64,000 bases of DNA from Massilia forsythiae (GTDB lineage Bacteria > Pseudomonadota > Gammaproteobacteria > Burkholderiales > Burkholderiaceae_D), in NCBI RefSeq assembly GCF_012849555.1, contig NZ_CP051685.1, forward strand, positions 310,001 through 374,000, in the 5' to 3' direction. The position numbers and the translations under genes are program-made. Positions 1 to 64,000 of this stretch are shown here, piece by piece; the stretch's first letter is position 1, and each line of letters opens with the position of its first letter. The notes beneath the pieces were generated by a model. The model worked only from the letters and a program-made list of their open reading frames with translations, searched no databases and was not told the DNA's origin.

Positions 1-2
1 GC

Positions 3-317
3 GGCCGCTGGGTGAAAGTGGCGGCGCCGATCGACCAGATTCCGGTGTTCGTCAAGGCCGGCTCGATCGTGCCGATCGGCGCCGACATCCAGTCCACCGC
101 CACGAAGCAGGGCATTGCCCGCGTCGAGGTGTATCCGGGCAAGGATGGCGAGTTCAGCCTGTATGACGACGACGGCGTGTCGTACGACTACGAAAAGGGC
201 AAGTCGACCGTCACCAGGCTGCGCTGGAACGAGGGCAGCGGCAAGCTGAGCGCGTCCGGCAATGACAGCGGCCTGGCGCGTTCGCTGCCGGGGCTGGTGA
301 AGGTGGTGGGCAAATAA
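3..317 (+). CDS. GH31 alpha-glycosidase, C-terminal end (partial)
   Basis: Only the last 104 codons are inside the window; the reading frame is open to the left edge. The peptide starts WVKVAAPIDQIPVFVKAGSI and continues to a beta-rich tail with SLYDDDGVSYDYEKG. The IPVFVKAGSIVP stretch followed by an acidic YDDDG segment is typical of the end of family 31 glycoside hydrolases (alpha-glucosidase/alpha-xylosidase type) with the DUF5110-like beta domain. Catalytic residues lie upstream, outside the window, so substrate cannot be judged. It ends at TAA and is followed by an intergenic palindromic repeat. Confidence 0.75.
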   Translation, partial: GRWVKVAAPIDQIPVFVKAGSIVPIGADIQSTATKQGIARVEVYPGKDGEFSLYDDDGVSYDYEKGKSTVTRLRWNEGSGKLSASGNDSGLARSLPGLVKVVGK

Positions 318-343
318 GCCTGCCATTTCCAAACGGCCTGCAC

Positions 344-463
344 CGTCGTCCCCGCGCAGGCGGGGACCCATACCCAGCATCAAAAATTGGATGCAGTGCC
401 GAATACGGCGCTCCATCCAACTTCGTTGCTTCGGCATGGGTCCCCGCCTTCGCGGGGACGACG
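344..463. repeat. Intergenic double-palindrome repeat, copy 1
   Basis: Outer arms are a perfect 13-bp inverted pair, CGTCGTCCCCGCG at the left and CGCGGGGACGACG at the right. Each arm also contains its own short palindrome (CCCCGCGCAGGCGGGG and CCCCGCCTTCGCGGGG). The centre carries a second inverted pair, TTGGATG/CATCCAA. Four related copies lie elsewhere in the window, always between genes. Confidence 0.85.
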
Positions 464-576
464 TTTTCTTCGCTCAGGTTTTCCATCCGCAGCCCCCATA
501 TTTACAGCGTTTCACCCCCGACTCTGGTATCGTCTCGCCCGTTGCACATAACTCATCTTTATCCAGAGACCACCCA

Positions 577-2796
577 ATGCGCCCTCTTCTGCTGCTCCTC
601 GCCGCCCTGTCGGCCGTTCCCGCATCCGCGGAACGCCTGACGCTGGACCGAATCCACGCCGACCCGGCGTTGTCCGGTCCTGGCGTGCGCGCCCTGCGCG
701 TGTCGCCCGACGGCGAACGCGTGACCTTCCTGCGCGGCCGCGCCGACAACCAGTTCCAGCTGGACCTGTGGGAATACAACATGAAGGACAAGACCACGCA
801 CCGCCTGGTCGACTCCAAGCAGCTGGTGCCCAACGAAACCCTGTCGCTGGAAGAAAAGGCGCGCCGCGAACGCGCGCGCACGGCCAGCCTGTCGGGCATC
901 CTGAGCTACAGCTGGTCGCCGAACGGCAAGCAATTGCTGGTGCCGATCGCGGGCGACCTGTACCTGGTCGATGCCGACAAGCCGGACGGCGCGCGCAAGG
1001 TCGCCTCGGGCAACGTCGGCGATCCGAAGATCTCGCCCAAGGGCCGCTACGTCTCCTTCGTGCGCGACCAGAACCTGTTCGTGATCGACCTCACCACCGG
1101 CCAGGAACGCCAGCTGACCACGGATGGCAAGGGCACCATCCACAACGGCGAAGCCGAGTTCGTGGCCCAGGAAGAGATGGACCAGCGTACCGGCTACTAT
1201 TGGGCGCCGGACGACTCCGCCATCGCCTACCGCCATTTCGACGAAGCGCAGGTGCCGGTGGCGCGCCGCTTCGAGATCTTTGCCGACCGCACCGAGGTCA
1301 TCGACCAGCGCTATCCGGCCGCGGGCGACCCGAACGTGGCGATCGACCTGATGATCGTGAACCCGTCGACCGGCGCGCAAAGGAAGGTCGACCTGGGCAG
1401 CGAGAAGGATATCTACCTGGTGCGCGCCGACTGGAGCGCCGATGCCAAGACCCTGGTCTACCAGCGCCAGTCGCGCGACCAGAAGCGCCTGGACCTGGTG
1501 GCGGTGGATGCGGCCACGCTGGCCCAGCGCCCGCTGCTCACCGAAACGTCGAAGACCTGGGTCGCGATCAACGACGACTTGCGGTTCCTGCAGAAGCGCA
1601 ACGCCTTCATCTGGGCATCCGAGCGCAGCGGCCGCAACCACCTGTACCTGTACGACCTGAACGGCAAGCTGCTGCACCCGATCTCCAGCGGCGAATGGGG
1701 CGTCGACAATGTGCTGGCGGTCGACGAAGCCGCCGGCAAGGTCTACATAGCGTCCAACAAGGATGCGGTGATCGACAAGCAGGCCTACGTGCTGAACCTG
1801 GACGGCAGCAACGCGTCGAAACCGCTGCGCATCACCAGGAACGATGGCTGGCACGAGGATGTGTTCGCGCGCAACGGCAAGATCTTCGTCGACACCTATT
1901 CCGATCCGAAGACGCCGCCGCAAGTGTCGATCCACCGTGCCGACGGCACGATGGTCGAATGGCTCGAGCATAACGAGTTGAACGCCAGCCACCCGTACGC
2001 CAAATACCTGCCGGACCACCTGCCGACCGAATACGGCAGCATCAAGGCGCACGATGGCCAGGCGCTGTACTACTCGATGATCAAGCCGGCCAATTTCGAT
2101 CCGGCCAAACGCTATCCGGTGTTCCTGTTCACCTATGGCGGCCCGCATTCGCAGCGCGTGACGCGCCAGTGGGGCAATTATTTCAACCAATACATGGCGC
2201 AGCAGGGTTTCGTGGTGTTCACGCTGGACAACCGCGGCTCGTCGCGGCGCGAGCGCGCCTTCACCGACGTCATCTACGGCGAACTGGGCAAGCATGAAGT
2301 CGAAGACCAATTGACCGGCGTCGACTGGCTGGCGAAGCAAGGCTACGTCGATCCGAAGCGCGTCGGCGTGTTCGGCTGGAGCTATGGCGGCTTCATGACG
2401 CTGCGCCTGCTGGCGGCGGCGTCCGACAAGATCGCCATGGGCGTATCGGTGGCGCCGGTAACCGACTGGTCGCTGTACGACACCCACTACACCGAGCAGT
2501 TCATCGGCGCCACGCCGAAGGCGAACCCGGCGGCGTACGAACAGAGCGGCGTGTTCTCGCACCTGGACGGCTTGAAATCGCCGCTGCTGCTGGTGCACGG
2601 CATGGCCGACGACAACGTGCTGTTCACCAACACCACGCGCCTGATCGACGCGCTGGTCAACCGCAACGTCCAGTTCGAGCTGATGACCTACCCGGGCGCC
2701 AAGCACGGGATTTCGTCGCGCGCCGGCCAGCGCCACGTGTACGGCATGATCGAGGCCTTCTTCAAGAAGAACCTGGGCGGGACCGCGCCGAAGTAA
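577..2796 (+). CDS. Secreted S9-family prolyl peptidase (DPP-IV-like)
   Basis: A 739-residue serine peptidase likely to release X-Pro dipeptides from the N-terminus of peptides in the periplasm. The start was set at ATG 577 because it gives a clean signal peptide (MRPLLLLLAALSAVPASA); the frame stays open far upstream but that stretch is intergenic repeat. A WD/beta-propeller DPPIV N-terminal domain spans about residues 60-460 and the alpha/beta hydrolase domain about 500-739. The triad is visible: Ser602 in GVFGWSYGGFM, Asp678 in HGMADDNV and His710 in GAKHGI. The DPP-IV-style Glu pair (AQEEMDQRTGYYW) is present in the propeller. Monocistronic, followed by a strong hairpin terminator. Substrate preference is inferred from family. 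Confidence 0.9.
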   Translation: MRPLLLLLAALSAVPASAERLTLDRIHADPALSGPGVRALRVSPDGERVTFLRGRADNQFQLDLWEYNMKDKTTHRLVDSKQLVPNETLSLEEKARRERARTASLSGILSYSWSPNGKQLLVPIAGDLYLVDADKPDGARKVASGNVGDPKISPKGRYVSFVRDQNLFVIDLTTGQERQLTTDGKGTIHNGEAEFVAQEEMDQRTGYYWAPDDSAIAYRHFDEAQVPVARRFEIFADRTEVIDQRYPAAGDPNVAIDLMIVNPSTGAQRKVDLGSEKDIYLVRADWSADAKTLVYQRQSRDQKRLDLVAVDAATLAQRPLLTETSKTWVAINDDLRFLQKRNAFIWASERSGRNHLYLYDLNGKLLHPISSGEWGVDNVLAVDEAAGKVYIASNKDAVIDKQAYVLNLDGSNASKPLRITRNDGWHEDVFARNGKIFVDTYSDPKTPPQVSIHRADGTMVEWLEHNELNASHPYAKYLPDHLPTEYGSIKAHDGQALYYSMIKPANFDPAKRYPVFLFTYGGPHSQRVTRQWGNYFNQYMAQQGFVVFTLDNRGSSRRERAFTDVIYGELGKHEVEDQLTGVDWLAKQGYVDPKRVGVFGWSYGGFMTLRLLAAASDKIAMGVSVAPVTDWSLYDTHYTEQFIGATPKANPAAYEQSGVFSHLDGLKSPLLLVHGMADDNVLFTNTTRLIDALVNRNVQFELMTYPGAKHGISSRAGQRHVYGMIEAFFKKNLGGTAPK

Positions 2797-2847
2797 GACA
2801 GCGATGCCACCGTGCCGGCGCCGGCTGCGCGCCGGCACCATAAAAAA

Positions 2848-2880
2848 ACAGCCGCCGGCATGAAAGCCGGCGGCTGTTTT
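2848..2880. terminator. Rho-independent terminator, probably bidirectional
   Basis: A 12-bp perfect stem (ACAGCCGCCGGC/GCCGGCGGCTGT) with a 6-nt loop. It has a run of A on the left and T on the right, so it can serve both the peptidase gene on the plus strand and the csbD-like gene ending at 2963 on the minus strand. Confidence 0.85.
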
Positions 2881-2962
2881 CATTTTGTTGGATGCTACTC
2901 CAGGACAAGCCCGGAGGCATCGCCGCGTACCTCCGGGCGTGGCCCGGACGTGGCGCAACCGA

Positions 2963-3157
2963 TCAGATACGGTTGGCGTCGTCCAGCTTGTCGTTCAGCT
3001 TTTCCTTGGCATCGCCCAGCTTTTCCTGGGTCTTGCCTTCGACCTGGTTTGCCAGGCCCTTGGCTTGCTGCTCGGTGCTGCCGACCAGCTTGCCGGCTTC
3101 TTCCTGGATCTTGCCGCCGATATCTTTCAGTTTGCCGTTGATTTGGTCCGAATTCAT
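2963..3157 (-). CDS. CsbD family stress protein, 64 aa
   Basis: Small, highly charged, Lys/Glu/Gln-rich helical protein matching CsbD (general stress proteins of unknown biochemical role). It begins MNSDQINGKLKDIGGKIQEE and contains the GSTEQQAKGLANQVEGK repeat-like segment typical of the family. ATG 3157 was chosen because AAGGAGAT sits just upstream; an in-frame ATG ten codons earlier lacks such a site. A second, very similar csbD-like gene lies upstream on the same strand, separated by its own terminator, so this is a tandem paralogous pair with independent transcription. Confidence 0.88.
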   Translation of the reverse strand: MNSDQINGKLKDIGGKIQEEAGKLVGSTEQQAKGLANQVEGKTQEKLGDAKEKLNDKLDDANRI

Positions 3158-3350
3158 GGTGATCTCCTTTGCAGTTGTTTCATACATGTGCCGTCGTGGC
3201 CATGTTTGATTTCATCTTAGGCGTTCCCTAGCACGGCTTCCGTGCGCGCTCGCACATAGCTCATCAATATCCGGGTTCGCCTGCCCCTTCTCCCGCTTCG
3301 AGCGCCGTGCATGGCGCCCGCCGAGGCCGCCTGCAGATGACGCGACAGGA

Positions 3351-3379
3351 AAAAAAACAGCCGCACGCGGCGGCTGTTT
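3351..3379 (-). terminator. Rho-independent terminator of second csbD-like gene
   Basis: An 8-bp stem (ACAGCCGC/GCGGCTGT) with a 5-nt loop; read on the minus strand it is followed by a run of eight or more T. It lies 20 bp after the stop of the 59-aa CsbD gene. Confidence 0.8.
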
Positions 3380-3398
3380 CTCGTGGCTGAACATGCGA

Positions 3399-3578
3399 TC
3401 AGCGGGTGGCCTTGTCGGCTGCATCCTTCAGGTCGCCGGCTTTTTCCTGGACCTTGCCTTCGGTCTGGTTGGCCAGGCCCTTGGCTTGCTGTTCGGTGCT
3501 GCCCACGGCCTTGCCGAATTCTTCCTGAATCTTGCCGCCGATGTCTTTGGCTTTGCCTTTGATCTGGTCTTCGTTCAT
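3399..3578 (-). CDS. CsbD family stress protein, 59 aa (second copy)
   Basis: Translation begins MNEDQIKGKAKDIGGKIQEE, includes GSTEQQAKGLANQTEGKV and ends DAADKATR. It is clearly paralogous to the CsbD protein at 2963-3157, with the GSTEQQAKGLANQ core identical and more divergent ends. A strong ribosome binding site (AGGAGGA) lies just upstream of ATG 3578 and a hairpin with a T run follows the stop. The family accumulates under stress and stationary phase in several bacteria; no molecular activity is known. Confidence 0.87.
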   Translation of the reverse strand: MNEDQIKGKAKDIGGKIQEEFGKAVGSTEQQAKGLANQTEGKVQEKAGDLKDAADKATR

Positions 3579-3701
3579 GATAAATCCTCCTGTTGGCTAT
3601 GTGGCGTCGCTTCGTTGGTGAAGCGGCATGGGTCCACTGTAGGCCGATTGCGCGCGCCATTCTGTTCGCGGCTTAACATAGCAGCTTTGACAAGATATTG
3701 G

Positions 3702-4322
3702 TCAAACCGGCTTGCGCCAGACGCTCGCCAACCAGGGTTGCCGTTCGCGCGGCAAGCCTGGCGGCCGGTAGTAATGATGCAGGGGCAGGAAACCGGCCGC
3801 GACCAGGTAGGCTTCCCAGGCCGGGTAATCGTGGAAACTGCCGTAGCGCGGCCCGTTCCAGCCTTCTTCGTTGTTGCCGCGCGGGTTGGAGCTGAACAGC
3901 ACGCCGCCCGGCTTGAGGGTGGCGCGCAACGCGCGCAACACCCGCGGCAATGCGCTGCGCGGCACGTGGAACAGCGAGGCATTGGCATAGATGCCGTCGA
4001 AGCGCGCCGGCGGCAGGTCCAGGTCGAGGAAATCCTGTTGCCAGACGTCGCAGCCGCTATACGTGCGCGCCATGGCGACGAACTCGGCGCTGCCATCCAG
4101 TCCGACCGCTTCGTGGCCCATTTCCTTGAAGGCCTTGAGGTCGCGGCCGGGGCCGCAACCCAGATCCAGGATGGCCCACGGTGCCGGCGCCTCGATCGCC
4201 GCCAGCAAGGCCGCGATGTTCTGGCTGACGTCGTGGTCGACGGTACCGGCAAAGAACTGCGGCGCTACCCGGTCGTAGTGATGCAGGGTGCGCCGCGTGA
4301 TGTCGTGCAGGTCGTCGTTCAT
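3702..4322 (-). CDS. Class I SAM-dependent methyltransferase
   Basis: A 206-residue soluble methyltransferase. SAM-binding motif I is ILDLGCGPGRD at residues 51-61, followed by the acidic end of strand 2 (GLDGS). DFLDLDLPPARFDGIYANAS is the motif II/III region, and LKPGGVLFSSNPRG is the usual post-motif. The C-terminal portion is rich in Tyr, Trp and Pro. This fits generic UbiE/Tam-like small-molecule methyltransferases; the substrate is not evident. It sits alone, downstream of the M13 peptidase gene on the same strand with a 66-bp gap, so co-transcription is possible. Confidence 0.85.
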   Translation of the reverse strand: MNDDLHDITRRTLHHYDRVAPQFFAGTVDHDVSQNIAALLAAIEAPAPWAILDLGCGPGRDLKAFKEMGHEAVGLDGSAEFVAMARTYSGCDVWQQDFLDLDLPPARFDGIYANASLFHVPRSALPRVLRALRATLKPGGVLFSSNPRGNNEEGWNGPRYGSFHDYPAWEAYLVAAGFLPLHHYYRPPGLPRERQPWLASVWRKPV

Positions 4323-4388
4323 GGCCGTCCATGCCGTGGTAGATGGACCGCCATTCTATTACCTCGCAGGCTTATCCCGCAGGCGCCG

Positions 4389-6500
4389 TCACCACACGCG
4401 CACGCGCTGCTCCGGCGGCAGGTACAGCGCCTGGCCCGGCTGCACGTCGAAGGCCTTGTACCAGGCATCGATGTTGCGCACGGTGGCGGTGCGGTACTGC
4501 GGCGGCGCGTGGCCGTCGGTGGCGATGCCGCGCCGTTCGGCCGCCTCGCGCGCCTTGGTGCGCCAGCTCTGCGCGTAACCGGTAAAGAACTGGCGGTCCA
4601 TCTCCTCGCCGGCGTTCTTGCCGGCCGCGGCGCGGTAGGCATCGTAGGCGGCGGCCAGCCCGGCCAGGTCGGCCAGGTTTTCCGACAGCGTCTGCTGGCC
4701 GTTGACGGCCAGGTCCGGGAACGGCTTGTAGCCGTTGTACTGGGCCACCAGCTTGCTTGAGGCTTCCTGGAAATGCGCCAGGTCTTCCTTGGTCCACCAG
4801 TCGCGCAGCCGGCCTTGCGCATCGAACTGGGCGCCCTGGTCGTCGAAGCTGTGGCTGATCTCGTGGCCGATGATGGCGCCGATCGAGCCGTAGTTGACCG
4901 CGTCCGCCGCCTTCGGGTCGAAGAATGGCGGCTGCAGGATCGCGGCCGGGAAGTTCAAGGCGTTTTGCAGTGGCAAATTGACGGCGTTGACCAGCTGCGG
5001 CGGCATCGCCCATTCGGTGCGGTCCGGCTTGCGCCCCAGTTCGGCGATGCGCTGCTCGTAATGGAACTGGTCGGCGCGCAGGGCATTGCCGAAGGCATCG
5101 TCCGGCACGACCTTCAGGCCGGCATACGATTTCCATTTATCGGGGTAGCCGACGCCGACGTACAGCACCTTCAGCTTTTCCTTGGCCTGGGCGCGCGTGG
5201 CCGGCGCCATCCAGTCGAGCTTGTCCACGCGCTTGCCGAAGGCATCGACGATGTTGGCCACCATCTGCTGCAGGCGCGCCTTGTTCTCGGCCGGGAAATA
5301 TTTGGCGACGTACAGCTTGCCGACGGCCTCGTCCATTGCCTCGTTGGTGGCGCCGAGCGCGCGCTTCCAGCGCACCGACTGCTGCGGCGTACCGCTCAGG
5401 TCCTTGCCGTAGAAGGCGAACCGCTGGTCGACGAAAGCCTTGGGCAGCACGTTCGCCATCTGGTTGATGCGATGGAAGGCCAGGTAATCCTTCCAGGTGG
5501 CCAGGTCGATGCGCTCGACCAGCGCTGCCGTGCCTTGCATGGCCGACGGATGCCAGACGATGAACTTGTCCTGCCTGTCCAGGCGCGCCGCCTTGAAGAA
5601 GGCGGCCCAGTCCAGGCCCGGCGCGTTGGCGGCGAAGTCCCTGCGCGTCCAGGTATTGTCGGCCTTTTGCACGTCGGCCGAGTCGGCGCGGGTGGCGTGG
5701 CCGCTGGCGATGTCGACTTCCAGCGCGAACACCTTGGCGGCGCGCGCCTCGGCATCCGGATAGCCGGCCAGCTTCAGCATGACGGCGATGTGCTGCTGGT
5801 ACTTGGTGCGCAGCCCGGCCATGCGCTCGGCGGCGTCCAGGTAGTAGGCGCGGTCGGGCATGCCCAGGCCGCCCTGCAGCAGGTAGGGCATGTTGCGCGC
5901 CGGGTCGTGCAGTCCCTGCGCCACCCACAGGCCGAACACGTTCTCGGTGGCGAAGTCGGTATTGTTCAGCGGGTCGACGTCGGCGCGCAGGGTCTCGCCC
6001 AGCGCGCGCGTGAGCGCCGCCTTGTCCTTGATGGCGGCGATCTTCGCCAGCAGCGGCTTGAGCGGTGCGGCGCCCCTGGCCTCGATCGCGGATTCGTTCA
6101 TGTAGGCGCTGAAATAGTCGGACACCTTGCGCGCCTCGGCGCTCGCGCTCTTGTTGCCGGCCTGGTCCTCGATCAGCTTGACGATGCGCTGGTTGTTTTC
6201 CTCGGCTAGGTTATCCATCGCGCCCCAGCGGCTGCGGTCGGCCGGGATCTCGGTCTTTGCCAGCCAGGCGCCGTTGGTCCAGGCGAAGAAATCGTCGCCG
6301 GGGCGCAGGGCGACATTCGCGGTAGACGCACCCGGCTGGGACACACCCGACGGCGCGCTTCCCGCCTGCGGCGCAGCCGCCGTGGCGCCGGCGGCCGGCC
6401 TGGCGGGTGCGTTCGACTGGGCCGCGGCCTGGCCGGCGGCGACGGCGCCGCACAGGGCGAGGACGATGGCGGTCTTGATGGGTGTCCGGCTGGTCTTCAT
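4389..6500 (-). CDS. Secreted M13 (neprilysin-type) zinc metallopeptidase
   Basis: A 703-residue endopeptidase of the PepO/neprilysin family, expected in the periplasm or outside the cell. A signal peptide covers about residues 1-28 (hydrophobic segment TAIVLALCGAVAAGQ, cleavage near QAAAQ), followed by an Ala/Pro-rich linker to about 65. The M13 N-domain spans about 70-440 and the catalytic domain 480-703. Zinc ligands and catalytic Glu are visible: H546-E547-x2-H550 in GHEISHSFDD and E607 with D611 in SENLADLAG. The C-terminus ends RVRVW, the conserved family end. Full length for the family. Transcribed leftward with no clear partner. Confidence 0.93.
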   Translation of the reverse strand: MKTSRTPIKTAIVLALCGAVAAGQAAAQSNAPARPAAGATAAAPQAGSAPSGVSQPGASTANVALRPGDDFFAWTNGAWLAKTEIPADRSRWGAMDNLAEENNQRIVKLIEDQAGNKSASAEARKVSDYFSAYMNESAIEARGAAPLKPLLAKIAAIKDKAALTRALGETLRADVDPLNNTDFATENVFGLWVAQGLHDPARNMPYLLQGGLGMPDRAYYLDAAERMAGLRTKYQQHIAVMLKLAGYPDAEARAAKVFALEVDIASGHATRADSADVQKADNTWTRRDFAANAPGLDWAAFFKAARLDRQDKFIVWHPSAMQGTAALVERIDLATWKDYLAFHRINQMANVLPKAFVDQRFAFYGKDLSGTPQQSVRWKRALGATNEAMDEAVGKLYVAKYFPAENKARLQQMVANIVDAFGKRVDKLDWMAPATRAQAKEKLKVLYVGVGYPDKWKSYAGLKVVPDDAFGNALRADQFHYEQRIAELGRKPDRTEWAMPPQLVNAVNLPLQNALNFPAAILQPPFFDPKAADAVNYGSIGAIIGHEISHSFDDQGAQFDAQGRLRDWWTKEDLAHFQEASSKLVAQYNGYKPFPDLAVNGQQTLSENLADLAGLAAAYDAYRAAAGKNAGEEMDRQFFTGYAQSWRTKAREAAERRGIATDGHAPPQYRTATVRNIDAWYKAFDVQPGQALYLPPEQRVRVW

Positions 6501-6709
6501 GGTCTCGATTCGGTATCAGGAAAGATGTTCAATATTGTAATGGCGGCCCGCCGTTCTTTGCCAATCGATACATGTGCGCATGCGGGTTCGACCGTTGCGG
6601 CAGCGTCCGGGTTCTGCCGTGGCGGCACGGCTTTGACGCCGGCCAGTCGGCATCCTTCCTGGCACCGGCTCCTTGTCGAAAAAAATTCAAAAAATTTCTT
6701 TGGAGACCC

Positions 6710-6736
6710 TAAAGTTTCCGGAACGCCTACCGTTAC
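6710..6736 (+). promoter_or_regulatory. Sigma-28 (FliA) type promoter upstream of fliT
   Basis: TAAAGTTT at 6710-6717, then 11 nt, then ACCGTTAC at 6729-6736. This fits the flagellar sigma-28 consensus TAAA-N15-GCCGATAA, with exact spacing and 4/4 at the -35 and CCG-TA conserved at the -10. The predicted start site lies about 45 nt before the fliT ATG. Confidence 0.65.
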
Positions 6737-6786
6737 CGGATCAGACAACCGGCAATCCGGCCGGATTTTCAGCTCTTGGTGCACTC

Positions 6787-7071
6787 ATGACGTCCAACGA
6801 AGTCCTCGCAATGTACGAAAATATGGCAGCCCTGACCGGCCGCATGGCGATCGCCGCGCGCGAGGGCGACTGGAACGGACTGGCCCGGCTGGAAACCCAA
6901 TGCGTGCTGCAGGCGAGCGCCGCCAAGGCCGGCGTGCCGGCCCTCGAAGGCGAACAGCGCAAGCGCAAGATCGATTTGCTCAAGCAGATGATGGCCAACG
7001 ACCGCGCCGTGCGCGACGTCACCGAACCGTGGATGGGCCAGCTCGACCGCGCCCTGAGCGCGGCGCACTGA
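6787..7071 (+). CDS. fliT: FliT-like flagellar export chaperone
   Basis: A 94-residue all-helical protein starting MTSNEVLAMYENMAALTGRM and containing AAREGDWNGLARLE, the signature region of FliT, the chaperone of the flagellar cap protein FliD. ATG 6787 is preferred; an in-frame ATG 114 bp upstream would place the whole sigma-28-type promoter inside the gene. No fliD or fliS is nearby, so it is an orphan copy, but the promoter supports a motility role. Weakly conserved family, hence moderate confidence. Confidence 0.7.
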   Translation: MTSNEVLAMYENMAALTGRMAIAAREGDWNGLARLETQCVLQASAAKAGVPALEGEQRKRKIDLLKQMMANDRAVRDVTEPWMGQLDRALSAAH

Positions 7072-7250
7072 CCGCTTCCCGCGCCGCCGGCGCAGTAGCC
7101 GATACGGCGGCCAGCACGGCGCCGATTCTTTCCCGTTTCCCAAAGTCTCGCCAGCCGGCCTCGCAGCGTCACGCGGCCGGCCCAGATGCCACATCGGGAC
7201 GCCACACTTTCCGGCAGGCGTGCCGGACACTCCGGACGTTCAATGAAAAA

Positions 7251-7282
7251 AACCCGCGCGACACACGTCTGCGCGGGTTTTT
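7251..7282. terminator. Rho-independent terminator between fliT and FimV-like gene
   Basis: A 9-bp stem AACCCGCGC/GCGCGGGTT with an 11-nt loop. It is flanked by A-run and T-run and can act in both directions between the convergent genes. Confidence 0.8.
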
Positions 7283-7563
7283 CATTGGCGGATGACATAC
7301 TGCATCCGCCAGAATGGGGGGAGAGCGAACACCAGGCATCCCCTGGCGTCGCCTCTTGCCGGTTGCATCCGGCGTCCCCACACGCATTGTCGGTGTGCGG
7401 ACCGCTTCCGGTGACAGGCGCTTCGTCAGCGTCCATCCGGTTCCCGCGCCACGCTATCAGTGGTGGCTGCGCCGGATCCTGAGCCGTTTTTCGTGACCTG
7501 CAAGATCACATGCGAACCAGTATAACTCAAGCATGCAATTTGTGTAGACAAGTTCGTGCGCGC
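7283..7563. other. Non-coding gap after FimV-like gene
   Basis: No convincing gene. An 8-bp inverted repeat GGCGGATG/CATCCGCC lies at 7287-7310 right next to the terminator. The rest shows no codon pattern, repeat or site that I can name. Confidence 0.5.
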
Positions 7564-9141
7564 CTATTCGGGCGTCGGTTCGGCCCTTGCAGGGTTGCCG
7601 GACGCCGCCGCAGGCTGCGCCGCCTGGCTGGATGGCCTGGCGAAGCGCGCCTTTAACTTGTCGAGCAGACCGGGCGCGCCCGGCGCTGCCGTAGTCGCTG
7701 CGCCCGCCGTGCCCGGTGCACCCGCCGCACCGGCGGCCCTGCGCGAGCGCGCAAGGCGGCGCCATGCCAGGACGGCGGCGCCGGCAGCCAGCAGCGTCGC
7801 GCCGGCGGCGATCCAGCCCCATGGCGCACCCTCCTCCTGCAGCGGCCGCTTGGGCTTGTGCGGCACCAATGTCTTGATCGAACTGATCGGCTTGGGCGCG
7901 GCCGGCCTGGCCGGCGGCGGGAGCGGCGCGGTCTTGGCATCGCCTGCCGGTTTGGCGTCCGCGCCCTGCTCCGTTGCGGGGTGCGCGTCGGGGTGCGCGT
8001 CGGCGGCGGCCTTGGCGGCGGCCGGCGGCGACACGCTTACCGAGGCATCCGGCTGGGGCGTGTGCGCTGCGCCTTCGCGGGCGGCGCCGGCAATATTCGC
8101 CGCGACATCCGCCGCGGCGTTTCGCCCTGCCGGCGCCGCTGCGGTTTTTGGCGGCACAGCCGGCGCCGCGCCGGCCGCCGCGCCGGCCGGCGCCTTGCCG
8201 CCTGCCGCCTCCACGGCCGGCGCCGCTGCCGCAGCGGCGCCCGGCGTCACGCCCAGCGCCGCCTGCAGCCCCTTGACCTTGTCTTCCAGCTTGCCCAGCT
8301 GCTCTCGCAAGGCAGCATTCTTCGCGCCCAGCGCGGTGCAGAGTTGCGCCTCGTCCGCTGCGCGCGCACACGACGGCGCCTCATGTCCGGCGTGCAGCGC
8401 CGCGAGCGGCTTGCCGGCCACGATGGGCGGCACGATGCGGTGCATGCGCGGCGGCGGCGCGATGCCTTCCGGCGGCAGCGCCTTCGGCCCGCGGCGGGCG
8501 GCGGCAAGCGCGGGAACCGGCGCCGGCGTCGCCGGCGCCACGGCGGCGGGCGCACCCGATGCCGGCGCCGCTGCGGGAAGCGGCGCCGCGATCGCCGGCG
8601 GCGCCATCCGCACCGGCGCCGCTGCACGGGACGGCACGGCGGCGGATGCCGGCGCCGGCGATGGCGCAAGCGGCGGCGCCGGCACGACCACGGCCGGCGC
8701 AGAAACTGGCGCGGCGGCCGGCGCCGGATGCGGGTCCGGCGTCAGCCACAGCGTTGCCAGGCGCACCGTGCGCTGGCCCTTGTCACCCAGCTCCAGGTAC
8801 AGGTGCAGGTGATCGGCGTCGACCGGGCGCAGCGAGGTCACGTGCAGGACCTGGCGGCCGTCGCGCCGCATCACCGACAGGTTCAGGCTGGACAATACCG
8901 GCGGCATGGCGATGCCGGCGCCGCCGTAGACTTCCGGGCTGGCCAGGCGCACCGTCACCGCCGTGCCCGGGTCCTCGATCATGGACAGGTCGATGTCGGC
9001 GACCAGCTGCTGGCCGATGTGCGACAGGACGCGTGCATCGCCGAGTTCGGCCGCATGGGCGGGTAGATGCGCGGCGCCGACGGCGCCGGCGAGGCAGAGG
9101 GCGATGGCGAGGCGGGATGGACGGCGGGAGCGGTGGAGCAT
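7564..9141 (-). CDS. FimV/HubP-type N-terminal domain membrane protein
   Basis: A 525-residue protein with a signal peptide (about 1-30, ending LPAHA) and then the FimV N-terminal domain. AELGDARVLSHIGQQLVADI and the following beta segments up to about residue 133 match the periplasmic region of FimV, a polar hub for type IV pili in Pseudomonas. A long Ala/Pro/Gly-rich region follows, with a short coiled coil (CTALGAKNAALREQLGKLED). One membrane helix lies at about 442-460 (GWIAAGATLLAAGAAVLAW), with a short cytoplasmic tail. There is no LysM domain or C-terminal TPR domain, so it is much shorter than classical FimV. It may organise a polar or pilus structure; no pil genes are adjacent. Confidence 0.78.
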   Translation of the reverse strand: MLHRSRRPSRLAIALCLAGAVGAAHLPAHAAELGDARVLSHIGQQLVADIDLSMIEDPGTAVTVRLASPEVYGGAGIAMPPVLSSLNLSVMRRDGRQVLHVTSLRPVDADHLHLYLELGDKGQRTVRLATLWLTPDPHPAPAAAPVSAPAVVVPAPPLAPSPAPASAAVPSRAAAPVRMAPPAIAAPLPAAAPASGAPAAVAPATPAPVPALAAARRGPKALPPEGIAPPPRMHRIVPPIVAGKPLAALHAGHEAPSCARAADEAQLCTALGAKNAALREQLGKLEDKVKGLQAALGVTPGAAAAAAPAVEAAGGKAPAGAAAGAAPAVPPKTAAAPAGRNAAADVAANIAGAAREGAAHTPQPDASVSVSPPAAAKAAADAHPDAHPATEQGADAKPAGDAKTAPLPPPARPAAPKPISSIKTLVPHKPKRPLQEEGAPWGWIAAGATLLAAGAAVLAWRRLARSRRAAGAAGAPGTAGAATTAAPGAPGLLDKLKARFARPSSQAAQPAAASGNPARAEPTPE

Positions 9142-9250
9142 AGGTGGTCGAAGTCAAGGCCGGGGCCTCGTCACGAAGCCTGAGCTTCGTTAACGGCCAT
9201 TGCGGTACACTCTTTAGCGTACCCAGATAAACCATCCGACAGGAAGCCAC

Positions 9251-10645
9251 ATGGAAAACAGGATTGAGAAGGACAGTTTCGGCCCGATCGAAGTTCCGGC
9301 AGGCCAGTTGTGGGGAGCGCAGACCCAGCGCTCGCTGCACCACTTCCACATTTCGAGCGAAAAGATGGCGCCGGAACTGGTCGCCGCGCTGGCCCAGGTC
9401 AAGCGCGCCGCGGCCGCCGTCAACCGCTCGCTGGGCAAGCTCCCGCAAGACAAGGCCGATGCCATCATCAAGGCCGCCGACGAGGTGCTGGACGGCCGCC
9501 ATCCGGCCGAGTTCCCGCTGTCGGTGTGGCAGACCGGCTCCGGGACACAGAGCAATATGAACATGAACGAGGTGCTGGCCAACCGCGCCTCCGAACTGCT
9601 GGGCGGCGAGCGCGGCGAGGGCCGCCTGCTGCACCCGAACGATCATGTGAACATGGGACAGTCCTCGAACGACATGTTTCCGACTGCGATGCACGTCGCC
9701 GCCGCCGTCGCCGTCGCCAAGGACGTGCTGCCGGCGCTGGCCAGGCTACGCGGCACACTGGAAATCAAGTCGCGCGAGTTCGCCGACATCGTCAAGATCG
9801 GCCGCACCCATTTGCAGGACGCCACCCCGCTGACGCTCGGCCAGGAATTTTCCGGCTACGTGGCCCAGCTCGAATTCGCCGAACACGCCATCAAGGGTAC
9901 CCTGCCCGGCCTGCTGCAGCTGGCCGCCGGCGGCACCGCGGTCGGCACCGGCCTGAACGCGCATCCGGAATTCGCCAACCGCATCGCGGCCGAGATCGGC
10001 TCGCGCACCGGCCTGCAGTTCAAGAGCGCCCCGAACAAGTTCATGGCACTGGCCGGCCACGACGCCATGGTGCAGGCGCACGGCGCCTTCAAGACCCTGG
10101 CCACGGCGCTGATGAAGCTGGCCAACGACGTGCGCTGGATGGCTTCCGGCCCGCGCTCCGGCCTGGGCGAGATCACCATCCCCGAGAACGAGCCGGGCAG
10201 CTCGATCATGCCGGGCAAGGTCAATCCGACCCAGTGCGAAGCCATGACCATGCTGTGCTGCCAGGTGTTCGGCAACGACGTCGCCATCACCGTCGGCGGC
10301 TCGCAGGGCAACTTCGAACTGAACGTGTTCAAGCCGATGATCGTCCACAATTTCCTGCAGAGCGCGCGCATGCTGGCCGACGGCATGCGTTCGTTCGACC
10401 AGCACTGCGCGCAAGGCATCGAGCCGAACCGCAAGCGCATCGGCGAATTGATGGAACAGTCGCTGATGCTGGTGACCGCGCTGGCCCCGCATATCGGGTA
10501 TGATCGCGCCGCGCAGATCGCCAAGACGGCCCAGCACGAGGGAACGACGCTGCGCCAAGCGGCGCTGCAGTCGGGCTTCCTGGACGAGCAACAGTTCGAC
10601 CAGTGGATCGTGCCGATCGAGATGACCCGCCCGGACCCGGCTTGA
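9251..10645 (+). CDS. fumC: Fumarate hydratase class II
   Basis: A 464-residue iron-independent fumarase converting fumarate and L-malate in the TCA cycle, cytosolic and tetrameric. The fumarase/aspartase signature [10 protein letters not shown] is at residues 316-325 and the active-site His segment reads [15 protein letters not shown]. The N-terminal region [20 protein letters not shown] is typical of FumC rather than aspartase or argininosuccinate lyase. Full length. ATG 9251 is preceded by an AGGAAG-type binding site. Monocistronic; the next gene (S4 protein) is 173 bp downstream. Confidence 0.97.
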
Positions 10646-10818
10646 GAAGGTTCGATGCAGTGGCGGCATGAGGCCGCCTTGCGCCGCTTGCATGTCCCGT
10701 CGCCGCCTGCCCGCCCGCCAGCCTTGCGCTAGCCCGGCGGGCAATTTGTTTGGAGCATTCCATGCGGCCATGCAATGCAAACCCAACAGTACGCCACCCA
10801 TCTTTTTTCGAGGTTAAA

Positions 10819-11031
10819 ATGACAACAACAATGTTTGAACTGACATCGGAGTTCGTAGAACTCAATCAATTGCTCAAGCTCGTCGGCCTGGTCGACAGCG
10901 GCGGCGCCGGCAAGCACGTGGTGGCCAGCGGAGCGGTGTCAGTGGACGGCAAGAAGGAGTTGCGCAAGACCGCCAAGATCCGTACCGGCCAGGTGGTGAC
11001 CCTGGGCGATGTGCGGATCGACGTGCGCTAG
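10819..11031 (+). CDS. S4-domain RNA-binding protein (YbcJ-like)
   Basis: A 70-residue protein consisting almost entirely of one S4 RNA-binding domain: LNQLLKLVGLVDSGGAGKHV, then ASGAVSVDGK and TAKIRTGQVVTLGDVRI. This is the YbcJ family, small proteins thought to bind structured RNA; the precise role is unknown. ATG 10819 was chosen (GAGG just upstream); an ATG 69 bp earlier and another 12 bp later are in frame. Confidence 0.85.
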   Translation: MTTTMFELTSEFVELNQLLKLVGLVDSGGAGKHVVASGAVSVDGKKELRKTAKIRTGQVVTLGDVRIDVR

Positions 11032-11184
11032 CACTGCAACCTGATGCAGGGAGCGCCAGGCGCACCCGCCGGGATCGTCCCGTTAGGCGCTCCCGGCCGT
11101 ACGGGTCGTGTTTGCGCACTGACAAACTTGGGCAACCCTCCTTCTCTATATTGAATACGTAACATTTGGCCAAAGGTGAGAAAG

Positions 11185-11475
11185 ATGGAAACCCCAGAAT
11201 CGAGCTCCCCGACGCAGCAGCGCCTCATCGGCGACCTGCGTCTCGTCATCGCAAACGCGGAGGAACTGCTCAAGAACACCGATCATTACACCGGCGTCGT
11301 GTACCAGAGCGCGCGCGCCAAGCTGGCCGTGGCGCTCAGCGCGGCCAACGAGGAACTGGCGCGCTTCGAGGAAGAAGAGTTGAACCGCATGATGGAAGCC
11401 ACGCACGCGGCCAGCGCCCTGCACTGCGACCGCACCGGCGAAGAGCGCATCCTGCGCGCCTTCCGCTACCACTGA
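11185..11475 (+). CDS. DUF883 (ElaB/YqjD)-like protein without membrane anchor
   Basis: A 96-residue soluble helical protein. The segment LIGDLRLVIANAEELLKNTD resembles the N-terminal half of the DUF883 family, whose E. coli members (ElaB, YqjD) are tail-anchored ribosome-associated proteins. Here the usual C-terminal glycine-rich membrane helix is absent; the tail is MEATHAASALHCDRTGEERI. Start ATG 11185 with an AGGTGAG binding site. Monocistronic. Function not known; assignment rests on the N-terminal helix pattern. Confidence 0.6.
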   Translation: METPESSSPTQQRLIGDLRLVIANAEELLKNTDHYTGVVYQSARAKLAVALSAANEELARFEEEELNRMMEATHAASALHCDRTGEERILRAFRYH

Positions 11476-11506
11476 TCGCGCGGCGCCCGCGGGCGCCGCG
11501 TCCGCA

Positions 11507-13681
<2,175 letters not shown>

Positions 13682-13804
13682 GATGACTCCGTATGACAAT
13701 GGGATGCGTACGCCGGCCGGGGCGGCTGCGTTGCAGGCTGCGGCAAGCGTCGTGGACTGCCGGCGGCGCCCACGCTGCACAGCAATGGTGGCCACTGGAG
13801 CGGG

Positions 13805-13810
13805 ATTATA
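13805..13810 (-). promoter_or_regulatory. Possible -10 box for the bufferin operon
   Basis: On the minus strand a perfect TATAAT lies about 125 nt upstream of the bufA ATG. No good -35 is seen 16-18 nt further upstream, so it may need an activator or be fortuitous. Confidence 0.3.
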
Positions 13811-13942
13811 GTGCAGCCTGGCCCGGCATGCCGGATACGTGGGGGGATGACGCGCCGGCAGGCGAACCTGTTGACGCGTCCGGCTGACCGTTTGGCTGAC
13901 CGTTTTGCCGACTTCAGGGCGCCTCGAACAACCGTGGCGAGC

Positions 13943-14143
13943 TCAGGCGGTGGTATTGATCGTGTTGCCGAGGTGCGCCGGCAGGTTCTGCGCGGGCGCA
14001 TTGCTCTGCACCGATGCCAGCAACTGGGTGGCGGTGCTGGCCTGGATGTCCTGCGCGCGCTTGAGCATGGCGATGCCGACGTCCTGGCGCAATCCGGTTT
14101 CGGCGATGCTGGTGGAAAGCTTGGCGATACCCATCACGTCCAT
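13943..14143 (-). CDS. YjfB family putative motility protein
   Basis: A 66-residue protein beginning MDVMGIAKLSTSIAETGLRQ and ending NLPAHLGNTINTTA. The DVGIAMLKRAQDIQASTA segment and the NLP..LG..INTTA end are hallmarks of the YjfB family, small proteins annotated as putative motility proteins. A clear AGGAGAA site precedes the ATG. A sigma-28-type promoter lies 63-89 nt upstream of the start codon, supporting a flagellar regulon link. No other flagellar gene is adjacent. Confidence 0.85.
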   Translation of the reverse strand: MDVMGIAKLSTSIAETGLRQDVGIAMLKRAQDIQASTATQLLASVQSNAPAQNLPAHLGNTINTTA

Positions 14144-14205
14144 TCTGTTCTCCTGGTGGCGCCGGGCGCGCGCCGGAACAGTTCCGCCCCGCCCCGGTCA
14201 ACTCG

Positions 14206-14232
14206 TTATCGGCCGCGCCGGCGCCGACTTGA
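14206..14232 (-). promoter_or_regulatory. Sigma-28 (FliA) type promoter upstream of yjfB
   Basis: Read on the minus strand: TCAA, 15 nt, then a perfect GCCGATAA. This matches the sigma-28 consensus TAAA-N15-GCCGATAA with one mismatch and exact spacing. It lies upstream of the yjfB start in the correct orientation. Confidence 0.7.
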
Positions 14233-14284
14233 GGCCGGGACGCGAATATCCTTCCGGCGCAGGGATCGACCGCGCCGCCAGCAC

Positions 14285-14857
14285 TCAGCCGGCCGGGGCC
14301 GGCGCCAGGTCGAGATAGCCCACCAGCCATGCCAGCACCGACTCCGGATCGTCCAAGTCGAGCCAGGCGAGGTGCGGCGCCAGGCCCGCGGGCGCCGCCA
14401 GGGTCGAGGCCACCGCCACGATATGCGGATCGTCCGGATACACCGGCGGCCGGGCCGGCCTGGACGGCTTGCCGGGCTTGCCGTTTTCGGCGCGGTAGAC
14501 TTCCAGCTTGGGCAGCGGTTCCCACTTGTAGCCTTCCACCAGCGTCAGGTCGGCCGGACCCAGGCGCGCCAGGTGCTCGGCCAGCGAAGGTTCTTCGGCG
14601 CCGCGCAGTTCGCGCATGATGGCGACCCGGTACGGCGAGGCGATCATCACCTCGGCCGCGCCGGCGCTGCGCATGCGCGCGCTGTCCTTGTGCGGCGGCT
14701 CCAGCATGATGTCGTGGTGGCTGTGCTTGACCACGTTGACGCGCAGGCCGCGTTCGGCCAGCCGCCCCACCAGGAACTCGAGCAGCGTGGTCTTGCCGCT
14801 GCCGGACCAGCCGATCACACCGAACACCCGGCCCGGACCGTTTTCAATACGCGACAC
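14285..14857 (-). CDS. mobB: Molybdopterin-guanine dinucleotide biosynthesis protein MobB
   Basis: A 190-residue P-loop GTPase-like protein that assists MobA in converting molybdopterin to its guanine dinucleotide form. The P-loop GWSGSGKT lies at residues 17-24 and is followed by the MobB pattern [30 protein letters not shown] is the Walker-B/effector-like region. The GTG start at 14857 overlaps the end of gspB by 14 bp; an internal GTG just before FGVIGW is also possible. The last gene of the gspA-gspB run, probably a chance neighbour. No mobA or molybdoenzyme gene is in the window. Confidence 0.9.
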
Positions 14858-15728
14858 GATAACGCACTCCCCGATAATTCATCACCGCCGCCCTGGGCAG
14901 CAGCTTTTCCAGCACCAGTCCGGGCGCGACCTCCTCGCCTTCGTGGCGCAGGGCCTTGTCGACCAGCAGCAGGCGGTCGGCCGGATTGGCGGAATACATG
15001 TAGCCGCCGAAGGCGACCTTCGGCACCTCGCGCTGCAGCGTGTCCGGCAATTGCTGCAGGAACGGCAGGCTGTCGTCGGCCGCGGATGCCGGCGCGGCCG
15101 GGCGGACCGGCGCGGCGGCAGCGTTGGCGCCGGATGCAGGCGCATTCGCGGCCGACGCCGCCGTGTTCGCACGTGGCGCGGCACTGTCCGCGCCCGGCGC
15201 ATTGGCGCTGCGGCCATTTCTGGCGGCAGCGGCGGACGGGGGCTGGACCGGTGAAGCGGCCGGCGCTGCAGCCAGCGCCGGTGCGTGGCCGGCAGCGGGT
15301 GCGGCAGCGTGCCCCTCCGGACGCGCCGTTGCGAACGGGGCGGGCGTGCCCGGCGGCGCCGGCGGCGCGCTGACCTCCAGCGTCTGCGCGGCCACGTTCG
15401 CGCCGCCAGCCGGCGCACGGGACGTGCCCGGCAGCGATGGCGCCGTTGCCACGGTGAATGGCGCCGGCTGCGGCGCCGTCGCCACGGCCGGCGCCGGCGC
15501 TCCCGCTACGGCGGCCGGCTGCGCCACCGGCCCGGCCTGGCGCCACAGCAGCGCGGCGCCGGCGACGATCACCACCAGCGCGCCCGCCCCCAGGCCCAGC
15601 AGCAGCGGCTTGCGGCCGGCGCCGGGCTGCGGCGCGGCCGGCGCCGGCTGCGGCGCGTGGATGGTCGGCGTATGGCCCAGCTGGCGTTCGGCCTGCGCCT
15701 TTTTCAGCGCTTCGAGGATATAGGACAT
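14844..15728 (-). CDS. gspB: Type II secretion assembly protein GspB
   Basis: A 294-residue inner-membrane protein. It starts [18 protein letters not shown], the canonical GspB/ExeB cytoplasmic end. One membrane helix lies at about 41-63 ([20 protein letters not shown]), a long Ala/Pro-rich periplasmic linker follows, and the GspB domain from about 211 ([20 protein letters not shown], then [14 protein letters not shown]) ends [11 protein letters not shown]. It partners GspA in inserting the GspD secretin through peptidoglycan. It starts one base after the gspA stop (TGACATG), so translation is likely coupled. Confidence 0.9.
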
Positions 15729-15729
15729 G

Positions 15730-17598
15730 TCAGGTTCCCTTGCCGGTGACGGCGGCGGCGCCGGCCAGCAGGCGCGGTTCCTCGACCCCGCTCAACTGGT
15801 TCAGGCGCATGTAGGTGCGCGGACCGGCGACGCCGTCCGCCTTCAGGTTCTGGCCGGCCTGGAAGGCGCGCAGCAGGCGCCGCGTCGGCTCGTCCATCGG
15901 CTGCGCCGGCGCCGGTGCGGCGTCGCGGCGGTTGATCTGCGCCAGCCGCGCCGCAATCCAGTCGACGTCGGGCCCGCTGTCGCCCGGCCCGACCTCGTCG
16001 CGGAAACTGCGCGGCGCTTTCCACAGCGTGGTGAACTCGCCGTCGAAGCGCGCCGCCAGCGCGCCCAGCGTTACCGTCTGGCGCCGCCCGCCGACGGCCA
16101 GGGTCGCGGTCTCGCCATCCATCGCCGCCAGCACCGCGTAGCCGACCTTGGCGCCGTCGTGCAGGGCGACGATGGCCGGCCGGTCCAGCAGGCGCAGTTC
16201 GTAGAGGCCGCCGCGGCCCTGGTAGCAGCGCAACCCCAGGCGCGGCGCGCCCTCGCACGGTGCCGCGGCCGGCAAGGGCTGGCCCCACAGGCCGCCCAGC
16301 TCGCGCAGCGCGGCGTCGCGGGTCGCCAGCGCCAGCGGGCCGGCCGCCGAAGCCGCTGCGCCGGCAGCGCCCTGCGCGGCTGCCGCGGCGCCGCTTGCAG
16401 CAGCGCCGGCGGACGGCTTGGCGGCCGCGGCGAAGGTGCCGGCGGCCGGCATGGCAGTTGCCTGCACGCCGCCCCCGCCGGGCACGGCCGCGCCTTTCGC
16501 ATCGCGCGCGGCGCCAACCGGATTATCCGCCTTGCCGGCTGCGGCCGCCGTGCCGTCCACCGCCCGGCTGCCCGCAACCGTGGCGCGGCCGTCGGCCGCC
16601 ATCCGCCTGCCTTGCGACGCGCCGTGCGGCAGCGCCTGCCAGGCGGCGGCGCCGATGGCGATCCCGGCCAGCACGCCGCCGGCCACCAGCGTCCAGCGCG
16701 GCGCCGCGAGGTAGCGCGCCCGGCCCGCGGCCGCGGTCGCGGCTTCCGCGGCGTTGCCGGCCGCATGCCGGGGCGCCGCGTCGTCGGCGAACACTTCCCT
16801 GGCGGCGCGCCGCAGGATCTTCGGCGTCACCTCGCGGCTGTTCTCGACGTAGGCGCCCAGCAGCGCGCGGTCGCACAGCAGGTTGATGCGGCGCGGCACG
16901 CCGCCGGTCAGGCGGTGGATCAGCGGCGCCAGCGCCGCCGGGATCGGCGATGCCGACTGCGCCCCCGCCACCGCCAGCCGGTGCGCCACGTAGGCGCCGG
17001 TCTCCGGCGCCGACAGCGGCCCCAGGTGGTAGCGCGCGATCACGCGCTGGGCCAGCTGCTCCAGTTCGGGCCGGGCCAGCATGGCGCGCAGCTCGGGCTG
17101 GCCGATCAGGATGATCTGCAGCAGCTTGCGCTCGCTGGTTTCCAGGTTGGTCAAGAGGCGCAGCTGCTCCAGCACCGGCGCCGACAGGTTCTGCGCCTCG
17201 TCGATCACCAGCACGTTGTTGTCGCCGCGCGCGTGGCTGGCCAGCAGGTGCGCGTTGATGGCGTCGATGTAGTCCTTGACGCCGGCGGCGCGCGGCGCTG
17301 TCGGCAGTACGATGCGGAACTCGTCGCAGATCGTCAGCAGCAGTTCCTCGACCGTCAGCTTGGGGTTGAAGATGTACGCCAGCCGGCAGTCCTGCGGCAC
17401 CTGCTCGATGAAGCAACGGCACACCGTGGTCTTGCCGGCGCCGATCTCGCCGGTGAGCAGGACGAAGCCGCCGCCGCTGCCGATTCCATAAAGCAGGTGC
17501 GCCAGCGCTTCGCGGTGCCGTTCGCTCATGAACAGGTAGCGCGGATCGGGCGCGATCGAGAACGGCGCCTGGCGCAGGTTGAAATAAGTGGTGTACAT
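15730..17598 (-). CDS. gspA: Type II secretion ATPase GspA (ExeA-like)
   Basis: A 622-residue protein. The cytoplasmic AAA ATPase has Walker A GEIGAGKTT at residues 50-58 and Walker B NVLVIDEAQ at about 128-136. A membrane helix at about 302-323 and a long Ala/Gly-rich region follow. The C-terminal periplasmic region contains a peptidoglycan-binding module (RRLLRAFQAGQNLKADGVAG, TYMRLNQLSG). ATG 17598 was chosen since MYTTYFNLRQAPFSIAPDPR is the conserved ExeA start. With GspB it opens the cell wall for secretin assembly. No other gsp genes are in the window, so the main T2SS operon must be elsewhere. Confidence 0.92.
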   Translation of the reverse strand: MYTTYFNLRQAPFSIAPDPRYLFMSERHREALAHLLYGIGSGGGFVLLTGEIGAGKTTVCRCFIEQVPQDCRLAYIFNPKLTVEELLLTICDEFRIVLPTAPRAAGVKDYIDAINAHLLASHARGDNNVLVIDEAQNLSAPVLEQLRLLTNLETSERKLLQIILIGQPELRAMLARPELEQLAQRVIARYHLGPLSAPETGAYVAHRLAVAGAQSASPIPAALAPLIHRLTGGVPRRINLLCDRALLGAYVENSREVTPKILRRAAREVFADDAAPRHAAGNAAEAATAAAGRARYLAAPRWTLVAGGVLAGIAIGAAAWQALPHGASQGRRMAADGRATVAGSRAVDGTAAAAGKADNPVGAARDAKGAAVPGGGGVQATAMPAAGTFAAAAKPSAGAAASGAAAAAQGAAGAAASAAGPLALATRDAALRELGGLWGQPLPAAAPCEGAPRLGLRCYQGRGGLYELRLLDRPAIVALHDGAKVGYAVLAAMDGETATLAVGGRRQTVTLGALAARFDGEFTTLWKAPRSFRDEVGPGDSGPDVDWIAARLAQINRRDAAPAPAQPMDEPTRRLLRAFQAGQNLKADGVAGPRTYMRLNQLSGVEEPRLLAGAAAVTGKGT

Positions 17599-17638
17599 GC
17601 TCGCTACGTGAATGACGCCGCCGCCCCGCGGGATGGTC

Positions 17639-18166
17639 TCAGGGGTTGCGGCCGGGCGCCAGGGGTTTGAACTTCGCGCAGTATATTTTGCTTTTGGTAT
17701 TGTAGTAGGCGATCGTGCTGCCGGGGTTGGATACCCGCAAGGGATAGTTGGACGCGTCCGCCGCCAGATGGCGCACACCGGTCGCGGTGGCGATCGCTTG
17801 TTCCAGCTGGTCCGGCGGCACCTCCGCCACCGCCGCCACGAACATGCGTTCGCTGCTGTCGTCGCCGACCAGCACCTCGCTCACCGGCACGCCCCACAGC
17901 GTGGCCTCGCCGGTACGGAACCAGTAGGCCCCGCCTTCATGCTTGTAGGCCGGACCGAAGAACGTCTTGAAGTAGTCGTGGAAGTAGGCGTTGCCCAACT
18001 GGCTGCGGCACAGCAGCGCGCTGCCGATCACGGACGAGAAGGTGGACGGCTGCTTGTCCTGTTTCTGGGCTAGCACGGCGCCGGGTGCGCCGGCCAGTAT
18101 CGACACCCACAGCAGCGCCGGCAGCAAGAAGGCCGCCAGCCGCGGCGCCGCGGCGCGCACTATCAC
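17639..18166 (-). CDS. Unknown exported protein upstream of gspA
   Basis: A 175-residue protein I do not recognise. The N-terminus is hydrophobic (RLAAFLLPALLWVSILAGAP) with a likely signal cleavage near VLAQKQ. The mature part is mixed alpha/beta with two cysteines (SALLCRSQ, KIYCAKF). Motif-like stretches include YFHDYFKTFFGPAYKHEG and VPPDQLEQAIATATGV. The start is taken as GTG 18166, which overlaps the stop of the preceding 61-aa gene (GTGA), implying translational coupling. gspA starts 40 bp downstream. Position suggests a secretion or envelope role, but this is inference only. Confidence 0.6.
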   Translation of the reverse strand: MIVRAAAPRLAAFLLPALLWVSILAGAPGAVLAQKQDKQPSTFSSVIGSALLCRSQLGNAYFHDYFKTFFGPAYKHEGGAYWFRTGEATLWGVPVSEVLVGDDSSERMFVAAVAEVPPDQLEQAIATATGVRHLAADASNYPLRVSNPGSTIAYYNTKSKIYCAKFKPLAPGRNP

Positions 18167-18348
18167 AACCTGGACAGCCAGGTGCGATTGGCGGCGATCT
18201 TCGCCTTGACCGAGGCCGGCAAGGCGTCGTAGCAGCCCGGATGCTGTTTGAGCGCGTGCTCGCGCACTTCCTTTTCCAAGCCGTTCACGACGAACACATA
18301 GACGTCGGCACCCTGCCCGTTCTTGCGTGTGCCCATATAACGAATCAC
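18163..18348 (-). CDS. Unknown 61-aa protein, first gene of gspAB operon
   Basis: A small basic protein starting (GTG) MIRYMGTRKNGQGADVYVFV and ending VKAKIAANRTWLSRL. No signal peptide or membrane segment and no family recognised. A strong AAGGAGGGG binding site lies upstream of GTG 18348, and its stop overlaps the next start by 4 bp. These translation signals are the main reason to call it real. Confidence 0.6.
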   Translation of the reverse strand: MIRYMGTRKNGQGADVYVFVVNGLEKEVREHALKQHPGCYDALPASVKAKIAANRTWLSRL

Positions 18349-18581
18349 GATACCCCTCCTTGGTCGAACCAGGCATTATGACAGCCGGCGTCTTGCGCAG
18401 CCACAAGCATCCCAGCGAAACGGCACGGACACGGCTCAAGTTGCGTCGCGACAACATCAACAACGACGCGCGCACATGGCCCGCCCCGGCACGCGCGACG
18501 CAGCCGCCATGCAAGCCGGCTGATCCTTATGCTAATGTACCAGACACCCGCCCAATCCCCAGCACGATCACAAGGACGTTC

Positions 18582-20570
18582 ATGAAGTCACCGCTCGCCG
18601 CCCTCCTGGCTTCGCTGTTCGTGGCCGGCGCCGCCCACGCCCAGGCCACCGTACCGGCAGCGCCGGCCGCCCCGCCTCCCCAGTATCCCGCCCTGCCCTC
18701 CGAGACGCCGGCCGACTACGTCGCCGCCACCGGCGACTTCAACTACGTCAAGCGCTCGGTGATGATCCCGATGCGCGACGGTACCCGCCTGAACACCGTC
18801 ATCGTCGTGCCCAAAGGCGCCAGGAATGCGCCGATCCTGCTCACGCGCACGCCCTACGACGCCGCCGGCATGGTCAACCACGCCGACAGCTCGGACCTGG
18901 AAACCATCCTGACCGGCTACGACAACGCCGCCGACGTGATCGTCGAGGGCGGCTACATCCGCGTGGTGCAGGACGTGCGCGGCAAGTACGGCTCGGAAGG
19001 CGACTACGTGATGAACCGGCCGCTGAGCGGGCCGCTGAACCCGACCCCGGTCGACCACTCGACCGACACCTGGGACACCATCGAGTGGCTCACCAGGAAC
19101 ATCCCCGAATCGAACGGCCGGGTCGGCATCATCGGCATCTCCTACGACGGCTTCCTGCCCCTGATGGCGCTGGTGAACCCGCACCCGGCGCTGAAGGCGG
19201 CGATTCCGATGAACCCGATGGTCGACGGCTGGATGGGCGACGACTGGTTCCACAACGGCGCCTTCCGCCAGATCAACATGTCCTACATCCTGGAGCAGGT
19301 GGTCACGCGCGCCAACAGCGCCAAGTGGGCCATCTCCAACTACGACGACTACGACATGTACCTGCGCGCCGGTTCCGCCGGCGAGCTGGGACGGCGGCGC
19401 GGCCTCGAACAGAGCGGTTTCTGGCGCAAGCTGGTGGCGCATCCGGCCTACGACGCCTTCTGGCAGCAGCAGGCGATGGACAAGATCCTGGCGCAGCAGC
19501 CGGTGACGGTGCCGACGCTGCTGGTACACAGCCTGTGGGACGCCGAGGACATCTACGGCCCGATCGCGGTGTACAAGGCGATCAAGCCGCACGACACCGG
19601 CAACAAGGTGTTCCTGTCGATCGGCCCATGGTCGCACGGCGGCGCCATCGGCGACGGCAGCACGCTGGGCGCGCTGAAGTTCAATGGCGACACCGCCCTG
19701 CACTGGCGCCAGCAAGTCCTCAAGCCCTTCCTGGCGCGCTACCTGAAGGACGACACTTCGGCGCCGGCCATCCCCGCCGTCACCGCGTTCGAGACCGGCA
19801 GCAACCGCTGGCGCGACCTGCCTGCCTGGCCGGGCGCCGGCGCCGGCACGGCCATCCATTCGGTGGCGCTGCGCCTGGCCGAGGGCGGCAAGGCGCAGCT
19901 GGGCGGCGCCGCCGGCCGCGGCTACGACGAATACGTGTCCGACCCGGCAAAACCGGTGCCGTTCCGCCAGCGCCCGATTCCCGTGTACGGCTACGACGAG
20001 GCCAAGGGCCAGTCGTGGCCGCGCTGGCTGGTCGACGACCAGCGCGAAGCGTCCGGCCGCACCGACGTCGCCACCTTCGTCTCGGATGTCCTGAGCGCGC
20101 CGGTGCGCATCGCCGGCGAACCGGTGGCCAACCTGGTGGCCTCGACCAGCGGCACCGACGCCGACTGGGTGGTGAAACTGATCGACGTCTATCCGGACCA
20201 GGTGGCCAGCCAGCCGGCCATGGGCGGCTACCAGCTGATGGTGGCCGGCGACATCTTCCGCGGGCGCTATCGCGAAGGTTTCGGGCAAGCGAAGCCGCTG
20301 GCGCCGAACAAGCCGCTGCCCTACCGCTTCGGCCTGCCGACCGCCAACCACGTGTTCCTGCCGGGCCACCGCATCATGGTGCAGGTGCAGTCGAGCTGGT
20401 TCCCGCTGTACGACCGCAATCCGCAGACCTTCGTGCCCAACATCTTCTTCGCCCAGCCGGGCGACTATCGCAAGGCGACCCAGCGCGTGTACCACAGCAG
20501 CTTCGTCGAGCTGCCGGTGGTGGAGGCGACGGGCACGCCGGCGGCCAGCAACGCGACCGCGGCGCGCTGA
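18582..20570 (+). CDS. Secreted CocE/NonD family hydrolase (S15-like)
   Basis: A 662-residue periplasmic serine hydrolase. Signal peptide 1-20 (MKSPLAALLASLFVAGAAHA), alpha/beta-hydrolase core about 55-360 with nucleophile Ser187 in GIIGISYDGF, acidic residue D320 in HSLWDAEDIYG and His352 in WSHGG. The C-terminal jelly-roll domain of X-Pro dipeptidyl-peptidase type spans about 440-650. The GxSYDG elbow and domain order match alpha-amino-acid ester hydrolases and glutaryl-7-ACA acylases/cocaine esterases, which cleave esters or amides of small acids. ATG 18582 gives the signal peptide and has AAGGA upstream. The GFA gene starts 3 bp after its stop. Confidence 0.9.
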   Translation: MKSPLAALLASLFVAGAAHAQATVPAAPAAPPPQYPALPSETPADYVAATGDFNYVKRSVMIPMRDGTRLNTVIVVPKGARNAPILLTRTPYDAAGMVNHADSSDLETILTGYDNAADVIVEGGYIRVVQDVRGKYGSEGDYVMNRPLSGPLNPTPVDHSTDTWDTIEWLTRNIPESNGRVGIIGISYDGFLPLMALVNPHPALKAAIPMNPMVDGWMGDDWFHNGAFRQINMSYILEQVVTRANSAKWAISNYDDYDMYLRAGSAGELGRRRGLEQSGFWRKLVAHPAYDAFWQQQAMDKILAQQPVTVPTLLVHSLWDAEDIYGPIAVYKAIKPHDTGNKVFLSIGPWSHGGAIGDGSTLGALKFNGDTALHWRQQVLKPFLARYLKDDTSAPAIPAVTAFETGSNRWRDLPAWPGAGAGTAIHSVALRLAEGGKAQLGGAAGRGYDEYVSDPAKPVPFRQRPIPVYGYDEAKGQSWPRWLVDDQREASGRTDVATFVSDVLSAPVRIAGEPVANLVASTSGTDADWVVKLIDVYPDQVASQPAMGGYQLMVAGDIFRGRYREGFGQAKPLAPNKPLPYRFGLPTANHVFLPGHRIMVQVQSSWFPLYDRNPQTFVPNIFFAQPGDYRKATQRVYHSSFVELPVVEATGTPAASNATAAR

Positions 20571-20573
20571 GCC

Positions 20574-20978
20574 GTGACGGGAATCCGTACCTACCGCGGC
20601 AGTTGCCATTGCGGCGCGGTGCACTTCGAAGCCGACATCGACCTGTCGGCCGGCACGATCCGCTGCAACTGCACGCTGTGCGCAAAGCAGCGCAACTGGG
20701 CGGCGATCGTGGCCCCGGCGGCGTTCCGGCTGCTGCAGGGCGCGGCGGCGCTGTCGGCATACCGCTGCAACACAGGCATCGAGCAGCACGTGTTTTGCGC
20801 CGTCTGCGGCATCAAGCCGTTCCACACCGGCGCCTCGCCGCAGCGCGGACCGTACGTGGCGGTCAGCGTGGCTTGCCTGGACGACGCCACGGCGGCCGAG
20901 CTGGCGGCGGCGCCGGTCTCCTGGCTCGACGGCCGCAACGACGACTGGACGATACGGACCGATCCCATCGGCCCTTAG
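20574..20978 (+). CDS. GFA family (CENP-V/GFA) zinc protein
   Basis: A 134-residue protein with the GFA fold, named after glutathione-dependent formaldehyde-activating enzyme; most members have no proven substrate. The zinc-binding cysteines are all present: C11 and C13 in GSCHCGAVHFE, C31/C33/C36 in CNCTLCAKQ, and C75/C78 in FCAVCGIKPFH. GTG 20574 starts 3 bp after the CocE stop, so it is probably co-transcribed. The stop codon TAG lies in the first bases of a MITE-like repeat, so the present C-terminus (TDPIGP) may have been set by that insertion. Confidence 0.88.
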   Translation: MTGIRTYRGSCHCGAVHFEADIDLSAGTIRCNCTLCAKQRNWAAIVAPAAFRLLQGAAALSAYRCNTGIEQHVFCAVCGIKPFHTGASPQRGPYVAVSVACLDDATAAELAAAPVSWLDGRNDDWTIRTDPIGP

Positions 20979-21067
20979 AACCTATCTCAGTAGGGAACCG
21001 GTCGTTGCTGACGCGCCTAGCAAGCGGGTGCTGCGTTGCTCGTCGTTGCATGGCGCGGCACGCGCCT
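20975..21067. repeat. MITE-like element, truncated copy
   Basis: Starts TTAGAACCTATCTCAGTAGG and continues for about 90 bp. It closely matches one half of the full element at 45347-45508 (read on the opposite strand), including the GTTGCTGACGCGCC and GTTGCTCGTCGTTGCATGGC stretches. The second half and terminal inverted arm are missing or diverged. Confidence 0.75.
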
Positions 21068-21166
21068 GCACCGGCCGGATCCACGCATCGGTGCGCAGCC
21101 GAACGTTGGTTTTTTCTCATCGGCGCTATCCTTGTCGGATTGATCCGACCAGAGGAATACGGCGTG

Positions 21167-22843
21167 ATGAAAGAAAAGGCGTGCGGTTCGAACAGCGGCT
21201 GGCGCGATGCCCAGCCTACCAGGGCGCACGACGTGCGCGACGCCGCCGACCTGGCGCGCCTGCTCGACCGGCTCGACTGTGGCGACGACATCGTCGTGGT
21301 CTCGAACCGCGCCCCTTGGGTCCATTCGCACACCGGCGCCGGCATCGCCGCCGCGCGCCCGCCGGGCGGACTGGTGACGGCGCTGGAAGCGGTACTGTCG
21401 GCCCAGGGCGGCTGCTGGATCGCGCACGGCAGCGGCAGCGCCGACCGCGCCACCTGCGACGGCCAGGACCACGTGCTGCCCGAGCACCTGCCGGCATCCT
21501 ACCGCCTGCGCCGGCTATGGCTGTCCGACGCGGAGGTCGACGGCTACTATCACGGCCTGGCCAACGAAGCACTGTGGCCGCTGTGCCACCGCGCCAGCGT
21601 GGAACCGGTGTTCCGCGCGTCCGACTGGGACTGCTACCGCCGGGTGAACCGCCGCTTCGCCGACGCCGTGGTGGCGGAGGCGCGCAGCGCGCGGCCGCTG
21701 GTGCTGGTCCAGGATTACCACCTGGCGCTGGTGCCGCGCATGGTGCGCGAACGCCTGCCGGACGCGGTCATCGTCACGTTCTGGCACATCCCTTTTCCGG
21801 AACCGCAATCGCTGGCGCGCCTGCCCTGGCGCGATGCCCTGGTGGATGGGCTGTTGTGCAGCACCGTGGTCGGCCTGCAGACCGCCGCCGACCTGGCCCA
21901 CTTCAGCGCCGCGCGCGCCGCGCGCGCGGGAGCGGCGGCGCTGTCATCGGCATCCGCGCGCATCATGCCGCATGCCGCCGCCGGCGCCTACCCGATCTCG
22001 ATCGCCTGGCCGGCGCCCGCCGTGGACGACGGCGCCGCCGCGCGCCGACGCATCGATGCGCGCTTCGGCGTGCCGGCGGCGGCGCGCCTGCTGCTCGGCG
22101 TCGACCGGCTCGACTACACCAAGGGCTTGCCTGAGCGCCTGCGCGCGTTCGAGCGCTTCCTGGAACGCCATCCGCACCAGGCCGGCCGGGTGACGCTGCT
22201 GCAGATCGCCGCCCCGGGGCGCGGCGCGGTGCCGGCGTACCAGCGCCTGGAGCGCGAGGTGCGTGCGCTGGCGGCGCGCATCAACGCGCGCTTCGGCGCT
22301 GCCGGCCGCCTGCCGGTGCTGCTGCACCTGGCCAGCGTGGATGCGGCCACGGTGCTCGACTGCTACCGCGCTTGCGACGCCTGCCTGGTGACCAGCCTGC
22401 ACGACGGCATGAACCTGGTGGCCAAGGAATTCGTGGCCGCGCGCGACGACCTGCGCGGCGCGCTGGTGCTGAGCCGCTTCGCCGGCGCCGCAGCGGAACT
22501 GGCGCACGCACTGCCGGTCGACCCGCGCGACATCGAGGCGACCGCCGCCGCGATCGGCGCCGCGCTGGCGATGCCGGCGCGCGAACAGGCGGCGCGCATG
22601 GCGGCGATGCGCGCGGTGGTGCGGCGCCATACCGTGTTCGGCTGGGCGGCGCGGCTGCTGGAAGACGGCGTGCGCGCCGCGTCCGCCGCGCGCCGTCAGG
22701 CCGCCTGCGCGCCGGCCTGCGCGCCGCTGCGCACCATGTCCGCGCCGCTGGCGGCGCCCGCGCTTGCCCTGTGCGCGCCGCCGGTGCCTGTGCCTGCGCT
22801 GTGCGCGCCACCGGCGCCGGCCGCGTTCGGCGCGCTCGCATGA
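21167..22843 (+). CDS. otsA: Trehalose-6-phosphate synthase
   Basis: A 558-residue GT20 enzyme transferring glucose from UDP-glucose to glucose-6-phosphate. Motifs in order: VVVSNRAPWVHSHTGAGIAA (UDP-glucose loop), LVQDYHLALVPRMVRE (182-196), GVDRLDYTKGLPERL (311-325) and TSLHDGMNLVAKEFVAAR (409-426). The last 60 residues are Ala/Pro/Cys-rich with ALCAPP repeats, a non-conserved tail. ATG 21167 is used; an in-frame GTG directly before it is equally possible. Its TGA overlaps the otsB ATG (ATGA), giving coupled translation. Trehalose is an osmo- and desiccation protectant. Confidence 0.95.
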   Translation: MKEKACGSNSGWRDAQPTRAHDVRDAADLARLLDRLDCGDDIVVVSNRAPWVHSHTGAGIAAARPPGGLVTALEAVLSAQGGCWIAHGSGSADRATCDGQDHVLPEHLPASYRLRRLWLSDAEVDGYYHGLANEALWPLCHRASVEPVFRASDWDCYRRVNRRFADAVVAEARSARPLVLVQDYHLALVPRMVRERLPDAVIVTFWHIPFPEPQSLARLPWRDALVDGLLCSTVVGLQTAADLAHFSAARAARAGAAALSSASARIMPHAAAGAYPISIAWPAPAVDDGAAARRRIDARFGVPAAARLLLGVDRLDYTKGLPERLRAFERFLERHPHQAGRVTLLQIAAPGRGAVPAYQRLEREVRALAARINARFGAAGRLPVLLHLASVDAATVLDCYRACDACLVTSLHDGMNLVAKEFVAARDDLRGALVLSRFAGAAAELAHALPVDPRDIEATAAAIGAALAMPAREQAARMAAMRAVVRRHTVFGWAARLLEDGVRAASAARRQAACAPACAPLRTMSAPLAAPALALCAPPVPVPALCAPPAPAAFGALA

Positions 22844-23640
22844 TCGGCCTGCTCTCCCCGGCCGGACGAGCCGCCCTCGCCGGCCTGCTGCGCGCCGACC
22901 CGCTGCTCGGCTTCGATTTCGACGGCACGCTGGCGCCGATCCGGCCGCGCCCGGACCAGGTGTGGATGGACGCCCGGCCAGCGGCCGCCTTCGCCGAACT
23001 GGCGCGGCGCCTGCCGGTCGCGGTGGTCACCGGCCGCGGCGTGGCCGACGTGCGCCCGCGATTGGCGGGCACGCCGCGCTGGGTGATCGGCAACCACGGC
23101 GCCGAGGGCATGCCGGGCGCCGATCCGGCCCGGCTGGCGGCGCAGGCCGCCGTATGCGCCGGCTGGCATGCCCAGCTCGGCGGCGTGAGCACTGCGCTCG
23201 GCGACGGCGTGGTGCTGGAAGACAAGCGCTACACGCTGTGCCTGCACTACCGCCAGACGCCCGACCACGAGGCCGCCCGGCGCGCGCTGGCGGCGCGCAT
23301 CGCTGCCCTGCAACCGGCGCCGGAGGTGGTGGGCGGCAAATGCGTGTTCAACCTGCTGCCGGCCGGCTCGGTCGACAAGTTCGGCGCGCTGCGCGAACTG
23401 GCGCGGCGCATGGGGACGGAGAATGTGTTCTTCATCGGCGACGACGAGAACGACGAGCTGGTGTTCCGGCGCGCGCCGCCTTCGTGGGTGACGGTGAAGG
23501 TGGGAGCGGACGGTCCGTCGGCGGCGCGTTTCGGCGTGCCGGACCAGGCCTCGGTGGCGGATTGCCTGGAACTGCTGCTCGCGTTGAGCGGCGAAGGGCT
23601 GCGCGACGAGCCGACTACGCGACTAATGCCCTTTGCGTGA
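22840..23640 (+). CDS. otsB: Trehalose-6-phosphate phosphatase
   Basis: A 266-residue HAD-superfamily phosphatase completing trehalose synthesis from trehalose-6-phosphate. HAD motif I is LLGFDFDGTLAPI with nucleophile D26 and D28, motif II is VAVVTGRG, the substrate segment is IGNHGAEG, the lysine region is GGKCVFNLLPAGSVDK, and motif IV is FFIGDDENDE. Four-base overlap with otsA. The order otsA-otsB is opposite to E. coli otsBA. It is followed by a palindromic repeat containing insertion sequences. Confidence 0.95.
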   Translation: MIGLLSPAGRAALAGLLRADPLLGFDFDGTLAPIRPRPDQVWMDARPAAAFAELARRLPVAVVTGRGVADVRPRLAGTPRWVIGNHGAEGMPGADPARLAAQAAVCAGWHAQLGGVSTALGDGVVLEDKRYTLCLHYRQTPDHEAARRALAARIAALQPAPEVVGGKCVFNLLPAGSVDKFGALRELARRMGTENVFFIGDDENDELVFRRAPPSWVTVKVGADGPSAARFGVPDQASVADCLELLLALSGEGLRDEPTTRLMPFA

Positions 23641-23649
23641 TCACCAACC

Positions 23650-23775
23650 CGTCGTTCCCGGCCTTGGCGGCCCCCTTGGCGGGAACCCATGATGAAGTCC
23701 TGAAATCGATACATACGAAGAACCGGGCTGCTTTCAGTATATCGATTCTTAATAGCTCAGTATGGGTCCCCGCCT
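23650..23775. repeat. Intergenic double-palindrome repeat copy 2, left part
   Basis: CGTCGTTCCC at the left, an inner AATCGATA...TATCGATT inverted pair, and then TGGGTCCCCGCCT, where the copy is interrupted by the IS. The remaining right arm (GCGCGGGGACGACG) is at 26305-26318. CCT at 23773-23775 is the left target duplicate. Confidence 0.85.
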
Positions 23776-23806
23776 TGAAGTGACCTAAGAAAGTTGGACA
23801 GGGGGA

Positions 23807-24712
23807 TTATGCGGTCTTGGCGTGTGCTAGTCTATATTGAACAGGACTCATGCCGCCAAGGCCGATCCTGATCCGGTCTTGATTGTAATACTGCACGTAA
23901 TCCACGATGGTCTTCTTTAGGTCATCGATGCTGGCAAATTTGTGATTGTGGAAACACTCTGACTTCAAGATGCCGAAGAAGCTTTCCATGGACGCGTTGT
24001 CGTAGCAGTTACCTTTGTTGGACATGCTTTGCTCCATGCCGGCGTCGCTCAGCATCTTGCGGTATTGAGTCATCTGGTAATGCCAGCCCTGGTCCGAATG
24101 AAGCATTGGTTTTTCATTGATGCCCAGCTTTTGCTGTGCCTTCGTGAGCATTGAAGTTACCAGGGTGAACACTGGCCGTGTATCGAATGAATACGCAACG
24201 ATTTCCCCGTTAAACAAATCCTTGATTGGTGAGAAGTACAGCTTGTCTTGCCCTACTTTGAACTCGGTGACGTCAGTGACCCATTTCTGGTTAGGTTCGC
24301 CTGCAGTAAACTCCCGCTTGAGCACATTTGGCGCGACTATGCCTACTTGAACTTTATACGATTTATATCGTTTAACTCGTTGTGACGACTTCAATCCTTC
24401 TGCCTGCATCAGCCGTTGGACGGTATTGGCATGAATTTTTTTACCTGCCTGTACCAAGGCGCTTGCTACGCGGCGGTAGCCGTAACGCCCTTTGTGCGCA
24501 TCAAACGTCATCTTGATAAGCTGTTTGATGCCTTCGTGTCTATCTGGCCTTTGCCTGGCCTTGTCCCAATAGTAAAAATTGCTCTTGGGAAGATTGACGA
24601 TCTTGAGCAGGGTAACAATTGGGTATTTTTGCCTTAATTCATGCACTACCTGCGCTTTTTGGGCGCGGGCTGCTTTTGTGCTTGAGCTAAGGCTTGCAGC
24701 TTTTTTAGAACC
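23807..24712 (-). CDS. IS3-family transposase OrfB (DDE integrase), separated from orfA
   Basis: About 300 residues forming the complete DDE catalytic part of an IS150-type transposase. It includes an HTH_21-like region (HKGRYGYRRVASALVQAGKK) and the rve core with catalytic Asp in WVTDVTEF, Asp in LHSDQGWHYQ and Glu in NASMESFFGILKSE, and ends YRLAHAKTA. In this family OrfB is made only as an OrfAB fusion by -1 frameshifting. Here there is no own start codon, and the IS481 insertion cuts it from orfA 7 bp before the slippery site, so it is probably no longer expressed. The 5' limit is set at the junction. Confidence 0.85.
   Translation of the reverse strand, partial: GSKKAASLSSSTKAARAQKAQVVHELRQKYPIVTLLKIVNLPKSNFYYWDKARQRPDRHEGIKQLIKMTFDAHKGRYGYRRVASALVQAGKKIHANTVQRLMQAEGLKSSQRVKRYKSYKVQVGIVAPNVLKREFTAGEPNQKWVTDVTEFKVGQDKLYFSPIKDLFNGEIVAYSFDTRPVFTLVTSMLTKAQQKLGINEKPMLHSDQGWHYQMTQYRKMLSDAGMEQSMSNKGNCYDNASMESFFGILKSECFHNHKFASIDDLKKTIVDYVQYYNQDRIRIGLGGMSPVQYRLAHAKTA
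24700..24706 (-). other. A AAA AAG programmed frameshift site of the IS3 element
   Basis: On the minus strand the heptamer AAAAAAG sits where the orfA frame (reading VLKKLQALAQ) and the orfB frame (reading KKAASLSSS) overlap, exactly as in IS150/IS911-type elements. It is stranded downstream of the IS481 insertion. Confidence 0.75.
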
Positions 24713-24713
24713 T

Positions 24714-25694
24714 CTACCTGTCAAGACCCGCCTGGTTATACACGCGTTTCCTGAACAATTCGGGGCGTTTTTCGTGCCAGTCTTTGAGTGCTTGAACAGG
24801 TGTTTTATGGTCGAGGGCTCGCTGCGGAATGCAGTGGTTGTAAATCTTGACGTAATTACGCAGCGTCGATTCCAGTTCGGCGGCTGAGCCGAAACGTGTT
24901 TGATTGACGATGTCGCTGATACGGCCGTTGAAGCGCTCGACCATGCCATTGGTCTGCGGGTGACAAGGCGGAATAAGGCGGTGCTCGATGCCAAGCTGTT
25001 TGCACAGCCGGTCGAACGCGTGCGTGCCGCTGGGTTCCTTTTTCTTGCTGCCAGCGGTGAAGCGATCCGTGAACTGGCTGCCGTTGTCGGTCAGCAGCTT
25101 GATGATCTTGACGGGACAGGCCTGCTGCACCTTCGCCAGGAAATCGACGCTGCTGCTGTCGGTTTGGTCGGCGTACAGGCCGATGTAGACCCAGCGCGTG
25201 GCACGGTCGATGGCGACGAACAGGTAACGCCGTGACGTTTCGTCGGGCATTTGAGGCAGATACTTGATATCGATGTGTACGAAGCCTGGCTCGTAATCCT
25301 TGAAGGTCTTTTTCGTGACCGGCGCAGCGTTTTCCTGCTCGACCAGGTCGCGCAGGTCCGAGACCCCATAACGACGCAGGCAGCGTCCCAAACCAGCGCG
25401 GGAAACGGCAGGATTAACGAATTCACGCGTGATCGCCAGTAGGTCGTCGGTCGGTAACAGCAGCGTCTTGCGCAGCTCTACCACGATGAGTTCCTGTTCA
25501 GGTGAAAGTGTGGTGTACATCTTGACCGGAGCGTGCGACTTGTCTTCCGGCGAATCGCGGTTTTGCCACTTCCGGATAGTCTGGCGCGTAACGTTGTACA
25601 GCCTGGCCAGTTCGGCTTGCGGTAGCGTCGAGTTCCTAATTTCCTCGCGAATCAGGTGAGTAGTGCGGGCTTGGCTGTGCAGCGCTTGGGTCAT
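24714..25694 (-). CDS. IS481-family transposase
   Basis: A 326-residue transposase with an N-terminal helix-turn-helix (LPQAELARLYNVTRQTIRKW) and a DDE integrase core: GFVHIDIKYLPQMP, LLTDNGSQFTDRF and PQTNGMVERFNGR give the D, D and E. It is complete and looks intact. Its last Arg codon (AGG) and the TAG stop are built from the 6-bp target duplication, not from the IS itself: the frame runs off the end of the element. Transcribed leftward inside the IS3-family element. Confidence 0.9.
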   Translation of the reverse strand: MTQALHSQARTTHLIREEIRNSTLPQAELARLYNVTRQTIRKWQNRDSPEDKSHAPVKMYTTLSPEQELIVVELRKTLLLPTDDLLAITREFVNPAVSRAGLGRCLRRYGVSDLRDLVEQENAAPVTKKTFKDYEPGFVHIDIKYLPQMPDETSRRYLFVAIDRATRWVYIGLYADQTDSSSVDFLAKVQQACPVKIIKLLTDNGSQFTDRFTAGSKKKEPSGTHAFDRLCKQLGIEHRLIPPCHPQTNGMVERFNGRISDIVNQTRFGSAAELESTLRNYVKIYNHCIPQRALDHKTPVQALKDWHEKRPELFRKRVYNQAGLDR

Positions 25695-25798
25695 TGAATT
25701 GTCGGCGAAAGATCAGATTGAAACAGTGTACGCAAAACGTTCCTGGCCTTGAAGAGCGGCCAGCTACGGGTGGGTACATGATCCCACGAGTCTAAACA
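24719..25798 (-). mobile_element. IS481-like insertion sequence (1080 bp)
   Basis: The ends are TGTCAAGACCCG at the left and, inverted, TGTTTAGACTCG at the right. It is flanked by a 6-bp direct repeat TCTACC (24713-24718 and 25799-25804). Deleting the IS plus one copy rejoins orfA of the surrounding IS3 element in frame (MEVEVLKKLQ). It carries one intact transposase gene. Confidence 0.92.
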
Positions 25799-26247
25799 TC
25801 TACCTCCATACGCAAGTACTCGTTTTCCTTGAGCACCTCATCAAGCGTACGTTCGGCATCAGGTTTGGCGGCAGGTTTTTTCGTAGGTGCTTTCATTTGG
25901 CGAGCGTGATTGTGCGGCTTGGCCAATGCCTCCAAGCCACCGCTGCTATAGCGGCTCTCCCATATCCCAATACTGGTCGGGTTGCGAACATTGAAGATGG
26001 CTGCCGTCTGTTTCATCGACAATCCATTGTCCCACATGTACTGTAGTGCCGACAGCTTAAACTGGGCATCATAGCGCGTTACCTTGCGGCTGATTCCTTC
26101 CATCCCATGCAAACGATAAGCCGCTACCCATCGTTTGACCGATCCAATATTTACCTCGTGATGCGCCGACAAACGGCGGAAACCCATGGTACCGCTGAAG
26201 TACTCCAGCACTACCTTGTGCTTGAATTCGTCTAGATACTTGAACAT
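25792..26247 (-). pseudogene. IS3-family OrfA, C-terminally truncated by IS481 insertion
   Basis: 151 residues starting MFKYLDEFKHKVVLEYFSGT (ATG 26247, AAGGA upstream) with two helix-turn-helix segments (GFRRLSAHHEVNIGSVKRW and LSMKQTAAIFNVRN) that bind the element's ends. It then reads NEYLRMEVDV and stops within the inserted IS481 element. The original frame continued VLKKLQALAQAQK to the frameshift window, so about 20 residues of the leucine-zipper region are lost. Confidence 0.85.
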
Positions 26248-26301
26248 CTGATCCTTCGAAAGTTGAACGGTTTTCCTGTCCAACTTCCTTAGGGCAGTTC
26301 A

Positions 26302-26318
26302 CCTGCGCGGGGACGACG
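26302..26318. repeat. Intergenic double-palindrome repeat copy 2, right part
   Basis: CCTGCGCGGGGACGACG: the right arm of the repeat whose left part ends at 23775, starting with the second copy of the CCT target duplicate. Confidence 0.85.
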
Positions 26319-26332
26319 CTGTTCTACCATCA

Positions 26333-27058
26333 TTACTGCGCCGCAGCCTGCCCCTGCTGCCCCTGCGCCTTCCCCGCCAGCACCGCCAACAACGTATCCC
26401 CGAACCCGCCGCGCGCGCGCGCGTCGGTGCGGGCGCTGGTGTAGACGCGCGGCTGCGCGCTCCAGGCGAAGCGCGCGCCGATGCGTTCCAGCGCCTTGAC
26501 CAGCAACACGTCCTCGTGGCAGGCCACCGCCTCGAAGCCGCCGGCCGCCTGGTAGGCCTCGGCGCTCACGCCCAGGTTGGCGCCGTGGATGTGGCGGTGG
26601 CCGTCGCGGTCCTGGTAGGTGTCGGCGAAGTGGGCGCGCAGCGCCTGGGCGTTGGCGGCGTGCGGCGACCAGTCGTCCACCGCCACCGAGCCGCACACCA
26701 CGTCTGCGCCCTGCGCCAGCTGCGCCACCAGCCAGCGCGGCGAGACGCGCGTATCGGCGTCGGTAAAGGCCAGCCAGCGTGCGCCCTGCGCCAGCAGGCG
26801 GCGTGCGCCGAGCGCACGCGCCACGCCGACCTGGCGCGCTGCGACCTCCTCCATGTCCAGCGCCATGCCGGCGGCGGCGAAGGCGGCCTGGTGGCGCGCC
26901 ACCACGGCGGCCGAGCCGTCGTCGCAGGCGTCGAGAACGACCTGCACGCATACTTTTTCGCCGTCCAGCAGCGGATGGCGGGCGGCGGCCAGCAGCGAGA
27001 CCAGGCAGGCGTCCAGGTTGCTTTCCTCGTTGTGGGCCGGGATGGCGATACCGATCAT
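26333..27058 (-). CDS. Family 2 glycosyltransferase
   Basis: A 241-residue GT-A fold enzyme. It begins MIGIAIPAHNEESNLDACLV, contains VVLDACDDGS and the DxD-type motif WLAFTDADTRVSPRWL, then GANLGVSAEAYQAAGGF and a CHEDVLLVKAL acceptor-loop segment. No membrane helices, so it likely acts in the cytosol on a soluble acceptor. ATG 27058 overlaps the methyltransferase stop (ATGA). Last gene of a four-gene operon with an acyl-CoA-dehydrogenase-like protein, a PIG-L deacetylase and a methyltransferase. Sugar donor and acceptor unknown. Confidence 0.88.
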   Translation of the reverse strand: MIGIAIPAHNEESNLDACLVSLLAAARHPLLDGEKVCVQVVLDACDDGSAAVVARHQAAFAAAGMALDMEEVAARQVGVARALGARRLLAQGARWLAFTDADTRVSPRWLVAQLAQGADVVCGSVAVDDWSPHAANAQALRAHFADTYQDRDGHRHIHGANLGVSAEAYQAAGGFEAVACHEDVLLVKALERIGARFAWSAQPRVYTSARTDARARGGFGDTLLAVLAGKAQGQQGQAAAQ

Positions 27059-27699
27059 GTCGGGGTTCCTTTCGATGCGTTGCTTGAAGAATCGGAAGCG
27101 ACCTGCCAGGCTTCCAGCAGGAAGTCGGCGTCGCGGTGATGCAGGGTGCGCACCAGGCCGGGCAAGCGGCCGGCCAGCGCGTGCACCGTCGCGGTCGGGG
27201 TGATGTGGTCGTCGAAGCCGTGCAGGTAATGGCACAGCACCAGTTCGCCGTCGTCGTCGAGGCTGGCGCGCGCCCGTTGCAGCATGTCGTCCAGCGCGGC
27301 GGCGTCCAGGTAGTAGGCGAATTCGCTGATGACGACCAGGTCGAAGCGGGTGTCCGCCGGCCACTCGTCCGGCAGGCCCAGCTGCTCGAAACGCACATGC
27401 CCGGGCGCCGTGGATGCGGGGTCGGCGCCTTCCTGCAGCCGCCGCCGCGCCGCCGCCAGCGCGCTGGGCGAGCCGTCGCTGACCAGCAGGCGCTCGCAGC
27501 GCAGCGCCAGCGCGGCGCTCATCTCGCCGTTGCCGCAGCCGGGCTCGTAGACGCTGCGGTAGTGCGGCCTGGCCAGGCTGGCCAGCAGCACGGCGCGCTT
27601 GCGCCGCTCGTACCAGGCGCCGCGCACGTTCCACGGATCCTCGTTGGCGGCGTACAGCGCCTCGAAATGGGCCTTGCGCTCAGGCGGTTGGGCAGTCAT
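27055..27699 (-). CDS. SAM-dependent methyltransferase (NodS-like) of the PIG-L cluster
   Basis: A 214-residue class I methyltransferase. It begins [20 protein letters not shown] and has DPWNVRGAWYERRKRAVLLA, a segment typical of NodS-like/PIG-L-linked methyltransferases. SAM motif I is VYEPGCGNGEMSAALA, then LLVSDGSPSALAAARRR, and DLVVISEFAYYLDAAALDDM is the motif IV region. Start ATG 27699 overlaps the PIG-L gene end by 20 bp and its stop overlaps the glycosyltransferase start. NodS N-methylates a chitooligosaccharide freed of its acetyl group; pairing with a deacetylase here suggests an analogous deacetylate-then-methylate step, which is inference. Confidence 0.85.
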   Translation of the reverse strand: MTAQPPERKAHFEALYAANEDPWNVRGAWYERRKRAVLLASLARPHYRSVYEPGCGNGEMSAALALRCERLLVSDGSPSALAAARRRLQEGADPASTAPGHVRFEQLGLPDEWPADTRFDLVVISEFAYYLDAAALDDMLQRARASLDDDGELVLCHYLHGFDDHITPTATVHALAGRLPGLVRTLHHRDADFLLEAWQVASDSSSNASKGTPT

Positions 27700-28468
27700 G
27701 GAAATACACCTCGAATGGATTGAACGCGCGCGCCAGGGCATGCGCGGGAAGGATGGGCGCGGCGCCGGTGCTGGCGTCCGGCGATATCTGGCTGTGGAAA
27801 CAGGCCATCGCCTCGCGCTTGCTTTGCACCGCTTGCGGCGGCAGCGCCAGTTTCACGGCTTGTGCCAGCGGCATGGCGCCGTCGCCCGGCGCGCTCCAGT
27901 GCCAGCCCCACACCGGCGCTTCCAGCACGCGCGCGCCGCATGCCGCCGCCGCGGCGGCGCAGGCGCGCGCGGTGGCTTCGTGGTCGGGATGGCCGTCGTA
28001 GCGCCAGGTGGTGACCACCACGTCGCCGGCCCGCACGATGGCGCGCAGGCGTCCGACCAGGTCGGCCTCGGCGGCGCGCACGCCGCCGTCGGGGATGCCG
28101 AGCCGGACGATTTGGGGTGCGGCGATGCCCAGGCAGCGCAGCGCCGCCTCGGTCTCGCCCGGCCGGGTGGCCAGCAGGCGCGCGCGCGGCCAGTCGGGCG
28201 AGTTCTCGTGGCTGCGCTCGCCGTCGGTGACCGCCACCACCACGACCGCCGGCGCGGCGCCGCCGCGCTGCGCCAGCAGGTGCAGCAGCCCGCCGCAGGA
28301 CAGGATCTCATCGTCCGGATGCGGCGCCACCACCAGCAGGCGCGCGCCGGGCGGCACCAGCGCATCCACGCCGGCGGCCGGCAGCGCGGCCACGCCGGCA
28401 TCGGCGCGCCAGTCCTGCGCGGAAGTGCCGGTGCCGACGATGCTGCGGTCGCGGTTCACAGCGTCCAT
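27680..28468 (-). CDS. PIG-L (LmbE) family deacetylase
   Basis: A 262-residue zinc deacetylase. The metal motif PHPDDE appears in [20 protein letters not shown] (residues about 45-64) and the distant ligand region is [19 protein letters not shown]. Family members remove N-acetyl groups from GlcNAc-type conjugates. Start ATG 28468 overlaps the preceding gene by 13 bp. It belongs to the four-gene cluster and is the likely first modifying enzyme acting on an N-acetylated sugar. The preceding gene, by contrast, encodes an acyl-CoA-dehydrogenase-like oxidoreductase. Confidence 0.9.
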
Positions 28469-29535
28469 GGCGCCCTCCTTACGTTTGCCACGTCGTCCGC
28501 CGCATCGTCCGCCGGCCCTTGCCCGACCACGCGCCCGACCGTTTCCTGGTCGCGTTCGGCGTGGCTCTGGCGCAGGAACACCGGCAGGTCGGCGAACAGG
28601 CGCGCCATCGCCGGGTCCTTGCACATCGGCCCCGGCCCCAGTGCGCGCCCCACCGCCGCCAGCGCCGTCGTGGCCGCCGCTTCCACCGACAGGCGCACCG
28701 ACACCGCCGCCAGCATCGCATTGTCGTGCGGCGCGGCGTCGATGGCGGCGGCGCTCTCGCGCAGCAGCGCGGCGCTGCCCTGCAGCGCCACCGTCACCTC
28801 GCCCAGCTGCGCCAGCCGGTGCGCGTCGGCCTGGCCCGCCAGGCGGCGGCGCAGCGCCTCCGCCAGCGCGGTCGCCGCGCCGTACCAGACCGCCGCCACG
28901 CCGGCGCCGCCGTGCCAGAAGCCGGGCCGGCGCACATAAAAGCCGGACTCGCCCAGCGGCGTGGCGCGGGCGCCGTCGAACTGCACGTCGACGCTGCCGG
29001 AGCCCTGCATGCCGATGGCGTTCCAGCCGTCGTCCGTCACGCGCACGCCCGGCTGGCGCATCTCGACCGCGGCCAGCATCGCCTCGCCGGCCGCGTTCCA
29101 GCAGCTGAGCACCGCATGCGACATGTGCTGCGCGCCCGAGCACCAGGCCTTGCGCCCGGCCAGCACGAATCCGCCATCGGGGCCGGCCTGCAGCAGCACG
29201 CGCGCGTCGGGCGGTTCAGCGCACCAGGTGCCCCAGGTCGAGCCGGGCCGCGCCAGGCCATCCATGCCGGCCTCGGCCAGGATGGCCAGCGCATCGGTAT
29301 GGCCTTCGAACAGCTTGGCCAGGCTGAGATCACGGGCGCCGACGGCGGCCAGCGCGCGCCAGCGTTCGAGGGTGCGCCCTTGGCCCGGCAGCGGCAGGCG
29401 ATCCGCGCCGGCCTCTACCAGCCGGCGCAGGGCGGCGCCCGCATCCAGGCCGCGCAGGCCGTGCAAGTGGCCCTGCAGCCGGCTGCAGGCATCGGCACCA
29501 TCGGAGGAGGCGAAGGGAAGCAGGTCGTTAGGCAT
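28456..29535 (-). CDS. Acyl-CoA-dehydrogenase-like flavoprotein of the PIG-L cluster
   Basis: A 359-residue protein with acyl-CoA dehydrogenase fold. The middle-domain FAD motif is visible as [20 protein letters not shown], preceded by [15 protein letters not shown]; the helical C-domain follows. The usual C-terminal EGT motif next to FAD is not seen; instead there is [18 protein letters not shown], so the catalytic base and substrate may differ from beta-oxidation enzymes. It is shorter than canonical family members. Start ATG 29535. First gene of the operon; a 300-bp non-coding stretch lies upstream, before htpX, which is divergently oriented. Confidence 0.82.
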
Positions 29536-29835
29536 GATAAAGATTGCGAAAATTGCATCGTACCACTTGGGGCTTGCAGACTCCCGCACGCGAGCGCAGA
29601 CTGGCGGCATCCCGGCGGTATCGACGGCGTATCGCCGTGTTACCCGGGCTCGTCACGCACCAGCCGATCGAAGCGCATGCCGAATCGTGTCGAACTTAGT
29701 TTTTTTCGAAGTAACCATTCCATGAACTTCGCTTTTTACGATCTCATGCTTGTTTTAAGCTGTCGGCTTGGAAACGGTCAATGCACTACGAATGGATGGC
29801 CGTTGTCTTTTATTAACCATGACGAGACCCTGATC
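29536..29835. other. Divergent intergenic region between PIG-L cluster and htpX
   Basis: 300 bp holding the promoters of both divergent transcription units. A T-rich stretch (TTAGTTTTTTTCG) lies near 29696-29708. I see no confident promoter boxes, repeats or coding potential. Confidence 0.4.
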
Positions 29836-30711
29836 ATGAAACGCATCCTGCTGTTTATCGCCACCAACCTTGCCATCATGCTCGTGCTCGGCATCTCGGC
29901 GAGCCTGCTCGGTGTGAACAAATACCTCACCGCGAACGGCTTGAACCTGGGCGCCCTGCTCGGCTTCGCCGCCCTGATGGGCTTCGGCGGCGCCTTCATC
30001 TCACTCTGGCTGTCGAAGCCGATCGCCAAGTTCTCGACCGGGGCGCGCGTCATCGGGCAGCCGGCCAACCAGACCGAACAATGGCTGGTGCAGACCGTCG
30101 CCGCGCAAGCCAACAAGGCCGGTATCGCCATGCCGGAAGTCGCCATCTACCCGGGCGAGCCGAACGCCTTCGCCACCGGCGCCACCAGGAACGCGTCGCT
30201 GGTGGCGGTGTCGACCGGCCTGCTGGACGCGATGACGCGCGAGGAAGCCGAAGCCGTGCTGGCCCACGAAGTGGCCCACATCGCCAACGGCGACATGGTC
30301 ACGCTGACGCTGATCCAGGGCGTGGTCAACACCTTCGTCATCTTCGCAGCGCGCGTGGTCGCCTACTTCGTCGACGGCTTCCTGCGCCGCGGCGAGGAAG
30401 GTGAAAGCCACGGCCCCGGCATCGCCTTCACCGTCACCTCGGTGGTGTGCGACCTGCTGTTCGGCCTGCTGGCCAGCATCATCGTGGCCTGGTTCTCGCG
30501 CCAGCGCGAATTCCGCGCCGACCGCGGCTCGGCCGGCATCATGGGCACGCCGCGTCCGATGATCGCCGCGCTGCGCCGCCTGGGCGGCATCGCCCAGGGC
30601 GACCTGCCGAAGAACATGGCGGCGTCCGGCATCGCCGGCGGCGGCGTGCTGTCCCTGTTCAGCACCCACCCGTCCACCGAGGCGCGCATCGCCGCCCTCC
30701 AGGGCAGCTGA
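29836..30711 (+). CDS. htpX: Membrane protease HtpX
   Basis: A 291-residue M48 zinc metalloprotease of the inner membrane that degrades misfolded membrane proteins. Two N-terminal membrane helices (about 4-24 and 36-58), the zinc motif HEVAH at 144-148 in [16 protein letters not shown], a second helix pair about 155-210, and the third-ligand region [16 protein letters not shown]. Full length and similar throughout to enterobacterial HtpX. The AI-2E-type gene starts right after its stop codon (TGAGTG), so they are co-transcribed. Confidence 0.96.
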
Positions 30712-31818
30712 GTGAACGGCCGGCCGATGCGGACACCGCCCTTCGTGCTGCCGACGCTGTTCGCGCTCGCGCTGGCCTTCTTGCTGCAGCATTTCCTCGG
30801 CTCGCTGGCCTGGGCGGCGCTGCTGGCGACGATCACCTGGCCGCTGCACCAGCGCCTGCTGCGGCGCGGCTGGCCGCGCGCCGCCAGCGCCGCCCTGCTG
30901 GTGGGCCTGCTGGTGATCAGCTTCCTGGGGCCGTCGGTATTGTTGTTCAATGCCCTCAGCAGCGAGCTGGCCGGCGTGCAGCGCCTGTTCGCCCAGCTGA
31001 ACGGCAGCGGCGTGCCGGTGCCGGACTGGGTGGCGCGCCTGCCGCTGGTGGCGGAACCGGCGCTTAAGTGGTGGACCGAGCACCTGGCCACGCCGGGCGG
31101 CCTCAACGGCCTGCTGCGCAGCACGCTCGGCGACTTCATGCCGCACCTGACCGGCGCGGCGCGCACCTGGGGCTCGACCATCCTGGCCAACGCCCTGTAC
31201 CTGTTCCTGACCCTCCTGACCCTGTTCGTGCTGTACCTACACGGTGCCGCCGCCGTGCATTACACCGACCGCGCCGGGGCGCGCCTGCTGCCCCAGCACT
31301 ATCCGCTGCTGCGCCGCCTGTTCCCGCTGTCGGTGCGCGGCACCGCGCTCGGCCTGTGCTCGATCGCGATCCTGGAAGGCATCGTGCTCGGCATCGCGTA
31401 TGCGCTGGCCGGCGCCCCGGCGCCGGCGCTGCTGGCGGTGATCACCGGCTACCTGGCCCTGATCCCCGGCGGCGCGCCGCTGTCGTTCACGGCGGTGTCG
31501 CTGCTGCTCCTGGGACAGGGCCACTCGGGCGCGGCGCTCGGCCTGTTCAGCTGGGGCGCGGTCGAACTGTTCATGGTCGACAAGTTCATCCGGCCGAAAC
31601 TGATCGGCCGGCGCGTCAACCTGCCGTTCCTGGCGGTGCTGTTCGGCCTGCTGGGCGGGGTGTCGACGCTGGGCGTGATCGGCCTGTTCGTCGGCCCGTT
31701 CCTGATGGCGCTGCTGTTCGCGTGGCTGCGCGGCGACGACGCCGTGCTGCCTGCGCCTCCGGCAGAGCATACCGCGCTACATACCAGTTCAGGATTGGAA
31801 GATTACCGCACGCCATAG
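30712..31818 (+). CDS. AI-2E family (PerM-type) membrane transporter
   Basis: A 368-residue multi-pass membrane protein with about 8 helices. The conserved C-terminal region is visible: VITGYLALIPGGAPLSFTAV, then LFSWGAVELFMVDKFIRPKL, then GGVSTLGVIGLFVGPFLMAL. Family members include AI-2 exporter TqsA and Na+/H+ antiporters, so the substrate is not predictable. GTG 30712 starts directly after the htpX stop; an ATG five codons later is an alternative. The tail after the last helix is short and acidic. Confidence 0.88.
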   Translation: MNGRPMRTPPFVLPTLFALALAFLLQHFLGSLAWAALLATITWPLHQRLLRRGWPRAASAALLVGLLVISFLGPSVLLFNALSSELAGVQRLFAQLNGSGVPVPDWVARLPLVAEPALKWWTEHLATPGGLNGLLRSTLGDFMPHLTGAARTWGSTILANALYLFLTLLTLFVLYLHGAAAVHYTDRAGARLLPQHYPLLRRLFPLSVRGTALGLCSIAILEGIVLGIAYALAGAPAPALLAVITGYLALIPGGAPLSFTAVSLLLLGQGHSGAALGLFSWGAVELFMVDKFIRPKLIGRRVNLPFLAVLFGLLGGVSTLGVIGLFVGPFLMALLFAWLRGDDAVLPAPPAEHTALHTSSGLEDYRTP

Positions 31819-31934
31819 TGTTGGCAGTCATGCAATTGCAAACGATGGCCGGACCAGCCAATACCAATTAAAGACCTGTTGACAGCCCAATCCGCCGCTC
31901 CTATAGTGCCCTGACCTTTCGGCAGGACATACTC

Positions 31935-32858
31935 ATGATCGACTATCTCATCGGCGTCGACGGCGGCGGCACCGGCACCAGGGTGCGCCTGGCGCGCGGC
32001 GACGGCGCCGGCGCCTGGCAGGAACTGGCGCAAGGCGCCGGCGGGCCTTCCGGCCTCGGGCTGGGCGTGGAACGCGCCTGGACGGCGGTACGCGGCGCCG
32101 TGCAGGCCGCCTTCGATGCGGCCGGGCTGGCACAGCCGGCGCCGCGGCAAGTGGCCATCGGCCTCGGCCTGGCAGGCGTGCACAACCGCCAGTGGGCGGC
32201 GGATTTCGTCGCCGGCGATCCGGGCTATGCCGCCCTGGTCCTGGAAACCGATGCCTTCACCACCCTGATGGGAGCCCACGACGGCGCTCCCGGCGCCATC
32301 GTCGCCATCGGCACCGGCAGCGTCGGCGAAGCCCTGCTGGCCGACGGCGCCCGGCGCGAAGTCGGCGGCTGGGGCTTCCCGGCCGGCGACGAGGCCGGCG
32401 GCGGCTGGATCGGGCTGCGCGCGGTCAACCACCTGCAGCAGGTGCTGGACGGGCGCCGCCCCGCCAGCCCGTTCGCGCATGACCTGACGGCCGCCTGCGG
32501 CGGCGGCAACGGCTGCCGCGACACGGTGCAGGCCTGGCTAGCGCAAGCCAACCAGACCGCCTACGCCGGCCTGGCGCCCTTGGTGCTGCGCCACGCCGAC
32601 GACCCGGTGGCGCACACGATCCTGCTGGAAGCCGGCCGTGAAGCGGCGAACATCGCGCGCGCGCTCGACCCGCAGGGCGCGCTGCCGCTGGCCCTGTGCG
32701 GCAGCCTCGGCGCGGCGCTGCGCCCCTGGCTGCCGCCCGCCCTGGCGGCGCGCGCCACGCCGCCGCGCGGCGATTCGGCGCAGGGTGCCCTGCGCATGGC
32801 CGCGCTCTACCTGACCCGGCACGCCAGCGCGCCCGGCCGGCCGGAGGCACGCCAGTGA
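31935..32858 (+). CDS. N-acetylglucosamine kinase, BadF/BadG family
   Basis: A 307-residue ASKHA-fold kinase. Phosphate-1 motif IGVDGGGTGTRVRLA at the N-terminus, ALGLGLAGVHN-like segment, phosphate-2 AIVAIGTGSVGEALL, adenosine region WGFPAGDEAGGGWIGLRAV and LALCGSLGAALRPWL near the end. In this operon context (followed by nagA and nagZ) it most likely phosphorylates GlcNAc freed by NagZ to GlcNAc-6-P. Its stop overlaps the nagA start (GTGA). Start ATG 31935. The exact hexosamine cannot be fixed from sequence. Confidence 0.88.
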   Translation: MIDYLIGVDGGGTGTRVRLARGDGAGAWQELAQGAGGPSGLGLGVERAWTAVRGAVQAAFDAAGLAQPAPRQVAIGLGLAGVHNRQWAADFVAGDPGYAALVLETDAFTTLMGAHDGAPGAIVAIGTGSVGEALLADGARREVGGWGFPAGDEAGGGWIGLRAVNHLQQVLDGRRPASPFAHDLTAACGGGNGCRDTVQAWLAQANQTAYAGLAPLVLRHADDPVAHTILLEAGREAANIARALDPQGALPLALCGSLGAALRPWLPPALAARATPPRGDSAQGALRMAALYLTRHASAPGRPEARQ

Positions 32859-33973
32859 ACCACGCCACCTTGACCGGCAACATCCTGACACCGGACGGCT
32901 GGCTGCACGGCGCGCTGCGCCATGGCGCCGGCACCATCGCGACGATCGAGGGCGCGCCCGCCGATCCGTCCGCCAACGGCGACGACTACATCCTGCCCGG
33001 CTTCATCGACCTGCACGTGCACGGCGGCGCCGGACGCGACATGATGGAAGGCGGCGACGCCGCGCACGCCATCGCGCGCCTGCACGCGCGCCACGGCACC
33101 ACCAGCCTGCTGGCCACCACCATGACCGCGCCGCTGCCCGACATCGAACGTGCGCTGGACGCCATCGGGTCCGCCGTCCGCGCGCGCGGCCGCGGCGAAG
33201 CGCGCATCCTGGGCGTGCACCTGGAAGGCCCGTACATCAATTCCGGCAAGCTGGGGGCCCAGCCGCCGTTCGCACGCGAAGCATCCCTCGGCGAAGTCGA
33301 GCGCCTGGGCGCGCGCGCGCCGCTGCGCCTGATCACGGTGGCGCCCGAACTCGAAGGCCATTTGGCGCTGGTGCGCGCGCTGGCGGACGCCGGCATCCGC
33401 GTGCAGGTCGGCCACACCACCGGCTCCTACGAGGACGGCGTGCGCGCGCTGGAGCACGGCGCGGCCGGCTTCACCCACCTGTTCAACGCCATGCCGGGCC
33501 TGCACCACCGCGACCCCGGCATGGTCGGCGCCGCGCTGGCGCATGCCGAATACGCCGAGATCATCCCCGACCTGCTGCACGTGCATCCGGGCGCGATCAA
33601 GGTGGCGCTGCGCGCGATTCCCCACCTGTACTGCGTGACCGATTCCACCGCCGCCGCCGGCATGCCCGACGGCGACTACATGCTGGGCCGCCAGGTCGTG
33701 CACAAGTGCATGGGCGGCGTGCGCCTGGCGGACGGTACCCTGGCCGGCAGCACCCTCACCATGGACCAGGCGCTGCGCAACCTGGTGGCGATCGGCCTGG
33801 ACCTGGCCGACGCCGCGCGCCGCGTCTCGACCAATGCCGCCGACTACCTGGGCGAGACCCGCCGCGGGCGCCTGGCGCCGGGCTGCCACGCCGACCTGGT
33901 GGTGCTGGACCGCGACCTGCAGCTGAAAGCCGTCTATGTCGAAGGAGAAGCCTGTGCAGTCGCCGCTGACTGA
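32855..33973 (+). CDS. nagA: N-acetylglucosamine-6-phosphate deacetylase
   Basis: A 372-residue amidohydrolase converting GlcNAc-6-P to glucosamine-6-P and acetate. The motif HVHGG (54-58) in GFIDLHVHGGAGRDM, the metal Glu in LGVHLEGPYIN, His in VQVGHTTGSY and THLFNAMPGLHHRDPG, and catalytic Asp in YCVTDSTAAAGMPDG are all seen. The start is GTG 32855, overlapping the kinase stop, and the end overlaps nagZ by 20 bp. The three genes form a compact amino-sugar recycling operon. nagB (deaminase) is not present here. Confidence 0.95.
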   Translation: MNHATLTGNILTPDGWLHGALRHGAGTIATIEGAPADPSANGDDYILPGFIDLHVHGGAGRDMMEGGDAAHAIARLHARHGTTSLLATTMTAPLPDIERALDAIGSAVRARGRGEARILGVHLEGPYINSGKLGAQPPFAREASLGEVERLGARAPLRLITVAPELEGHLALVRALADAGIRVQVGHTTGSYEDGVRALEHGAAGFTHLFNAMPGLHHRDPGMVGAALAHAEYAEIIPDLLHVHPGAIKVALRAIPHLYCVTDSTAAAGMPDGDYMLGRQVVHKCMGGVRLADGTLAGSTLTMDQALRNLVAIGLDLADAARRVSTNAADYLGETRRGRLAPGCHADLVVLDRDLQLKAVYVEGEACAVAAD

Positions 33974-35489
33974 GGCCCCGTCCACCCGGCCTGGCGCCAC
34001 GGTCGCGCCGGACGACGCGCGCCGCCTGGCCGGCCAGCTGGTGATGATCCGCCTGGCCGGCACCGCGCTGGACGAAGACAGTGCCGCCTTCATCCGCGCC
34101 AACCGCATCCGCGGCGCCTGCCTGTTCCGCCAGAACATGGTCGATGCCGGCCAGCTGGGCGAGCTCACCGGCGCCCTGCGCGCGGCGATGGGAGAGAATG
34201 CCCTGATCGCCCTCGACCAGGAAGGCGGCGCCGTGGTGCGCTCGCTGTGGGTGCCGCCGCCGCCGTCGGCGATGGCGCTGGGCGCGGCCGACGATCCGGC
34301 CCTGGCGCGTGACGTCGGCGCCGCGGTGGCGCGCGCGGTGAAGTCGATGGGCTTCAACTGGAATTTCGCGCCGGTGCTGGACCTGAACAACAACCCCTTG
34401 AATCCGGTGATCGCCGAGCGCTCGTTCGGCGCCGATCCGCAGCGCGCCGCCGCCATCGCGCTGGCCTGGATGGCGGGTAGCCAAGCCGAGGGCGTGGCCT
34501 GCTGCGTCAAGCATTTCCCCGGCCACGGCGACACCCACGTCGATTCGCACCGCGACCTGCCCACCGTCGACAAGCCCCTCGACGAACTGGAACGCTTCGA
34601 GTTCGCGCCCTTCCGCACGGCCGCGCCGCACGCGCCGGCGGTGATGACGGCGCACATCGTGTACCCGGCGCTGGACCCGCACAGCCCGGCCACGATGTCG
34701 CGCGCGATCCTGCACGACCTGCTGCGCGCCGGCTGGGACTACCACGGCGTGATCATCACCGACGGCATGGACATGCATGCCATCGCGCACCGCTACGGCG
34801 CCGGCCAGGCCGCCCTGAACGCACTGCTGGCGGGCGCCGACATGGTGATGGCGATCGGCAGCCGCGCCACCCAGGAAGAAACGCTGGACGCCATCGCCGG
34901 AGCCATCGCCGACGGCCGCCTGCCGCTGCACGAGGTGCGGGCGCGCCTGGATCGGCTGGACCGGTTGGCCGCGACCTACCCGGCGCTGGCCGCGCCCTAC
35001 GCCACCGAGGCCGCCGACCGCGCCCTGATGGCGCGCGCCTGGCAGCGCGGCTTGACGGCTTACCGCGCACCGCGCCGTCCGCCGCCCGGGGCCAGGCTGC
35101 GCCTGGTGGCGCGCCAGGACGTGGTCAGCGACGGCGTGTCCGAAGCCGGCGTGCCGGCGGCGCGCATCGCCGCGGCGCTGGGCGAGCGGTACGACGTCGA
35201 CCTGGTCACCTTCGCCGACGCCGAACGCTTCGACTGGAATGCGCTGCCGGCGGATGGCCGCTTCACGCTGCTGGCCTCGACCTCACGGCGCCGCTACGGC
35301 CCGCATGCGCGCGCCACCTGGCAGCCGGACCTGCACCTGGCCCTGTGGAATCCGTACCAGGCGCTCGACTTCGACGCGCCGGCGCTGCTGACCTTCGGTT
35401 TCGCGCCGCCGGCGCTGGAAGCCGTGAACGCCTGGCTGGCCGGCGACATCGAAGCGCAAGGACATTGCCCGGTGCCCGGCTTCGCATGA
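33954..35489 (+). CDS. nagZ: Beta-N-acetylhexosaminidase, GH3 (NagZ-type)
   Basis: A 511-residue GH3 glycosidase that removes terminal GlcNAc from muropeptides or chitooligosaccharides. IALDQEGGAV is the conserved early motif, CCVKHFPGHGDTHVDSH (from about residue 183) is the NagZ catalytic His/Asp loop, and GVIITDGMDMHAI carries the nucleophile-region Asp. It is longer than short NagZ (about 340 aa) owing to a C-terminal GH3 alpha/beta-sandwich-like domain (about 360-511). GTG 33954 is preferred since GAAGGAG lies 6 nt upstream; an ATG at 33936 is in frame. No signal peptide, so cytosolic. Confidence 0.9.
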   Translation: MQSPLTEAPSTRPGATVAPDDARRLAGQLVMIRLAGTALDEDSAAFIRANRIRGACLFRQNMVDAGQLGELTGALRAAMGENALIALDQEGGAVVRSLWVPPPPSAMALGAADDPALARDVGAAVARAVKSMGFNWNFAPVLDLNNNPLNPVIAERSFGADPQRAAAIALAWMAGSQAEGVACCVKHFPGHGDTHVDSHRDLPTVDKPLDELERFEFAPFRTAAPHAPAVMTAHIVYPALDPHSPATMSRAILHDLLRAGWDYHGVIITDGMDMHAIAHRYGAGQAALNALLAGADMVMAIGSRATQEETLDAIAGAIADGRLPLHEVRARLDRLDRLAATYPALAAPYATEAADRALMARAWQRGLTAYRAPRRPPPGARLRLVARQDVVSDGVSEAGVPAARIAAALGERYDVDLVTFADAERFDWNALPADGRFTLLASTSRRRYGPHARATWQPDLHLALWNPYQALDFDAPALLTFGFAPPALEAVNAWLAGDIEAQGHCPVPGFA

Positions 35490-35711
35490 GCAAACACCGC
35501 GCGCGCAAGCGACGACGCGCGGTAACGCATTGTAACGACGGCACCGCCGACCCGGCCGCTGCGGCACAATGCCCCTGCCCGATTCACGCAGGGTGCGCGC
35601 ATGCGCGCCCGATCGCGTACTTTGTGGGACAATGCACGTTTTGTTCGAGTTGGCAAATTTGCCACTGTTCAATTTAATCGTCATACGCCGTTACCAAGAG
35701 AAGGATACTCC

Positions 35712-37019
35712 ATGTCCCAATTCCGTCTTGCCCGCCTTGCCCTGATGTTTGCCGCGATCGGCCTGAATGCCGCGCCGGCCCTGATGCACGGCGCGTCCGC
35801 GCAAAACAATGCCAAGCCGGCCGCACCGGCGGCGGCGCCCCAGGATTCGGTCCGTCCCGACCTGTTCAAGCTGCTCGATCCGGCGCAGATCAAGCCGCTG
35901 ATGGATGCCAAGAACTACACCGAAGTCCAGAACCGCGTGACCCAGGCCGAAGCCTTCCCGGACAAGACCCCGTACGAAATCTACGTGGTCAACCGCATGA
36001 AGCTGTCGCTGGCCAGCGCCACCAACAACGACGCCATGCAGACGCAGGCGCTGGAGGCGGTCATCGCCTCGGGCAAGCTGGCGCCGGCCGACCAGGCCAG
36101 CTTCACGCAAGCCTTGGCCCAGTCCTACTTCAACGCCAAGAACTATCCGAAAGCAATCGAGATGTTCAAGCAGATGCAGGCCAACGGCAACAACACCGAC
36201 GCCGTCAACGCGGCCCTGATCCGCGCCTACTACTTCAGCGGCGACTACGCCACCGCGGTCAAGATGCAGGGCCCGGTGCTGGAAGCCCAGCAAAAGGCCG
36301 GCAAGACCCCGAGCGCCGAAGACCTGCGCCTGTACGCCTCGGCCGCCAACAAGACCAAGGACGACGCCGCCTACCTGCGCGGCCTGGAACAGCTGGCGTC
36401 GTACTACCCGACCGACGATTACTGGGCCGACCTGATCAGCCGCGGCATCGTGCGCAAGGCGGGCTTCAGCGACGCCAACATCACCAACGTGCTGCGCCTG
36501 CAGTTTGCCGCCAGCAAGGCGATGTCGCCGGAAGCGTATACCGAACTGGCCGAACTGGCCCTGAAGGACGGCTTCCCGACCGAAGCCAAGAAGGTGGTCG
36601 ATGCCGGCTTCGCCGCGGGCGTGCTGGGCACCGGCAGCGCCGCCGCCCAGCACCGCCAGCTGCGCGACCGCGCCAACAAGGAAGCCGCCACCGACGCCAA
36701 GAACATCGCCGCCGGCGAAGCCTCGGCGGCCAAGGCCAAGAGCGGCATCGGCCTGGTCAACCTGGGCTGGGCCTATGTCACGATGGACCAGTACGACAAG
36801 GGCATCGGCTTCATCGAGCAGGGTATCGCCAAGGGCGGCCTGAAGTCGCCGGACGAAGCCAAGCTGCGCCTGGGCATGGCCTACGCGCGCGCCGGCCGCA
36901 AGGACCAAGCCATCAAGACCTTCGAGACCGTCAAGGCCGGCGGCGGCTTGGCCGACACCGCCCACTACTGGGTGCTGCTGGAAAACCACCCGGCCGGCGG
37001 CGCCACCGCGGCCAAGTAA
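35712..37019 (+). CDS. Exported TPR-repeat protein
   Basis: A 435-residue protein with a signal peptide (about 1-30, FRLARLALMFAAIGLNAAPA, then HGASAQ) and a mature region made of helical hairpins. Clear TPR-like units are TQALAQSYFNAKNYPKAIEM, LIRAYYFSGDYATAVKM, NLGWAYVTMDQYDKGIGF and RLGMAYARAGRKDQAIKTFE. It probably scaffolds periplasmic proteins; no partner is evident. ATG 35712 with GAGAAGGA upstream. Ends just before a strong terminator, so it is its own unit after the nag operon. Confidence 0.82.
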   Translation: MSQFRLARLALMFAAIGLNAAPALMHGASAQNNAKPAAPAAAPQDSVRPDLFKLLDPAQIKPLMDAKNYTEVQNRVTQAEAFPDKTPYEIYVVNRMKLSLASATNNDAMQTQALEAVIASGKLAPADQASFTQALAQSYFNAKNYPKAIEMFKQMQANGNNTDAVNAALIRAYYFSGDYATAVKMQGPVLEAQQKAGKTPSAEDLRLYASAANKTKDDAAYLRGLEQLASYYPTDDYWADLISRGIVRKAGFSDANITNVLRLQFAASKAMSPEAYTELAELALKDGFPTEAKKVVDAGFAAGVLGTGSAAAQHRQLRDRANKEAATDAKNIAAGEASAAKAKSGIGLVNLGWAYVTMDQYDKGIGFIEQGIAKGGLKSPDEAKLRLGMAYARAGRKDQAIKTFETVKAGGGLADTAHYWVLLENHPAGGATAAK

Positions 37020-37054
37020 GCACTGCAGCGTCCGCATACCGGCGGACGAGCATC

Positions 37055-37091
37055 AAAGCGGCACGGGCTTCGCGGCCCGCGCCGCTTTTTT
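37055..37091 (+). terminator. Rho-independent terminator after TPR gene
   Basis: Stem AAAGCGGC/GCCGCTTT enclosing an inner GC-rich hairpin (ACGGGC TTCG CGGCCCGC), followed by a T run. Located 36 bp past the stop codon. Confidence 0.85.
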
Positions 37092-37192
37092 CATGCGCAT
37101 TTCTGGAATGCTTCTGTTAAGTGCCGTACCGGCCAGACAGCCGCGGCCTTTCATAATCGGGCTATCAGCAACCGCACCGTTGAAAGGCTGTC

Positions 37193-38260
37193 ATGACCAT
37201 CGTACGCAAGGGCCAGGCGCCCGCAAAACTCGACCGCAACGAATTCCACCTGCGCTTCATGCGCAAGTTCTACGATCCCGCCTACGGGGAGGTCGGCAAG
37301 GAGCTGGCCGCCGTCGAGGAAGTGGCGTGGAAAACCTACGTCGAATCGCACAAGGCCCCGGTCACGGTCAAGGCCGGCCCCGGCTTCGCCGATCCGGACT
37401 ACGATCTGTCGGTCGAGTGGAAAGAGGCGCACGACCGCCTGCTGGCCGCCGAAGCGCGGCAAAAGGACCCGGCTACCCGCCGCCGCATCCTCCTGATCAA
37501 CGCCTCGGCGCGCAACGACGGCAGCTGCCCGAGCGAGATCTCCAAGACCTGGCGCCTGGCGCGCCTGTGCGAAGACTTGCTGCAGGGCGAAGGATTCGAG
37601 ACCGACCTGCTCGACCTCTCTCTGCTGACCTCGGACTACGAACGCCGCATCCACCCGTGCAAGGCTTGCGTGTCGACCGCGATGCCGCTATGCCACTGGC
37701 CGTGCAGCTGCTATCCGAACCATTCGCTGAACCAGGACAACGACTGGATGAACGAGATCTACGAGCGCTGGGTATCGGCGCACGGCGTGATCATCCTGAC
37801 CCCGACCTACTGGTACCAGACCCCGGCGGTACTGAAACTGATGATCGACCGCCTGGTATGCGCCGACGGCGGCAACCCGGACCCGAGCTCGACCCACGGC
37901 AAGAAGCCGGAAGAAGCCAAGGAACTGGAAAAGGACTGGGACTATCCGAAGCACCTGGCCGGACGCGCCTATGGCCTGGTGGTGCACGGCGACGTGGCCG
38001 GCATCGAACCGACGCGGCGCTCGCTGTCCGACTGGCTCGACTGGATGGGTTTCATCGACGCCGGCTTCCAGTCGCAGCTGGACCGCTACGTCGGCTACTA
38101 CGAATCCTACGCCGAAAGCCACGACACGCTCGACCGCGACACCGGGTTCCAGGAAGAAGTGCGCAACGTGGCGCGCGCGGTGGCGAATACAGTTCGGCTG
38201 ATCCAGGACGGCAAGATGGTGCGGCCGGACGCCAAGCTGAAGAATCCGCGCCAGAAGTGA
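37193..38260 (+). CDS. NAD(P)H-dependent flavodoxin-fold oxidoreductase with Cys cluster
   Basis: A 355-residue protein. Residues about 98-330 form a flavodoxin-like NADPH-dependent FMN reductase domain: RRILLINASARNDGSCPSEI (phosphate-binding loop), VSAHGVIILTPTYWYQTPAV (FMN loop) and AYGLVVHGDVAGIEPTRRSL. The N-terminal 97 residues are an unusual charged extension. A cysteine cluster, HPCKACVSTAMPLCHWPCSC, lies just before the second FMN loop; such Cys-containing iron-flavoprotein-like or quinone/azo-reductase relatives exist, and metal or Fe-S binding is possible but unproven. ATG 37193. Monocistronic. Confidence 0.8.
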   Translation: MTIVRKGQAPAKLDRNEFHLRFMRKFYDPAYGEVGKELAAVEEVAWKTYVESHKAPVTVKAGPGFADPDYDLSVEWKEAHDRLLAAEARQKDPATRRRILLINASARNDGSCPSEISKTWRLARLCEDLLQGEGFETDLLDLSLLTSDYERRIHPCKACVSTAMPLCHWPCSCYPNHSLNQDNDWMNEIYERWVSAHGVIILTPTYWYQTPAVLKLMIDRLVCADGGNPDPSSTHGKKPEEAKELEKDWDYPKHLAGRAYGLVVHGDVAGIEPTRRSLSDWLDWMGFIDAGFQSQLDRYVGYYESYAESHDTLDRDTGFQEEVRNVARAVANTVRLIQDGKMVRPDAKLKNPRQK

Positions 38261-38273
38261 GCCATACGGATGC

Positions 38274-38374
38274 CGTCGTTCCCGCGCAGGCGGGGACCCA
38301 TACATAGCGACCATGGATACTCGGTATGGGGTGAAGAATGCCAGTGGCATTCTTCCCCCTGCGCGGGGACGACG
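38274..38374. repeat. Intergenic double-palindrome repeat, copy 3
   Basis: Left arm CGTCGTTCCCGCG, right arm CGCGGGGACGACG. The centre holds a 10-bp perfect hairpin (GAAGAATGCC/GGCATTCTTC, 3-nt loop) different from the centres of the other copies. Confidence 0.85.
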
Positions 38375-38450
38375 TGCTCACTTACGCTCCCCGCGGCCAA
38401 GCGGTCTTTTTTTGGTATCATCGGCCATCCTTTCCAACCCGTGCCGCCGC

Positions 38451-39191
38451 ATGTCTCCTCTCGCGCAGCTGATGCAGTCCCTGTCCGCCACCAGCAACCT
38501 GCCGCTGTACCAGCAGTTGCAGCGTGCGCTGCGCGAATCGATCGAGCGCGGCGTGTTCGGGCCGGCCGAGGCGCTGCCGGCCGAGCGCCAGCTGGCGACC
38601 GAACTGGACATCTCGCGCATCACGGTACGCAAGGCGATCGACGGCCTGGTCGAGGAAGGGCTGCTGGTGCGTCGCCCCGGCTCCGGCAACTTCATCAACA
38701 CCAAGGTCGAGAAGAACTTTGCCAAGCTGACCTCGTTTTCCGAAGACATGCGCTCGCGCGGACGCACCCCGCGCAGCGTGTGGCTGAAGCGCTCGGAGGG
38801 CATGGTGACGCCGGAAGAAGCGCTGCGCCTGCGCCTGTCGCCGGGCGCCGCCGTGTACCGCTTCCACCGCATCCGCTACGCCGACGACATGCCGATGTGC
38901 CTGGAATACGCCACCATCGCCGCCGCCGCCCTGCCCTCGCTGGAGGCGGTCGACGTCTCGATGTACGAGGCGCTGGAAGCCGCCGGCAAGCGTCCGGTGC
39001 GCGCGCTGCAGCGGCTGTCCGCGCTGCTGCTGGACGCCGAACAGGCGCGCCTGCTGCAGTCGAAGGAAGGCGACGCCGGCTTGTGCGTGGAACGTCTCGG
39101 TTTCCTGCCGGACGGCCAAGCGATCGAATTCTGCCGCTCCTATTTTCGCGGCGACATGTACGATTTCGTGGCCGAACTGAGCGCGGCCTGA
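38451..39191 (+). CDS. GntR-family regulator, HutC/NagR subfamily (UTRA domain)
   Basis: A 246-residue transcription factor. N-terminal winged HTH about residues 18-83 (LPLYQQLQRALRESIERGVF, LATELDISRITVRKAIDGLV and RRPGSGNFI) and a C-terminal UTRA ligand domain about 95-245. The arrangement and RSRGRTPRSVWL linker resemble NagR/YvoA, which senses GlcN-6-P or GlcNAc-6-P. The nag operon lies 3-6 kb upstream on the same strand, so a role as its regulator is plausible but not shown. ATG 38451. A short esterase gene follows by 19 bp. Confidence 0.88.
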   Translation: MSPLAQLMQSLSATSNLPLYQQLQRALRESIERGVFGPAEALPAERQLATELDISRITVRKAIDGLVEEGLLVRRPGSGNFINTKVEKNFAKLTSFSEDMRSRGRTPRSVWLKRSEGMVTPEEALRLRLSPGAAVYRFHRIRYADDMPMCLEYATIAAAALPSLEAVDVSMYEALEAAGKRPVRALQRLSALLLDAEQARLLQSKEGDAGLCVERLGFLPDGQAIEFCRSYFRGDMYDFVAELSAA

Positions 39192-39210
39192 TGCCCGCCG
39201 CCATCGCACC

Positions 39211-40212
39211 ATGAGCCAGTTCGCCATCGACGCAGCCACCCTCGACGAAGCGCGCCGCTTCAACCGCAAGCTCGCGCGCATGCCGCGTTTCAAGATGCGC
39301 CGGCGCTGGGCGCCGCGCCTGCTGCAGGCCCTGCTGCGCCTGGGCCAGGTCGGCGCCGACCGCCGCCTGGCGCACGCCGGCATCGATGCCGAACGGCGGC
39401 TGCTGACCACCGATGGCGCGCCGGTGCCGCTGCGCATCCTGCGCCCGCGCGGCCCGGTGCGCGCCGTGGTGTTCGATATCCACGGCGGCGGCTGGGTGAT
39501 CGGCAACGCGCGCATGAACGACAAGTTGAATGCGGCCACCATCGCGGCCTGCGCGGTGGCGGTGGTGTCGGTCGATTACCGCCTGGCGCTGGCGTCGGCG
39601 CCGGATGCGCCGCTGGCGGGACCGATGGACGATTGCCTGGCGGCGGCGCGCTGGCTGCTGGAAGGCGGCTTGCCGGAATACACCGGCCTGCCGGTCTTCT
39701 TCGTCGGCGAGTCGGCCGGCGGCCACCTGGCCGCGGCCACGCTGCTGCGCCTGCAAGCCTGGCCCGGGCTGCTGCGGCGCGTGCACGGCGCCGTGCTCTA
39801 CTATGGCGTGTACGACCTGGCCGGCACCCCCAGCGTACATGGCGCCGGCCCCGAGACGTTGGTGCTGGACGGACCCGGCATGCCGGAAGCCCTGCGCCGC
39901 CTGACGCCCGGCCTGGACGACGCCGCCCGCCGTCGGGCGCCGCTGTCGCCGCTGTACGGCGACATGAGCACCCCGGGCGGCCTGCCGCCGGCGCTGCTGT
40001 TCGCCGGCGAGCTCGATCCGCTGCGCGACGACACGGTCGCCATGGCGGCGCGCTGGTGCGCAGGTGCCGATGTCGAACTGCACCTGCTGCCGCAGACGCC
40101 GCACGGCGTCATTCATTTTCCGACACGCATGGCGCACCTGATGAAGGCGCGCAGCCACGCCTGGCTGCGTGCACGCATCGACGCCGCCCACGGCGCGGCC
40201 GCCATGGCGTAA
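39211..40212 (+). CDS. Alpha/beta hydrolase (hormone-sensitive lipase family)
   Basis: A 333-residue esterase of the bacterial HSL (alpha/beta hydrolase-3) family. Oxyanion motif HGGGW at 91-95 in VFDIHGGGWVIG, nucleophile Ser168 in FVGESAGGHLAA, acid Asp in FAGELDPLRDD and His in TPHGVIHF. No signal peptide. ATG 39211 follows the GntR gene by 19 bp and has GCACC but no strong binding site. Likely acts on short-chain esters or acylated sugars in the cytosol; substrate unknown. Confidence 0.9.
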   Translation: MSQFAIDAATLDEARRFNRKLARMPRFKMRRRWAPRLLQALLRLGQVGADRRLAHAGIDAERRLLTTDGAPVPLRILRPRGPVRAVVFDIHGGGWVIGNARMNDKLNAATIAACAVAVVSVDYRLALASAPDAPLAGPMDDCLAAARWLLEGGLPEYTGLPVFFVGESAGGHLAAATLLRLQAWPGLLRRVHGAVLYYGVYDLAGTPSVHGAGPETLVLDGPGMPEALRRLTPGLDDAARRRAPLSPLYGDMSTPGGLPPALLFAGELDPLRDDTVAMAARWCAGADVELHLLPQTPHGVIHFPTRMAHLMKARSHAWLRARIDAAHGAAAMA

Positions 40213-40230
40213 AATCCGGCCCCACTCTCT

Positions 40231-40506
40231 ATGGATACACCGATGGCAAACCTGACCTACGAAGCCTACCTCGACGAAGTCGCCACCCTGCTTACCGAGC
40301 TGTACGACCTCGACGACGACAGCGCCATCAAACTGGTGGTCGATGCCCAGGACGCCGAATATTTTTCACCGCACGACGACCATCCGGAGATGCGCACGCT
40401 GGAACGGGCGAAAAGCGATGCGGTGGCCTTGTACACGGCCAAGAAGAACCGCACGCAGACCCAGCAGAAACAGCAGCAGCGGGTACGTGGCAAGCGGCCG
40501 TCCTGA
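40231..40506 (+). CDS. Unknown 91-aa acidic/basic protein
   Basis: Unrecognised. The N-terminal half is acidic and helical (MANLTYEAYLDEVATLLTEL then YDLDDDSAIKLVVD), with HDDHPEMRTLERAKSDAVAL following. The tail is strongly basic and Gln-rich (KKNRTQTQQKQQQRVRGKRP). ATG 40231 or the ATG four codons later are possible starts. It follows the esterase gene by 18 bp on the same strand, so it is probably co-transcribed. No signal peptide or membrane segment. Confidence 0.6.
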   Translation: MDTPMANLTYEAYLDEVATLLTELYDLDDDSAIKLVVDAQDAEYFSPHDDHPEMRTLERAKSDAVALYTAKKNRTQTQQKQQQRVRGKRPS

Positions 40507-40521
40507 AGAGACCGTCCAGCC

Positions 40522-40863
40522 TCAACGCGCCGTGGTCATCTTCGGCGTCATGCCTTCGATCCAGGCGCGGCCCATGATCTCGGCCGCCTTCTGGTTGGCG
40601 GCGCTGAAGCGCGCCACCGATTGCTGCTGCACCTGCACCGCGTTCTGCGCGAGTGCCTCGGCGCAGGAGTGGGCCGCGGTCACCATGGCGCGCAGGGTCT
40701 GTTCCTGCACGATGCGCGCGGAGCTGAAGAACAGGTTCTGCGCGCTCGCATCCATGGCTTCCTTGTAGACAGTGCCTACCTTGACCCAGGTGTCGAACAC
40801 CGAATTGTCGAACGCCGGCGTGAATGCCGGAAAAGCGATCCCATGCGTAGTGGATGCGGCCAT
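40522..40863 (-). CDS. Phasin-like protein
   Basis: A 113-residue, mostly helical, Ala/Gln-rich protein without membrane segments. The pattern ALAQNAVQVQQQSVARFSAA resembles phasin_2 proteins that coat polyhydroxyalkanoate granules, but the similarity is compositional and no diagnostic motif stands out. ATG 40863 with a weak site upstream. It is convergent with the 91-aa gene (15-bp gap). No PHA synthase gene is nearby. Confidence 0.45.
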   Translation of the reverse strand: MAASTTHGIAFPAFTPAFDNSVFDTWVKVGTVYKEAMDASAQNLFFSSARIVQEQTLRAMVTAAHSCAEALAQNAVQVQQQSVARFSAANQKAAEIMGRAWIEGMTPKMTTAR

Positions 40864-41011
40864 GACGTCCCCCTGAACAAGTCGAGATTGTCTTTACAGC
40901 ATGCACGATTGTGCTCTGCAATACAAGCAGATCTGGAACGGGAAAAGTCCGCGTGACGCCGATGAAACATTTTCGCTGTAAGCCGCGTCAAGCCTCGACG
41001 GCGCAGCGCTT

Positions 41012-41806
41012 TTACATCGCGGTCAGGCCGCCATCGATCGCCAGCTGGTGCCCGGTCACGAACGAGGCCTGGTCCGAGCACAGCCACAATGCGGCGTTGG
41101 CTACCTCGGCCGCGTCGGCGATGCGGCCCATCGGGTGCGCCGCCTTGAGCTTCTTGTCGCGGCCGGGTTCGCGTTCCAGCATGCGCGCCAGCATCGGCGT
41201 CTTGACCGCGCCCGGGCAGATGCTATTGACGCGGATATTCGATTTGGCGTACTCGACCGCGGCGGTGCGGGTCAGGCCGACCACCGCATGCTTGGACGCC
41301 GCGTACACGGCGCGGTTGGGCGCCGCCACCAGGCCGCCGGCATCGGCCACGTTGACGATCACGCCGCCGTCTTCCTGCTTGAGCATCTGGCGCAATTGGC
41401 TTTTCATGCACAGCCACACACCCTTGACGTTGACGTTCATGATGCGGTCGAACTGCTCGTTCTCGCCGTCCGCCAGCGGCAGGTGTTCTTCCTCGATGGC
41501 GGCGCCGTTGACGGCGCAATCGATGCGCCCGTAGTGCGCCACCACCTTGTCGATCAGCGCATCCACTTCGGCGGCGCTGGTGACGTTGGTCTTCACGAAC
41601 AATGCCTTGCCGCCCGCCTCGACGATCAGCGCGGCGGTCATGTGGCCGCCGTCCACCGAGGTGTCGGCAATGACGACGCAGGCGCCGGCGCGCCCGAACG
41701 CCAGCGCCATCGCGCGGCCGATGCCGCCGGCGGCGCCGGTCACCAGCACTACCTTGCCGGCGAACGAGATGCCGCCCGGCGCTTGCTTGGTCAAGCCTTT
41801 CATCAT
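41012..41806 (-). CDS. SDR-family oxidoreductase with substituted catalytic Ser
   Basis: A 264-residue short-chain dehydrogenase. Cofactor motif VLVTGAAGGIGRAMA (TGxxxGIG at 23-30), acidic IADTS after strand 2 suggesting NAD(H) preference, and the active-site YAASK with Tyr168 and Lys172. The position 13 residues before the Tyr, normally Ser, is Asp155 (sequence VNVADAGGLVAAPNRAVY). NGAA replaces the usual NNAG. The C-terminus IDGGLTAM is typical of classical SDRs. The Ser change may lower or alter catalysis. Monocistronic. Confidence 0.85.
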   Translation of the reverse strand: MMKGLTKQAPGGISFAGKVVLVTGAAGGIGRAMALAFGRAGACVVIADTSVDGGHMTAALIVEAGGKALFVKTNVTSAAEVDALIDKVVAHYGRIDCAVNGAAIEEEHLPLADGENEQFDRIMNVNVKGVWLCMKSQLRQMLKQEDGGVIVNVADAGGLVAAPNRAVYAASKHAVVGLTRTAAVEYAKSNIRVNSICPGAVKTPMLARMLEREPGRDKKLKAAHPMGRIADAAEVANAALWLCSDQASFVTGHQLAIDGGLTAM

Positions 41807-41943
41807 GCTTCCTTTACACTATTCTGGCGCAACGATTGCTTCCCATGAGAAATACTTCCTATGGGCAACATCATAGCGCTGTAAAGGATATTCACCAAGC
41901 ATCTCGACACGTTACCGACTCCGGTAACGGCCGAGTGTTGCAA

Positions 41944-44670
41944 TCAGGGTGCAGGCTTTATTTTCGATTGATCCCCCGCCATCACCACCGACAGTTTGGC
42001 CGGGTCGATCGCCTTGCTGAACGCGGCGTTCAACTGCGGCAACGTGACCGCCAGCAGGCGCTGTTCGAACCGGGCCGACCAGTCGTAGGTGCGGCCGCGG
42101 TACAGGTAAGAGGTCCAGCCGGCCGCCAGCGCGCCATCGTCGGCGCGGTTCTGGATACGCTGCTGCATCAGGCCCGACTTGGCGCCCGCCAGTTCGGCCG
42201 CCGTGAAGCCGTCCTTGAGCACGCGCGCCAGTTCCTCGCGCACCGCGGCGTCGACCTTGGCCAGGTTCTGCGGCGCGGCGATGGCGCTGATGCCGAAGCT
42301 GCCGGCGCGGTCGAGGTCGCCCGGGGCGATCTGCGAACCGCCGCCGTACGACAAGCCCTCTTTCTGGCGGATGCGGTCCATCAGGCGCGACTTCAGGCCG
42401 CCGCCGCCGAAGATATAGTCGGCCAGCATCAGCGCCGGGTAGTCCGGGTCCTCGACGTTCAGGTCGAGGTTCAGGCGCGCCGTATAAAACCCGTTTTCCT
42501 TGTCGGGCGTGTTCAGTACCTGGCGGATGGGCGCGATGTCGCCGTTCTTGCGCAGCACCGGCGCCGCCGGCTGGGGCGCTTTCCAGGCGCCGAACAACTG
42601 GTCGACCAGCGGCAGCACCGCCTTGGCGTCGAAGTCGCCGACGATCGACAGTTCGGCCGGCGACGTGCCGTAGAAGTCGCGATGGAAGGCTTTCACGTCG
42701 TCCAGCCTGGCGGACTGGATCTCGGCGAGGTCTTCCGCCAGCGTGGTTTCGTGGCGCACGTCGCCCTTCGGATAGATGTCGAAGTGCTCGTTCATGGCGC
42801 GCGAAGCCACGTCCGCCGGCTCGTTGCGGCTGGCGTCCAGCCCGACCAGCGTTTGCTTGCGCAATTGTTCGAACTCGCTTGCCGGGAAGCTCGGTTCGCG
42901 CAGCACGTGGGCGACAAGTTTCAGCGCTTCCGGCAGGTTCTCGCGCGTGGTCTGGAAATGGGTCAGGCCGCCGGCGATCTTGAGCTTTTCGAAAGCGTCG
43001 GCCAGCTGCACGCGGTCGTAGCGGGTGGTGCCGCGCATCAGCATGGCCGCGGTCAGGGTCGGCACGGCGCCCTTGCCGAACAGGCTCTTTTCGTCGCCGA
43101 AGTGCTGGCGCAGGTCGACCGACACGGTCTCGCCGCGGTTTTTCTTGGGCAGCAGCGCCAGCTTGACGCCGCCGGCGGTGGTCAAGGTGGTGCGCTTCAT
43201 GATGTTGGCCTGGGTCGGCTCGAAGTCTTCGGCCGTGAGGCTGGACGCCTTGGGCTTGAAGTCCTTGAGCAGGCTCTCGACGCTGGGCGCCGGCGGCACC
43301 GCCGCGCGCTGCGGCGCGTCGTCCGGGATGAAGCTGCCGGTGGTGCGGTTGTCGCGCTTGAAATAGCGCCCGGACGCGGCGGCCACCTGCTCGGCCGTGA
43401 TGCTCGACACCTTGTCGCGGCCGACGAAGAACAGGCGCCAGTCGCCCAGCGCGATGGTTTCGGACAGCGCCAGGCCGACCTGCTGCGGGTCGTTCAGGCT
43501 GCGCTCGATGCTGTTCAGGTAGGTGCGCCGGGTGCGGTCCATTTCTTCCGGCGTGGGCGGATTCCCGGCGAAGTCCTCGACCGCCCGGGTCAGCGCGGCG
43601 CGCACCGGCGCCAAGGGTTCGCCCTTCTTGACCACGGCGCCGAAGTACTGCAGGCCGGGCGCGTAGCCGGTCTGGCCATAGGCGAACACCTGGCTGGCCA
43701 TGCCGGTATCGACCAGCAGCTTGTGCAGGCGCCCGGTCGGTACGTCGCCCAGGATGGTGCTGGCGAAGCTGAGCGCGTCGCTGTCGTCGTGCAGGCCGGA
43801 CGGCACCTTGTAGGCCAGCTCGACGATCTGCACGTCGCCCTGGCGCCGCACCTCGAAGCTGCGCTCGCCGTCCTGGGTCGGCTCGACCGTCCAGAACTTC
43901 GGCAGCGTACGCTTGGGCTTGGGAATCGCGCCGAACAGGCGGTTGATCGACAGCAGCGTCTTGGCCGCGTCGAACTTGCCGGCCACCAGCAGCACCGCGT
44001 TGTCCGGCTGGTAATAGGTGCGGTAGAAATTCTGCAGGTTGGGGATCTCGACGTTCTCGATATCGCTCTTGTTGCCGATGGTGGCGCGGCCGTACGCATG
44101 CCAATCGTAGGCGATGCTCTGCATGCGCTTGGACAATACCGCGCCCGGCGAATTCTCGCCGTTCTCGTATTCGTTGCGCACCACCGTCATCTCGGAATCG
44201 AGATCCTTGCGGGCGATGTTGGAATGCGTCATGCGGTCGGCTTCCATCTGCAGCGACCATTGCAGGTTATCGTCGGAGGCCTGGAACACCTCGTAGTAAT
44301 TGGTGCGGTCGAGCGAGGTGGTACCGTTGAACTGCATGCCGCGGTCGGCGAACTGGCGCGTGATGTCCTGGTGCGTCGGCGTGCCCTTGAACATCAGGTG
44401 TTCGAGCAGGTGCGCCATGCCGGTCTCGCCATAGTTTTCGTGGCGCGAGCCGACCAGGTAGGTCACGTTGACGGTGACGGTCGGGCGCGAGGAATCCGGG
44501 AACAGCAGCACCTTCAAACCGTTCGGCAGGCGGTACTCGGTGATGCCCTCGACCGAGGGGCCCTGCACCACGCCCTTGGGCAGGTCGAGCGACCAGGCCG
44601 GCGCGGCGGCGAAGCAGAGACCGCCGACGACCGATGCGGCCAGGCCGCGCTGGAGAAAGGGGTAAGTCAT
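41944..44670 (-). CDS. Exported M16 zinc peptidase (two-domain)
   Basis: A 908-residue metallopeptidase of the pitrilysin/processing-peptidase family with a signal peptide (about 1-27, ASVVGGLCFAAAPAWS). The inverted zinc motif HxxEH is at 87-91 (GMAHLLEHLMFKGT), with the third ligand expected in NEYENGENSP (about 165-174). A second M16 half from about 480 onward lacks a metal motif, as usual for a fused pair. ATG 44670 was chosen for the signal peptide; upstream codons lack one. It probably degrades peptides in the periplasm. Monocistronic. Confidence 0.9.
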   Translation of the reverse strand: MTYPFLQRGLAASVVGGLCFAAAPAWSLDLPKGVVQGPSVEGITEYRLPNGLKVLLFPDSSRPTVTVNVTYLVGSRHENYGETGMAHLLEHLMFKGTPTHQDITRQFADRGMQFNGTTSLDRTNYYEVFQASDDNLQWSLQMEADRMTHSNIARKDLDSEMTVVRNEYENGENSPGAVLSKRMQSIAYDWHAYGRATIGNKSDIENVEIPNLQNFYRTYYQPDNAVLLVAGKFDAAKTLLSINRLFGAIPKPKRTLPKFWTVEPTQDGERSFEVRRQGDVQIVELAYKVPSGLHDDSDALSFASTILGDVPTGRLHKLLVDTGMASQVFAYGQTGYAPGLQYFGAVVKKGEPLAPVRAALTRAVEDFAGNPPTPEEMDRTRRTYLNSIERSLNDPQQVGLALSETIALGDWRLFFVGRDKVSSITAEQVAAASGRYFKRDNRTTGSFIPDDAPQRAAVPPAPSVESLLKDFKPKASSLTAEDFEPTQANIMKRTTLTTAGGVKLALLPKKNRGETVSVDLRQHFGDEKSLFGKGAVPTLTAAMLMRGTTRYDRVQLADAFEKLKIAGGLTHFQTTRENLPEALKLVAHVLREPSFPASEFEQLRKQTLVGLDASRNEPADVASRAMNEHFDIYPKGDVRHETTLAEDLAEIQSARLDDVKAFHRDFYGTSPAELSIVGDFDAKAVLPLVDQLFGAWKAPQPAAPVLRKNGDIAPIRQVLNTPDKENGFYTARLNLDLNVEDPDYPALMLADYIFGGGGLKSRLMDRIRQKEGLSYGGGSQIAPGDLDRAGSFGISAIAAPQNLAKVDAAVREELARVLKDGFTAAELAGAKSGLMQQRIQNRADDGALAAGWTSYLYRGRTYDWSARFEQRLLAVTLPQLNAAFSKAIDPAKLSVVMAGDQSKIKPAP

Positions 44671-44776
44671 GGCATTCCGTCCGTGGTTGACGCCCGCCGC
44701 CAGGCTGGCAGGCAATGCACCATGGTAACAGACGGAAACTTAGGCAAGGCTTACCCGGCCTGCGCCCTTCGAGCGC

Positions 44777-45226
44777 CTACTGGCGGGCGCGACGTTCGTG
44801 TTGCTGCTGGTAGGGACTGATGCGCGACAGCTCTTCCATTTCCTCGGCCAGGAACACCAGCAAATCGTCGGCGCTGACGATGCCGGCCAGGCTGCCGCCA
44901 TCGCTCACCACCGGCACCCGGCGGATGCCGCGCAGGCGCATGCGTTCGATGGTCTGGTACGGGTCGTCGTGCTCGCCGGCGGTGAGCAGGTCGTCGCTCA
45001 TGATATCGCCGACCTCCAGTCCGAGCGGATCGAGGCCGAGGGCAATGACGGACACGACCACGTCGCGGTCGGTGACGATGCCGATCGGCGTGCGTTCGCC
45101 ATCCGGATCGTCGACCACGACGATGTCGCCGACATGGTGCTTGCGCATCAGCAGGGCCGCGCCCTGCACGCTTTCATGGCGGGCGCAGCAGACGGTGTCG
45201 ACGGTGCAGAGCTTGCTGATTTCCAT
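44777..45226 (-). CDS. CBS-domain pair protein
   Basis: A 149-residue protein that is essentially two CBS domains: HHVGDIVVVDDPDGERTPIG then IVTDRDVVVSVIALG, and IRRVPVVSDGGSLAGIVSAD. Standalone CBS pairs bind adenosyl ligands and signal energy state. The C-terminus is Glu/Arg-rich. A strong GGGAGGA binding site precedes ATG 45226. Upstream on the same side lies a MITE-like element. No partner enzyme is obvious. Confidence 0.9.
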   Translation of the reverse strand: MEISKLCTVDTVCCARHESVQGAALLMRKHHVGDIVVVDDPDGERTPIGIVTDRDVVVSVIALGLDPLGLEVGDIMSDDLLTAGEHDDPYQTIERMRLRGIRRVPVVSDGGSLAGIVSADDLLVFLAEEMEELSRISPYQQQHERRARQ

Positions 45227-45346
45227 GACATCCTCCCGGCATGAATCATCAAGCTAGCGCGCGGAATGGGTACAGCTTTGACTGACATCAAAGCTGCAAT
45301 TGGAACGAATTCGGAAACGAGGCGGGGTAAAAACAGGAAAAAGCGC

Positions 45347-45508
45347 TTAGAACCTATCTCAGTAGGGAGAGGGAAGTTGATGACGATGACTGACAAGCGC
45401 GGGCAAGGCGCGAGGAGGCGCATGGCGAGCCATGCAACGACGAGCAACGCGGCACCCGCTTGTCAGGCGCGTCAGCAACGACCGGTTCCCTACTGGGATA
45501 GGTTCTTA
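45347..45508. repeat. MITE-like element, full copy (about 162 bp)
   Basis: Terminal inverted arms: TTAGAACCTATCTCAGTAGG at the left and, inverted, TTAAGAACCTATCCCAGTAG at the right. The interior is non-coding with long inverted complementarity (CATGGCGAGCCATG centre; GACAAGCGCG). A half copy lies at 20975-21067. Its right end contributes the stop codon of the DUF3579 gene. Confidence 0.8.
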
Positions 45509-45850
45509 AGGCTTCTTTTCGTCGGGATGCGGCACGTAGCAGGCATCCACCACCTGCAAGTCGTTGTCCTTGGCGAAATTCAGGACGAAGTGGTAGGCCA
45601 GCGGCTCGATCTTCTTGAGGGCATTGTCGACCACCACGGCCTTGACGCCGTTCATCAGGGTCGGATGCACGTACGGCGAATACTGCAGGTGCGCATTGCG
45701 GCCGCCGCTGCCCGGCGGGCGGAAGCACGACATGACGCCGCACAGGCGCTCGGCCCAGTCGCTCGGGCGGAACTGCCTGCCATTGCTTGTGACGCCGAGG
45801 ATGATGAACTCGTCGGCGCGTTCTTTCCCGGTTTGCGGTAACTCGGCCAT
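45506..45850 (-). CDS. DUF3579 family protein
   Basis: A 114-residue conserved betaproteobacterial protein. The family core is clear: EFIILGVTSNGRQFRPSDWA, then ERLCGVMSCF, then VKAVVVDNALKKIEPLAYHF, then NFAKDNDLQVVDACYV. Start ATG 45850 (MAELPQTGKERAD). The TAA stop lies inside the terminal repeat of the adjacent MITE-like element. No function is established. It sits between the CobD-like gene and the CBS gene, on the minus strand. Confidence 0.85.
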   Translation of the reverse strand: MAELPQTGKERADEFIILGVTSNGRQFRPSDWAERLCGVMSCFRPPGSGGRNAHLQYSPYVHPTLMNGVKAVVVDNALKKIEPLAYHFVLNFAKDNDLQVVDACYVPHPDEKKP

Positions 45851-45896
45851 AGTGCGGCTTACTGAAACATGAAGCGTGGATGAGAACAACCCCGGA

Positions 45897-45902
45897 ATTA
45901 TA
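45897..45902 (-). promoter_or_regulatory. Possible -10 box for DUF3579 gene
   Basis: TATAAT on the minus strand, about 47 nt before the ATG. The -35 region 17 nt upstream (TCGTCC) is poor, which would fit a regulated promoter. Confidence 0.35.
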
Positions 45903-45930
45903 TCTTATAGAAGACTTGCGGACGAGCCTA

Positions 45931-45968
45931 GCGTACGCCGGTTGCTCTCGAGTACTACCGGCGTACGC
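45931..45968. repeat. 12-bp perfect inverted repeat between cobD-like and DUF3579 genes
   Basis: GCGTACGCCGGT, 14 nt, ACCGGCGTACGC. It lies directly upstream of the putative DUF3579 promoter and after the CobD-like stop. No T run, so it is not a typical terminator; operator or RNA hairpin are alternatives. Confidence 0.6.
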
Positions 45969-45997
45969 CCGGCCGTCCATCCGGGCCGGCCCTGCCC

Positions 45998-46957
45998 TTA
46001 TCCCAGCAGCACGGCGCCGGACAGCAGCAGCAAGAGCAGCATCCATAATAACAGCGCGCGCCAGACCAGGCCGACCGTGCTCTGGAGCGAACGCACGTTC
46101 GGCTGTTCGCCCGGCAATTCGTCGGCTTCGCTGCCGGACAGGTCGGCGGTGGCGGCATCGAGCGGCACGAAGCGCGCCGCATTCTCGTACGGCGTGCCCA
46201 GGCGCACGCCCATGGCGCCGCCGCCGGCGGCCAGGATGATGCCGCGCGATTCCTCGGCCCAGCGGTGGGCGAAATTGCGCCAGGCATAGATCGCATCCTC
46301 GAAATTGCCGACCACGGCGAAGGCGATCGCGGTCAGGCGCACCGGCACCCAGTCGATCCAGTAAAAGGCGCGCGCGGCGAACTGGCCGAAGGCTTCGTTG
46401 CGCATGTGGTCGGGTTCGTTCCAGGCGCGCGCCAGGTATTCGGCCACGCGGTACATCACGGCGCAGGCCGGTCCGAGCGGCATCAGGAACCAGAAGAACA
46501 CGCCGAACACGTTGCGGTGCGTGGTGACCAGCGCCTTTTCCACGGCCAGGCGCGCGATCTCGCTGCTGCCCATGGCGACCGTGTCGACCTTGGTCCATTC
46601 GGCCAGCAGCCGGCGCGCCTGGGCCTCGTCGCCGGCGTTCAGGGCGAACTGGATGGTGGTGAAGTAGTGGCTGTAGTGGCGGAAACCGAGGGTCAGATAG
46701 ACGATCAGCACGTTCCAGGCAAAGGTCAGGAATACCAGGTTGTAGTGCGCCAGGAGCCAGTACACGATCGTGGTGGGCAGCATGAGCAGCGCCATCATCA
46801 GCAGCCAGCCCAGCCGGCCATGGCTGACCTGGCCGGCGTTGCACCAGGCTTCGATGCGCATGGCCAGGCGCTTGATCCCGATATAGATCTGGTTATCCGC
46901 GCGCAGCGGCTTGAGTTGCTCGATCAGCAGTGCGCACAGGATGGAAAAGAAGGTCAT
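45998..46957 (-). CDS. CobD/CbiB-like membrane protein
   Basis: A 319-residue inner-membrane protein with membrane segments near LLMMALLMLPTTIVYWLLA, VFLTFAWNVLIVYLTLGF, FGVFFWFLMPLGPACAVMY and a C-terminal LLLWMLLLLLLSGAVLLG. The overall pattern (RHYSHYFTTIQFALNAGDEA, RNEAFGQFAARAFYWIDWVP) matches the betaproteobacterial CobD/CbiB-family proteins, relatives of AmpE/adenosylcobinamide-phosphate synthase. No cobalamin genes are nearby, so a cobalamin role is unlikely. ATG 46957. Confidence 0.8.
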   Translation of the reverse strand: MTFFSILCALLIEQLKPLRADNQIYIGIKRLAMRIEAWCNAGQVSHGRLGWLLMMALLMLPTTIVYWLLAHYNLVFLTFAWNVLIVYLTLGFRHYSHYFTTIQFALNAGDEAQARRLLAEWTKVDTVAMGSSEIARLAVEKALVTTHRNVFGVFFWFLMPLGPACAVMYRVAEYLARAWNEPDHMRNEAFGQFAARAFYWIDWVPVRLTAIAFAVVGNFEDAIYAWRNFAHRWAEESRGIILAAGGGAMGVRLGTPYENAARFVPLDAATADLSGSEADELPGEQPNVRSLQSTVGLVWRALLLWMLLLLLLSGAVLLG

Positions 46958-47069
46958 GCACGGTCCTTTTTATTGTTGCCCGACTTCATTGCCCGCTACG
47001 ATAGCGCAGAGGCCCGTCGGAATCAACGCCGGGCGGCCGCGGCGGCGGCCGCCAAGGACCCGGAACCGC

Positions 47070-47735
47070 TCACGCGCGCAAGAGATGAAACAGGTTGCGC
47101 AGCATCCCGGCGGTGGCGCCCCAGATGAAGAAACGTTCGTAGGGCATGGCGTAGAAGCTGCGCCGCCCCGCCCCTTCGGGCAGCTCGAAGGACATGCGCT
47201 GGTGATTCATGCCGTCCATCAAAAAGGCCAGCGGCACCTCGAAGATCTCGGCTACCTCGCCGGGGTCGGCCGCCAGGTCGAACGGCGGCGCGACCAGGCC
47301 GACCACCGGCGTCACGATGAAGGCCGAAGCGGTGACATGGTCCGGCAGCACGCCGACGATTTCGACGTGGCGGCGCGACAGGCTGATCTCTTCCTCGCTT
47401 TCGCGCAGCGCGGTCTCGATCGGCGACGAGTCTTCCGGCTCGGCACTGCCGCCTGGGAAACTGACCTGGCCCGGGTGACTCGACAAATGGGCGGTGCGCT
47501 GGGTCAGCAGCACGGTCAGGCCGTGCGGGCGGCGCACCAGGGGAATCAGCACCGCCGCGCGGCGCAGCTTGCCGAGGCGCCAGGCCAGGTCTTCCGGCAA
47601 TTCCGGCTCCCACGCGAGCGGATGGGCCAGGCGCCGGCGCAGCCAGCCGGCGTCCAGGCGCTCGGCCGGCAGCGCGGCCTCGCCGGCGATGGCATCGACC
47701 GGCAAGTGGCGGGGGTCGAGATGCTGTTTTGCCAA
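47070..47735 (-). CDS. CoA pyrophosphatase (Nudix, NudL-type)
   Basis: A 221-residue Nudix hydrolase expected to cleave CoA and acyl-CoA to phosphopantetheine and 3',5'-ADP. The NuCoA motif LLTQRTAHLSSHPGQVSFPG precedes the Nudix box GGSAEPEDSSPIETALRESE (95-114, followed by EEIS), and both are needed for CoA specificity. N-terminal extension of about 55 residues. It lies just downstream of rplS on the same strand, beyond the rplS terminator. ATG 47735. Confidence 0.92.
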   Translation of the reverse strand: MAKQHLDPRHLPVDAIAGEAALPAERLDAGWLRRRLAHPLAWEPELPEDLAWRLGKLRRAAVLIPLVRRPHGLTVLLTQRTAHLSSHPGQVSFPGGSAEPEDSSPIETALRESEEEISLSRRHVEIVGVLPDHVTASAFIVTPVVGLVAPPFDLAADPGEVAEIFEVPLAFLMDGMNHQRMSFELPEGAGRRSFYAMPYERFFIWGATAGMLRNLFHLLRA

Positions 47736-47752
47736 AATGCGTTCTCCAAAAG

Positions 47753-47780
47753 AAAAAAGGCATCCGCGAGGATGCCTTTT
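47753..47780 (-). terminator. Rho-independent terminator after rplS
   Basis: A 9-bp stem AAGGCATCC/GGATGCCTT with GCGA loop; on the minus strand it is followed by TTTTTTCTTTT. It ends the rpsP-rimM-trmD-rplS operon and lies just before the NudL gene. Confidence 0.9.
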
Positions 47781-47797
47781 CCATGTTACAGCCGAAA

Positions 47798-48184
<387 letters not shown>

Positions 48185-48300
48185 TTTTAACCACTCCAAA
48201 AGCCATCTTGCCGGCATCGCCTTCGTCCGGTAGAGGATGGGGTTGAACACGCGGACGAATCGTCCGCAGTTTTCACGCCGGCCCGTGCCGGCGCAAATCT

Positions 48301-49062
48301 TCAATCGACAGGACCTTCCAGCCCCGCCAGAAACTGCTCGTCGGCCTTGCTCAGCCGGCCGGCGCCGCGCGCCTGGTCCAGCAGATCGGGCCGTTTCTTC
48401 CAGGTCGCCTCCAGCATGCGCTGGCGGCGCCATTTCATGATCTCGGCATGGTTGCCGCCCATCAGCACCGGGGGCACGGCCACGCCTTCATAGACTTCCG
48501 GCCGCGTGTAGTGCGGCGAATCCAGCAAGCCGTTGACGAAACTGTCTTCGACCGCCGAGGCATCGTCGCCCAGCACGCCGGGCAACTGGCGCACCACGGC
48601 ATCCATCAGCGCCATGGCGGGCAATTCGCCGCCCGACAGCACGAAGTCGCCGAGCGAGATTTCCTCATCGACCACGCGGTCCAGCAGGCGCTGGTCGACC
48701 GCTTCGTAGCGGCCGCACAGCACCACCAGTCCCGCTTCGTCCTTCAGCGCCATGACGCGTTCGTGCGTCAGCGGCTTGCCCTGCGGCGACATGAACACCA
48801 CGCGCGGCGCCGGCAAGCCGAGGTCGCGCTGGCGCTGCCTGGCGGCGGCGATGGTCGCTTCGAGCGGCCGCGCCAGCATCACCATGCCGGGGCCGCCGCC
48901 ATACGGGCGGTCGTCGACGGTGCGGTGGCGGTCGAGCGTGAAATCGCGCGGATTCCACAGCGACAAGTTCCAGCGCCCCTGCTCGTGCGCGCGCCGGGTC
49001 ACGCCCGACTGCGTCAACGCGGCAAACATTTCGGGAAACAAGCTCACGACGTCAAACTGCAT
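48301..49062 (-). CDS. trmD: tRNA (guanine-N1)-methyltransferase
   Basis: A 253-residue SPOUT-class enzyme methylating G37 of tRNAs that read CNN codons. Motifs: [64 protein letters not shown] and [20 protein letters not shown] (trefoil-knot SAM site), then [22 protein letters not shown] 49062 gives the conserved start. Co-transcribed with rimM, 26 bp upstream. Confidence 0.98.
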
Positions 49063-49088
49063 CGGGACCTCGCTTCGTACGGATGGGG

Positions 49089-49688
49089 TCAATAATCCAG
49101 GCCCCAGTCCAGGGTAATCAGCCGGGCCTGCAAGTCGACCGCCTTGACGAAGTGGTCGACGAAAGGCACCAGGCGTTCGGACGGCTGCTGTGACGCAAGG
49201 TCGCCTGCCGCAGGATCGCCTGCCGCAGCCTCTTGCTCTGAAGGAGCCGCCGGCGGCGTGATGCGCAGGATCGATTGCGCGCCGTTGTGCATCATGTCGG
49301 CCACCTTGCCCAGGGCTTCGCCCTGCAGGTTGACCACATCCAGGCCGATCAGGTCGGTCCAGTAATACTCGTCTTCCGGCAATGCCGGAAAGTCGGCGCG
49401 CGACACCTGCACCTTGGCGCCCTTGAGCGCTTCGGCGGCATCGCGGTCGCCCACGTCGACGAGGGTGGCGGTGACGTCGCCGCTATGGTACTTCGCATTG
49501 CGCACCGCAACGGTACGCAACGCAGGCTTGTCGATCCACCAGGTTTTCACGCCCAGCAGCGCATCCGCATCCGGGGAGTGCGGGACAACGCGCACGCCGC
49601 CCCGAATGCCATAAGCGCCGGAAATGTACCCGACCTCGATGAGGTCATCGGGAACCGGAAGCGTTGCCGTATCGGTCAAACCGTTCAA
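49089..49688 (-). CDS. rimM: Ribosome maturation factor RimM
   Basis: A 199-residue assembly factor for the 30S head; it binds S19. N-terminal RimM domain with [20 protein letters not shown] and a PRC-barrel domain with [20 protein letters not shown] and [20 protein letters not shown]. Domains are split by a Ser/Ala-rich insert near 140-160 ([20 protein letters not shown]). No ATG fits the N-terminus: TTG at 49688 or TTG at 49679 are the candidates, the latter having better spacing from AAGG. Between rpsP and trmD. Confidence 0.95.
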
Positions 49689-49715
49689 ACCTTGTTGCTT
49701 GGCTTAGTGCGCGAC

Positions 49716-49964
49716 TTAAGCAGCCGGCTGCTGGTTGGCAACCAGGCGAGCGACGGTCGGCGACAGTTGTGCGCCAACGCCTTGCCAGTAAGCCAGACGG
49801 TCAGCGGTGATGTTCAGGCCGACTTCCTTGCCCGAAGCCATCGGGTTGTAGTAACCGATGCGCTCGATGAAACGGCCATCGCGACGATTGCGCGAATCGG
49901 TTGCAACGATGTTGTAGAACGGGCGCTTCTTGGCACCACCACGAGCTAAACGAATAACGACCAT
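49716..49964 (-). CDS. rpsP: 30S ribosomal protein S16
   Basis: An 82-residue S16: [20 protein letters not shown], then [20 protein letters not shown] and [20 protein letters not shown]. Full length. First gene of rpsP-rimM-trmD-rplS with a promoter-like site 41-70 nt upstream. Confidence 0.98.
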
Positions 49965-50004
49965 AATATTTCCAAAAAATTGTGCTGGACGGAGAAAGCC
50001 GACG

Positions 50005-50034
50005 ATTATAGCGCGCGTTACAACTCAGCAGCAA
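50005..50034 (-). promoter_or_regulatory. Likely promoter of the rpsP operon
   Basis: On the minus strand TTGCTG, 18 nt, TATAAT. The -10 is perfect and the -35 keeps TTG. It ends 40 nt before the rpsP ATG. Confidence 0.5.
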
Positions 50035-50202
50035 GCACTAATGCAACCTCGGCGCGCAGTCCCGGCGAATCCAAGATTATGACCCATTTCGCGGCATAGC
50101 GCTACAGGCGTAATGACCCGCCACGTCGCATCATCAGAAAACAATGTGCCAAACCGACAATTTGCGCGGATACTGTCGGCTTTCCGCCCACAACCACAGC
50201 CG

Positions 50203-50616
50203 ATGGCCAAGCACAAGAACAAGACCCTCGCCACCGCCCTCGCCTTCCTGCTCGGCGGCGTGGGCGCGCACCGCTTCTACCTGCGAGGCGGCGTCGACCG
50301 CCTCGGCCTGCTGCACCTGTGCTGCCTGCCGGCCACCGGGCTGGTGTACGGCCTCGGCCGCGCGCCGAATCCGTTCTGGGTGCTGCTGCCGCTGATCGTT
50401 TCCTGCCTGGCCGGCTTCGTCGAGGCGCTGGTGATCGGCCTGACGCCCGACGAGCGCTGGGACGCCAGGCACAACGCCGCATCAAACCGCAGCTCGCACT
50501 CGAACTGGCCACTGGCGCTGCTGCTGGTGCTGACCATGCTGGTCGGCACCACGATCCTGATCGCCACGCTGTCGCGCCTGTTCGACCTGCTGTACACCGG
50601 CGGTGCCTACGGCTGA
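50203..50616 (+). CDS. TM2-domain membrane protein
   Basis: A 137-residue protein. The TM2 domain is in the first 70 residues: KNKTLATALAFLLGGVGAHR then FYLRGGVDRLGLLHLCCLPA, with the second helix near FWVLLPLIVSCLAGFVEALV. A third helix lies at the C-terminus (PLALLLVLTMLVGTTILIA). ATG 50203 (MAKHKNK) is preferred over an in-frame ATG 30 codons upstream. Function of TM2 proteins in bacteria is unknown. Convergent with the lipoprotein gene. Confidence 0.88.
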   Translation: MAKHKNKTLATALAFLLGGVGAHRFYLRGGVDRLGLLHLCCLPATGLVYGLGRAPNPFWVLLPLIVSCLAGFVEALVIGLTPDERWDARHNAASNRSSHSNWPLALLLVLTMLVGTTILIATLSRLFDLLYTGGAYG

Positions 50617-50739
50617 CGCGCCGCCACTGCAAGCCCATGCCTGCGCTGCGTTCGTCTCGCCGTACTGGCGTACTGTCCTCGACATGCGCCTTGCCCTGGA
50701 GCCTGCATGAGCGGCTTTGGAATTGTCGGCTGCAGGCTG

Positions 50740-51408
50740 TCACAAACCGCTTGCAGCCCAGTCGTAGCGCGGCAGGACGGCGGGCGGCGTGCCGACGACG
50801 ACGACGATTTCCTTGTGCCCTGCCAGCGGGATGGCGGCGGGATCGCCGGTGACCGGCGCGATCTTTTCATTCTCGATCACGTAGTACTTGGCCGGGCCCG
50901 GCAGGCCGGCGATCGTTGCCGCACTCAAGCGTTGCCCCCACAGCGCGAAGAACTGGCCGAGCGTAAACGTCTTGGGCACGTCGGTCTCGATGTGCAGCAC
51001 GCCGGTGCCGTCGTGGGTGTGGATTTCGTAGTTGCAGCTGTTGTTGCGCCCCACCGAGGAAGGCAGCGCCAGGCGCACGCCGTTGCGGTAGATGGAGAGC
51101 AGCGCATGCACGTGGTAATTCTCGTTCCTGGCGCAGCCGATGCCGTCGATGGCGTCGCCGCCGGCATGGTTCCAGGCCGGCCAGTTGGGTTGGCTGGCGG
51201 CGTCGGCCGAAGCGATGCTGCTGTGTTCGGTTGCCAGCGTGAGCTCGGTCTGCGGCAGCAAGGGGTCGCCGGGCGGCGTCGGCGTGACGGGCGGGGACGC
51301 GCTGATGGGCGCGGGCGACGAGGAACCGCCGCCGCAGGCTGCCAGCGACACCAGGGTTGCGACGACGGCGGCGGCCGGCAGCGTTCTGCCGGAAGGGAAC
51401 GATGACAT
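50740..51408 (-). CDS. Lipoprotein with conserved His pairs, unknown function
   Basis: A 222-residue outer-envelope lipoprotein with lipobox SLAACGGG (Cys27 in the chosen frame), then a Ser/Pro-rich linker. The folded domain has repeated His-x-His motifs: GCARNENYHVHALLSIYRNG, CNYEIHTHDGTGVLHIE, and then KTFTLGQFFALWGQRL. HxH pairs with Cys suggest metal binding, but I know of no characterised homologue. ATG 51408 with GGAGGAG upstream is used; a GTG two codons earlier exists. Monocistronic. Confidence 0.82.
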   Translation of the reverse strand: MSSFPSGRTLPAAAVVATLVSLAACGGGSSSPAPISASPPVTPTPPGDPLLPQTELTLATEHSSIASADAASQPNWPAWNHAGGDAIDGIGCARNENYHVHALLSIYRNGVRLALPSSVGRNNSCNYEIHTHDGTGVLHIETDVPKTFTLGQFFALWGQRLSAATIAGLPGPAKYYVIENEKIAPVTGDPAAIPLAGHKEIVVVVGTPPAVLPRYDWAASGL

Positions 51409-51544
51409 GGGCACTCCTCCAGGTTGGGCCAGTCACCCCGCATGAACAGCATGCAGGCCGGATAGGTGAGACCCGATTCTGGAGGAAGCTCATGCATTGA
51501 GCCTGAGGAAGCTCAAGTGCGCATCACGAATGACGACAACGCAC

Positions 51545-53347
51545 TCAGAACTGGTCGACGTACAGCGCCAGCACGCCGGCGCTGCCTTCGACGATCGCAT
51601 GGCGCATGCCGGCCGCCTGCGCCAGGATGTGGTCGGCGAAGAAGCGCGCGGTGCCGATCTTGGCGCGGTAGAAAGCGGCGTCGCCCTCGCCGGCATCCAG
51701 CTTCTGCTGCGCGACCAGCGCGGCGCGCGCCATCTGCCAGCCGCCCAGCACGATGCCGGCCAGCTTCAGGTACGGCACGCTGCCGGCGAACACGCCCTTC
51801 ACGTCGCTCCTGGCGTTGGCCACCACGAAGTCGACCACCGCGCCCAGGGCGTCGCTGCCGGCCGCCAGCTGGCGGCGGATGGCGGCCAGGTCGCCGCCGT
51901 CGACGCCGTCCTGGCGCTCGGCCAGCGCCACCTCCGTCTCCCGCACGCGGGCGATGATCGCCTGCGCCACGGCGCCGCCGTCGCGCACGGTCTTGCGCCC
52001 GACCAGGTCGTTGGCCTGAATCGCGGTGGTGCCTTCGTAGATCGTCAGGATCTTGGCGTCGCGGTAGTGCTGGGCGGCGCCGGTTTCCTCGATGAAGCCC
52101 ATGCCGCCATGCACCTGCACGCCGTCGCGCGCCACGTTCTCGCTCATCTCGGTCGACCAGCCCTTGATGACCGGCACCAGGTATTCGTAGATGGCGAGGT
52201 TGTCCCTGCGCACCGACTCGTCCGGATGGTGGTGCGCCAGGTCGCTGTGCGCGGCGCCGACGTAGGCCAGCGCGCGCGCCGCCTCGGTCTGCGACCGCAT
52301 CGACATCAGCATGCGGCGCACGTCCGGGTGATTGATGATGGCGACCGGGCCGCTGGAACCGGCCAGGTCGCGCGACTGCACGCGGTCCCTGGCGTAGGCC
52401 ACGGCCCCCTGGTAGGCGTGCTCGGCCAGGCCGACGCCTTCCATGCCGACGCCGAAGCGGGCCGCATTCATCATGATGAACATGTATTCGAGGCCGCGGT
52501 TTTCCTCGCCCACCAGGGTGCCGATGGCGCCGCCGTGGTCGCCGAACTGCAGTACCGCGGTCGGACTCGCCTTGATGCCGAGCTTGTGCTCGATCGACAC
52601 GCACTGCACGTCGTTGCGCTCGCCCAGCGAGCCGTCTTCGTTCACCAGGAACTTGGGCACGATGAACAGCGAAATCCCCTTCACCCCTGGGGGCGCGTCC
52701 GGCGTGCGCGCCAGCACCAGGTGGATGATGTTCTCGGCCATGTCGTGCTCGCCGTAGGTGATGAAGATCTTGGTGCCGTGCACGCGGTAGGTACCGTCGC
52801 CCTGCGGCACGGCGCGCGTGCGCACCGCGGCCAGGTCCGAGCCGGCCTGAGGCTCGGTCAGGTTCATGGTGCCGGTCCATTGCCCGCTGATCAGCGGCTC
52901 GATGAAGCGTGTCTTTTGCGCCTCGGTGCCGGCGGTCAGCAGCGCTTCGATGGCGCCGTCGGTCAGCAGGGCCACCAGCGCGAACGACAGGTTGGCACCG
53001 TGCAGCATTTCCATGCACGGTGCGGCGACCAGCTTGGGCAGGCCCTGGCCGCCGTATTGCGTCGGGTGCTGCACGCCCTGCCAGCCGGCGTCGGCGAAGC
53101 CGCGGAAGGCTTCCTTGAAACCTTTGGCCATGGTCACCTGGCCGTCGCGCCAGAAGCTCGGTTCCTTGTCGCCGGCGTGGTTCAGGGGGGCGATGACTTC
53201 GCCACAGAAGCAGGCGTTTTCTTCGAGCACGGCTTCGACGGTGTCCGGGGTGGCGTCTTCGCAGCCGGGCAACTGGCCGATCGCGGCCAGGCCGGCCAGT
53301 TCGTTCACCACGAACAGCATGTCCTTCAGAGGGGCGTTGTAGCTCAC
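51545..53347 (-). CDS. Acyl-CoA dehydrogenase (600-aa, extended C-terminal domain)
   Basis: A 600-residue flavoenzyme of the long ACAD type. NLTEPQAGSDLAAVRTRAVP is the first ACAD signature region, then FITYGEHDMAENIIHLVLAR, and GMGFIEETGAAQHYRDAKIL then TIYEGTTAIQANDLVGRKTV carries the catalytic Glu region. An extra C-terminal helical domain (about 460-600) places it with the FadE-like/DmdC-like group acting on medium or long-chain or methylthio-acyl-CoA. ATG 53347. It lies downstream of etfA in the same direction (186 bp gap containing a repeat). ETF would be its electron acceptor. Confidence 0.92.
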   Translation of the reverse strand: MSYNAPLKDMLFVVNELAGLAAIGQLPGCEDATPDTVEAVLEENACFCGEVIAPLNHAGDKEPSFWRDGQVTMAKGFKEAFRGFADAGWQGVQHPTQYGGQGLPKLVAAPCMEMLHGANLSFALVALLTDGAIEALLTAGTEAQKTRFIEPLISGQWTGTMNLTEPQAGSDLAAVRTRAVPQGDGTYRVHGTKIFITYGEHDMAENIIHLVLARTPDAPPGVKGISLFIVPKFLVNEDGSLGERNDVQCVSIEHKLGIKASPTAVLQFGDHGGAIGTLVGEENRGLEYMFIMMNAARFGVGMEGVGLAEHAYQGAVAYARDRVQSRDLAGSSGPVAIINHPDVRRMLMSMRSQTEAARALAYVGAAHSDLAHHHPDESVRRDNLAIYEYLVPVIKGWSTEMSENVARDGVQVHGGMGFIEETGAAQHYRDAKILTIYEGTTAIQANDLVGRKTVRDGGAVAQAIIARVRETEVALAERQDGVDGGDLAAIRRQLAAGSDALGAVVDFVVANARSDVKGVFAGSVPYLKLAGIVLGGWQMARAALVAQQKLDAGEGDAAFYRAKIGTARFFADHILAQAAGMRHAIVEGSAGVLALYVDQF

Positions 53348-53384
53348 CTTGGTCTCCTGATGTTTTTATCGCACAAATAGAAAA

Positions 53385-53486
53385 CGTCGTTCCGGCGCAA
53401 ACGGGAACCCAGGCAGAGGTGAAGAAGCGGCACCGTATGGGGCTCCTGTCCGCTCGGCATGGGTTCCCGCCTGCGCGGGAACGACG
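53385..53486. repeat. Intergenic double-palindrome repeat, copy 4
   Basis: CGTCGTTCC at the left and GCGCGGGAACGACG at the right, each with internal GGGAACCC-type palindromes. It separates etfA from the acyl-CoA dehydrogenase gene. Confidence 0.8.
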
Positions 53487-53532
53487 GTTTCAAGGACGGT
53501 GGGCATGTTCATCGCACCCACCCGAGGCTGGC

Positions 53533-54465
53533 TTAGCCGAGTTCCTGCACCAGGGCCGGCACGGCCTCGAACAGGTCGCCCACCAGGCCATAGTCGGCCA
53601 CCGAGAAGATCGGCGCTTCCGGGTCCTTGTTGATGGCGACGATGGTCTTCGAATCCTTCATGCCGGCCAGGTGCTGGATCGCGCCGGAAATGCCGACCGC
53701 GATGTAGAGCGTGGGGGCGACGATCTTGCCGGTCTGGCCGACCTGCCAGTCGTTCGGCACGTAGCCGGCGTCGACCGCGGCGCGCGAGGCGCCCATGGCT
53801 GCGCCCAGCTTGTCGGCCAGCGGCTCCAGGATCTTGAAGTTGTCGCCCGAACCCATGCCGCGGCCGCCCGAGACGACGATCTTGGCGCCGGTCAGTTCCG
53901 GACGGTCCGACTTGGCCAGTTCGCGGCCGACGAAGGCCGACTTGCCCGCATCGGCGACGGCGGCGACGTTTTCCACGGCGGCCGAACCGCCTTCGGTGGC
54001 GGCGGCATCGAAGCCGGTGCCGCGCACGGTGATGACCTTCACATTGTCGGTCGACTGCACGGTGGCGATGGCGTTGCCGGCGTAGATCGGGCGCTCGAAG
54101 GTGTCGGGCGCATCGACCTTGGTGATTTCCGAGATCTGCGCCACGTCCAGGCGGGCGGCCACGCGCGGCAGCACGTTCTTGCCGAAGGCGGAAGCCGGGG
54201 CCAGGATGTGCGAATAGCTGCCGGCGACCGCCAGGATCTGCTCGGCGACGTTCTCGGCCAGGCCGTCGGCGAAGTGCGGCGCGTCGGCGACCAGCACTTT
54301 CGAGACGCCGGCCACCTTGGCGGCCTGTTCGGCGACGGCGCCGCAGCCGCTGCCGGCCACCAGCAGGTGGACGTCGCCGCCGCACTGCAGGGCGGCGGTG
54401 ACGGTGTTCAGGGTGACGCCTTTCAGCGCCGCGTTGTCGTGTTCAGCAATGACGAGTGCGACCAT
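53533..54465 (-). CDS. etfA: Electron transfer flavoprotein alpha subunit
   Basis: A 310-residue FAD-binding subunit of ETF, passing electrons from acyl-CoA dehydrogenases to the ETF:quinone oxidoreductase. N-terminal domain starts [20 protein letters not shown]; the C-terminal FAD domain carries [40 protein letters not shown] and [20 protein letters not shown], the family signature. Starts 23 bp after etfB. Confidence 0.97.
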
Positions 54466-54488
54466 GATGTTCCCTTGTTGTTTCTGTA

Positions 54489-55238
54489 TTAGATGACTTT
54501 GGCTTCGCCGCGCAGTTTCTGCACCAGGGTGGCGACGTCCGGCACGATGACGCCGGCCGAGCGCTTCGGCGGCTCCGACACCTTGATCGTCTTCAAGCGC
54601 GGGGCGATGTCGACGCCCAGCTCGTCCGGCTTGATGGTCTCGAGCGGCTTCTTCTTGGCCTTCATGATGTTCGGCAGCGTCACGTAGCGCGGCTCGTTCA
54701 GGCGCAGGTCGGTGGTGATGATCGCCGGCAGCGTCAAGGCCACGGTTTCCAGGCCGCCGTCCACTTCGCGCGTCACCGTCACCTTGCCGTCTTCCAGCAC
54801 CACCTTCGAGGCGAAGGTCGCCTGCGGCCAGCCCAGCAGCGCCGCCAGCATCTGGCCGGTCTGGTTCGAATCGTCGTCGATCGCCTGCTTGCCCAGGATG
54901 ATCAGCTGCGGCTGCTCCTTGTCGGCCAATGCCTTGAGCACCTTGGCCACGCCCAGCGGCTCGATCTCGGCCCCGGTCTCGACCAGGATGCCGCGGTCGG
55001 CGCCGATCGCCATGCCGGTGCGCAGGGTTTCCTGGGCTTGCGCCACGCCGCAGGTCACGGCCACCACTTCGGTCACCTTGCCGCCTTCCTTCAGGCGGGT
55101 GGCCTCTTCCAGCGCGATCTCGTCGAACGGGTTCATCGACATCTTGACGTTGGCGATGTCGACGCCGCTGCCATCGGACTTGACGCGAACCTTGACGTTG
55201 TAGTCGACCACGCGTTTGACGGGTACCAGGACTTTCAT
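54489..55238 (-). CDS. etfB: Electron transfer flavoprotein beta subunit
   Basis: A 249-residue AMP-binding ETF subunit. It begins [20 protein letters not shown] and has the etfB signature [19 protein letters not shown]-like segment ([20 protein letters not shown]). [20 protein letters not shown] is the conserved AMP-binding loop. ATG 55238; a promoter-like site lies 48-76 nt upstream. First of the etfBA pair. Confidence 0.97.
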
Positions 55239-55285
55239 AGTGGGCCTTTGGAAAATGGAATGAGTGACTGACAAAAACGATCCGA

Positions 55286-55314
55286 ATTATAAGAGCAAAT
55301 TCCGTTCAGGTCAG
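55286..55314 (-). promoter_or_regulatory. Likely sigma-70 promoter of etfBA
   Basis: On the minus strand CTGACC, 17 nt, TATAAT: 4/6 at -35 and 6/6 at -10 with ideal spacing, ending 47 nt before the etfB ATG. Confidence 0.6.
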
Positions 55315-55506
55315 AATTAAAGCACGATCGTGCGTTTTCCGGTTAGAAGGAATGCCCTAATTCGCGCGACGCGCTTTAGGCTGAATCAAATCGATGGTTG
55401 GGAAAAGGCAAAGAAGCTGCAAGTTGACCGAGGGAATCCTGACGGGGCGTTCGGCCTGCCCCGTCCGGTTGTTGCGTCCGGTAGACGGACGCCTGTTGCC
55501 GGCTGT

Positions 55507-55764
55507 TTATTTACGGCGCAGCCAGAACGTGAATTCGCCGTTGATGATGGTATGCGCCAGCAGGGCGTTGCCGGTCTGTTTGGCAAACGCCTGGAAGTCG
55601 CGTACGGAACCGGTGTCGGTGGCGACGATGCGCAGCACTTCTCCGCTTTCCAGTTCGGCGAGGGCCTTCTTGGCCTTGAGGATCGGCAGGGGGCAATTCA
55701 AGCCACGCGCATCCAGGTCCTTGCGGACCCCGATGGTGCCGGTGTCGATTATAGTTTCAGTCAT
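55507..55764 (-). CDS. TusA/SirA-family sulfur carrier protein
   Basis: An 85-residue protein with the diagnostic CPxP region: KDLDARGLNCPLPILKAKKA, where Cys24 is the persulfide-carrying residue. The rest (VLRIVATDTGSVRDFQAFAK) matches the beta-alpha-beta fold. E. coli TusA hands sulfur to the 2-thiouridine pathway; other members serve molybdenum cofactor or DsrE systems. No partner genes adjacent. ATG 55764. Confidence 0.9.
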   Translation of the reverse strand: MTETIIDTGTIGVRKDLDARGLNCPLPILKAKKALAELESGEVLRIVATDTGSVRDFQAFAKQTGNALLAHTIINGEFTFWLRRK

Positions 55765-55929
55765 CGATAGCCTGCTAGTTTAGTGGGCACATGCCCGCAT
55801 AGTACTCCAATTGCGGGATTATGACGCGGCGCACCAAATTTTGGTATGCCTGTTGCGTTGTAACAACGGCAAGAACTTGACACCCGGAATTTTGAAGAGA
55901 TCGGTGGAAAAATTGGAACGCTTACGTTG

Positions 55930-56097
55930 CGTGTAGGGTGGACGGCTACGCCGTCCACGCGTTCAACGAACCGATGAATAGTTGTGTTCGTACGACGGCG
56001 AAGACGCCATTTTGCCGGCTGATCGGCAAACCGAATGAGAGCGCGACGACGCATGCGATGTATGAACGCGTGGACGGCGAGCCGTCCACCCTACGCA
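55930..56097. repeat. GTAGGGTGGACGGC hairpin pair (inverted arms)
   Basis: The left arm contains GTAGGGTGGACGGC, a spacer and GCCGTCCACGCGTTCA; the right arm is the inverse, TGAACGCGTGGACGGC then GCCGTCCACCCTACGC. Each arm is also self-complementary. It fills the gap between tusA-like gene and alaS. Confidence 0.8.
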
Positions 56098-56170
56098 TCG
56101 GCATCTCAACGCCATTCATGTTGCATGCCGCAGCACAGCAATAAGGCCGTGCGCGGCACGCTTGGGACGC

Positions 56171-58786
56171 TTACGCCGAGACGCGTTCGCCGACCCAGCC
56201 GGCCACGCCGGCCAGCGCCTGCGGCAGGGCCGCAGCATCGGTGCCGCCGGCCTGCGCCATGTCCGCGCGGCCACCGCCCTTGCCGCCGACCTGCTTGGCG
56301 ACGAAGTTGACCAGCTCGCCGGCCTTGACCTTGCCGGTGGCGTCGGCGGTAACGCCGGCGATCAGGCTGACCTTGCCCTCCAGCACAGATGCCAGCACGA
56401 TGGCGGCGGTCCCGAGCTTGTCCTTCAGCTTGTCCATGGTCTCGCGCAGGCCGGCCACGTCGGCGCCTTCCATCGTTGCCGCCAGCACCTTGATGCCGTT
56501 GACGTCGATGGCTTGCGTGATGAGTTCGTCACCCTGCCCCGCGGCCAGCTTCGACTTCAGCGCGGCGATTTCCTTTTCCAGCGATTTCACCTGGTCCTGC
56601 ACCTGGGCGATGCGCGACGGCAGCTCTTCCGGGCTGGTCTTCAACGCGCCTGCGGCTTCGGTCAGCTTGCGGTTGATCGACTGCACCAGCGCCAGCGCGC
56701 CTTCGCCGGTCACGGCTTCGACGCGGCGGATGCCGGCGGCCACGCCCGATTCCGACACGATCTTGAACAGGCCGATGTCGCCGGTGCGGTTGACGTGCAC
56801 GCCGCCGCACAGCTCCTTCGAGCTGCCGATGTCCAGCACGCGCACGGTGTCGCCGTACTTTTCGCCGAACAACGCCATCGCGCCGTGCTTGATCGCATCG
56901 TCCATCGACATGTGCTGGGCTTGCGTCGCGTGGTTTTCCAGGATCTCGCGGTTGACGATGGTTTCCACCTGGGCGATCTGCTCCTGGGTCAGCGGCGCGT
57001 TATGACTGAAGTCGAAGCGGGTCTTGTCCGGATCGACCAGCGAGCCCTTCTGCTGGACATGGGAGCCGAGCACTTCGCGCAGCGCCTTGTGCATCAAGTG
57101 CGTGGCCGAGTGGTTGCGGATGGTGCGCGCGCGCTTGGCTTCGTCGACCTGCGCGTCGACCGTGTCGCCGACCTTCAGCGAGCCCGACTGCAGTACGCCG
57201 TGGTGGCCGAACACCTCGGCCTGGATCTTGAGGGTATCTTCGACCTCGAACAGGCCGGCGGCGGTCTTGATCACGCCCTTGTCGCCGATCTGGCCGCCGG
57301 ACTCGGCATAGAACGGGGTGGTGTCCAGCACCACGATGCCGTCGTCACCGGCCTTGAGTTCCTGCACCGACACGCCGCCCGCGTACAGCGCCAGCACGTG
57401 GGTGTTGTGCACCAGCGAATCGTAGCCGACGAACTTGGTCTTTTCGCCCGCGTACTCGACATTGGCGGCCATCTTGAACTTGCCGGCGGCGCGCGCGGTC
57501 TTCTTCTGCTGCTCCATGGCGGCCGTGAAACCGTCCTCGTCCAGCGTCACGCCGCGCTCGCGGCAGATGTCGGCGGTCAGGTCGAGCGGGAAGCCGTAGG
57601 TGTCGTACAGGGTGAAGGCGGTGGCGCCGTCCAGGTTCTCGGCATCCTTGGCCAGTTGCGCTTCCAGGATCTTCATGCCGTTTTCCAGCGTCTCGCCGAA
57701 ACGCTCTTCCTCGGCCTTCAACACCTGCATCACGCGCTCCTTGGCGTCGTGCAGTTCCGGATAGGCGGCGCCCATCTCGATGTCGAGGTCTTCGACCAGC
57801 CTGAAGAAGAACGGTTTCGTTTGCCCCAGCTTGTAGCCGTGGCGCAGCGCGCGGCGGATGATGCGGCGCAGGACGTAGCCGTGGCCTTCGCTGCTCGGGA
57901 TGATGCCGTCGACGATCAGGAACGATGCCGCGCGGATGTGGTCCGCGATTACCTTCAGCGAATTGTTGGCCAGGTCGGTGGCGCCGGTCTCGCGCGAGGC
58001 CGCGCGGATCAGGTTCTGGAACAGGTCGATCTCGTAGTTGCTGTGCACGTGCTGCAGCACCGCGGCCAGGCGTTCCAGGCCCATGCCGGTGTCGATCGAC
58101 GGCTTCGGCAGCGGCGTCAGCACGCCCTGTTCGTCGCGGTTGAACTGCATGAACACCAGGTTCCAGATCTCGATGAAGCGGTCGCCGTCTTCTTCCGGCG
58201 AGCCCGGAGGACCGCCCCAGATGTCGGCGCCGTGGTCGTAGAAGATCTCGGTGCACGGACCGCACGGACCGGTGTCGGCCATCTGCCAGAAGTTGTCGGA
58301 CGCGTAGCGCGCGCCCTTGTTGTCGTCGATACGGATGATGCGTTCCTGCGGCACCCCGATCTCGTTGGCCCAGATGTCGTAGGCCTCATCGTCCTCGAAA
58401 TAGACGGTGATGGTCAGCTTCTCGGCCGGCAGTCCATACACCTTGGTCAGCAGTTCCCAGGCGAAGTTGATGGCGTCGCGCTTGAAGTAATCGCCGAAGC
58501 TGAAGTTGCCCAGCATCTCGAAAAAGGTGTGGTGACGCGCGGTGTAACCGACGTTTTCCAGGTCATTGTGCTTGCCGCCGGCGCGCACGCAGCGCTGCAC
58601 GGTGGTGGCGCGCTTGTACGGGCGCGTATCCAGGCCCAGGAACACGTCCTTGAACTGCACCATCCCGCTGTTGGTCAACAGCATCGTCGGGTCGTTGCCC
58701 GGCACGAGCGGGCTGGAACGGACGATCGTATGGCCTTTGGACTCGAAGAACTTGAGAAACTTTTCGCGAATTTCGGTGGATTTCAT
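56171..58786 (-). CDS. alaS: Alanyl-tRNA synthetase
   Basis: An 871-residue class II synthetase attaching alanine to tRNA-Ala. Catalytic domain starts [39 protein letters not shown] is motif-1/2 region. The editing domain has the zinc motif [16 protein letters not shown] (HxxxH) and the CxxxH of [15 protein letters not shown]. The C-terminal C-Ala/DHHA1 region ([40 protein letters not shown]) is present and ends WVGERVSA. Full length. ATG 58786; a promoter-like site is 44-72 nt upstream. Monocistronic. Confidence 0.98.
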
Positions 58787-58829
58787 GGCGTAGGGGCGAG
58801 TGAAGGCAGCATGCTATATAAAGAAAATG

Positions 58830-58858
58830 ATTATAGCGTACGATGCAGTGCGCGTTCA
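58830..58858 (-). promoter_or_regulatory. Likely promoter of alaS
   Basis: On the minus strand TGAACG, 17 nt, TATAAT. The -10 is perfect, the -35 weak. Confidence 0.45.
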
Positions 58859-58908
58859 TCGGCCATTCGCCCCGACTTGTCGACACGGTGACACACACCG
58901 CAACGCGC

Positions 58909-58936
58909 AGGGTAGGCGGCTGCGCCGTCTACGCGG
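58909..58936. repeat. GTAGGCGGC hairpin, single partial copy
   Basis: AGGGTAGGCGGC TGC GCCGTCTACGCGG forms a 9-bp hairpin with one mismatch. It resembles one arm of the repeat at 55930-56097. Confidence 0.5.
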
Positions 58937-59002
58937 CGATACACGCCGTCCGATCCATCGCGCCGGCCCACGGAGCCGCATTCAACATCGCTGCTTGCCA
59001 CG

Positions 59003-59776
59003 TCAAGCGAAATCCGCCCCGATCACATCGATCCGATCGGTACAGAACGCATCCACGCCCCACGCCAGCAAGGTGCGCGCCCGCCGCGGATCGTTTACCG
59101 TATAGCAGAACAAGCCGAACCCGGCCGCCTTGACTGCCGCCGCCTGCGCGCGCCGCAGATGGCGCTGGTTCACGTGCAGCGCCACCACGCCCAGCGCCCG
59201 CGCCCGCGCTTCCCAATCCAGCGGCAATTTATCCGTCAGCCAGGCGCGCGGCAACCCAGGCGCGGCCGCGCGCGCCGCTTCCAGCGCCACCGTGCTGAAC
59301 GAGGACAGCAGCGGCACCCGCGCCGTCTGCCTTGCGTCCACCTCGGCCGCGCCGATCTCGGCCGCGAACAGCGCTGCCGTCATGCGCGCCGCCACGGCGC
59401 CGGTCTCGATGTCATGGCCTGGCGCCGGCTTGATCTCGATATTCATCCACACGCCATGATCCTTGCAGAAGCGCGCGAAGTCCGCGAACAGCGGCACCGG
59501 CTCGCCCCGGTACGCGCGCCCGAACCAGCTGCCCGCATCCAGCGCCGCCAGCTCGGCCGCATCGTAGTCGAACACGTTGCCGGAACCGGACACGGTGCGC
59601 CCCAGCCACGGATCGTGCAGTACCACGGGAATGCCGTCGCGCGCCAGCATGACGTCGAATTCGATGGCGCGGAAACCGGCCTGCATGCCGCGGCGCACGC
59701 CGGCCAGGGTATTTTCGGGCGCCAGCGTGCCGCCGCCGCGGTGCGCCAGGACAGTCGGATACGGCCACATGGGCAT
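59003..59776 (-). CDS. Glycerophosphodiester phosphodiesterase
   Basis: A 257-residue GDPD enzyme cleaving glycerophosphodiesters to glycerol-3-phosphate and an alcohol. The active-site residues are visible: H12 and R13 in VLAHRGGGTLAPENT, E21 and N22, E40/D42 in RAIEFDVMLARDGIPVVLHD with H54, and NIEIKPAPGHDIETG further on. C-terminal FCYTVNDPRRARTLLAWGVD and the end GVDAFCTDRIDVIG are typical. No signal peptide, so UgpQ-type, cytosolic. ATG 59776; the DUF1294 gene ends 8 bp upstream. Confidence 0.94.
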   Translation of the reverse strand: MPMWPYPTVLAHRGGGTLAPENTLAGVRRGMQAGFRAIEFDVMLARDGIPVVLHDPWLGRTVSGSGNVFDYDAAELAALDAGSWFGRAYRGEPVPLFADFARFCKDHGVWMNIEIKPAPGHDIETGAVAARMTAALFAAEIGAAEVDARQTARVPLLSSFSTVALEAARAAAPGLPRAWLTDKLPLDWEARARALGVVALHVNQRHLRRAQAAAVKAAGFGLFCYTVNDPRRARTLLAWGVDAFCTDRIDVIGADFA

Positions 59777-59784
59777 TCACCCCC

Positions 59785-60126
59785 TCACGACGACAACCAG
59801 TGCGCCAGCCACAGGAAGGCGGCGACGTTCACGACCACGCTCGCCAGGAACAGGCGACGGAATGGCTGCTTGCGGGTCTTGTGGCGCAGCCACTGCTGCG
59901 CCAGCACGGCGCCGGGCCAGCCGCAGGCCAAGCCCAGCAGCAGCAGGCTGCGCTCGGGCGTGCGTCGCTCGCCGCGCCGCGCAGCCGCCTTGTCGGAGGC
60001 GTAAGCGGCGAAACATATAACGCTGGCAAGCAGGTAAGCGATGCCGGCCGCCGGCGGCAAGCTCCAGGCCAGCGTGGCATAACCGTATACCAGCACGAAC
60101 AGGAACAGCGGAAGGTAGGGCATCAT
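59785..60126 (-). CDS. DUF1294 membrane protein
   Basis: A 113-residue membrane protein with about three helices: YLPLFLFVLVYGYATLAWSL, GIAYLLASVICFAAYASDKA and ASVVVNVAAFLWLAHWL. The DUF1294 hallmark AYASDKAAARRGERRTPERS, then LLLLGLACGWPGAVLAQQWL and HKTRKQPFRRLF, is fully present. Function unknown. Two start ATGs lie next to each other. Gene pair with the GDPD gene (8 bp gap). Confidence 0.9.
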   Translation of the reverse strand: MMPYLPLFLFVLVYGYATLAWSLPPAAGIAYLLASVICFAAYASDKAAARRGERRTPERSLLLLGLACGWPGAVLAQQWLRHKTRKQPFRRLFLASVVVNVAAFLWLAHWLSS

Positions 60127-60209
60127 GGCGCCAGCTTACGTGCCCGGCTGCCCGCTGTCCATGCAAGGAATGTTCAGTCAAAAACCCGAATCGCCGTTAT
60201 GGGTTCGCT

Positions 60210-60259
60210 AACGAACGGAGCGCAGCAAGCGTGCGCCCTACCCTGAGCGCTCGTTCGTT
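60210..60259. repeat. Inverted repeat upstream of DUF937/DUF3597 gene
   Basis: AACGAACGGAGCGCA at the left and GAGCGCTCGTTCGTT at the right form a 13-bp stem with one bulge; the loop carries TGCGCCCTACC. It lies 19 bp before the start codon, so it may also affect translation of that gene. Confidence 0.5.
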
Positions 60260-60277
60260 CGTCACAAGAGAAACACT

Positions 60278-61246
60278 ATGAGCTTTGACTTAGGCAACCT
60301 GTTAAACCAATACCTGGGCGGTGGCACTACCAACGCCGGCACGGGCCAGGCCGAGAACGATTTCGATCGCGTGGCGCAGAACTCGTCGCTGGCGTCGCTG
60401 GCGCAGGGCGTGACGCAGGCGCTGCGTTCCGACCAGACCCCGCCGTTCCCGCAGATGATCGGCCAGCTGTTCGGCAACAGCAATCCGGACCAGCGTGCCG
60501 GCCTGCTCAACCAGATCTTGTCGAGCGTCGGCCCCGGCGTCCTGTCCTCGATGGCCGGCGGCGCCCTCGGCAACCTGCTGGGAGGCGGCCAGCAAGTCAC
60601 GCCCGACCAGGCTGCGCAGATTTCTCCGCAGCAGGTGCAGGAACTGGCGGCCAAGGCCGAGCAGCAGAACCCGGGCATCGTCGACCGCATGGGCGACTTC
60701 TATGCCGCCCATCCGACGCTGGTGAAGACCATCGGCGGCGCCGCCCTGGCGGTCGCGCTCGGCGCCATGGCACAGCGTCTGCACAACAACTCGGGCGCAT
60801 CCAACTCTCAACCGGCAACCAACAACAACCAAGGAGCAAACATGGGCATTCTCGGCGATATCTTCCACAAGATCTTCCCTTCGCGTCACCCGGCCAACAC
60901 CCAGCCGACCACCGGCACGGCGCCGGCGGCACCGCAAGCTGCGCCCCAGGCCGCACCACAGACACAAGCTGCCCCGGCCGCCATGGACCAGGTGGACGTC
61001 GAACAAGTGTTGGGCAACATGCAGGCGCAATCGGGCCAGCAGCTGAACTGGCGCACTTCGATCGTCGACCTGCTGAAACTGCTGGGCCTGGACAGCAGCC
61101 TGCAGGCGCGCAAGGAACTGGCGGCCGAGCTGAACTACAGCGGCGACACCAACGACTCGGCCAGCATGAACATCTGGCTGCACCGCCAGGTCATGAACAA
61201 GCTGGCGGCGAATGGCGGCAAGGTGCCGGCCGATTTGAAGGATTGA
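60278..61246 (+). CDS. DUF937-like plus DUF3597 fusion protein with internal start
   Basis: A 322-residue protein. Residues 1-about 175 are a Gln/Gly/Ala-rich YidB/DUF937-like part (MSFDLGNLLNQYLGGGTTNA, GPGVLSSMAGGALGNLLGGG) with a hydrophobic helix near TIGGAALAVALGAMAQRL. From Met189 it is a complete DUF3597 protein: MGILGDIFHKIFPSRHP, and later LNWRTSIVDLLKLLGLDSSL and NIWLHRQVMNKLAANGGKVP. DUF3597 proteins are normally separate and about 130 aa. An AAGGAGC ribosome site sits 5 nt before the internal ATG at 60842, so a second, 134-residue product is likely. Function unknown; envelope stress or surface roles are guesses. Confidence 0.85.
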   Translation: MSFDLGNLLNQYLGGGTTNAGTGQAENDFDRVAQNSSLASLAQGVTQALRSDQTPPFPQMIGQLFGNSNPDQRAGLLNQILSSVGPGVLSSMAGGALGNLLGGGQQVTPDQAAQISPQQVQELAAKAEQQNPGIVDRMGDFYAAHPTLVKTIGGAALAVALGAMAQRLHNNSGASNSQPATNNNQGANMGILGDIFHKIFPSRHPANTQPTTGTAPAAPQAAPQAAPQTQAAPAAMDQVDVEQVLGNMQAQSGQQLNWRTSIVDLLKLLGLDSSLQARKELAAELNYSGDTNDSASMNIWLHRQVMNKLAANGGKVPADLKD

Positions 61247-61288
61247 TTTGGAGAAGTGCAGCGCTGCATGACAGCGTGGGCATTCTTG

Positions 61289-61414
61289 CGTCGTCCCCGC
61301 GGAGGCGGGGACCCATACTGACTGTCTAAAGTCGATATGCCGAAGCATTCAAAGTGCTTCCACGGTATCGATTGATCTTGCTCAGCGTGGGTCCCCGCCT
61401 TCGCGGGGACGACG
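61289..61414. repeat. Intergenic double-palindrome repeat, copy 5
   Basis: CGTCGTCCCCGCG at the left and CGCGGGGACGACG at the right, with an inner pair (TCGATATGCCGAAGCA region against TGCTTCCACGGTATCGA). It sits between the convergent DUF3597 fusion and trpS genes. Confidence 0.85.
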
Positions 61415-61416
61415 TG

Positions 61417-61560
61417 TTTGGGCACGTGGCAGAGCTTTACTCGTTAATGAATTTGGGCACGTGGCCGAGCCTTGCACGTTAGTCGATCTGGGAACGTGGC
61501 CGTGCCTTACGTGTTGGTCGATTTGGGCATGCCGTGTTGGTCGATTTGGGCACACGCCCC
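61417..61560. repeat. Degenerate 35-bp tandem repeat downstream of trpS
   Basis: Three full units of 35 bp beginning TTTGGGCACGTGGC or TCTGGGAACGTGGC, at 61417, 61452 and 61487. A fourth (61522) lacks 12 bp, and a fifth is partial (61545-61560). It starts directly after the double-palindrome copy and ends 31 bp before the trpS stop. No coding role seen. Confidence 0.8.
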
Positions 61561-61590
61561 CGATCCATGTGCCGGTCGATCCACATCGGA

Positions 61591-62613
<1,023 letters not shown>

Positions 62614-62899
62614 CGAGTTCCCTTGGGTTTCTTATTGTGCCTCGATACTGCTGCGTCCAAATGACGTCACCTTGCATCGAGGCGGCGTTTGAACGAAAGA
62701 CACATTCCTCTCTGGCCGCGCGCTGTCAGCGGCGCCACCAGGCTTGAAGCAGGGAATGTGGATACGAAAAATTCATGGATGGCATGGTTGCAGGTTGACG
62801 CAACGCTGTCAACCGGCACCGCACGAATTCCCTCCCCCTTTCATCGCGTGGGGCCACGCTGGATTTTTTGTTGCAATAAAATTAATGATTGGTGATTTC

Positions 62900-64000
62900 A
62901 TGGATTCAACGAAGAGCACGAACAGCCACAACCGCCCGCTGGAACTCTGGGGCGGCCTCGAATGCACCGTCAACCGCGTTCAAGACACCTATTTCCACCA
63001 GCTCGAGCGCAACGGCCACGCCGGCCGGCCGGAGGACATCGCGCGCTTCGCCGCCACCGGCATCCGCGCCATCCGCTACCCGGTGCTGTGGGAGCGCACC
63101 GCGCCGGACGGCATCGACCGCGCCGACTGGACCTGGCCGGACGAGCGCCTCGCCGCACTGCGCGCCGCCGGCATCACCCCGATCGCCGGCCTGATCCACC
63201 ACGGCAGCGGCCCGCGCCATACGAGCCTGGTCGACCCGGCCTTTCCCGAGCAGCTGGCCGAGTATGCCGGCGCGGTGGCCGCGCGCTATCCATGGATCGA
63301 GTTCTATACTCCGGTCAACGAACCCTGCACCACGGCGCGCTTCGCCGGCCTGTACGGCGTCTGGTACCCGCACGGGCGCGACGACCGCACCTTCATCCAG
63401 GCCCTGCTGAACCAGTGCCGCGCCACCGTGCTGTCGATGCGCGCCATCCGCGCCGTCAATCCGCACGCCAAGCTGGTGCAGACCGACGACCTCGGCAAGA
63501 CCTACAGCACGCCGCAGATGGCGGAGGTGGCCGAGTTCTACAACGACCGGCGCTGGCTGGCCTGGGACCTGCTGTGCGGCATGGTCGGCCCCGAACACGC
63601 GCTGTGGTCCTACCTGCTCAAGCACGGCGCCGACCCCGCCGACCTGCTCTGGTTCCGCGACCATCCATGTCCGCCCGACATCATCGGCGTCAACTATTAC
63701 GTCACCAGCGAGCGCTGGCTCGACCACCGCCCGCGCCGCTACCCGCGCCACCACCGCGGCAGCGCCGACGGCGTGCCGTGCGCCGACATCGAAGCCTCGC
63801 GCGCACTGGCCACGCCGAGCGCCGGCATCGCGCCGCTGCTGTCCGAGATCTGGGAACGCTACCGCATCCCGCTGGCGGTGACCGAAGCCCACATCGACGC
63901 CAACCGCGAAGACCAGCTGCGCTGGCTGCTGGAAATCTGGGAAGGCGCCAAGCAATCGCGCGACAACGGCGTCGACGTGCGCGCCGTTACCGTGTGGTCG
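62900..64000 (+). CDS. GH1-like glycosidase (5' part, cut by window end)
   Basis: 367 codons, open to the right edge. A (beta/alpha)8-barrel glycosidase resembling GH1: acid/base motif FYTPVNEPCTTARFAGLYG (NEP) and nucleophile motif LAVTEAHIDANREDQL (TEA). Early segment LELWGGLECTVNRVQDTYFH and GIRAIRYPVLWERT fit the family. Sequence diverges from ordinary beta-glucosidases, as in proteins where a GH1-like barrel is fused to an RmlD/dTDP-rhamnose-reductase-like domain; whether such a domain follows cannot be seen. ATG 62900 (GGTGA just upstream) chosen; an ATG 15 bp earlier exists. Confidence 0.8.
   Translation, partial: MDSTKSTNSHNRPLELWGGLECTVNRVQDTYFHQLERNGHAGRPEDIARFAATGIRAIRYPVLWERTAPDGIDRADWTWPDERLAALRAAGITPIAGLIHHGSGPRHTSLVDPAFPEQLAEYAGAVAARYPWIEFYTPVNEPCTTARFAGLYGVWYPHGRDDRTFIQALLNQCRATVLSMRAIRAVNPHAKLVQTDDLGKTYSTPQMAEVAEFYNDRRWLAWDLLCGMVGPEHALWSYLLKHGADPADLLWFRDHPCPPDIIGVNYYVTSERWLDHRPRRYPRHHRGSADGVPCADIEASRALATPSAGIAPLLSEIWERYRIPLAVTEAHIDANREDQLRWLLEIWEGAKQSRDNGVDVRAVTVWS

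Follow-up and report, generated by a model that had tools for sequence, protein, structure and literature searches.

Four overlapping genes in the window (the whole 64,000-nucleotide stretch of DNA analysed) form a cassette that recurs across the phylum and whose linkage with trehalose genes is supported. The cassette encodes a flavoprotein of acyl-CoA dehydrogenase (ACAD) fold, a PIG-L deacetylase, a NodS-like methyltransferase and a GT2 glycosyltransferase. We propose that it is a stress-regulated, conserved biosynthetic unit, functionally tied to trehalose, that would make an N-modified amino-sugar conjugate, and we put this reading slightly under even odds (about 0.47). The linkage to trehalose is the supported part of the proposal; the amino-sugar conjugate is the product that we infer.

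Results

Four open reading frames on the minus strand are all open at the coordinates of Table 1, and each overlaps the next, by 13, 20 and 4 bp. An earlier sequence-only reading had given these coordinates and overlaps exactly to the base. It had the gene set right and overlooked otsA and otsB in the same window, and with them the trehalose and stress context. The two ots genes point towards the cassette from the far side of an insertion sequence, which is outside the pathway and parts otsAB from the cassette.

Table 1. Positions in the window of the cassette genes, the trehalose genes and the insertion sequence between them.
Feature	Position	Strand	Remarks
ACAD-fold flavoprotein, cassette gene 1	28456..29535	-	359 aa; relative of group D flavin monooxygenases
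PIG-L (LmbE) family N-deacetylase	27680..28468	-	262 aa; motifs intact
Class I SAM methyltransferase, NodS-like	27055..27699	-	214 aa; relative of solved structure 4isc
GT2 glycosyltransferase	26333..27058	-	241 aa; conserved TDAD and ED motifs
otsA, trehalose-6-phosphate synthase	21167..22843	+	start inferred from L082 relative; gene-caller start 21050
otsB, trehalose-6-phosphate phosphatase	22840..23640	+	TIGR00685, 102.2 bits vs cut-off 68.05
Insertion sequence between otsB and GT2	23781..26296		candidate ends, 18/20 inverted match; rve and HTH transposase ORFs

Conservation of the cassette was studied from its ACAD-like protein, which had matches at E<=0.001 in 49 of 398 sampled genomes of the phylum, counting that of the window. 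Of the 48 matches in other genomes, the 28 best (E<=1.4e-17) were examined with their surroundings. The remaining 20 (E>=7.7e-9) were set aside save for L073, which gave a weak ACAD match only. A family was scored as present by homology matches and not by gene calls, because the simple caller missed or displaced some genes, among them ACAD in L012 and L088 and PIG-L in L063 and L085. In 23 of the 28 genomes all four families lay at most 4.5 kb from the ACAD-like gene, and the single families were found in 28 (ACAD), 28 (methyltransferase), 25 (PIG-L) and 24 (GT2) loci. The five incomplete loci were without GT2 (L045, L047), without PIG-L (L052) or without both (L064, L067). Among the complete loci the window's order was seen in 13, GT2 came first in six, GT2 was on the opposite strand in three and PIG-L was last in one; in L058 PIG-L follows GT2 and has a weak score (20 bits; Pfam PIG-L 5.3e-9). 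The four families were also found together in two plasmid records of Actinomycetota. Kinship places some versions of the cassette in another class of the phylum, probably Alphaproteobacteria, and these carry extra glycosyltransferases. With the 23 genomes and the Actinomycetota records, conservation extends well beyond Oxalobacteraceae, and a gene order confined to the strain, which we looked for in the sampled genomes, was not found.

The set can also come apart. Of the 11 loci fetched from the family, two (L084, L086) had the ACAD-like gene without the other three within 18 kb, and in C. basilensis the PIG-L gene nearest to the ACAD gene is about 3 kb ahead of it and on the other strand. These cases and the incomplete loci were counted against the proposed reading. 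The four-gene set co-occurs beyond chance, yet it is not inseparable.

Acyl-CoA dehydrogenases have a C-terminal region with EGT and the catalytic glutamate. In the ACAD-like protein of the cassette EGT is absent and RQSHAERD is present at the C-terminus, as the sequence-only reading had pointed out, and the latter motif is partly replaced in several family members. The difference goes further than the loss of EGT. Pfam recognised the middle domain only (PF02770, 33.8 bits against a cut-off of 33.3), and the four NCBIfam matches (SfnB, DszC, HsaA and an HPA hydroxylase) all belong to the group D flavin monooxygenases, with scores far below their cut-offs. Among the 59 PDB matches of a profile search, DszC, MsuC and TdsC took the first five places (1.2e-15 to 9e-15), followed in sixth place by an annotated acyl-CoA dehydrogenase (7.4e-14); the top single-sequence PDB match was DnmZ. 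The AlphaFold model (pLDDT 76) bore out the ACAD fold, with ACAD-fold matches throughout in Foldseek. The nitrososynthases DnmZ and KijD3 ranked first as the four best fold matches (E about 1e-11, TM 0.66-0.75), with a gap to acyl-CoA dehydrogenases of only about one order of magnitude. By these comparisons the protein resembles group D flavin monooxygenases, such as DszC and the nitrososynthases, more than acyl-CoA dehydrogenases.

We consider it improbable that the protein acts as a genuine acyl-CoA or acyl-ACP dehydrogenase and that the cassette would lead to an unsaturated, deacetylated and methylated glycolipid. The fold, the dehydrogenases among the Foldseek and profile matches and the name used by annotators speak for it, as do some neighbours: L082 and L105 have genes for 3-hydroxyacyl-CoA dehydrogenase, thiolase and enoyl-CoA hydratase directly upstream and on the cassette's strand, and C. 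antarctica has acyl-CoA synthetase and thioesterase genes downstream. The beta-oxidation genes of L082 and L105 were also counted against the trehalose reading. However, the run of L105 holds a separate full acyl-CoA dehydrogenase with all domains, and the barely passed Pfam cut-off, the missing EGT and the monooxygenases that lead the NCBIfam and profile matches argue against a dehydrogenase.

Candidates for a flavin reductase were a PF01613 gene divergent from the cassette in L009 and, in L013, a PNPOx-like gene for an FMN-binding protein that precedes it. A recurring reductase partner was dropped: gene surroundings inspected by eye gave the one divergent neighbour in L009, one about 5 kb off in L106 and no fixed flavin reductase neighbour at the other loci.

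The family assignments of PIG-L and the methyltransferase in the sequence-only reading stood. PIG-L matched PF02585 (1.1e-25, 91 bits against a cut-off of 28), and the HPDDE and HPDH residues H50, D52, D53, E54, D158, H160, D162 and H163 were invariant in all 22 aligned proteins. The methyltransferase matched PF13649 (1.2e-10) and, second best, PF05401 NodS (3.8e-10). NodS was also its best NCBIfam match, with 51 bits against an equivalog cut-off of 300, so it is called NodS-like only. The methyltransferase motifs are intact, as are those of PIG-L, GT2 and OtsA. Given these matches, the modified amino-sugar pathway suggested earlier is a reasonable reading. GT2 matched PF00535 (8.7e-11). Fold comparison (with a model of pLDDT only 67.6) and profile search both led to GT-A enzymes of a generic kind, namely dolichyl-phosphate mannose synthase, GtrB, mannosylglycerate synthase, PcManGT and TarS, and naming the product through GT2 was given up.

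For a low-molecular-weight thiol pathway, resembling (N-methyl-)bacillithiol or mycothiol, speak BshB1 as the best NCBIfam match of PIG-L and the presence of a methyltransferase. The scores were far under the equivalog cut-offs for BshB1 (52 against 182.5 bits), BshB2 (37 against 195.25) and MshB (23 against 224.35), and the bacillithiol or mycothiol identity of PIG-L was rejected. BshA and MshA are GT4 glycosyltransferases, whereas that of the cassette belongs to GT2. We consider a thiol product very improbable.

Trehalose is the textbook stress sugar. The OtsA of the window is a divergent isoform that scored below the TIGR02400 cut-off (413.6 against 564.85 bits) and above that of PF00982, with the main OtsA motifs kept in alignments. 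Eight further genomes of the genus have its gene next to GT2, two of them together with otsB. On two Comamonas plasmids otsA, the cassette and otsB form a single tight run, in which otsA overlaps the ACAD gene by 4 bp and otsB either follows GT2 with a 4 bp start gap or overlaps it by 17 bp. The order is otsB-otsA-cassette in L062 and otsA-cassette in L051, and Legionella lytica has a beta-phosphoglucomutase/OtsB fusion, GH65 and the cassette together.

Adjacency was counted for two trehalose enzymes, OtsA and TreY, in 29 cassette genomes. OtsA was within 10 kb in three (0.12 expected, Poisson p 3e-4) and TreY in six (0.11 expected, p 3e-9; four of the six are from one genus), both p values being too small as related genomes are treated as independent. 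Taken together, OtsA or TreY was within 10 kb in 9/29, which is above chance. Neither was within 10 kb in the other 20, which was counted against the tie to trehalose.

The window's genus, which includes Massilia aurea, an environmental carrier of the cassette (L010), was tested in 62 genomes. ACAD (E<=1e-30) was present in 16, window-type OtsA (>=66% identity) in 12 and both in 10 (Fisher p 4e-6, again too small for the same reason). The two genes were neighbours in nine of the ten double-positive genomes, with the insertion sequence between them in the window, and were on different contigs in the tenth. In the two genomes with window-type otsA and without ACAD, the 17-18 kb that were fetched contained none of the four genes of the cassette. 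Several genomes with the cassette-linked isoform have other OtsA copies elsewhere. Counted against the tie were the absence of window-type otsA from six of the genus's 16 cassette genomes, and 27 further family genomes, 24 of them with OtsA, in which OtsA was within 10 kb in only three (two of the window's genus, and G484). Within the genus, the window-type otsA isoform was shown to go with the cassette.

The same neighbourhoods could arise if the cassette were only co-regulated with trehalose synthesis and had an unrelated product, for example an envelope glycolipid or a surface glycan modification. This is possible, at clearly less than even odds. In its favour, generic stress genes (catalase, GlgE, PRC-barrel, ferritin-like, CsbD) are annotated nearby, the extra glycosyltransferases in the other class would suit a larger glycan, and the 20 cassettes without OtsA or TreY nearby fit as well. 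Co-regulation accounts less readily for the overlapping otsA and the abutting or overlapping otsB on the Comamonas plasmids, and for a distinct otsA isoform that accompanies the cassette despite other OtsA copies. No recurring membrane or export gene was seen among the gene starts read by eye.

Expression data came from Acinetobacter baumannii, of which one record has the four families in the order of ACICU_02432-02435. In the available part of an RNA-seq study (PMC5660220), Table 2 lists these genes as operon 'e' with changes of -31 to -62 fold, and the same table has otsA (-27, -50), otsB (-12, -35) and a catalase. The cassette thus appears to be expressed in parallel with otsA and otsB in A. 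baumannii. Among the literature matches listed, as far as their available parts go, this was the sole paper naming these genes, and none of the matches gave a functional description of the cassette. Terms for the cassette were absent from the accessible main text of three A. baumannii papers (PMC6181384, PMC13232832, PMC10325922), and the available part of PMC12322963 held nothing bearing on it. Sphingomonas melonis has EcfG-dependent trehalose and glycosyltransferase genes (PMC6599016, available part), which could not be matched to the cassette from that part. The EcfG-type motif GGAAC-N15-18-CGTT, looked for upstream of the cassette with the EcfG general-stress regulon of the other class in view, occurred four times in nine loci against 4.6 expected; one site is well placed, about 50 bp before the ACAD start in L070, and one is about 200 bp before the called start in L071. 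The motif is not enriched in these loci and gives no support to EcfG control of the cassette, which was counted against the proposed reading.

Discussion

The proposed stress-regulated, trehalose-tied unit would work as follows. GT2 would build a hexosaminide, probably from a donor of the UDP-GlcNAc type, on a small acceptor, for which trehalose or a trehalose-derived sugar is the favoured candidate when the run includes otsAB. PIG-L may take off the N-acetyl group, the NodS-like enzyme would N-methylate the freed amine, and the flavoprotein could oxygenate the product, with the nitrogen or the position beside it as the most likely site, as in nitrososynthases. The predicted end product is a small soluble N-modified amino-sugar conjugate that may protect against osmotic, desiccation or oxidative stress.

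A more specific proposal, which we regard as rather unlikely, is that the cassette makes a widely shared and so far undescribed stress metabolite, in which trehalose or a trehalose-type disaccharide is linked as a glycoside to an amino sugar that is N-methylated, N-oxygenated or both. The flavin monooxygenase, PIG-L, the N-methyltransferase and GT2 would be its makers, with an own OtsA in some lineages, and environmental and hospital bacteria might use it alongside plain trehalose. Because OtsA looks ordinary, trehalose may simply be made in parallel.

In several lineages of beta- and gammaproteobacteria, trehalose genes have a four-enzyme sugar-modifying unit at their side. Should this unit make a protectant, the way bacteria survive drying and osmotic stress would involve some chemistry that has so far been overlooked. 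A correction of annotation is also suggested, since the 'acyl-CoA dehydrogenase' of the cassette is more likely a flavin monooxygenase.

Several known systems come close to the cassette. ACICU_02432-02435 agree with it in all four annotated functions and in their order, and are listed as one operon; the likeness is by product and order, not by sequence, and the available part of PMC5660220 assigns them no function. OtsA-OtsB trehalose synthesis adjoins the cassette or shares a run with it in several lineages, and in the window OtsB is above the T6PP cut-off while OtsA diverges from the standard enzyme. Compared to DnmZ, KijD3 and ORF36, the amino-sugar nitrososynthases, the ACAD-like protein is shorter, with about 20% identity, and no deoxysugar pathway was noticed alongside; DnmZ and KijD3 are its closest folds. 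Around the cassette no sulfur-metabolism context like that of DszC, TdsC and MsuC was noticed, and the GxKxxxSGA and WxAxGM features are shared by DszC and the ACAD-like protein in their alignment. NodB is a polysaccharide deacetylase. Compared to the Nod factor core nodC-nodB-nodS, the cassette has a PIG-L fold in the place of NodB, a GT2 of 241 aa, a methyltransferase far under the NodS cut-off and an added flavoprotein, and has no NodA; in principle, both share the same three steps of GT2 glycosyl transfer, N-deacetylation and NodS-type N-methylation.

Cassette genes and their enzyme families

The genes for the ACAD-like flavoprotein, PIG-L protein, NodS-like methyltransferase (MT) and GT2 glycosyltransferase, together the cassette, lie in the window exactly at the coordinates, on the minus strand and with the overlaps that the sequence-only reading had reported (genome size 6.37 Mb). 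Its family calls were upheld by profile matches, except that the ACAD-like flavoprotein was corrected toward a monooxygenase-like protein.

Features of the cassette region in the window
Feature	Position	Strand	Remark
ACAD-like	29535-28456	minus	open reading frame
PIG-L	28468-27680	minus	overlaps ACAD-like by 13 bp
Methyltransferase	27699-27055	minus	overlaps PIG-L by 20 bp
GT2	27058-26333	minus	overlaps methyltransferase by 4 bp
otsA	about 21167-22843	plus	directed toward cassette
otsB	22840-23640	plus	directed toward cassette
Insertion sequence	23781-26296 (candidate ends)		between otsB and GT2

The nearest named relatives of the ACAD-like protein are from Massilia. Pfam recognised only its middle domain, barely above the cut-off, and its four NCBIfam matches (SfnB, DszC, HsaA, p-hydroxyphenylacetate hydroxylase) were all far below cut-off. 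DszC, MsuC and TdsC made up the five best solved relatives of the family profile, an annotated acyl-CoA dehydrogenase being the sixth. Fold matching of the model gave the nitrososynthases DnmZ and KijD3 as its four best hits; acyl-CoA dehydrogenases trailed them by about one order of magnitude. Among the near-invariant residues are E77, H79, S133, G134, W171, R281 and Q323; judged from a printed alignment rather than a superposition, H79, S133 and W171 may correspond to active-site residues of DszC. Within the RQSHAERD motif pointed out earlier, R322 was kept in 22 and Q323 in all of 23 aligned proteins, H325 and D329 in 18 each. Counting against the monooxygenase reading, the cassette is closely preceded, on its own strand, by beta-oxidation genes in two genomes of the window's genus (loci L082:925-5432 and L105:76-6403). 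These encode 3-hydroxyacyl-CoA dehydrogenase, enoyl-CoA hydratase and thiolase, and the run in L105 includes a complete acyl-CoA dehydrogenase of its own. In one Massilia locus (L009:5152-5829) a gene with a flavin-reductase domain (PF01613) is oriented divergently from the cassette and is a possible partner of the flavoprotein; it was not seen as a fixed cassette neighbour outside that locus.

PIG-L motif residues were unbroken in 22 of 22 aligned proteins, and the closest solved relatives were TT1542 and diacetylchitobiose deacetylases, with GlcNAc-malate deacetylase lower in the list. Solved relatives of the methyltransferase were 4isc (3e-37, titled just 'Methyltransferase') and NodS (3ofj). 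The TDAD and ED motifs of GT2 were preserved across 16 aligned proteins; structure and profile matching gave no informative relative for it. Near the cassette (window 31935-39191), genes for a BadF-type ATPase, amidohydrolase, GH3 hydrolase, FMN reductase and GntR/UTRA regulator look like a GlcNAc-utilisation set.

Conservation of the cassette

The ACAD-like protein was matched (E<=0.001) in at least 49 of 398 genomes of the phylum, the window's own included, which is a lower bound as at most five candidates per genome were scored. At E<=1e-30, 28 of 145 genomes of the bacterial family had a match, so the protein is an accessory trait. Around the best 28 matches besides the window, all four families lay together inside 4.5 kb in 23 loci. 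The order was ACAD-PIGL-MT-GT2 in 13 of these and GT2-ACAD-PIGL-MT in six; GT2 was on the opposite strand in three, and a weakly scoring PIG-L followed GT2 in one. The five incomplete loci were without GT2 (L045, L047), PIG-L (L052) or both (L064, L067). That the genes change order while the set stays the same favours a shared function over inheritance alone.

Nine of 11 further family genomes had all four genes in window order. In the other two (L084, L086) PIG-L, MT and GT2 were absent across 18 kb, and the lone ACAD-like gene may have its own use or be a remnant. Plasmid-collection records with the four families came from Pandoraea, Comamonas, Acinetobacter, Legionella lytica, Kitasatospora and Embleya, the last two with the window's gene order; Cupriavidus basilensis has three cassette genes in a row and PIG-L about 3 kb away on the other strand.

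Four loci of one genus (L047-L050; genomes G237, G286, G308, G342) carry a second PIG-L gene after the cassette; in L047, where GT2 was not found, it comes directly after MT. Extra glycosyltransferase genes (GT4-like, GT28-like with a weak Pfam score, a second GT2) occur in L068-L070 and L072, outside the window's class, and in L064, within it, which would suit a larger product in these versions.

Association with trehalose genes

The sequence-only reading, which proposed a modified amino-sugar or glycolipid pathway, overlooked otsA and otsB (trehalose-6-phosphate synthase and phosphatase) facing the cassette. The inserted element has candidate inverted ends matching at 18/20 positions and three transposase-like ORFs, two with separate rve domains, and is possibly one element nested inside another. 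In L082, where it is absent, the otsB and GT2 ORFs stand tail to tail with a 6-bp overlap. L099 has otsB then otsA at the same place next to GT2, and L083, L098, L100, L101, L102 and L103 have otsA without otsB after GT2, tail to tail. Eight genus genomes besides the window's were thus directly seen to have the pairing (L010 and L011 show it as well, but their contigs are those of L083 and L103 and were counted once). As the window's OtsA keeps its main motifs in printed alignments and OtsB scores over its profile cut-off, we expect them to make ordinary trehalose.

Among 62 genus genomes, the ACAD-like protein (E<=1e-30) was present in 16, OtsA of the window's type (>=66% identity) in 12 and both in 10 (Fisher p 4e-6, optimistic as the genomes are related). 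In nine of the 10 the two genes were adjacent, with the insertion sequence between them in the window's case; in G587 they were on separate contigs. Several of these genomes also have, at other places, OtsA of different types (identity to the window's about 51% and 34%). Up to three types per genome were seen; G508 has the cassette type and two others, about 51% and 34-44% identical to it, both in frames of at least about 750 aa. Neither of the two genomes with window-type otsA and no ACAD match (L096, L097) had any of the four cassette genes in the sequence retrieved. Window-type otsA was missing from 6 of the 16 ACAD-bearing genomes, so the pairing is not obligatory.

In 29 cassette genomes, PF00982 found OtsA at 27 places in 22 genomes, and TIGR02401 found the trehalose-linked enzyme TreY over cut-off at 23 places. 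OtsA lay no more than 10 kb from the cassette in 3/29 genomes (0.12 expected) and TreY in 6/29 (0.11 expected), to be counted as six genera, not nine genomes, because one genus accounts for four of the six TreY cases; neither was inside 10 kb in 20/29. In each of L047-L050 the distance between TreY and the ACAD gene is about 2.6 kb. A further 27 family genomes, 24 with OtsA, had it within 10 kb in three (G484, and from the window's genus G414 and G508). Coupling was tightest in Comamonas endophytica and C. antarctica, with the run otsA-ACAD-PIGL-MT-GT2-otsB, in which otsA and ACAD overlap by 4 bp and otsB starts 4 bp past GT2 or overlaps it by 17 bp. Same-strand runs were otsB-otsA-cassette in L062 and otsA-cassette in L051. 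On a Legionella lytica plasmid (L080:2064-5979) a beta-phosphoglucomutase/OtsB fusion and then a GH65 protein directly precede PIGL-MT-GT2-ACAD, an arrangement resembling a disaccharide-phosphorylase module. Near the cassette of an Acinetobacter soli plasmid, otsA lies on the other strand.

Apparent co-regulation and proposed pathway

The cassette appears to be co-regulated with trehalose genes in published expression data. ACICU_02432-02435 are listed there as one operon (glycosyltransferase, SAM methyltransferase, LmbE protein, acyl-CoA dehydrogenase-related) whose expression fell 31- to 62-fold in two A. baumannii mutants that depend on colistin; for trehalose-6-phosphate synthase and phosphatase, which lie at a distant locus, the table gives falls of 27- and 50-fold and of 12- and 35-fold, respectively (PMC5660220). 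One A. baumannii record has the four families in this order; the tags were equated with the cassette through their products and gene order rather than by sequence. The hypothetical genes flanking it by locus number, ACICU_02431 and ACICU_02436, were down 43-53 and 138-227 fold, the latter being very highly expressed (PMC5660220). The table holds 33 down-regulated genes in total, catalase among them (PMC5660220), and therefore argues for shared regulation and is not proof of one pathway. The main rival, that the cassette is merely co-regulated inside stress islands, we put at about one chance in three.

We favour trehalose as the GT2 acceptor, because in some lineages the genes for its synthesis are part of the run, and in another the cassette is accompanied by an OtsA isoform. 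GT2 would place a hexosaminide on this small acceptor, PIG-L would free its amine, the NodS-like enzyme would methylate that amine and the flavoprotein would oxygenate the product. Among the literature matches listed, which largely exclude subscription papers, none describes what the cassette does. We regard the cassette, all of whose parts are known enzyme families, as a putative stress-solute-like biosynthetic unit.
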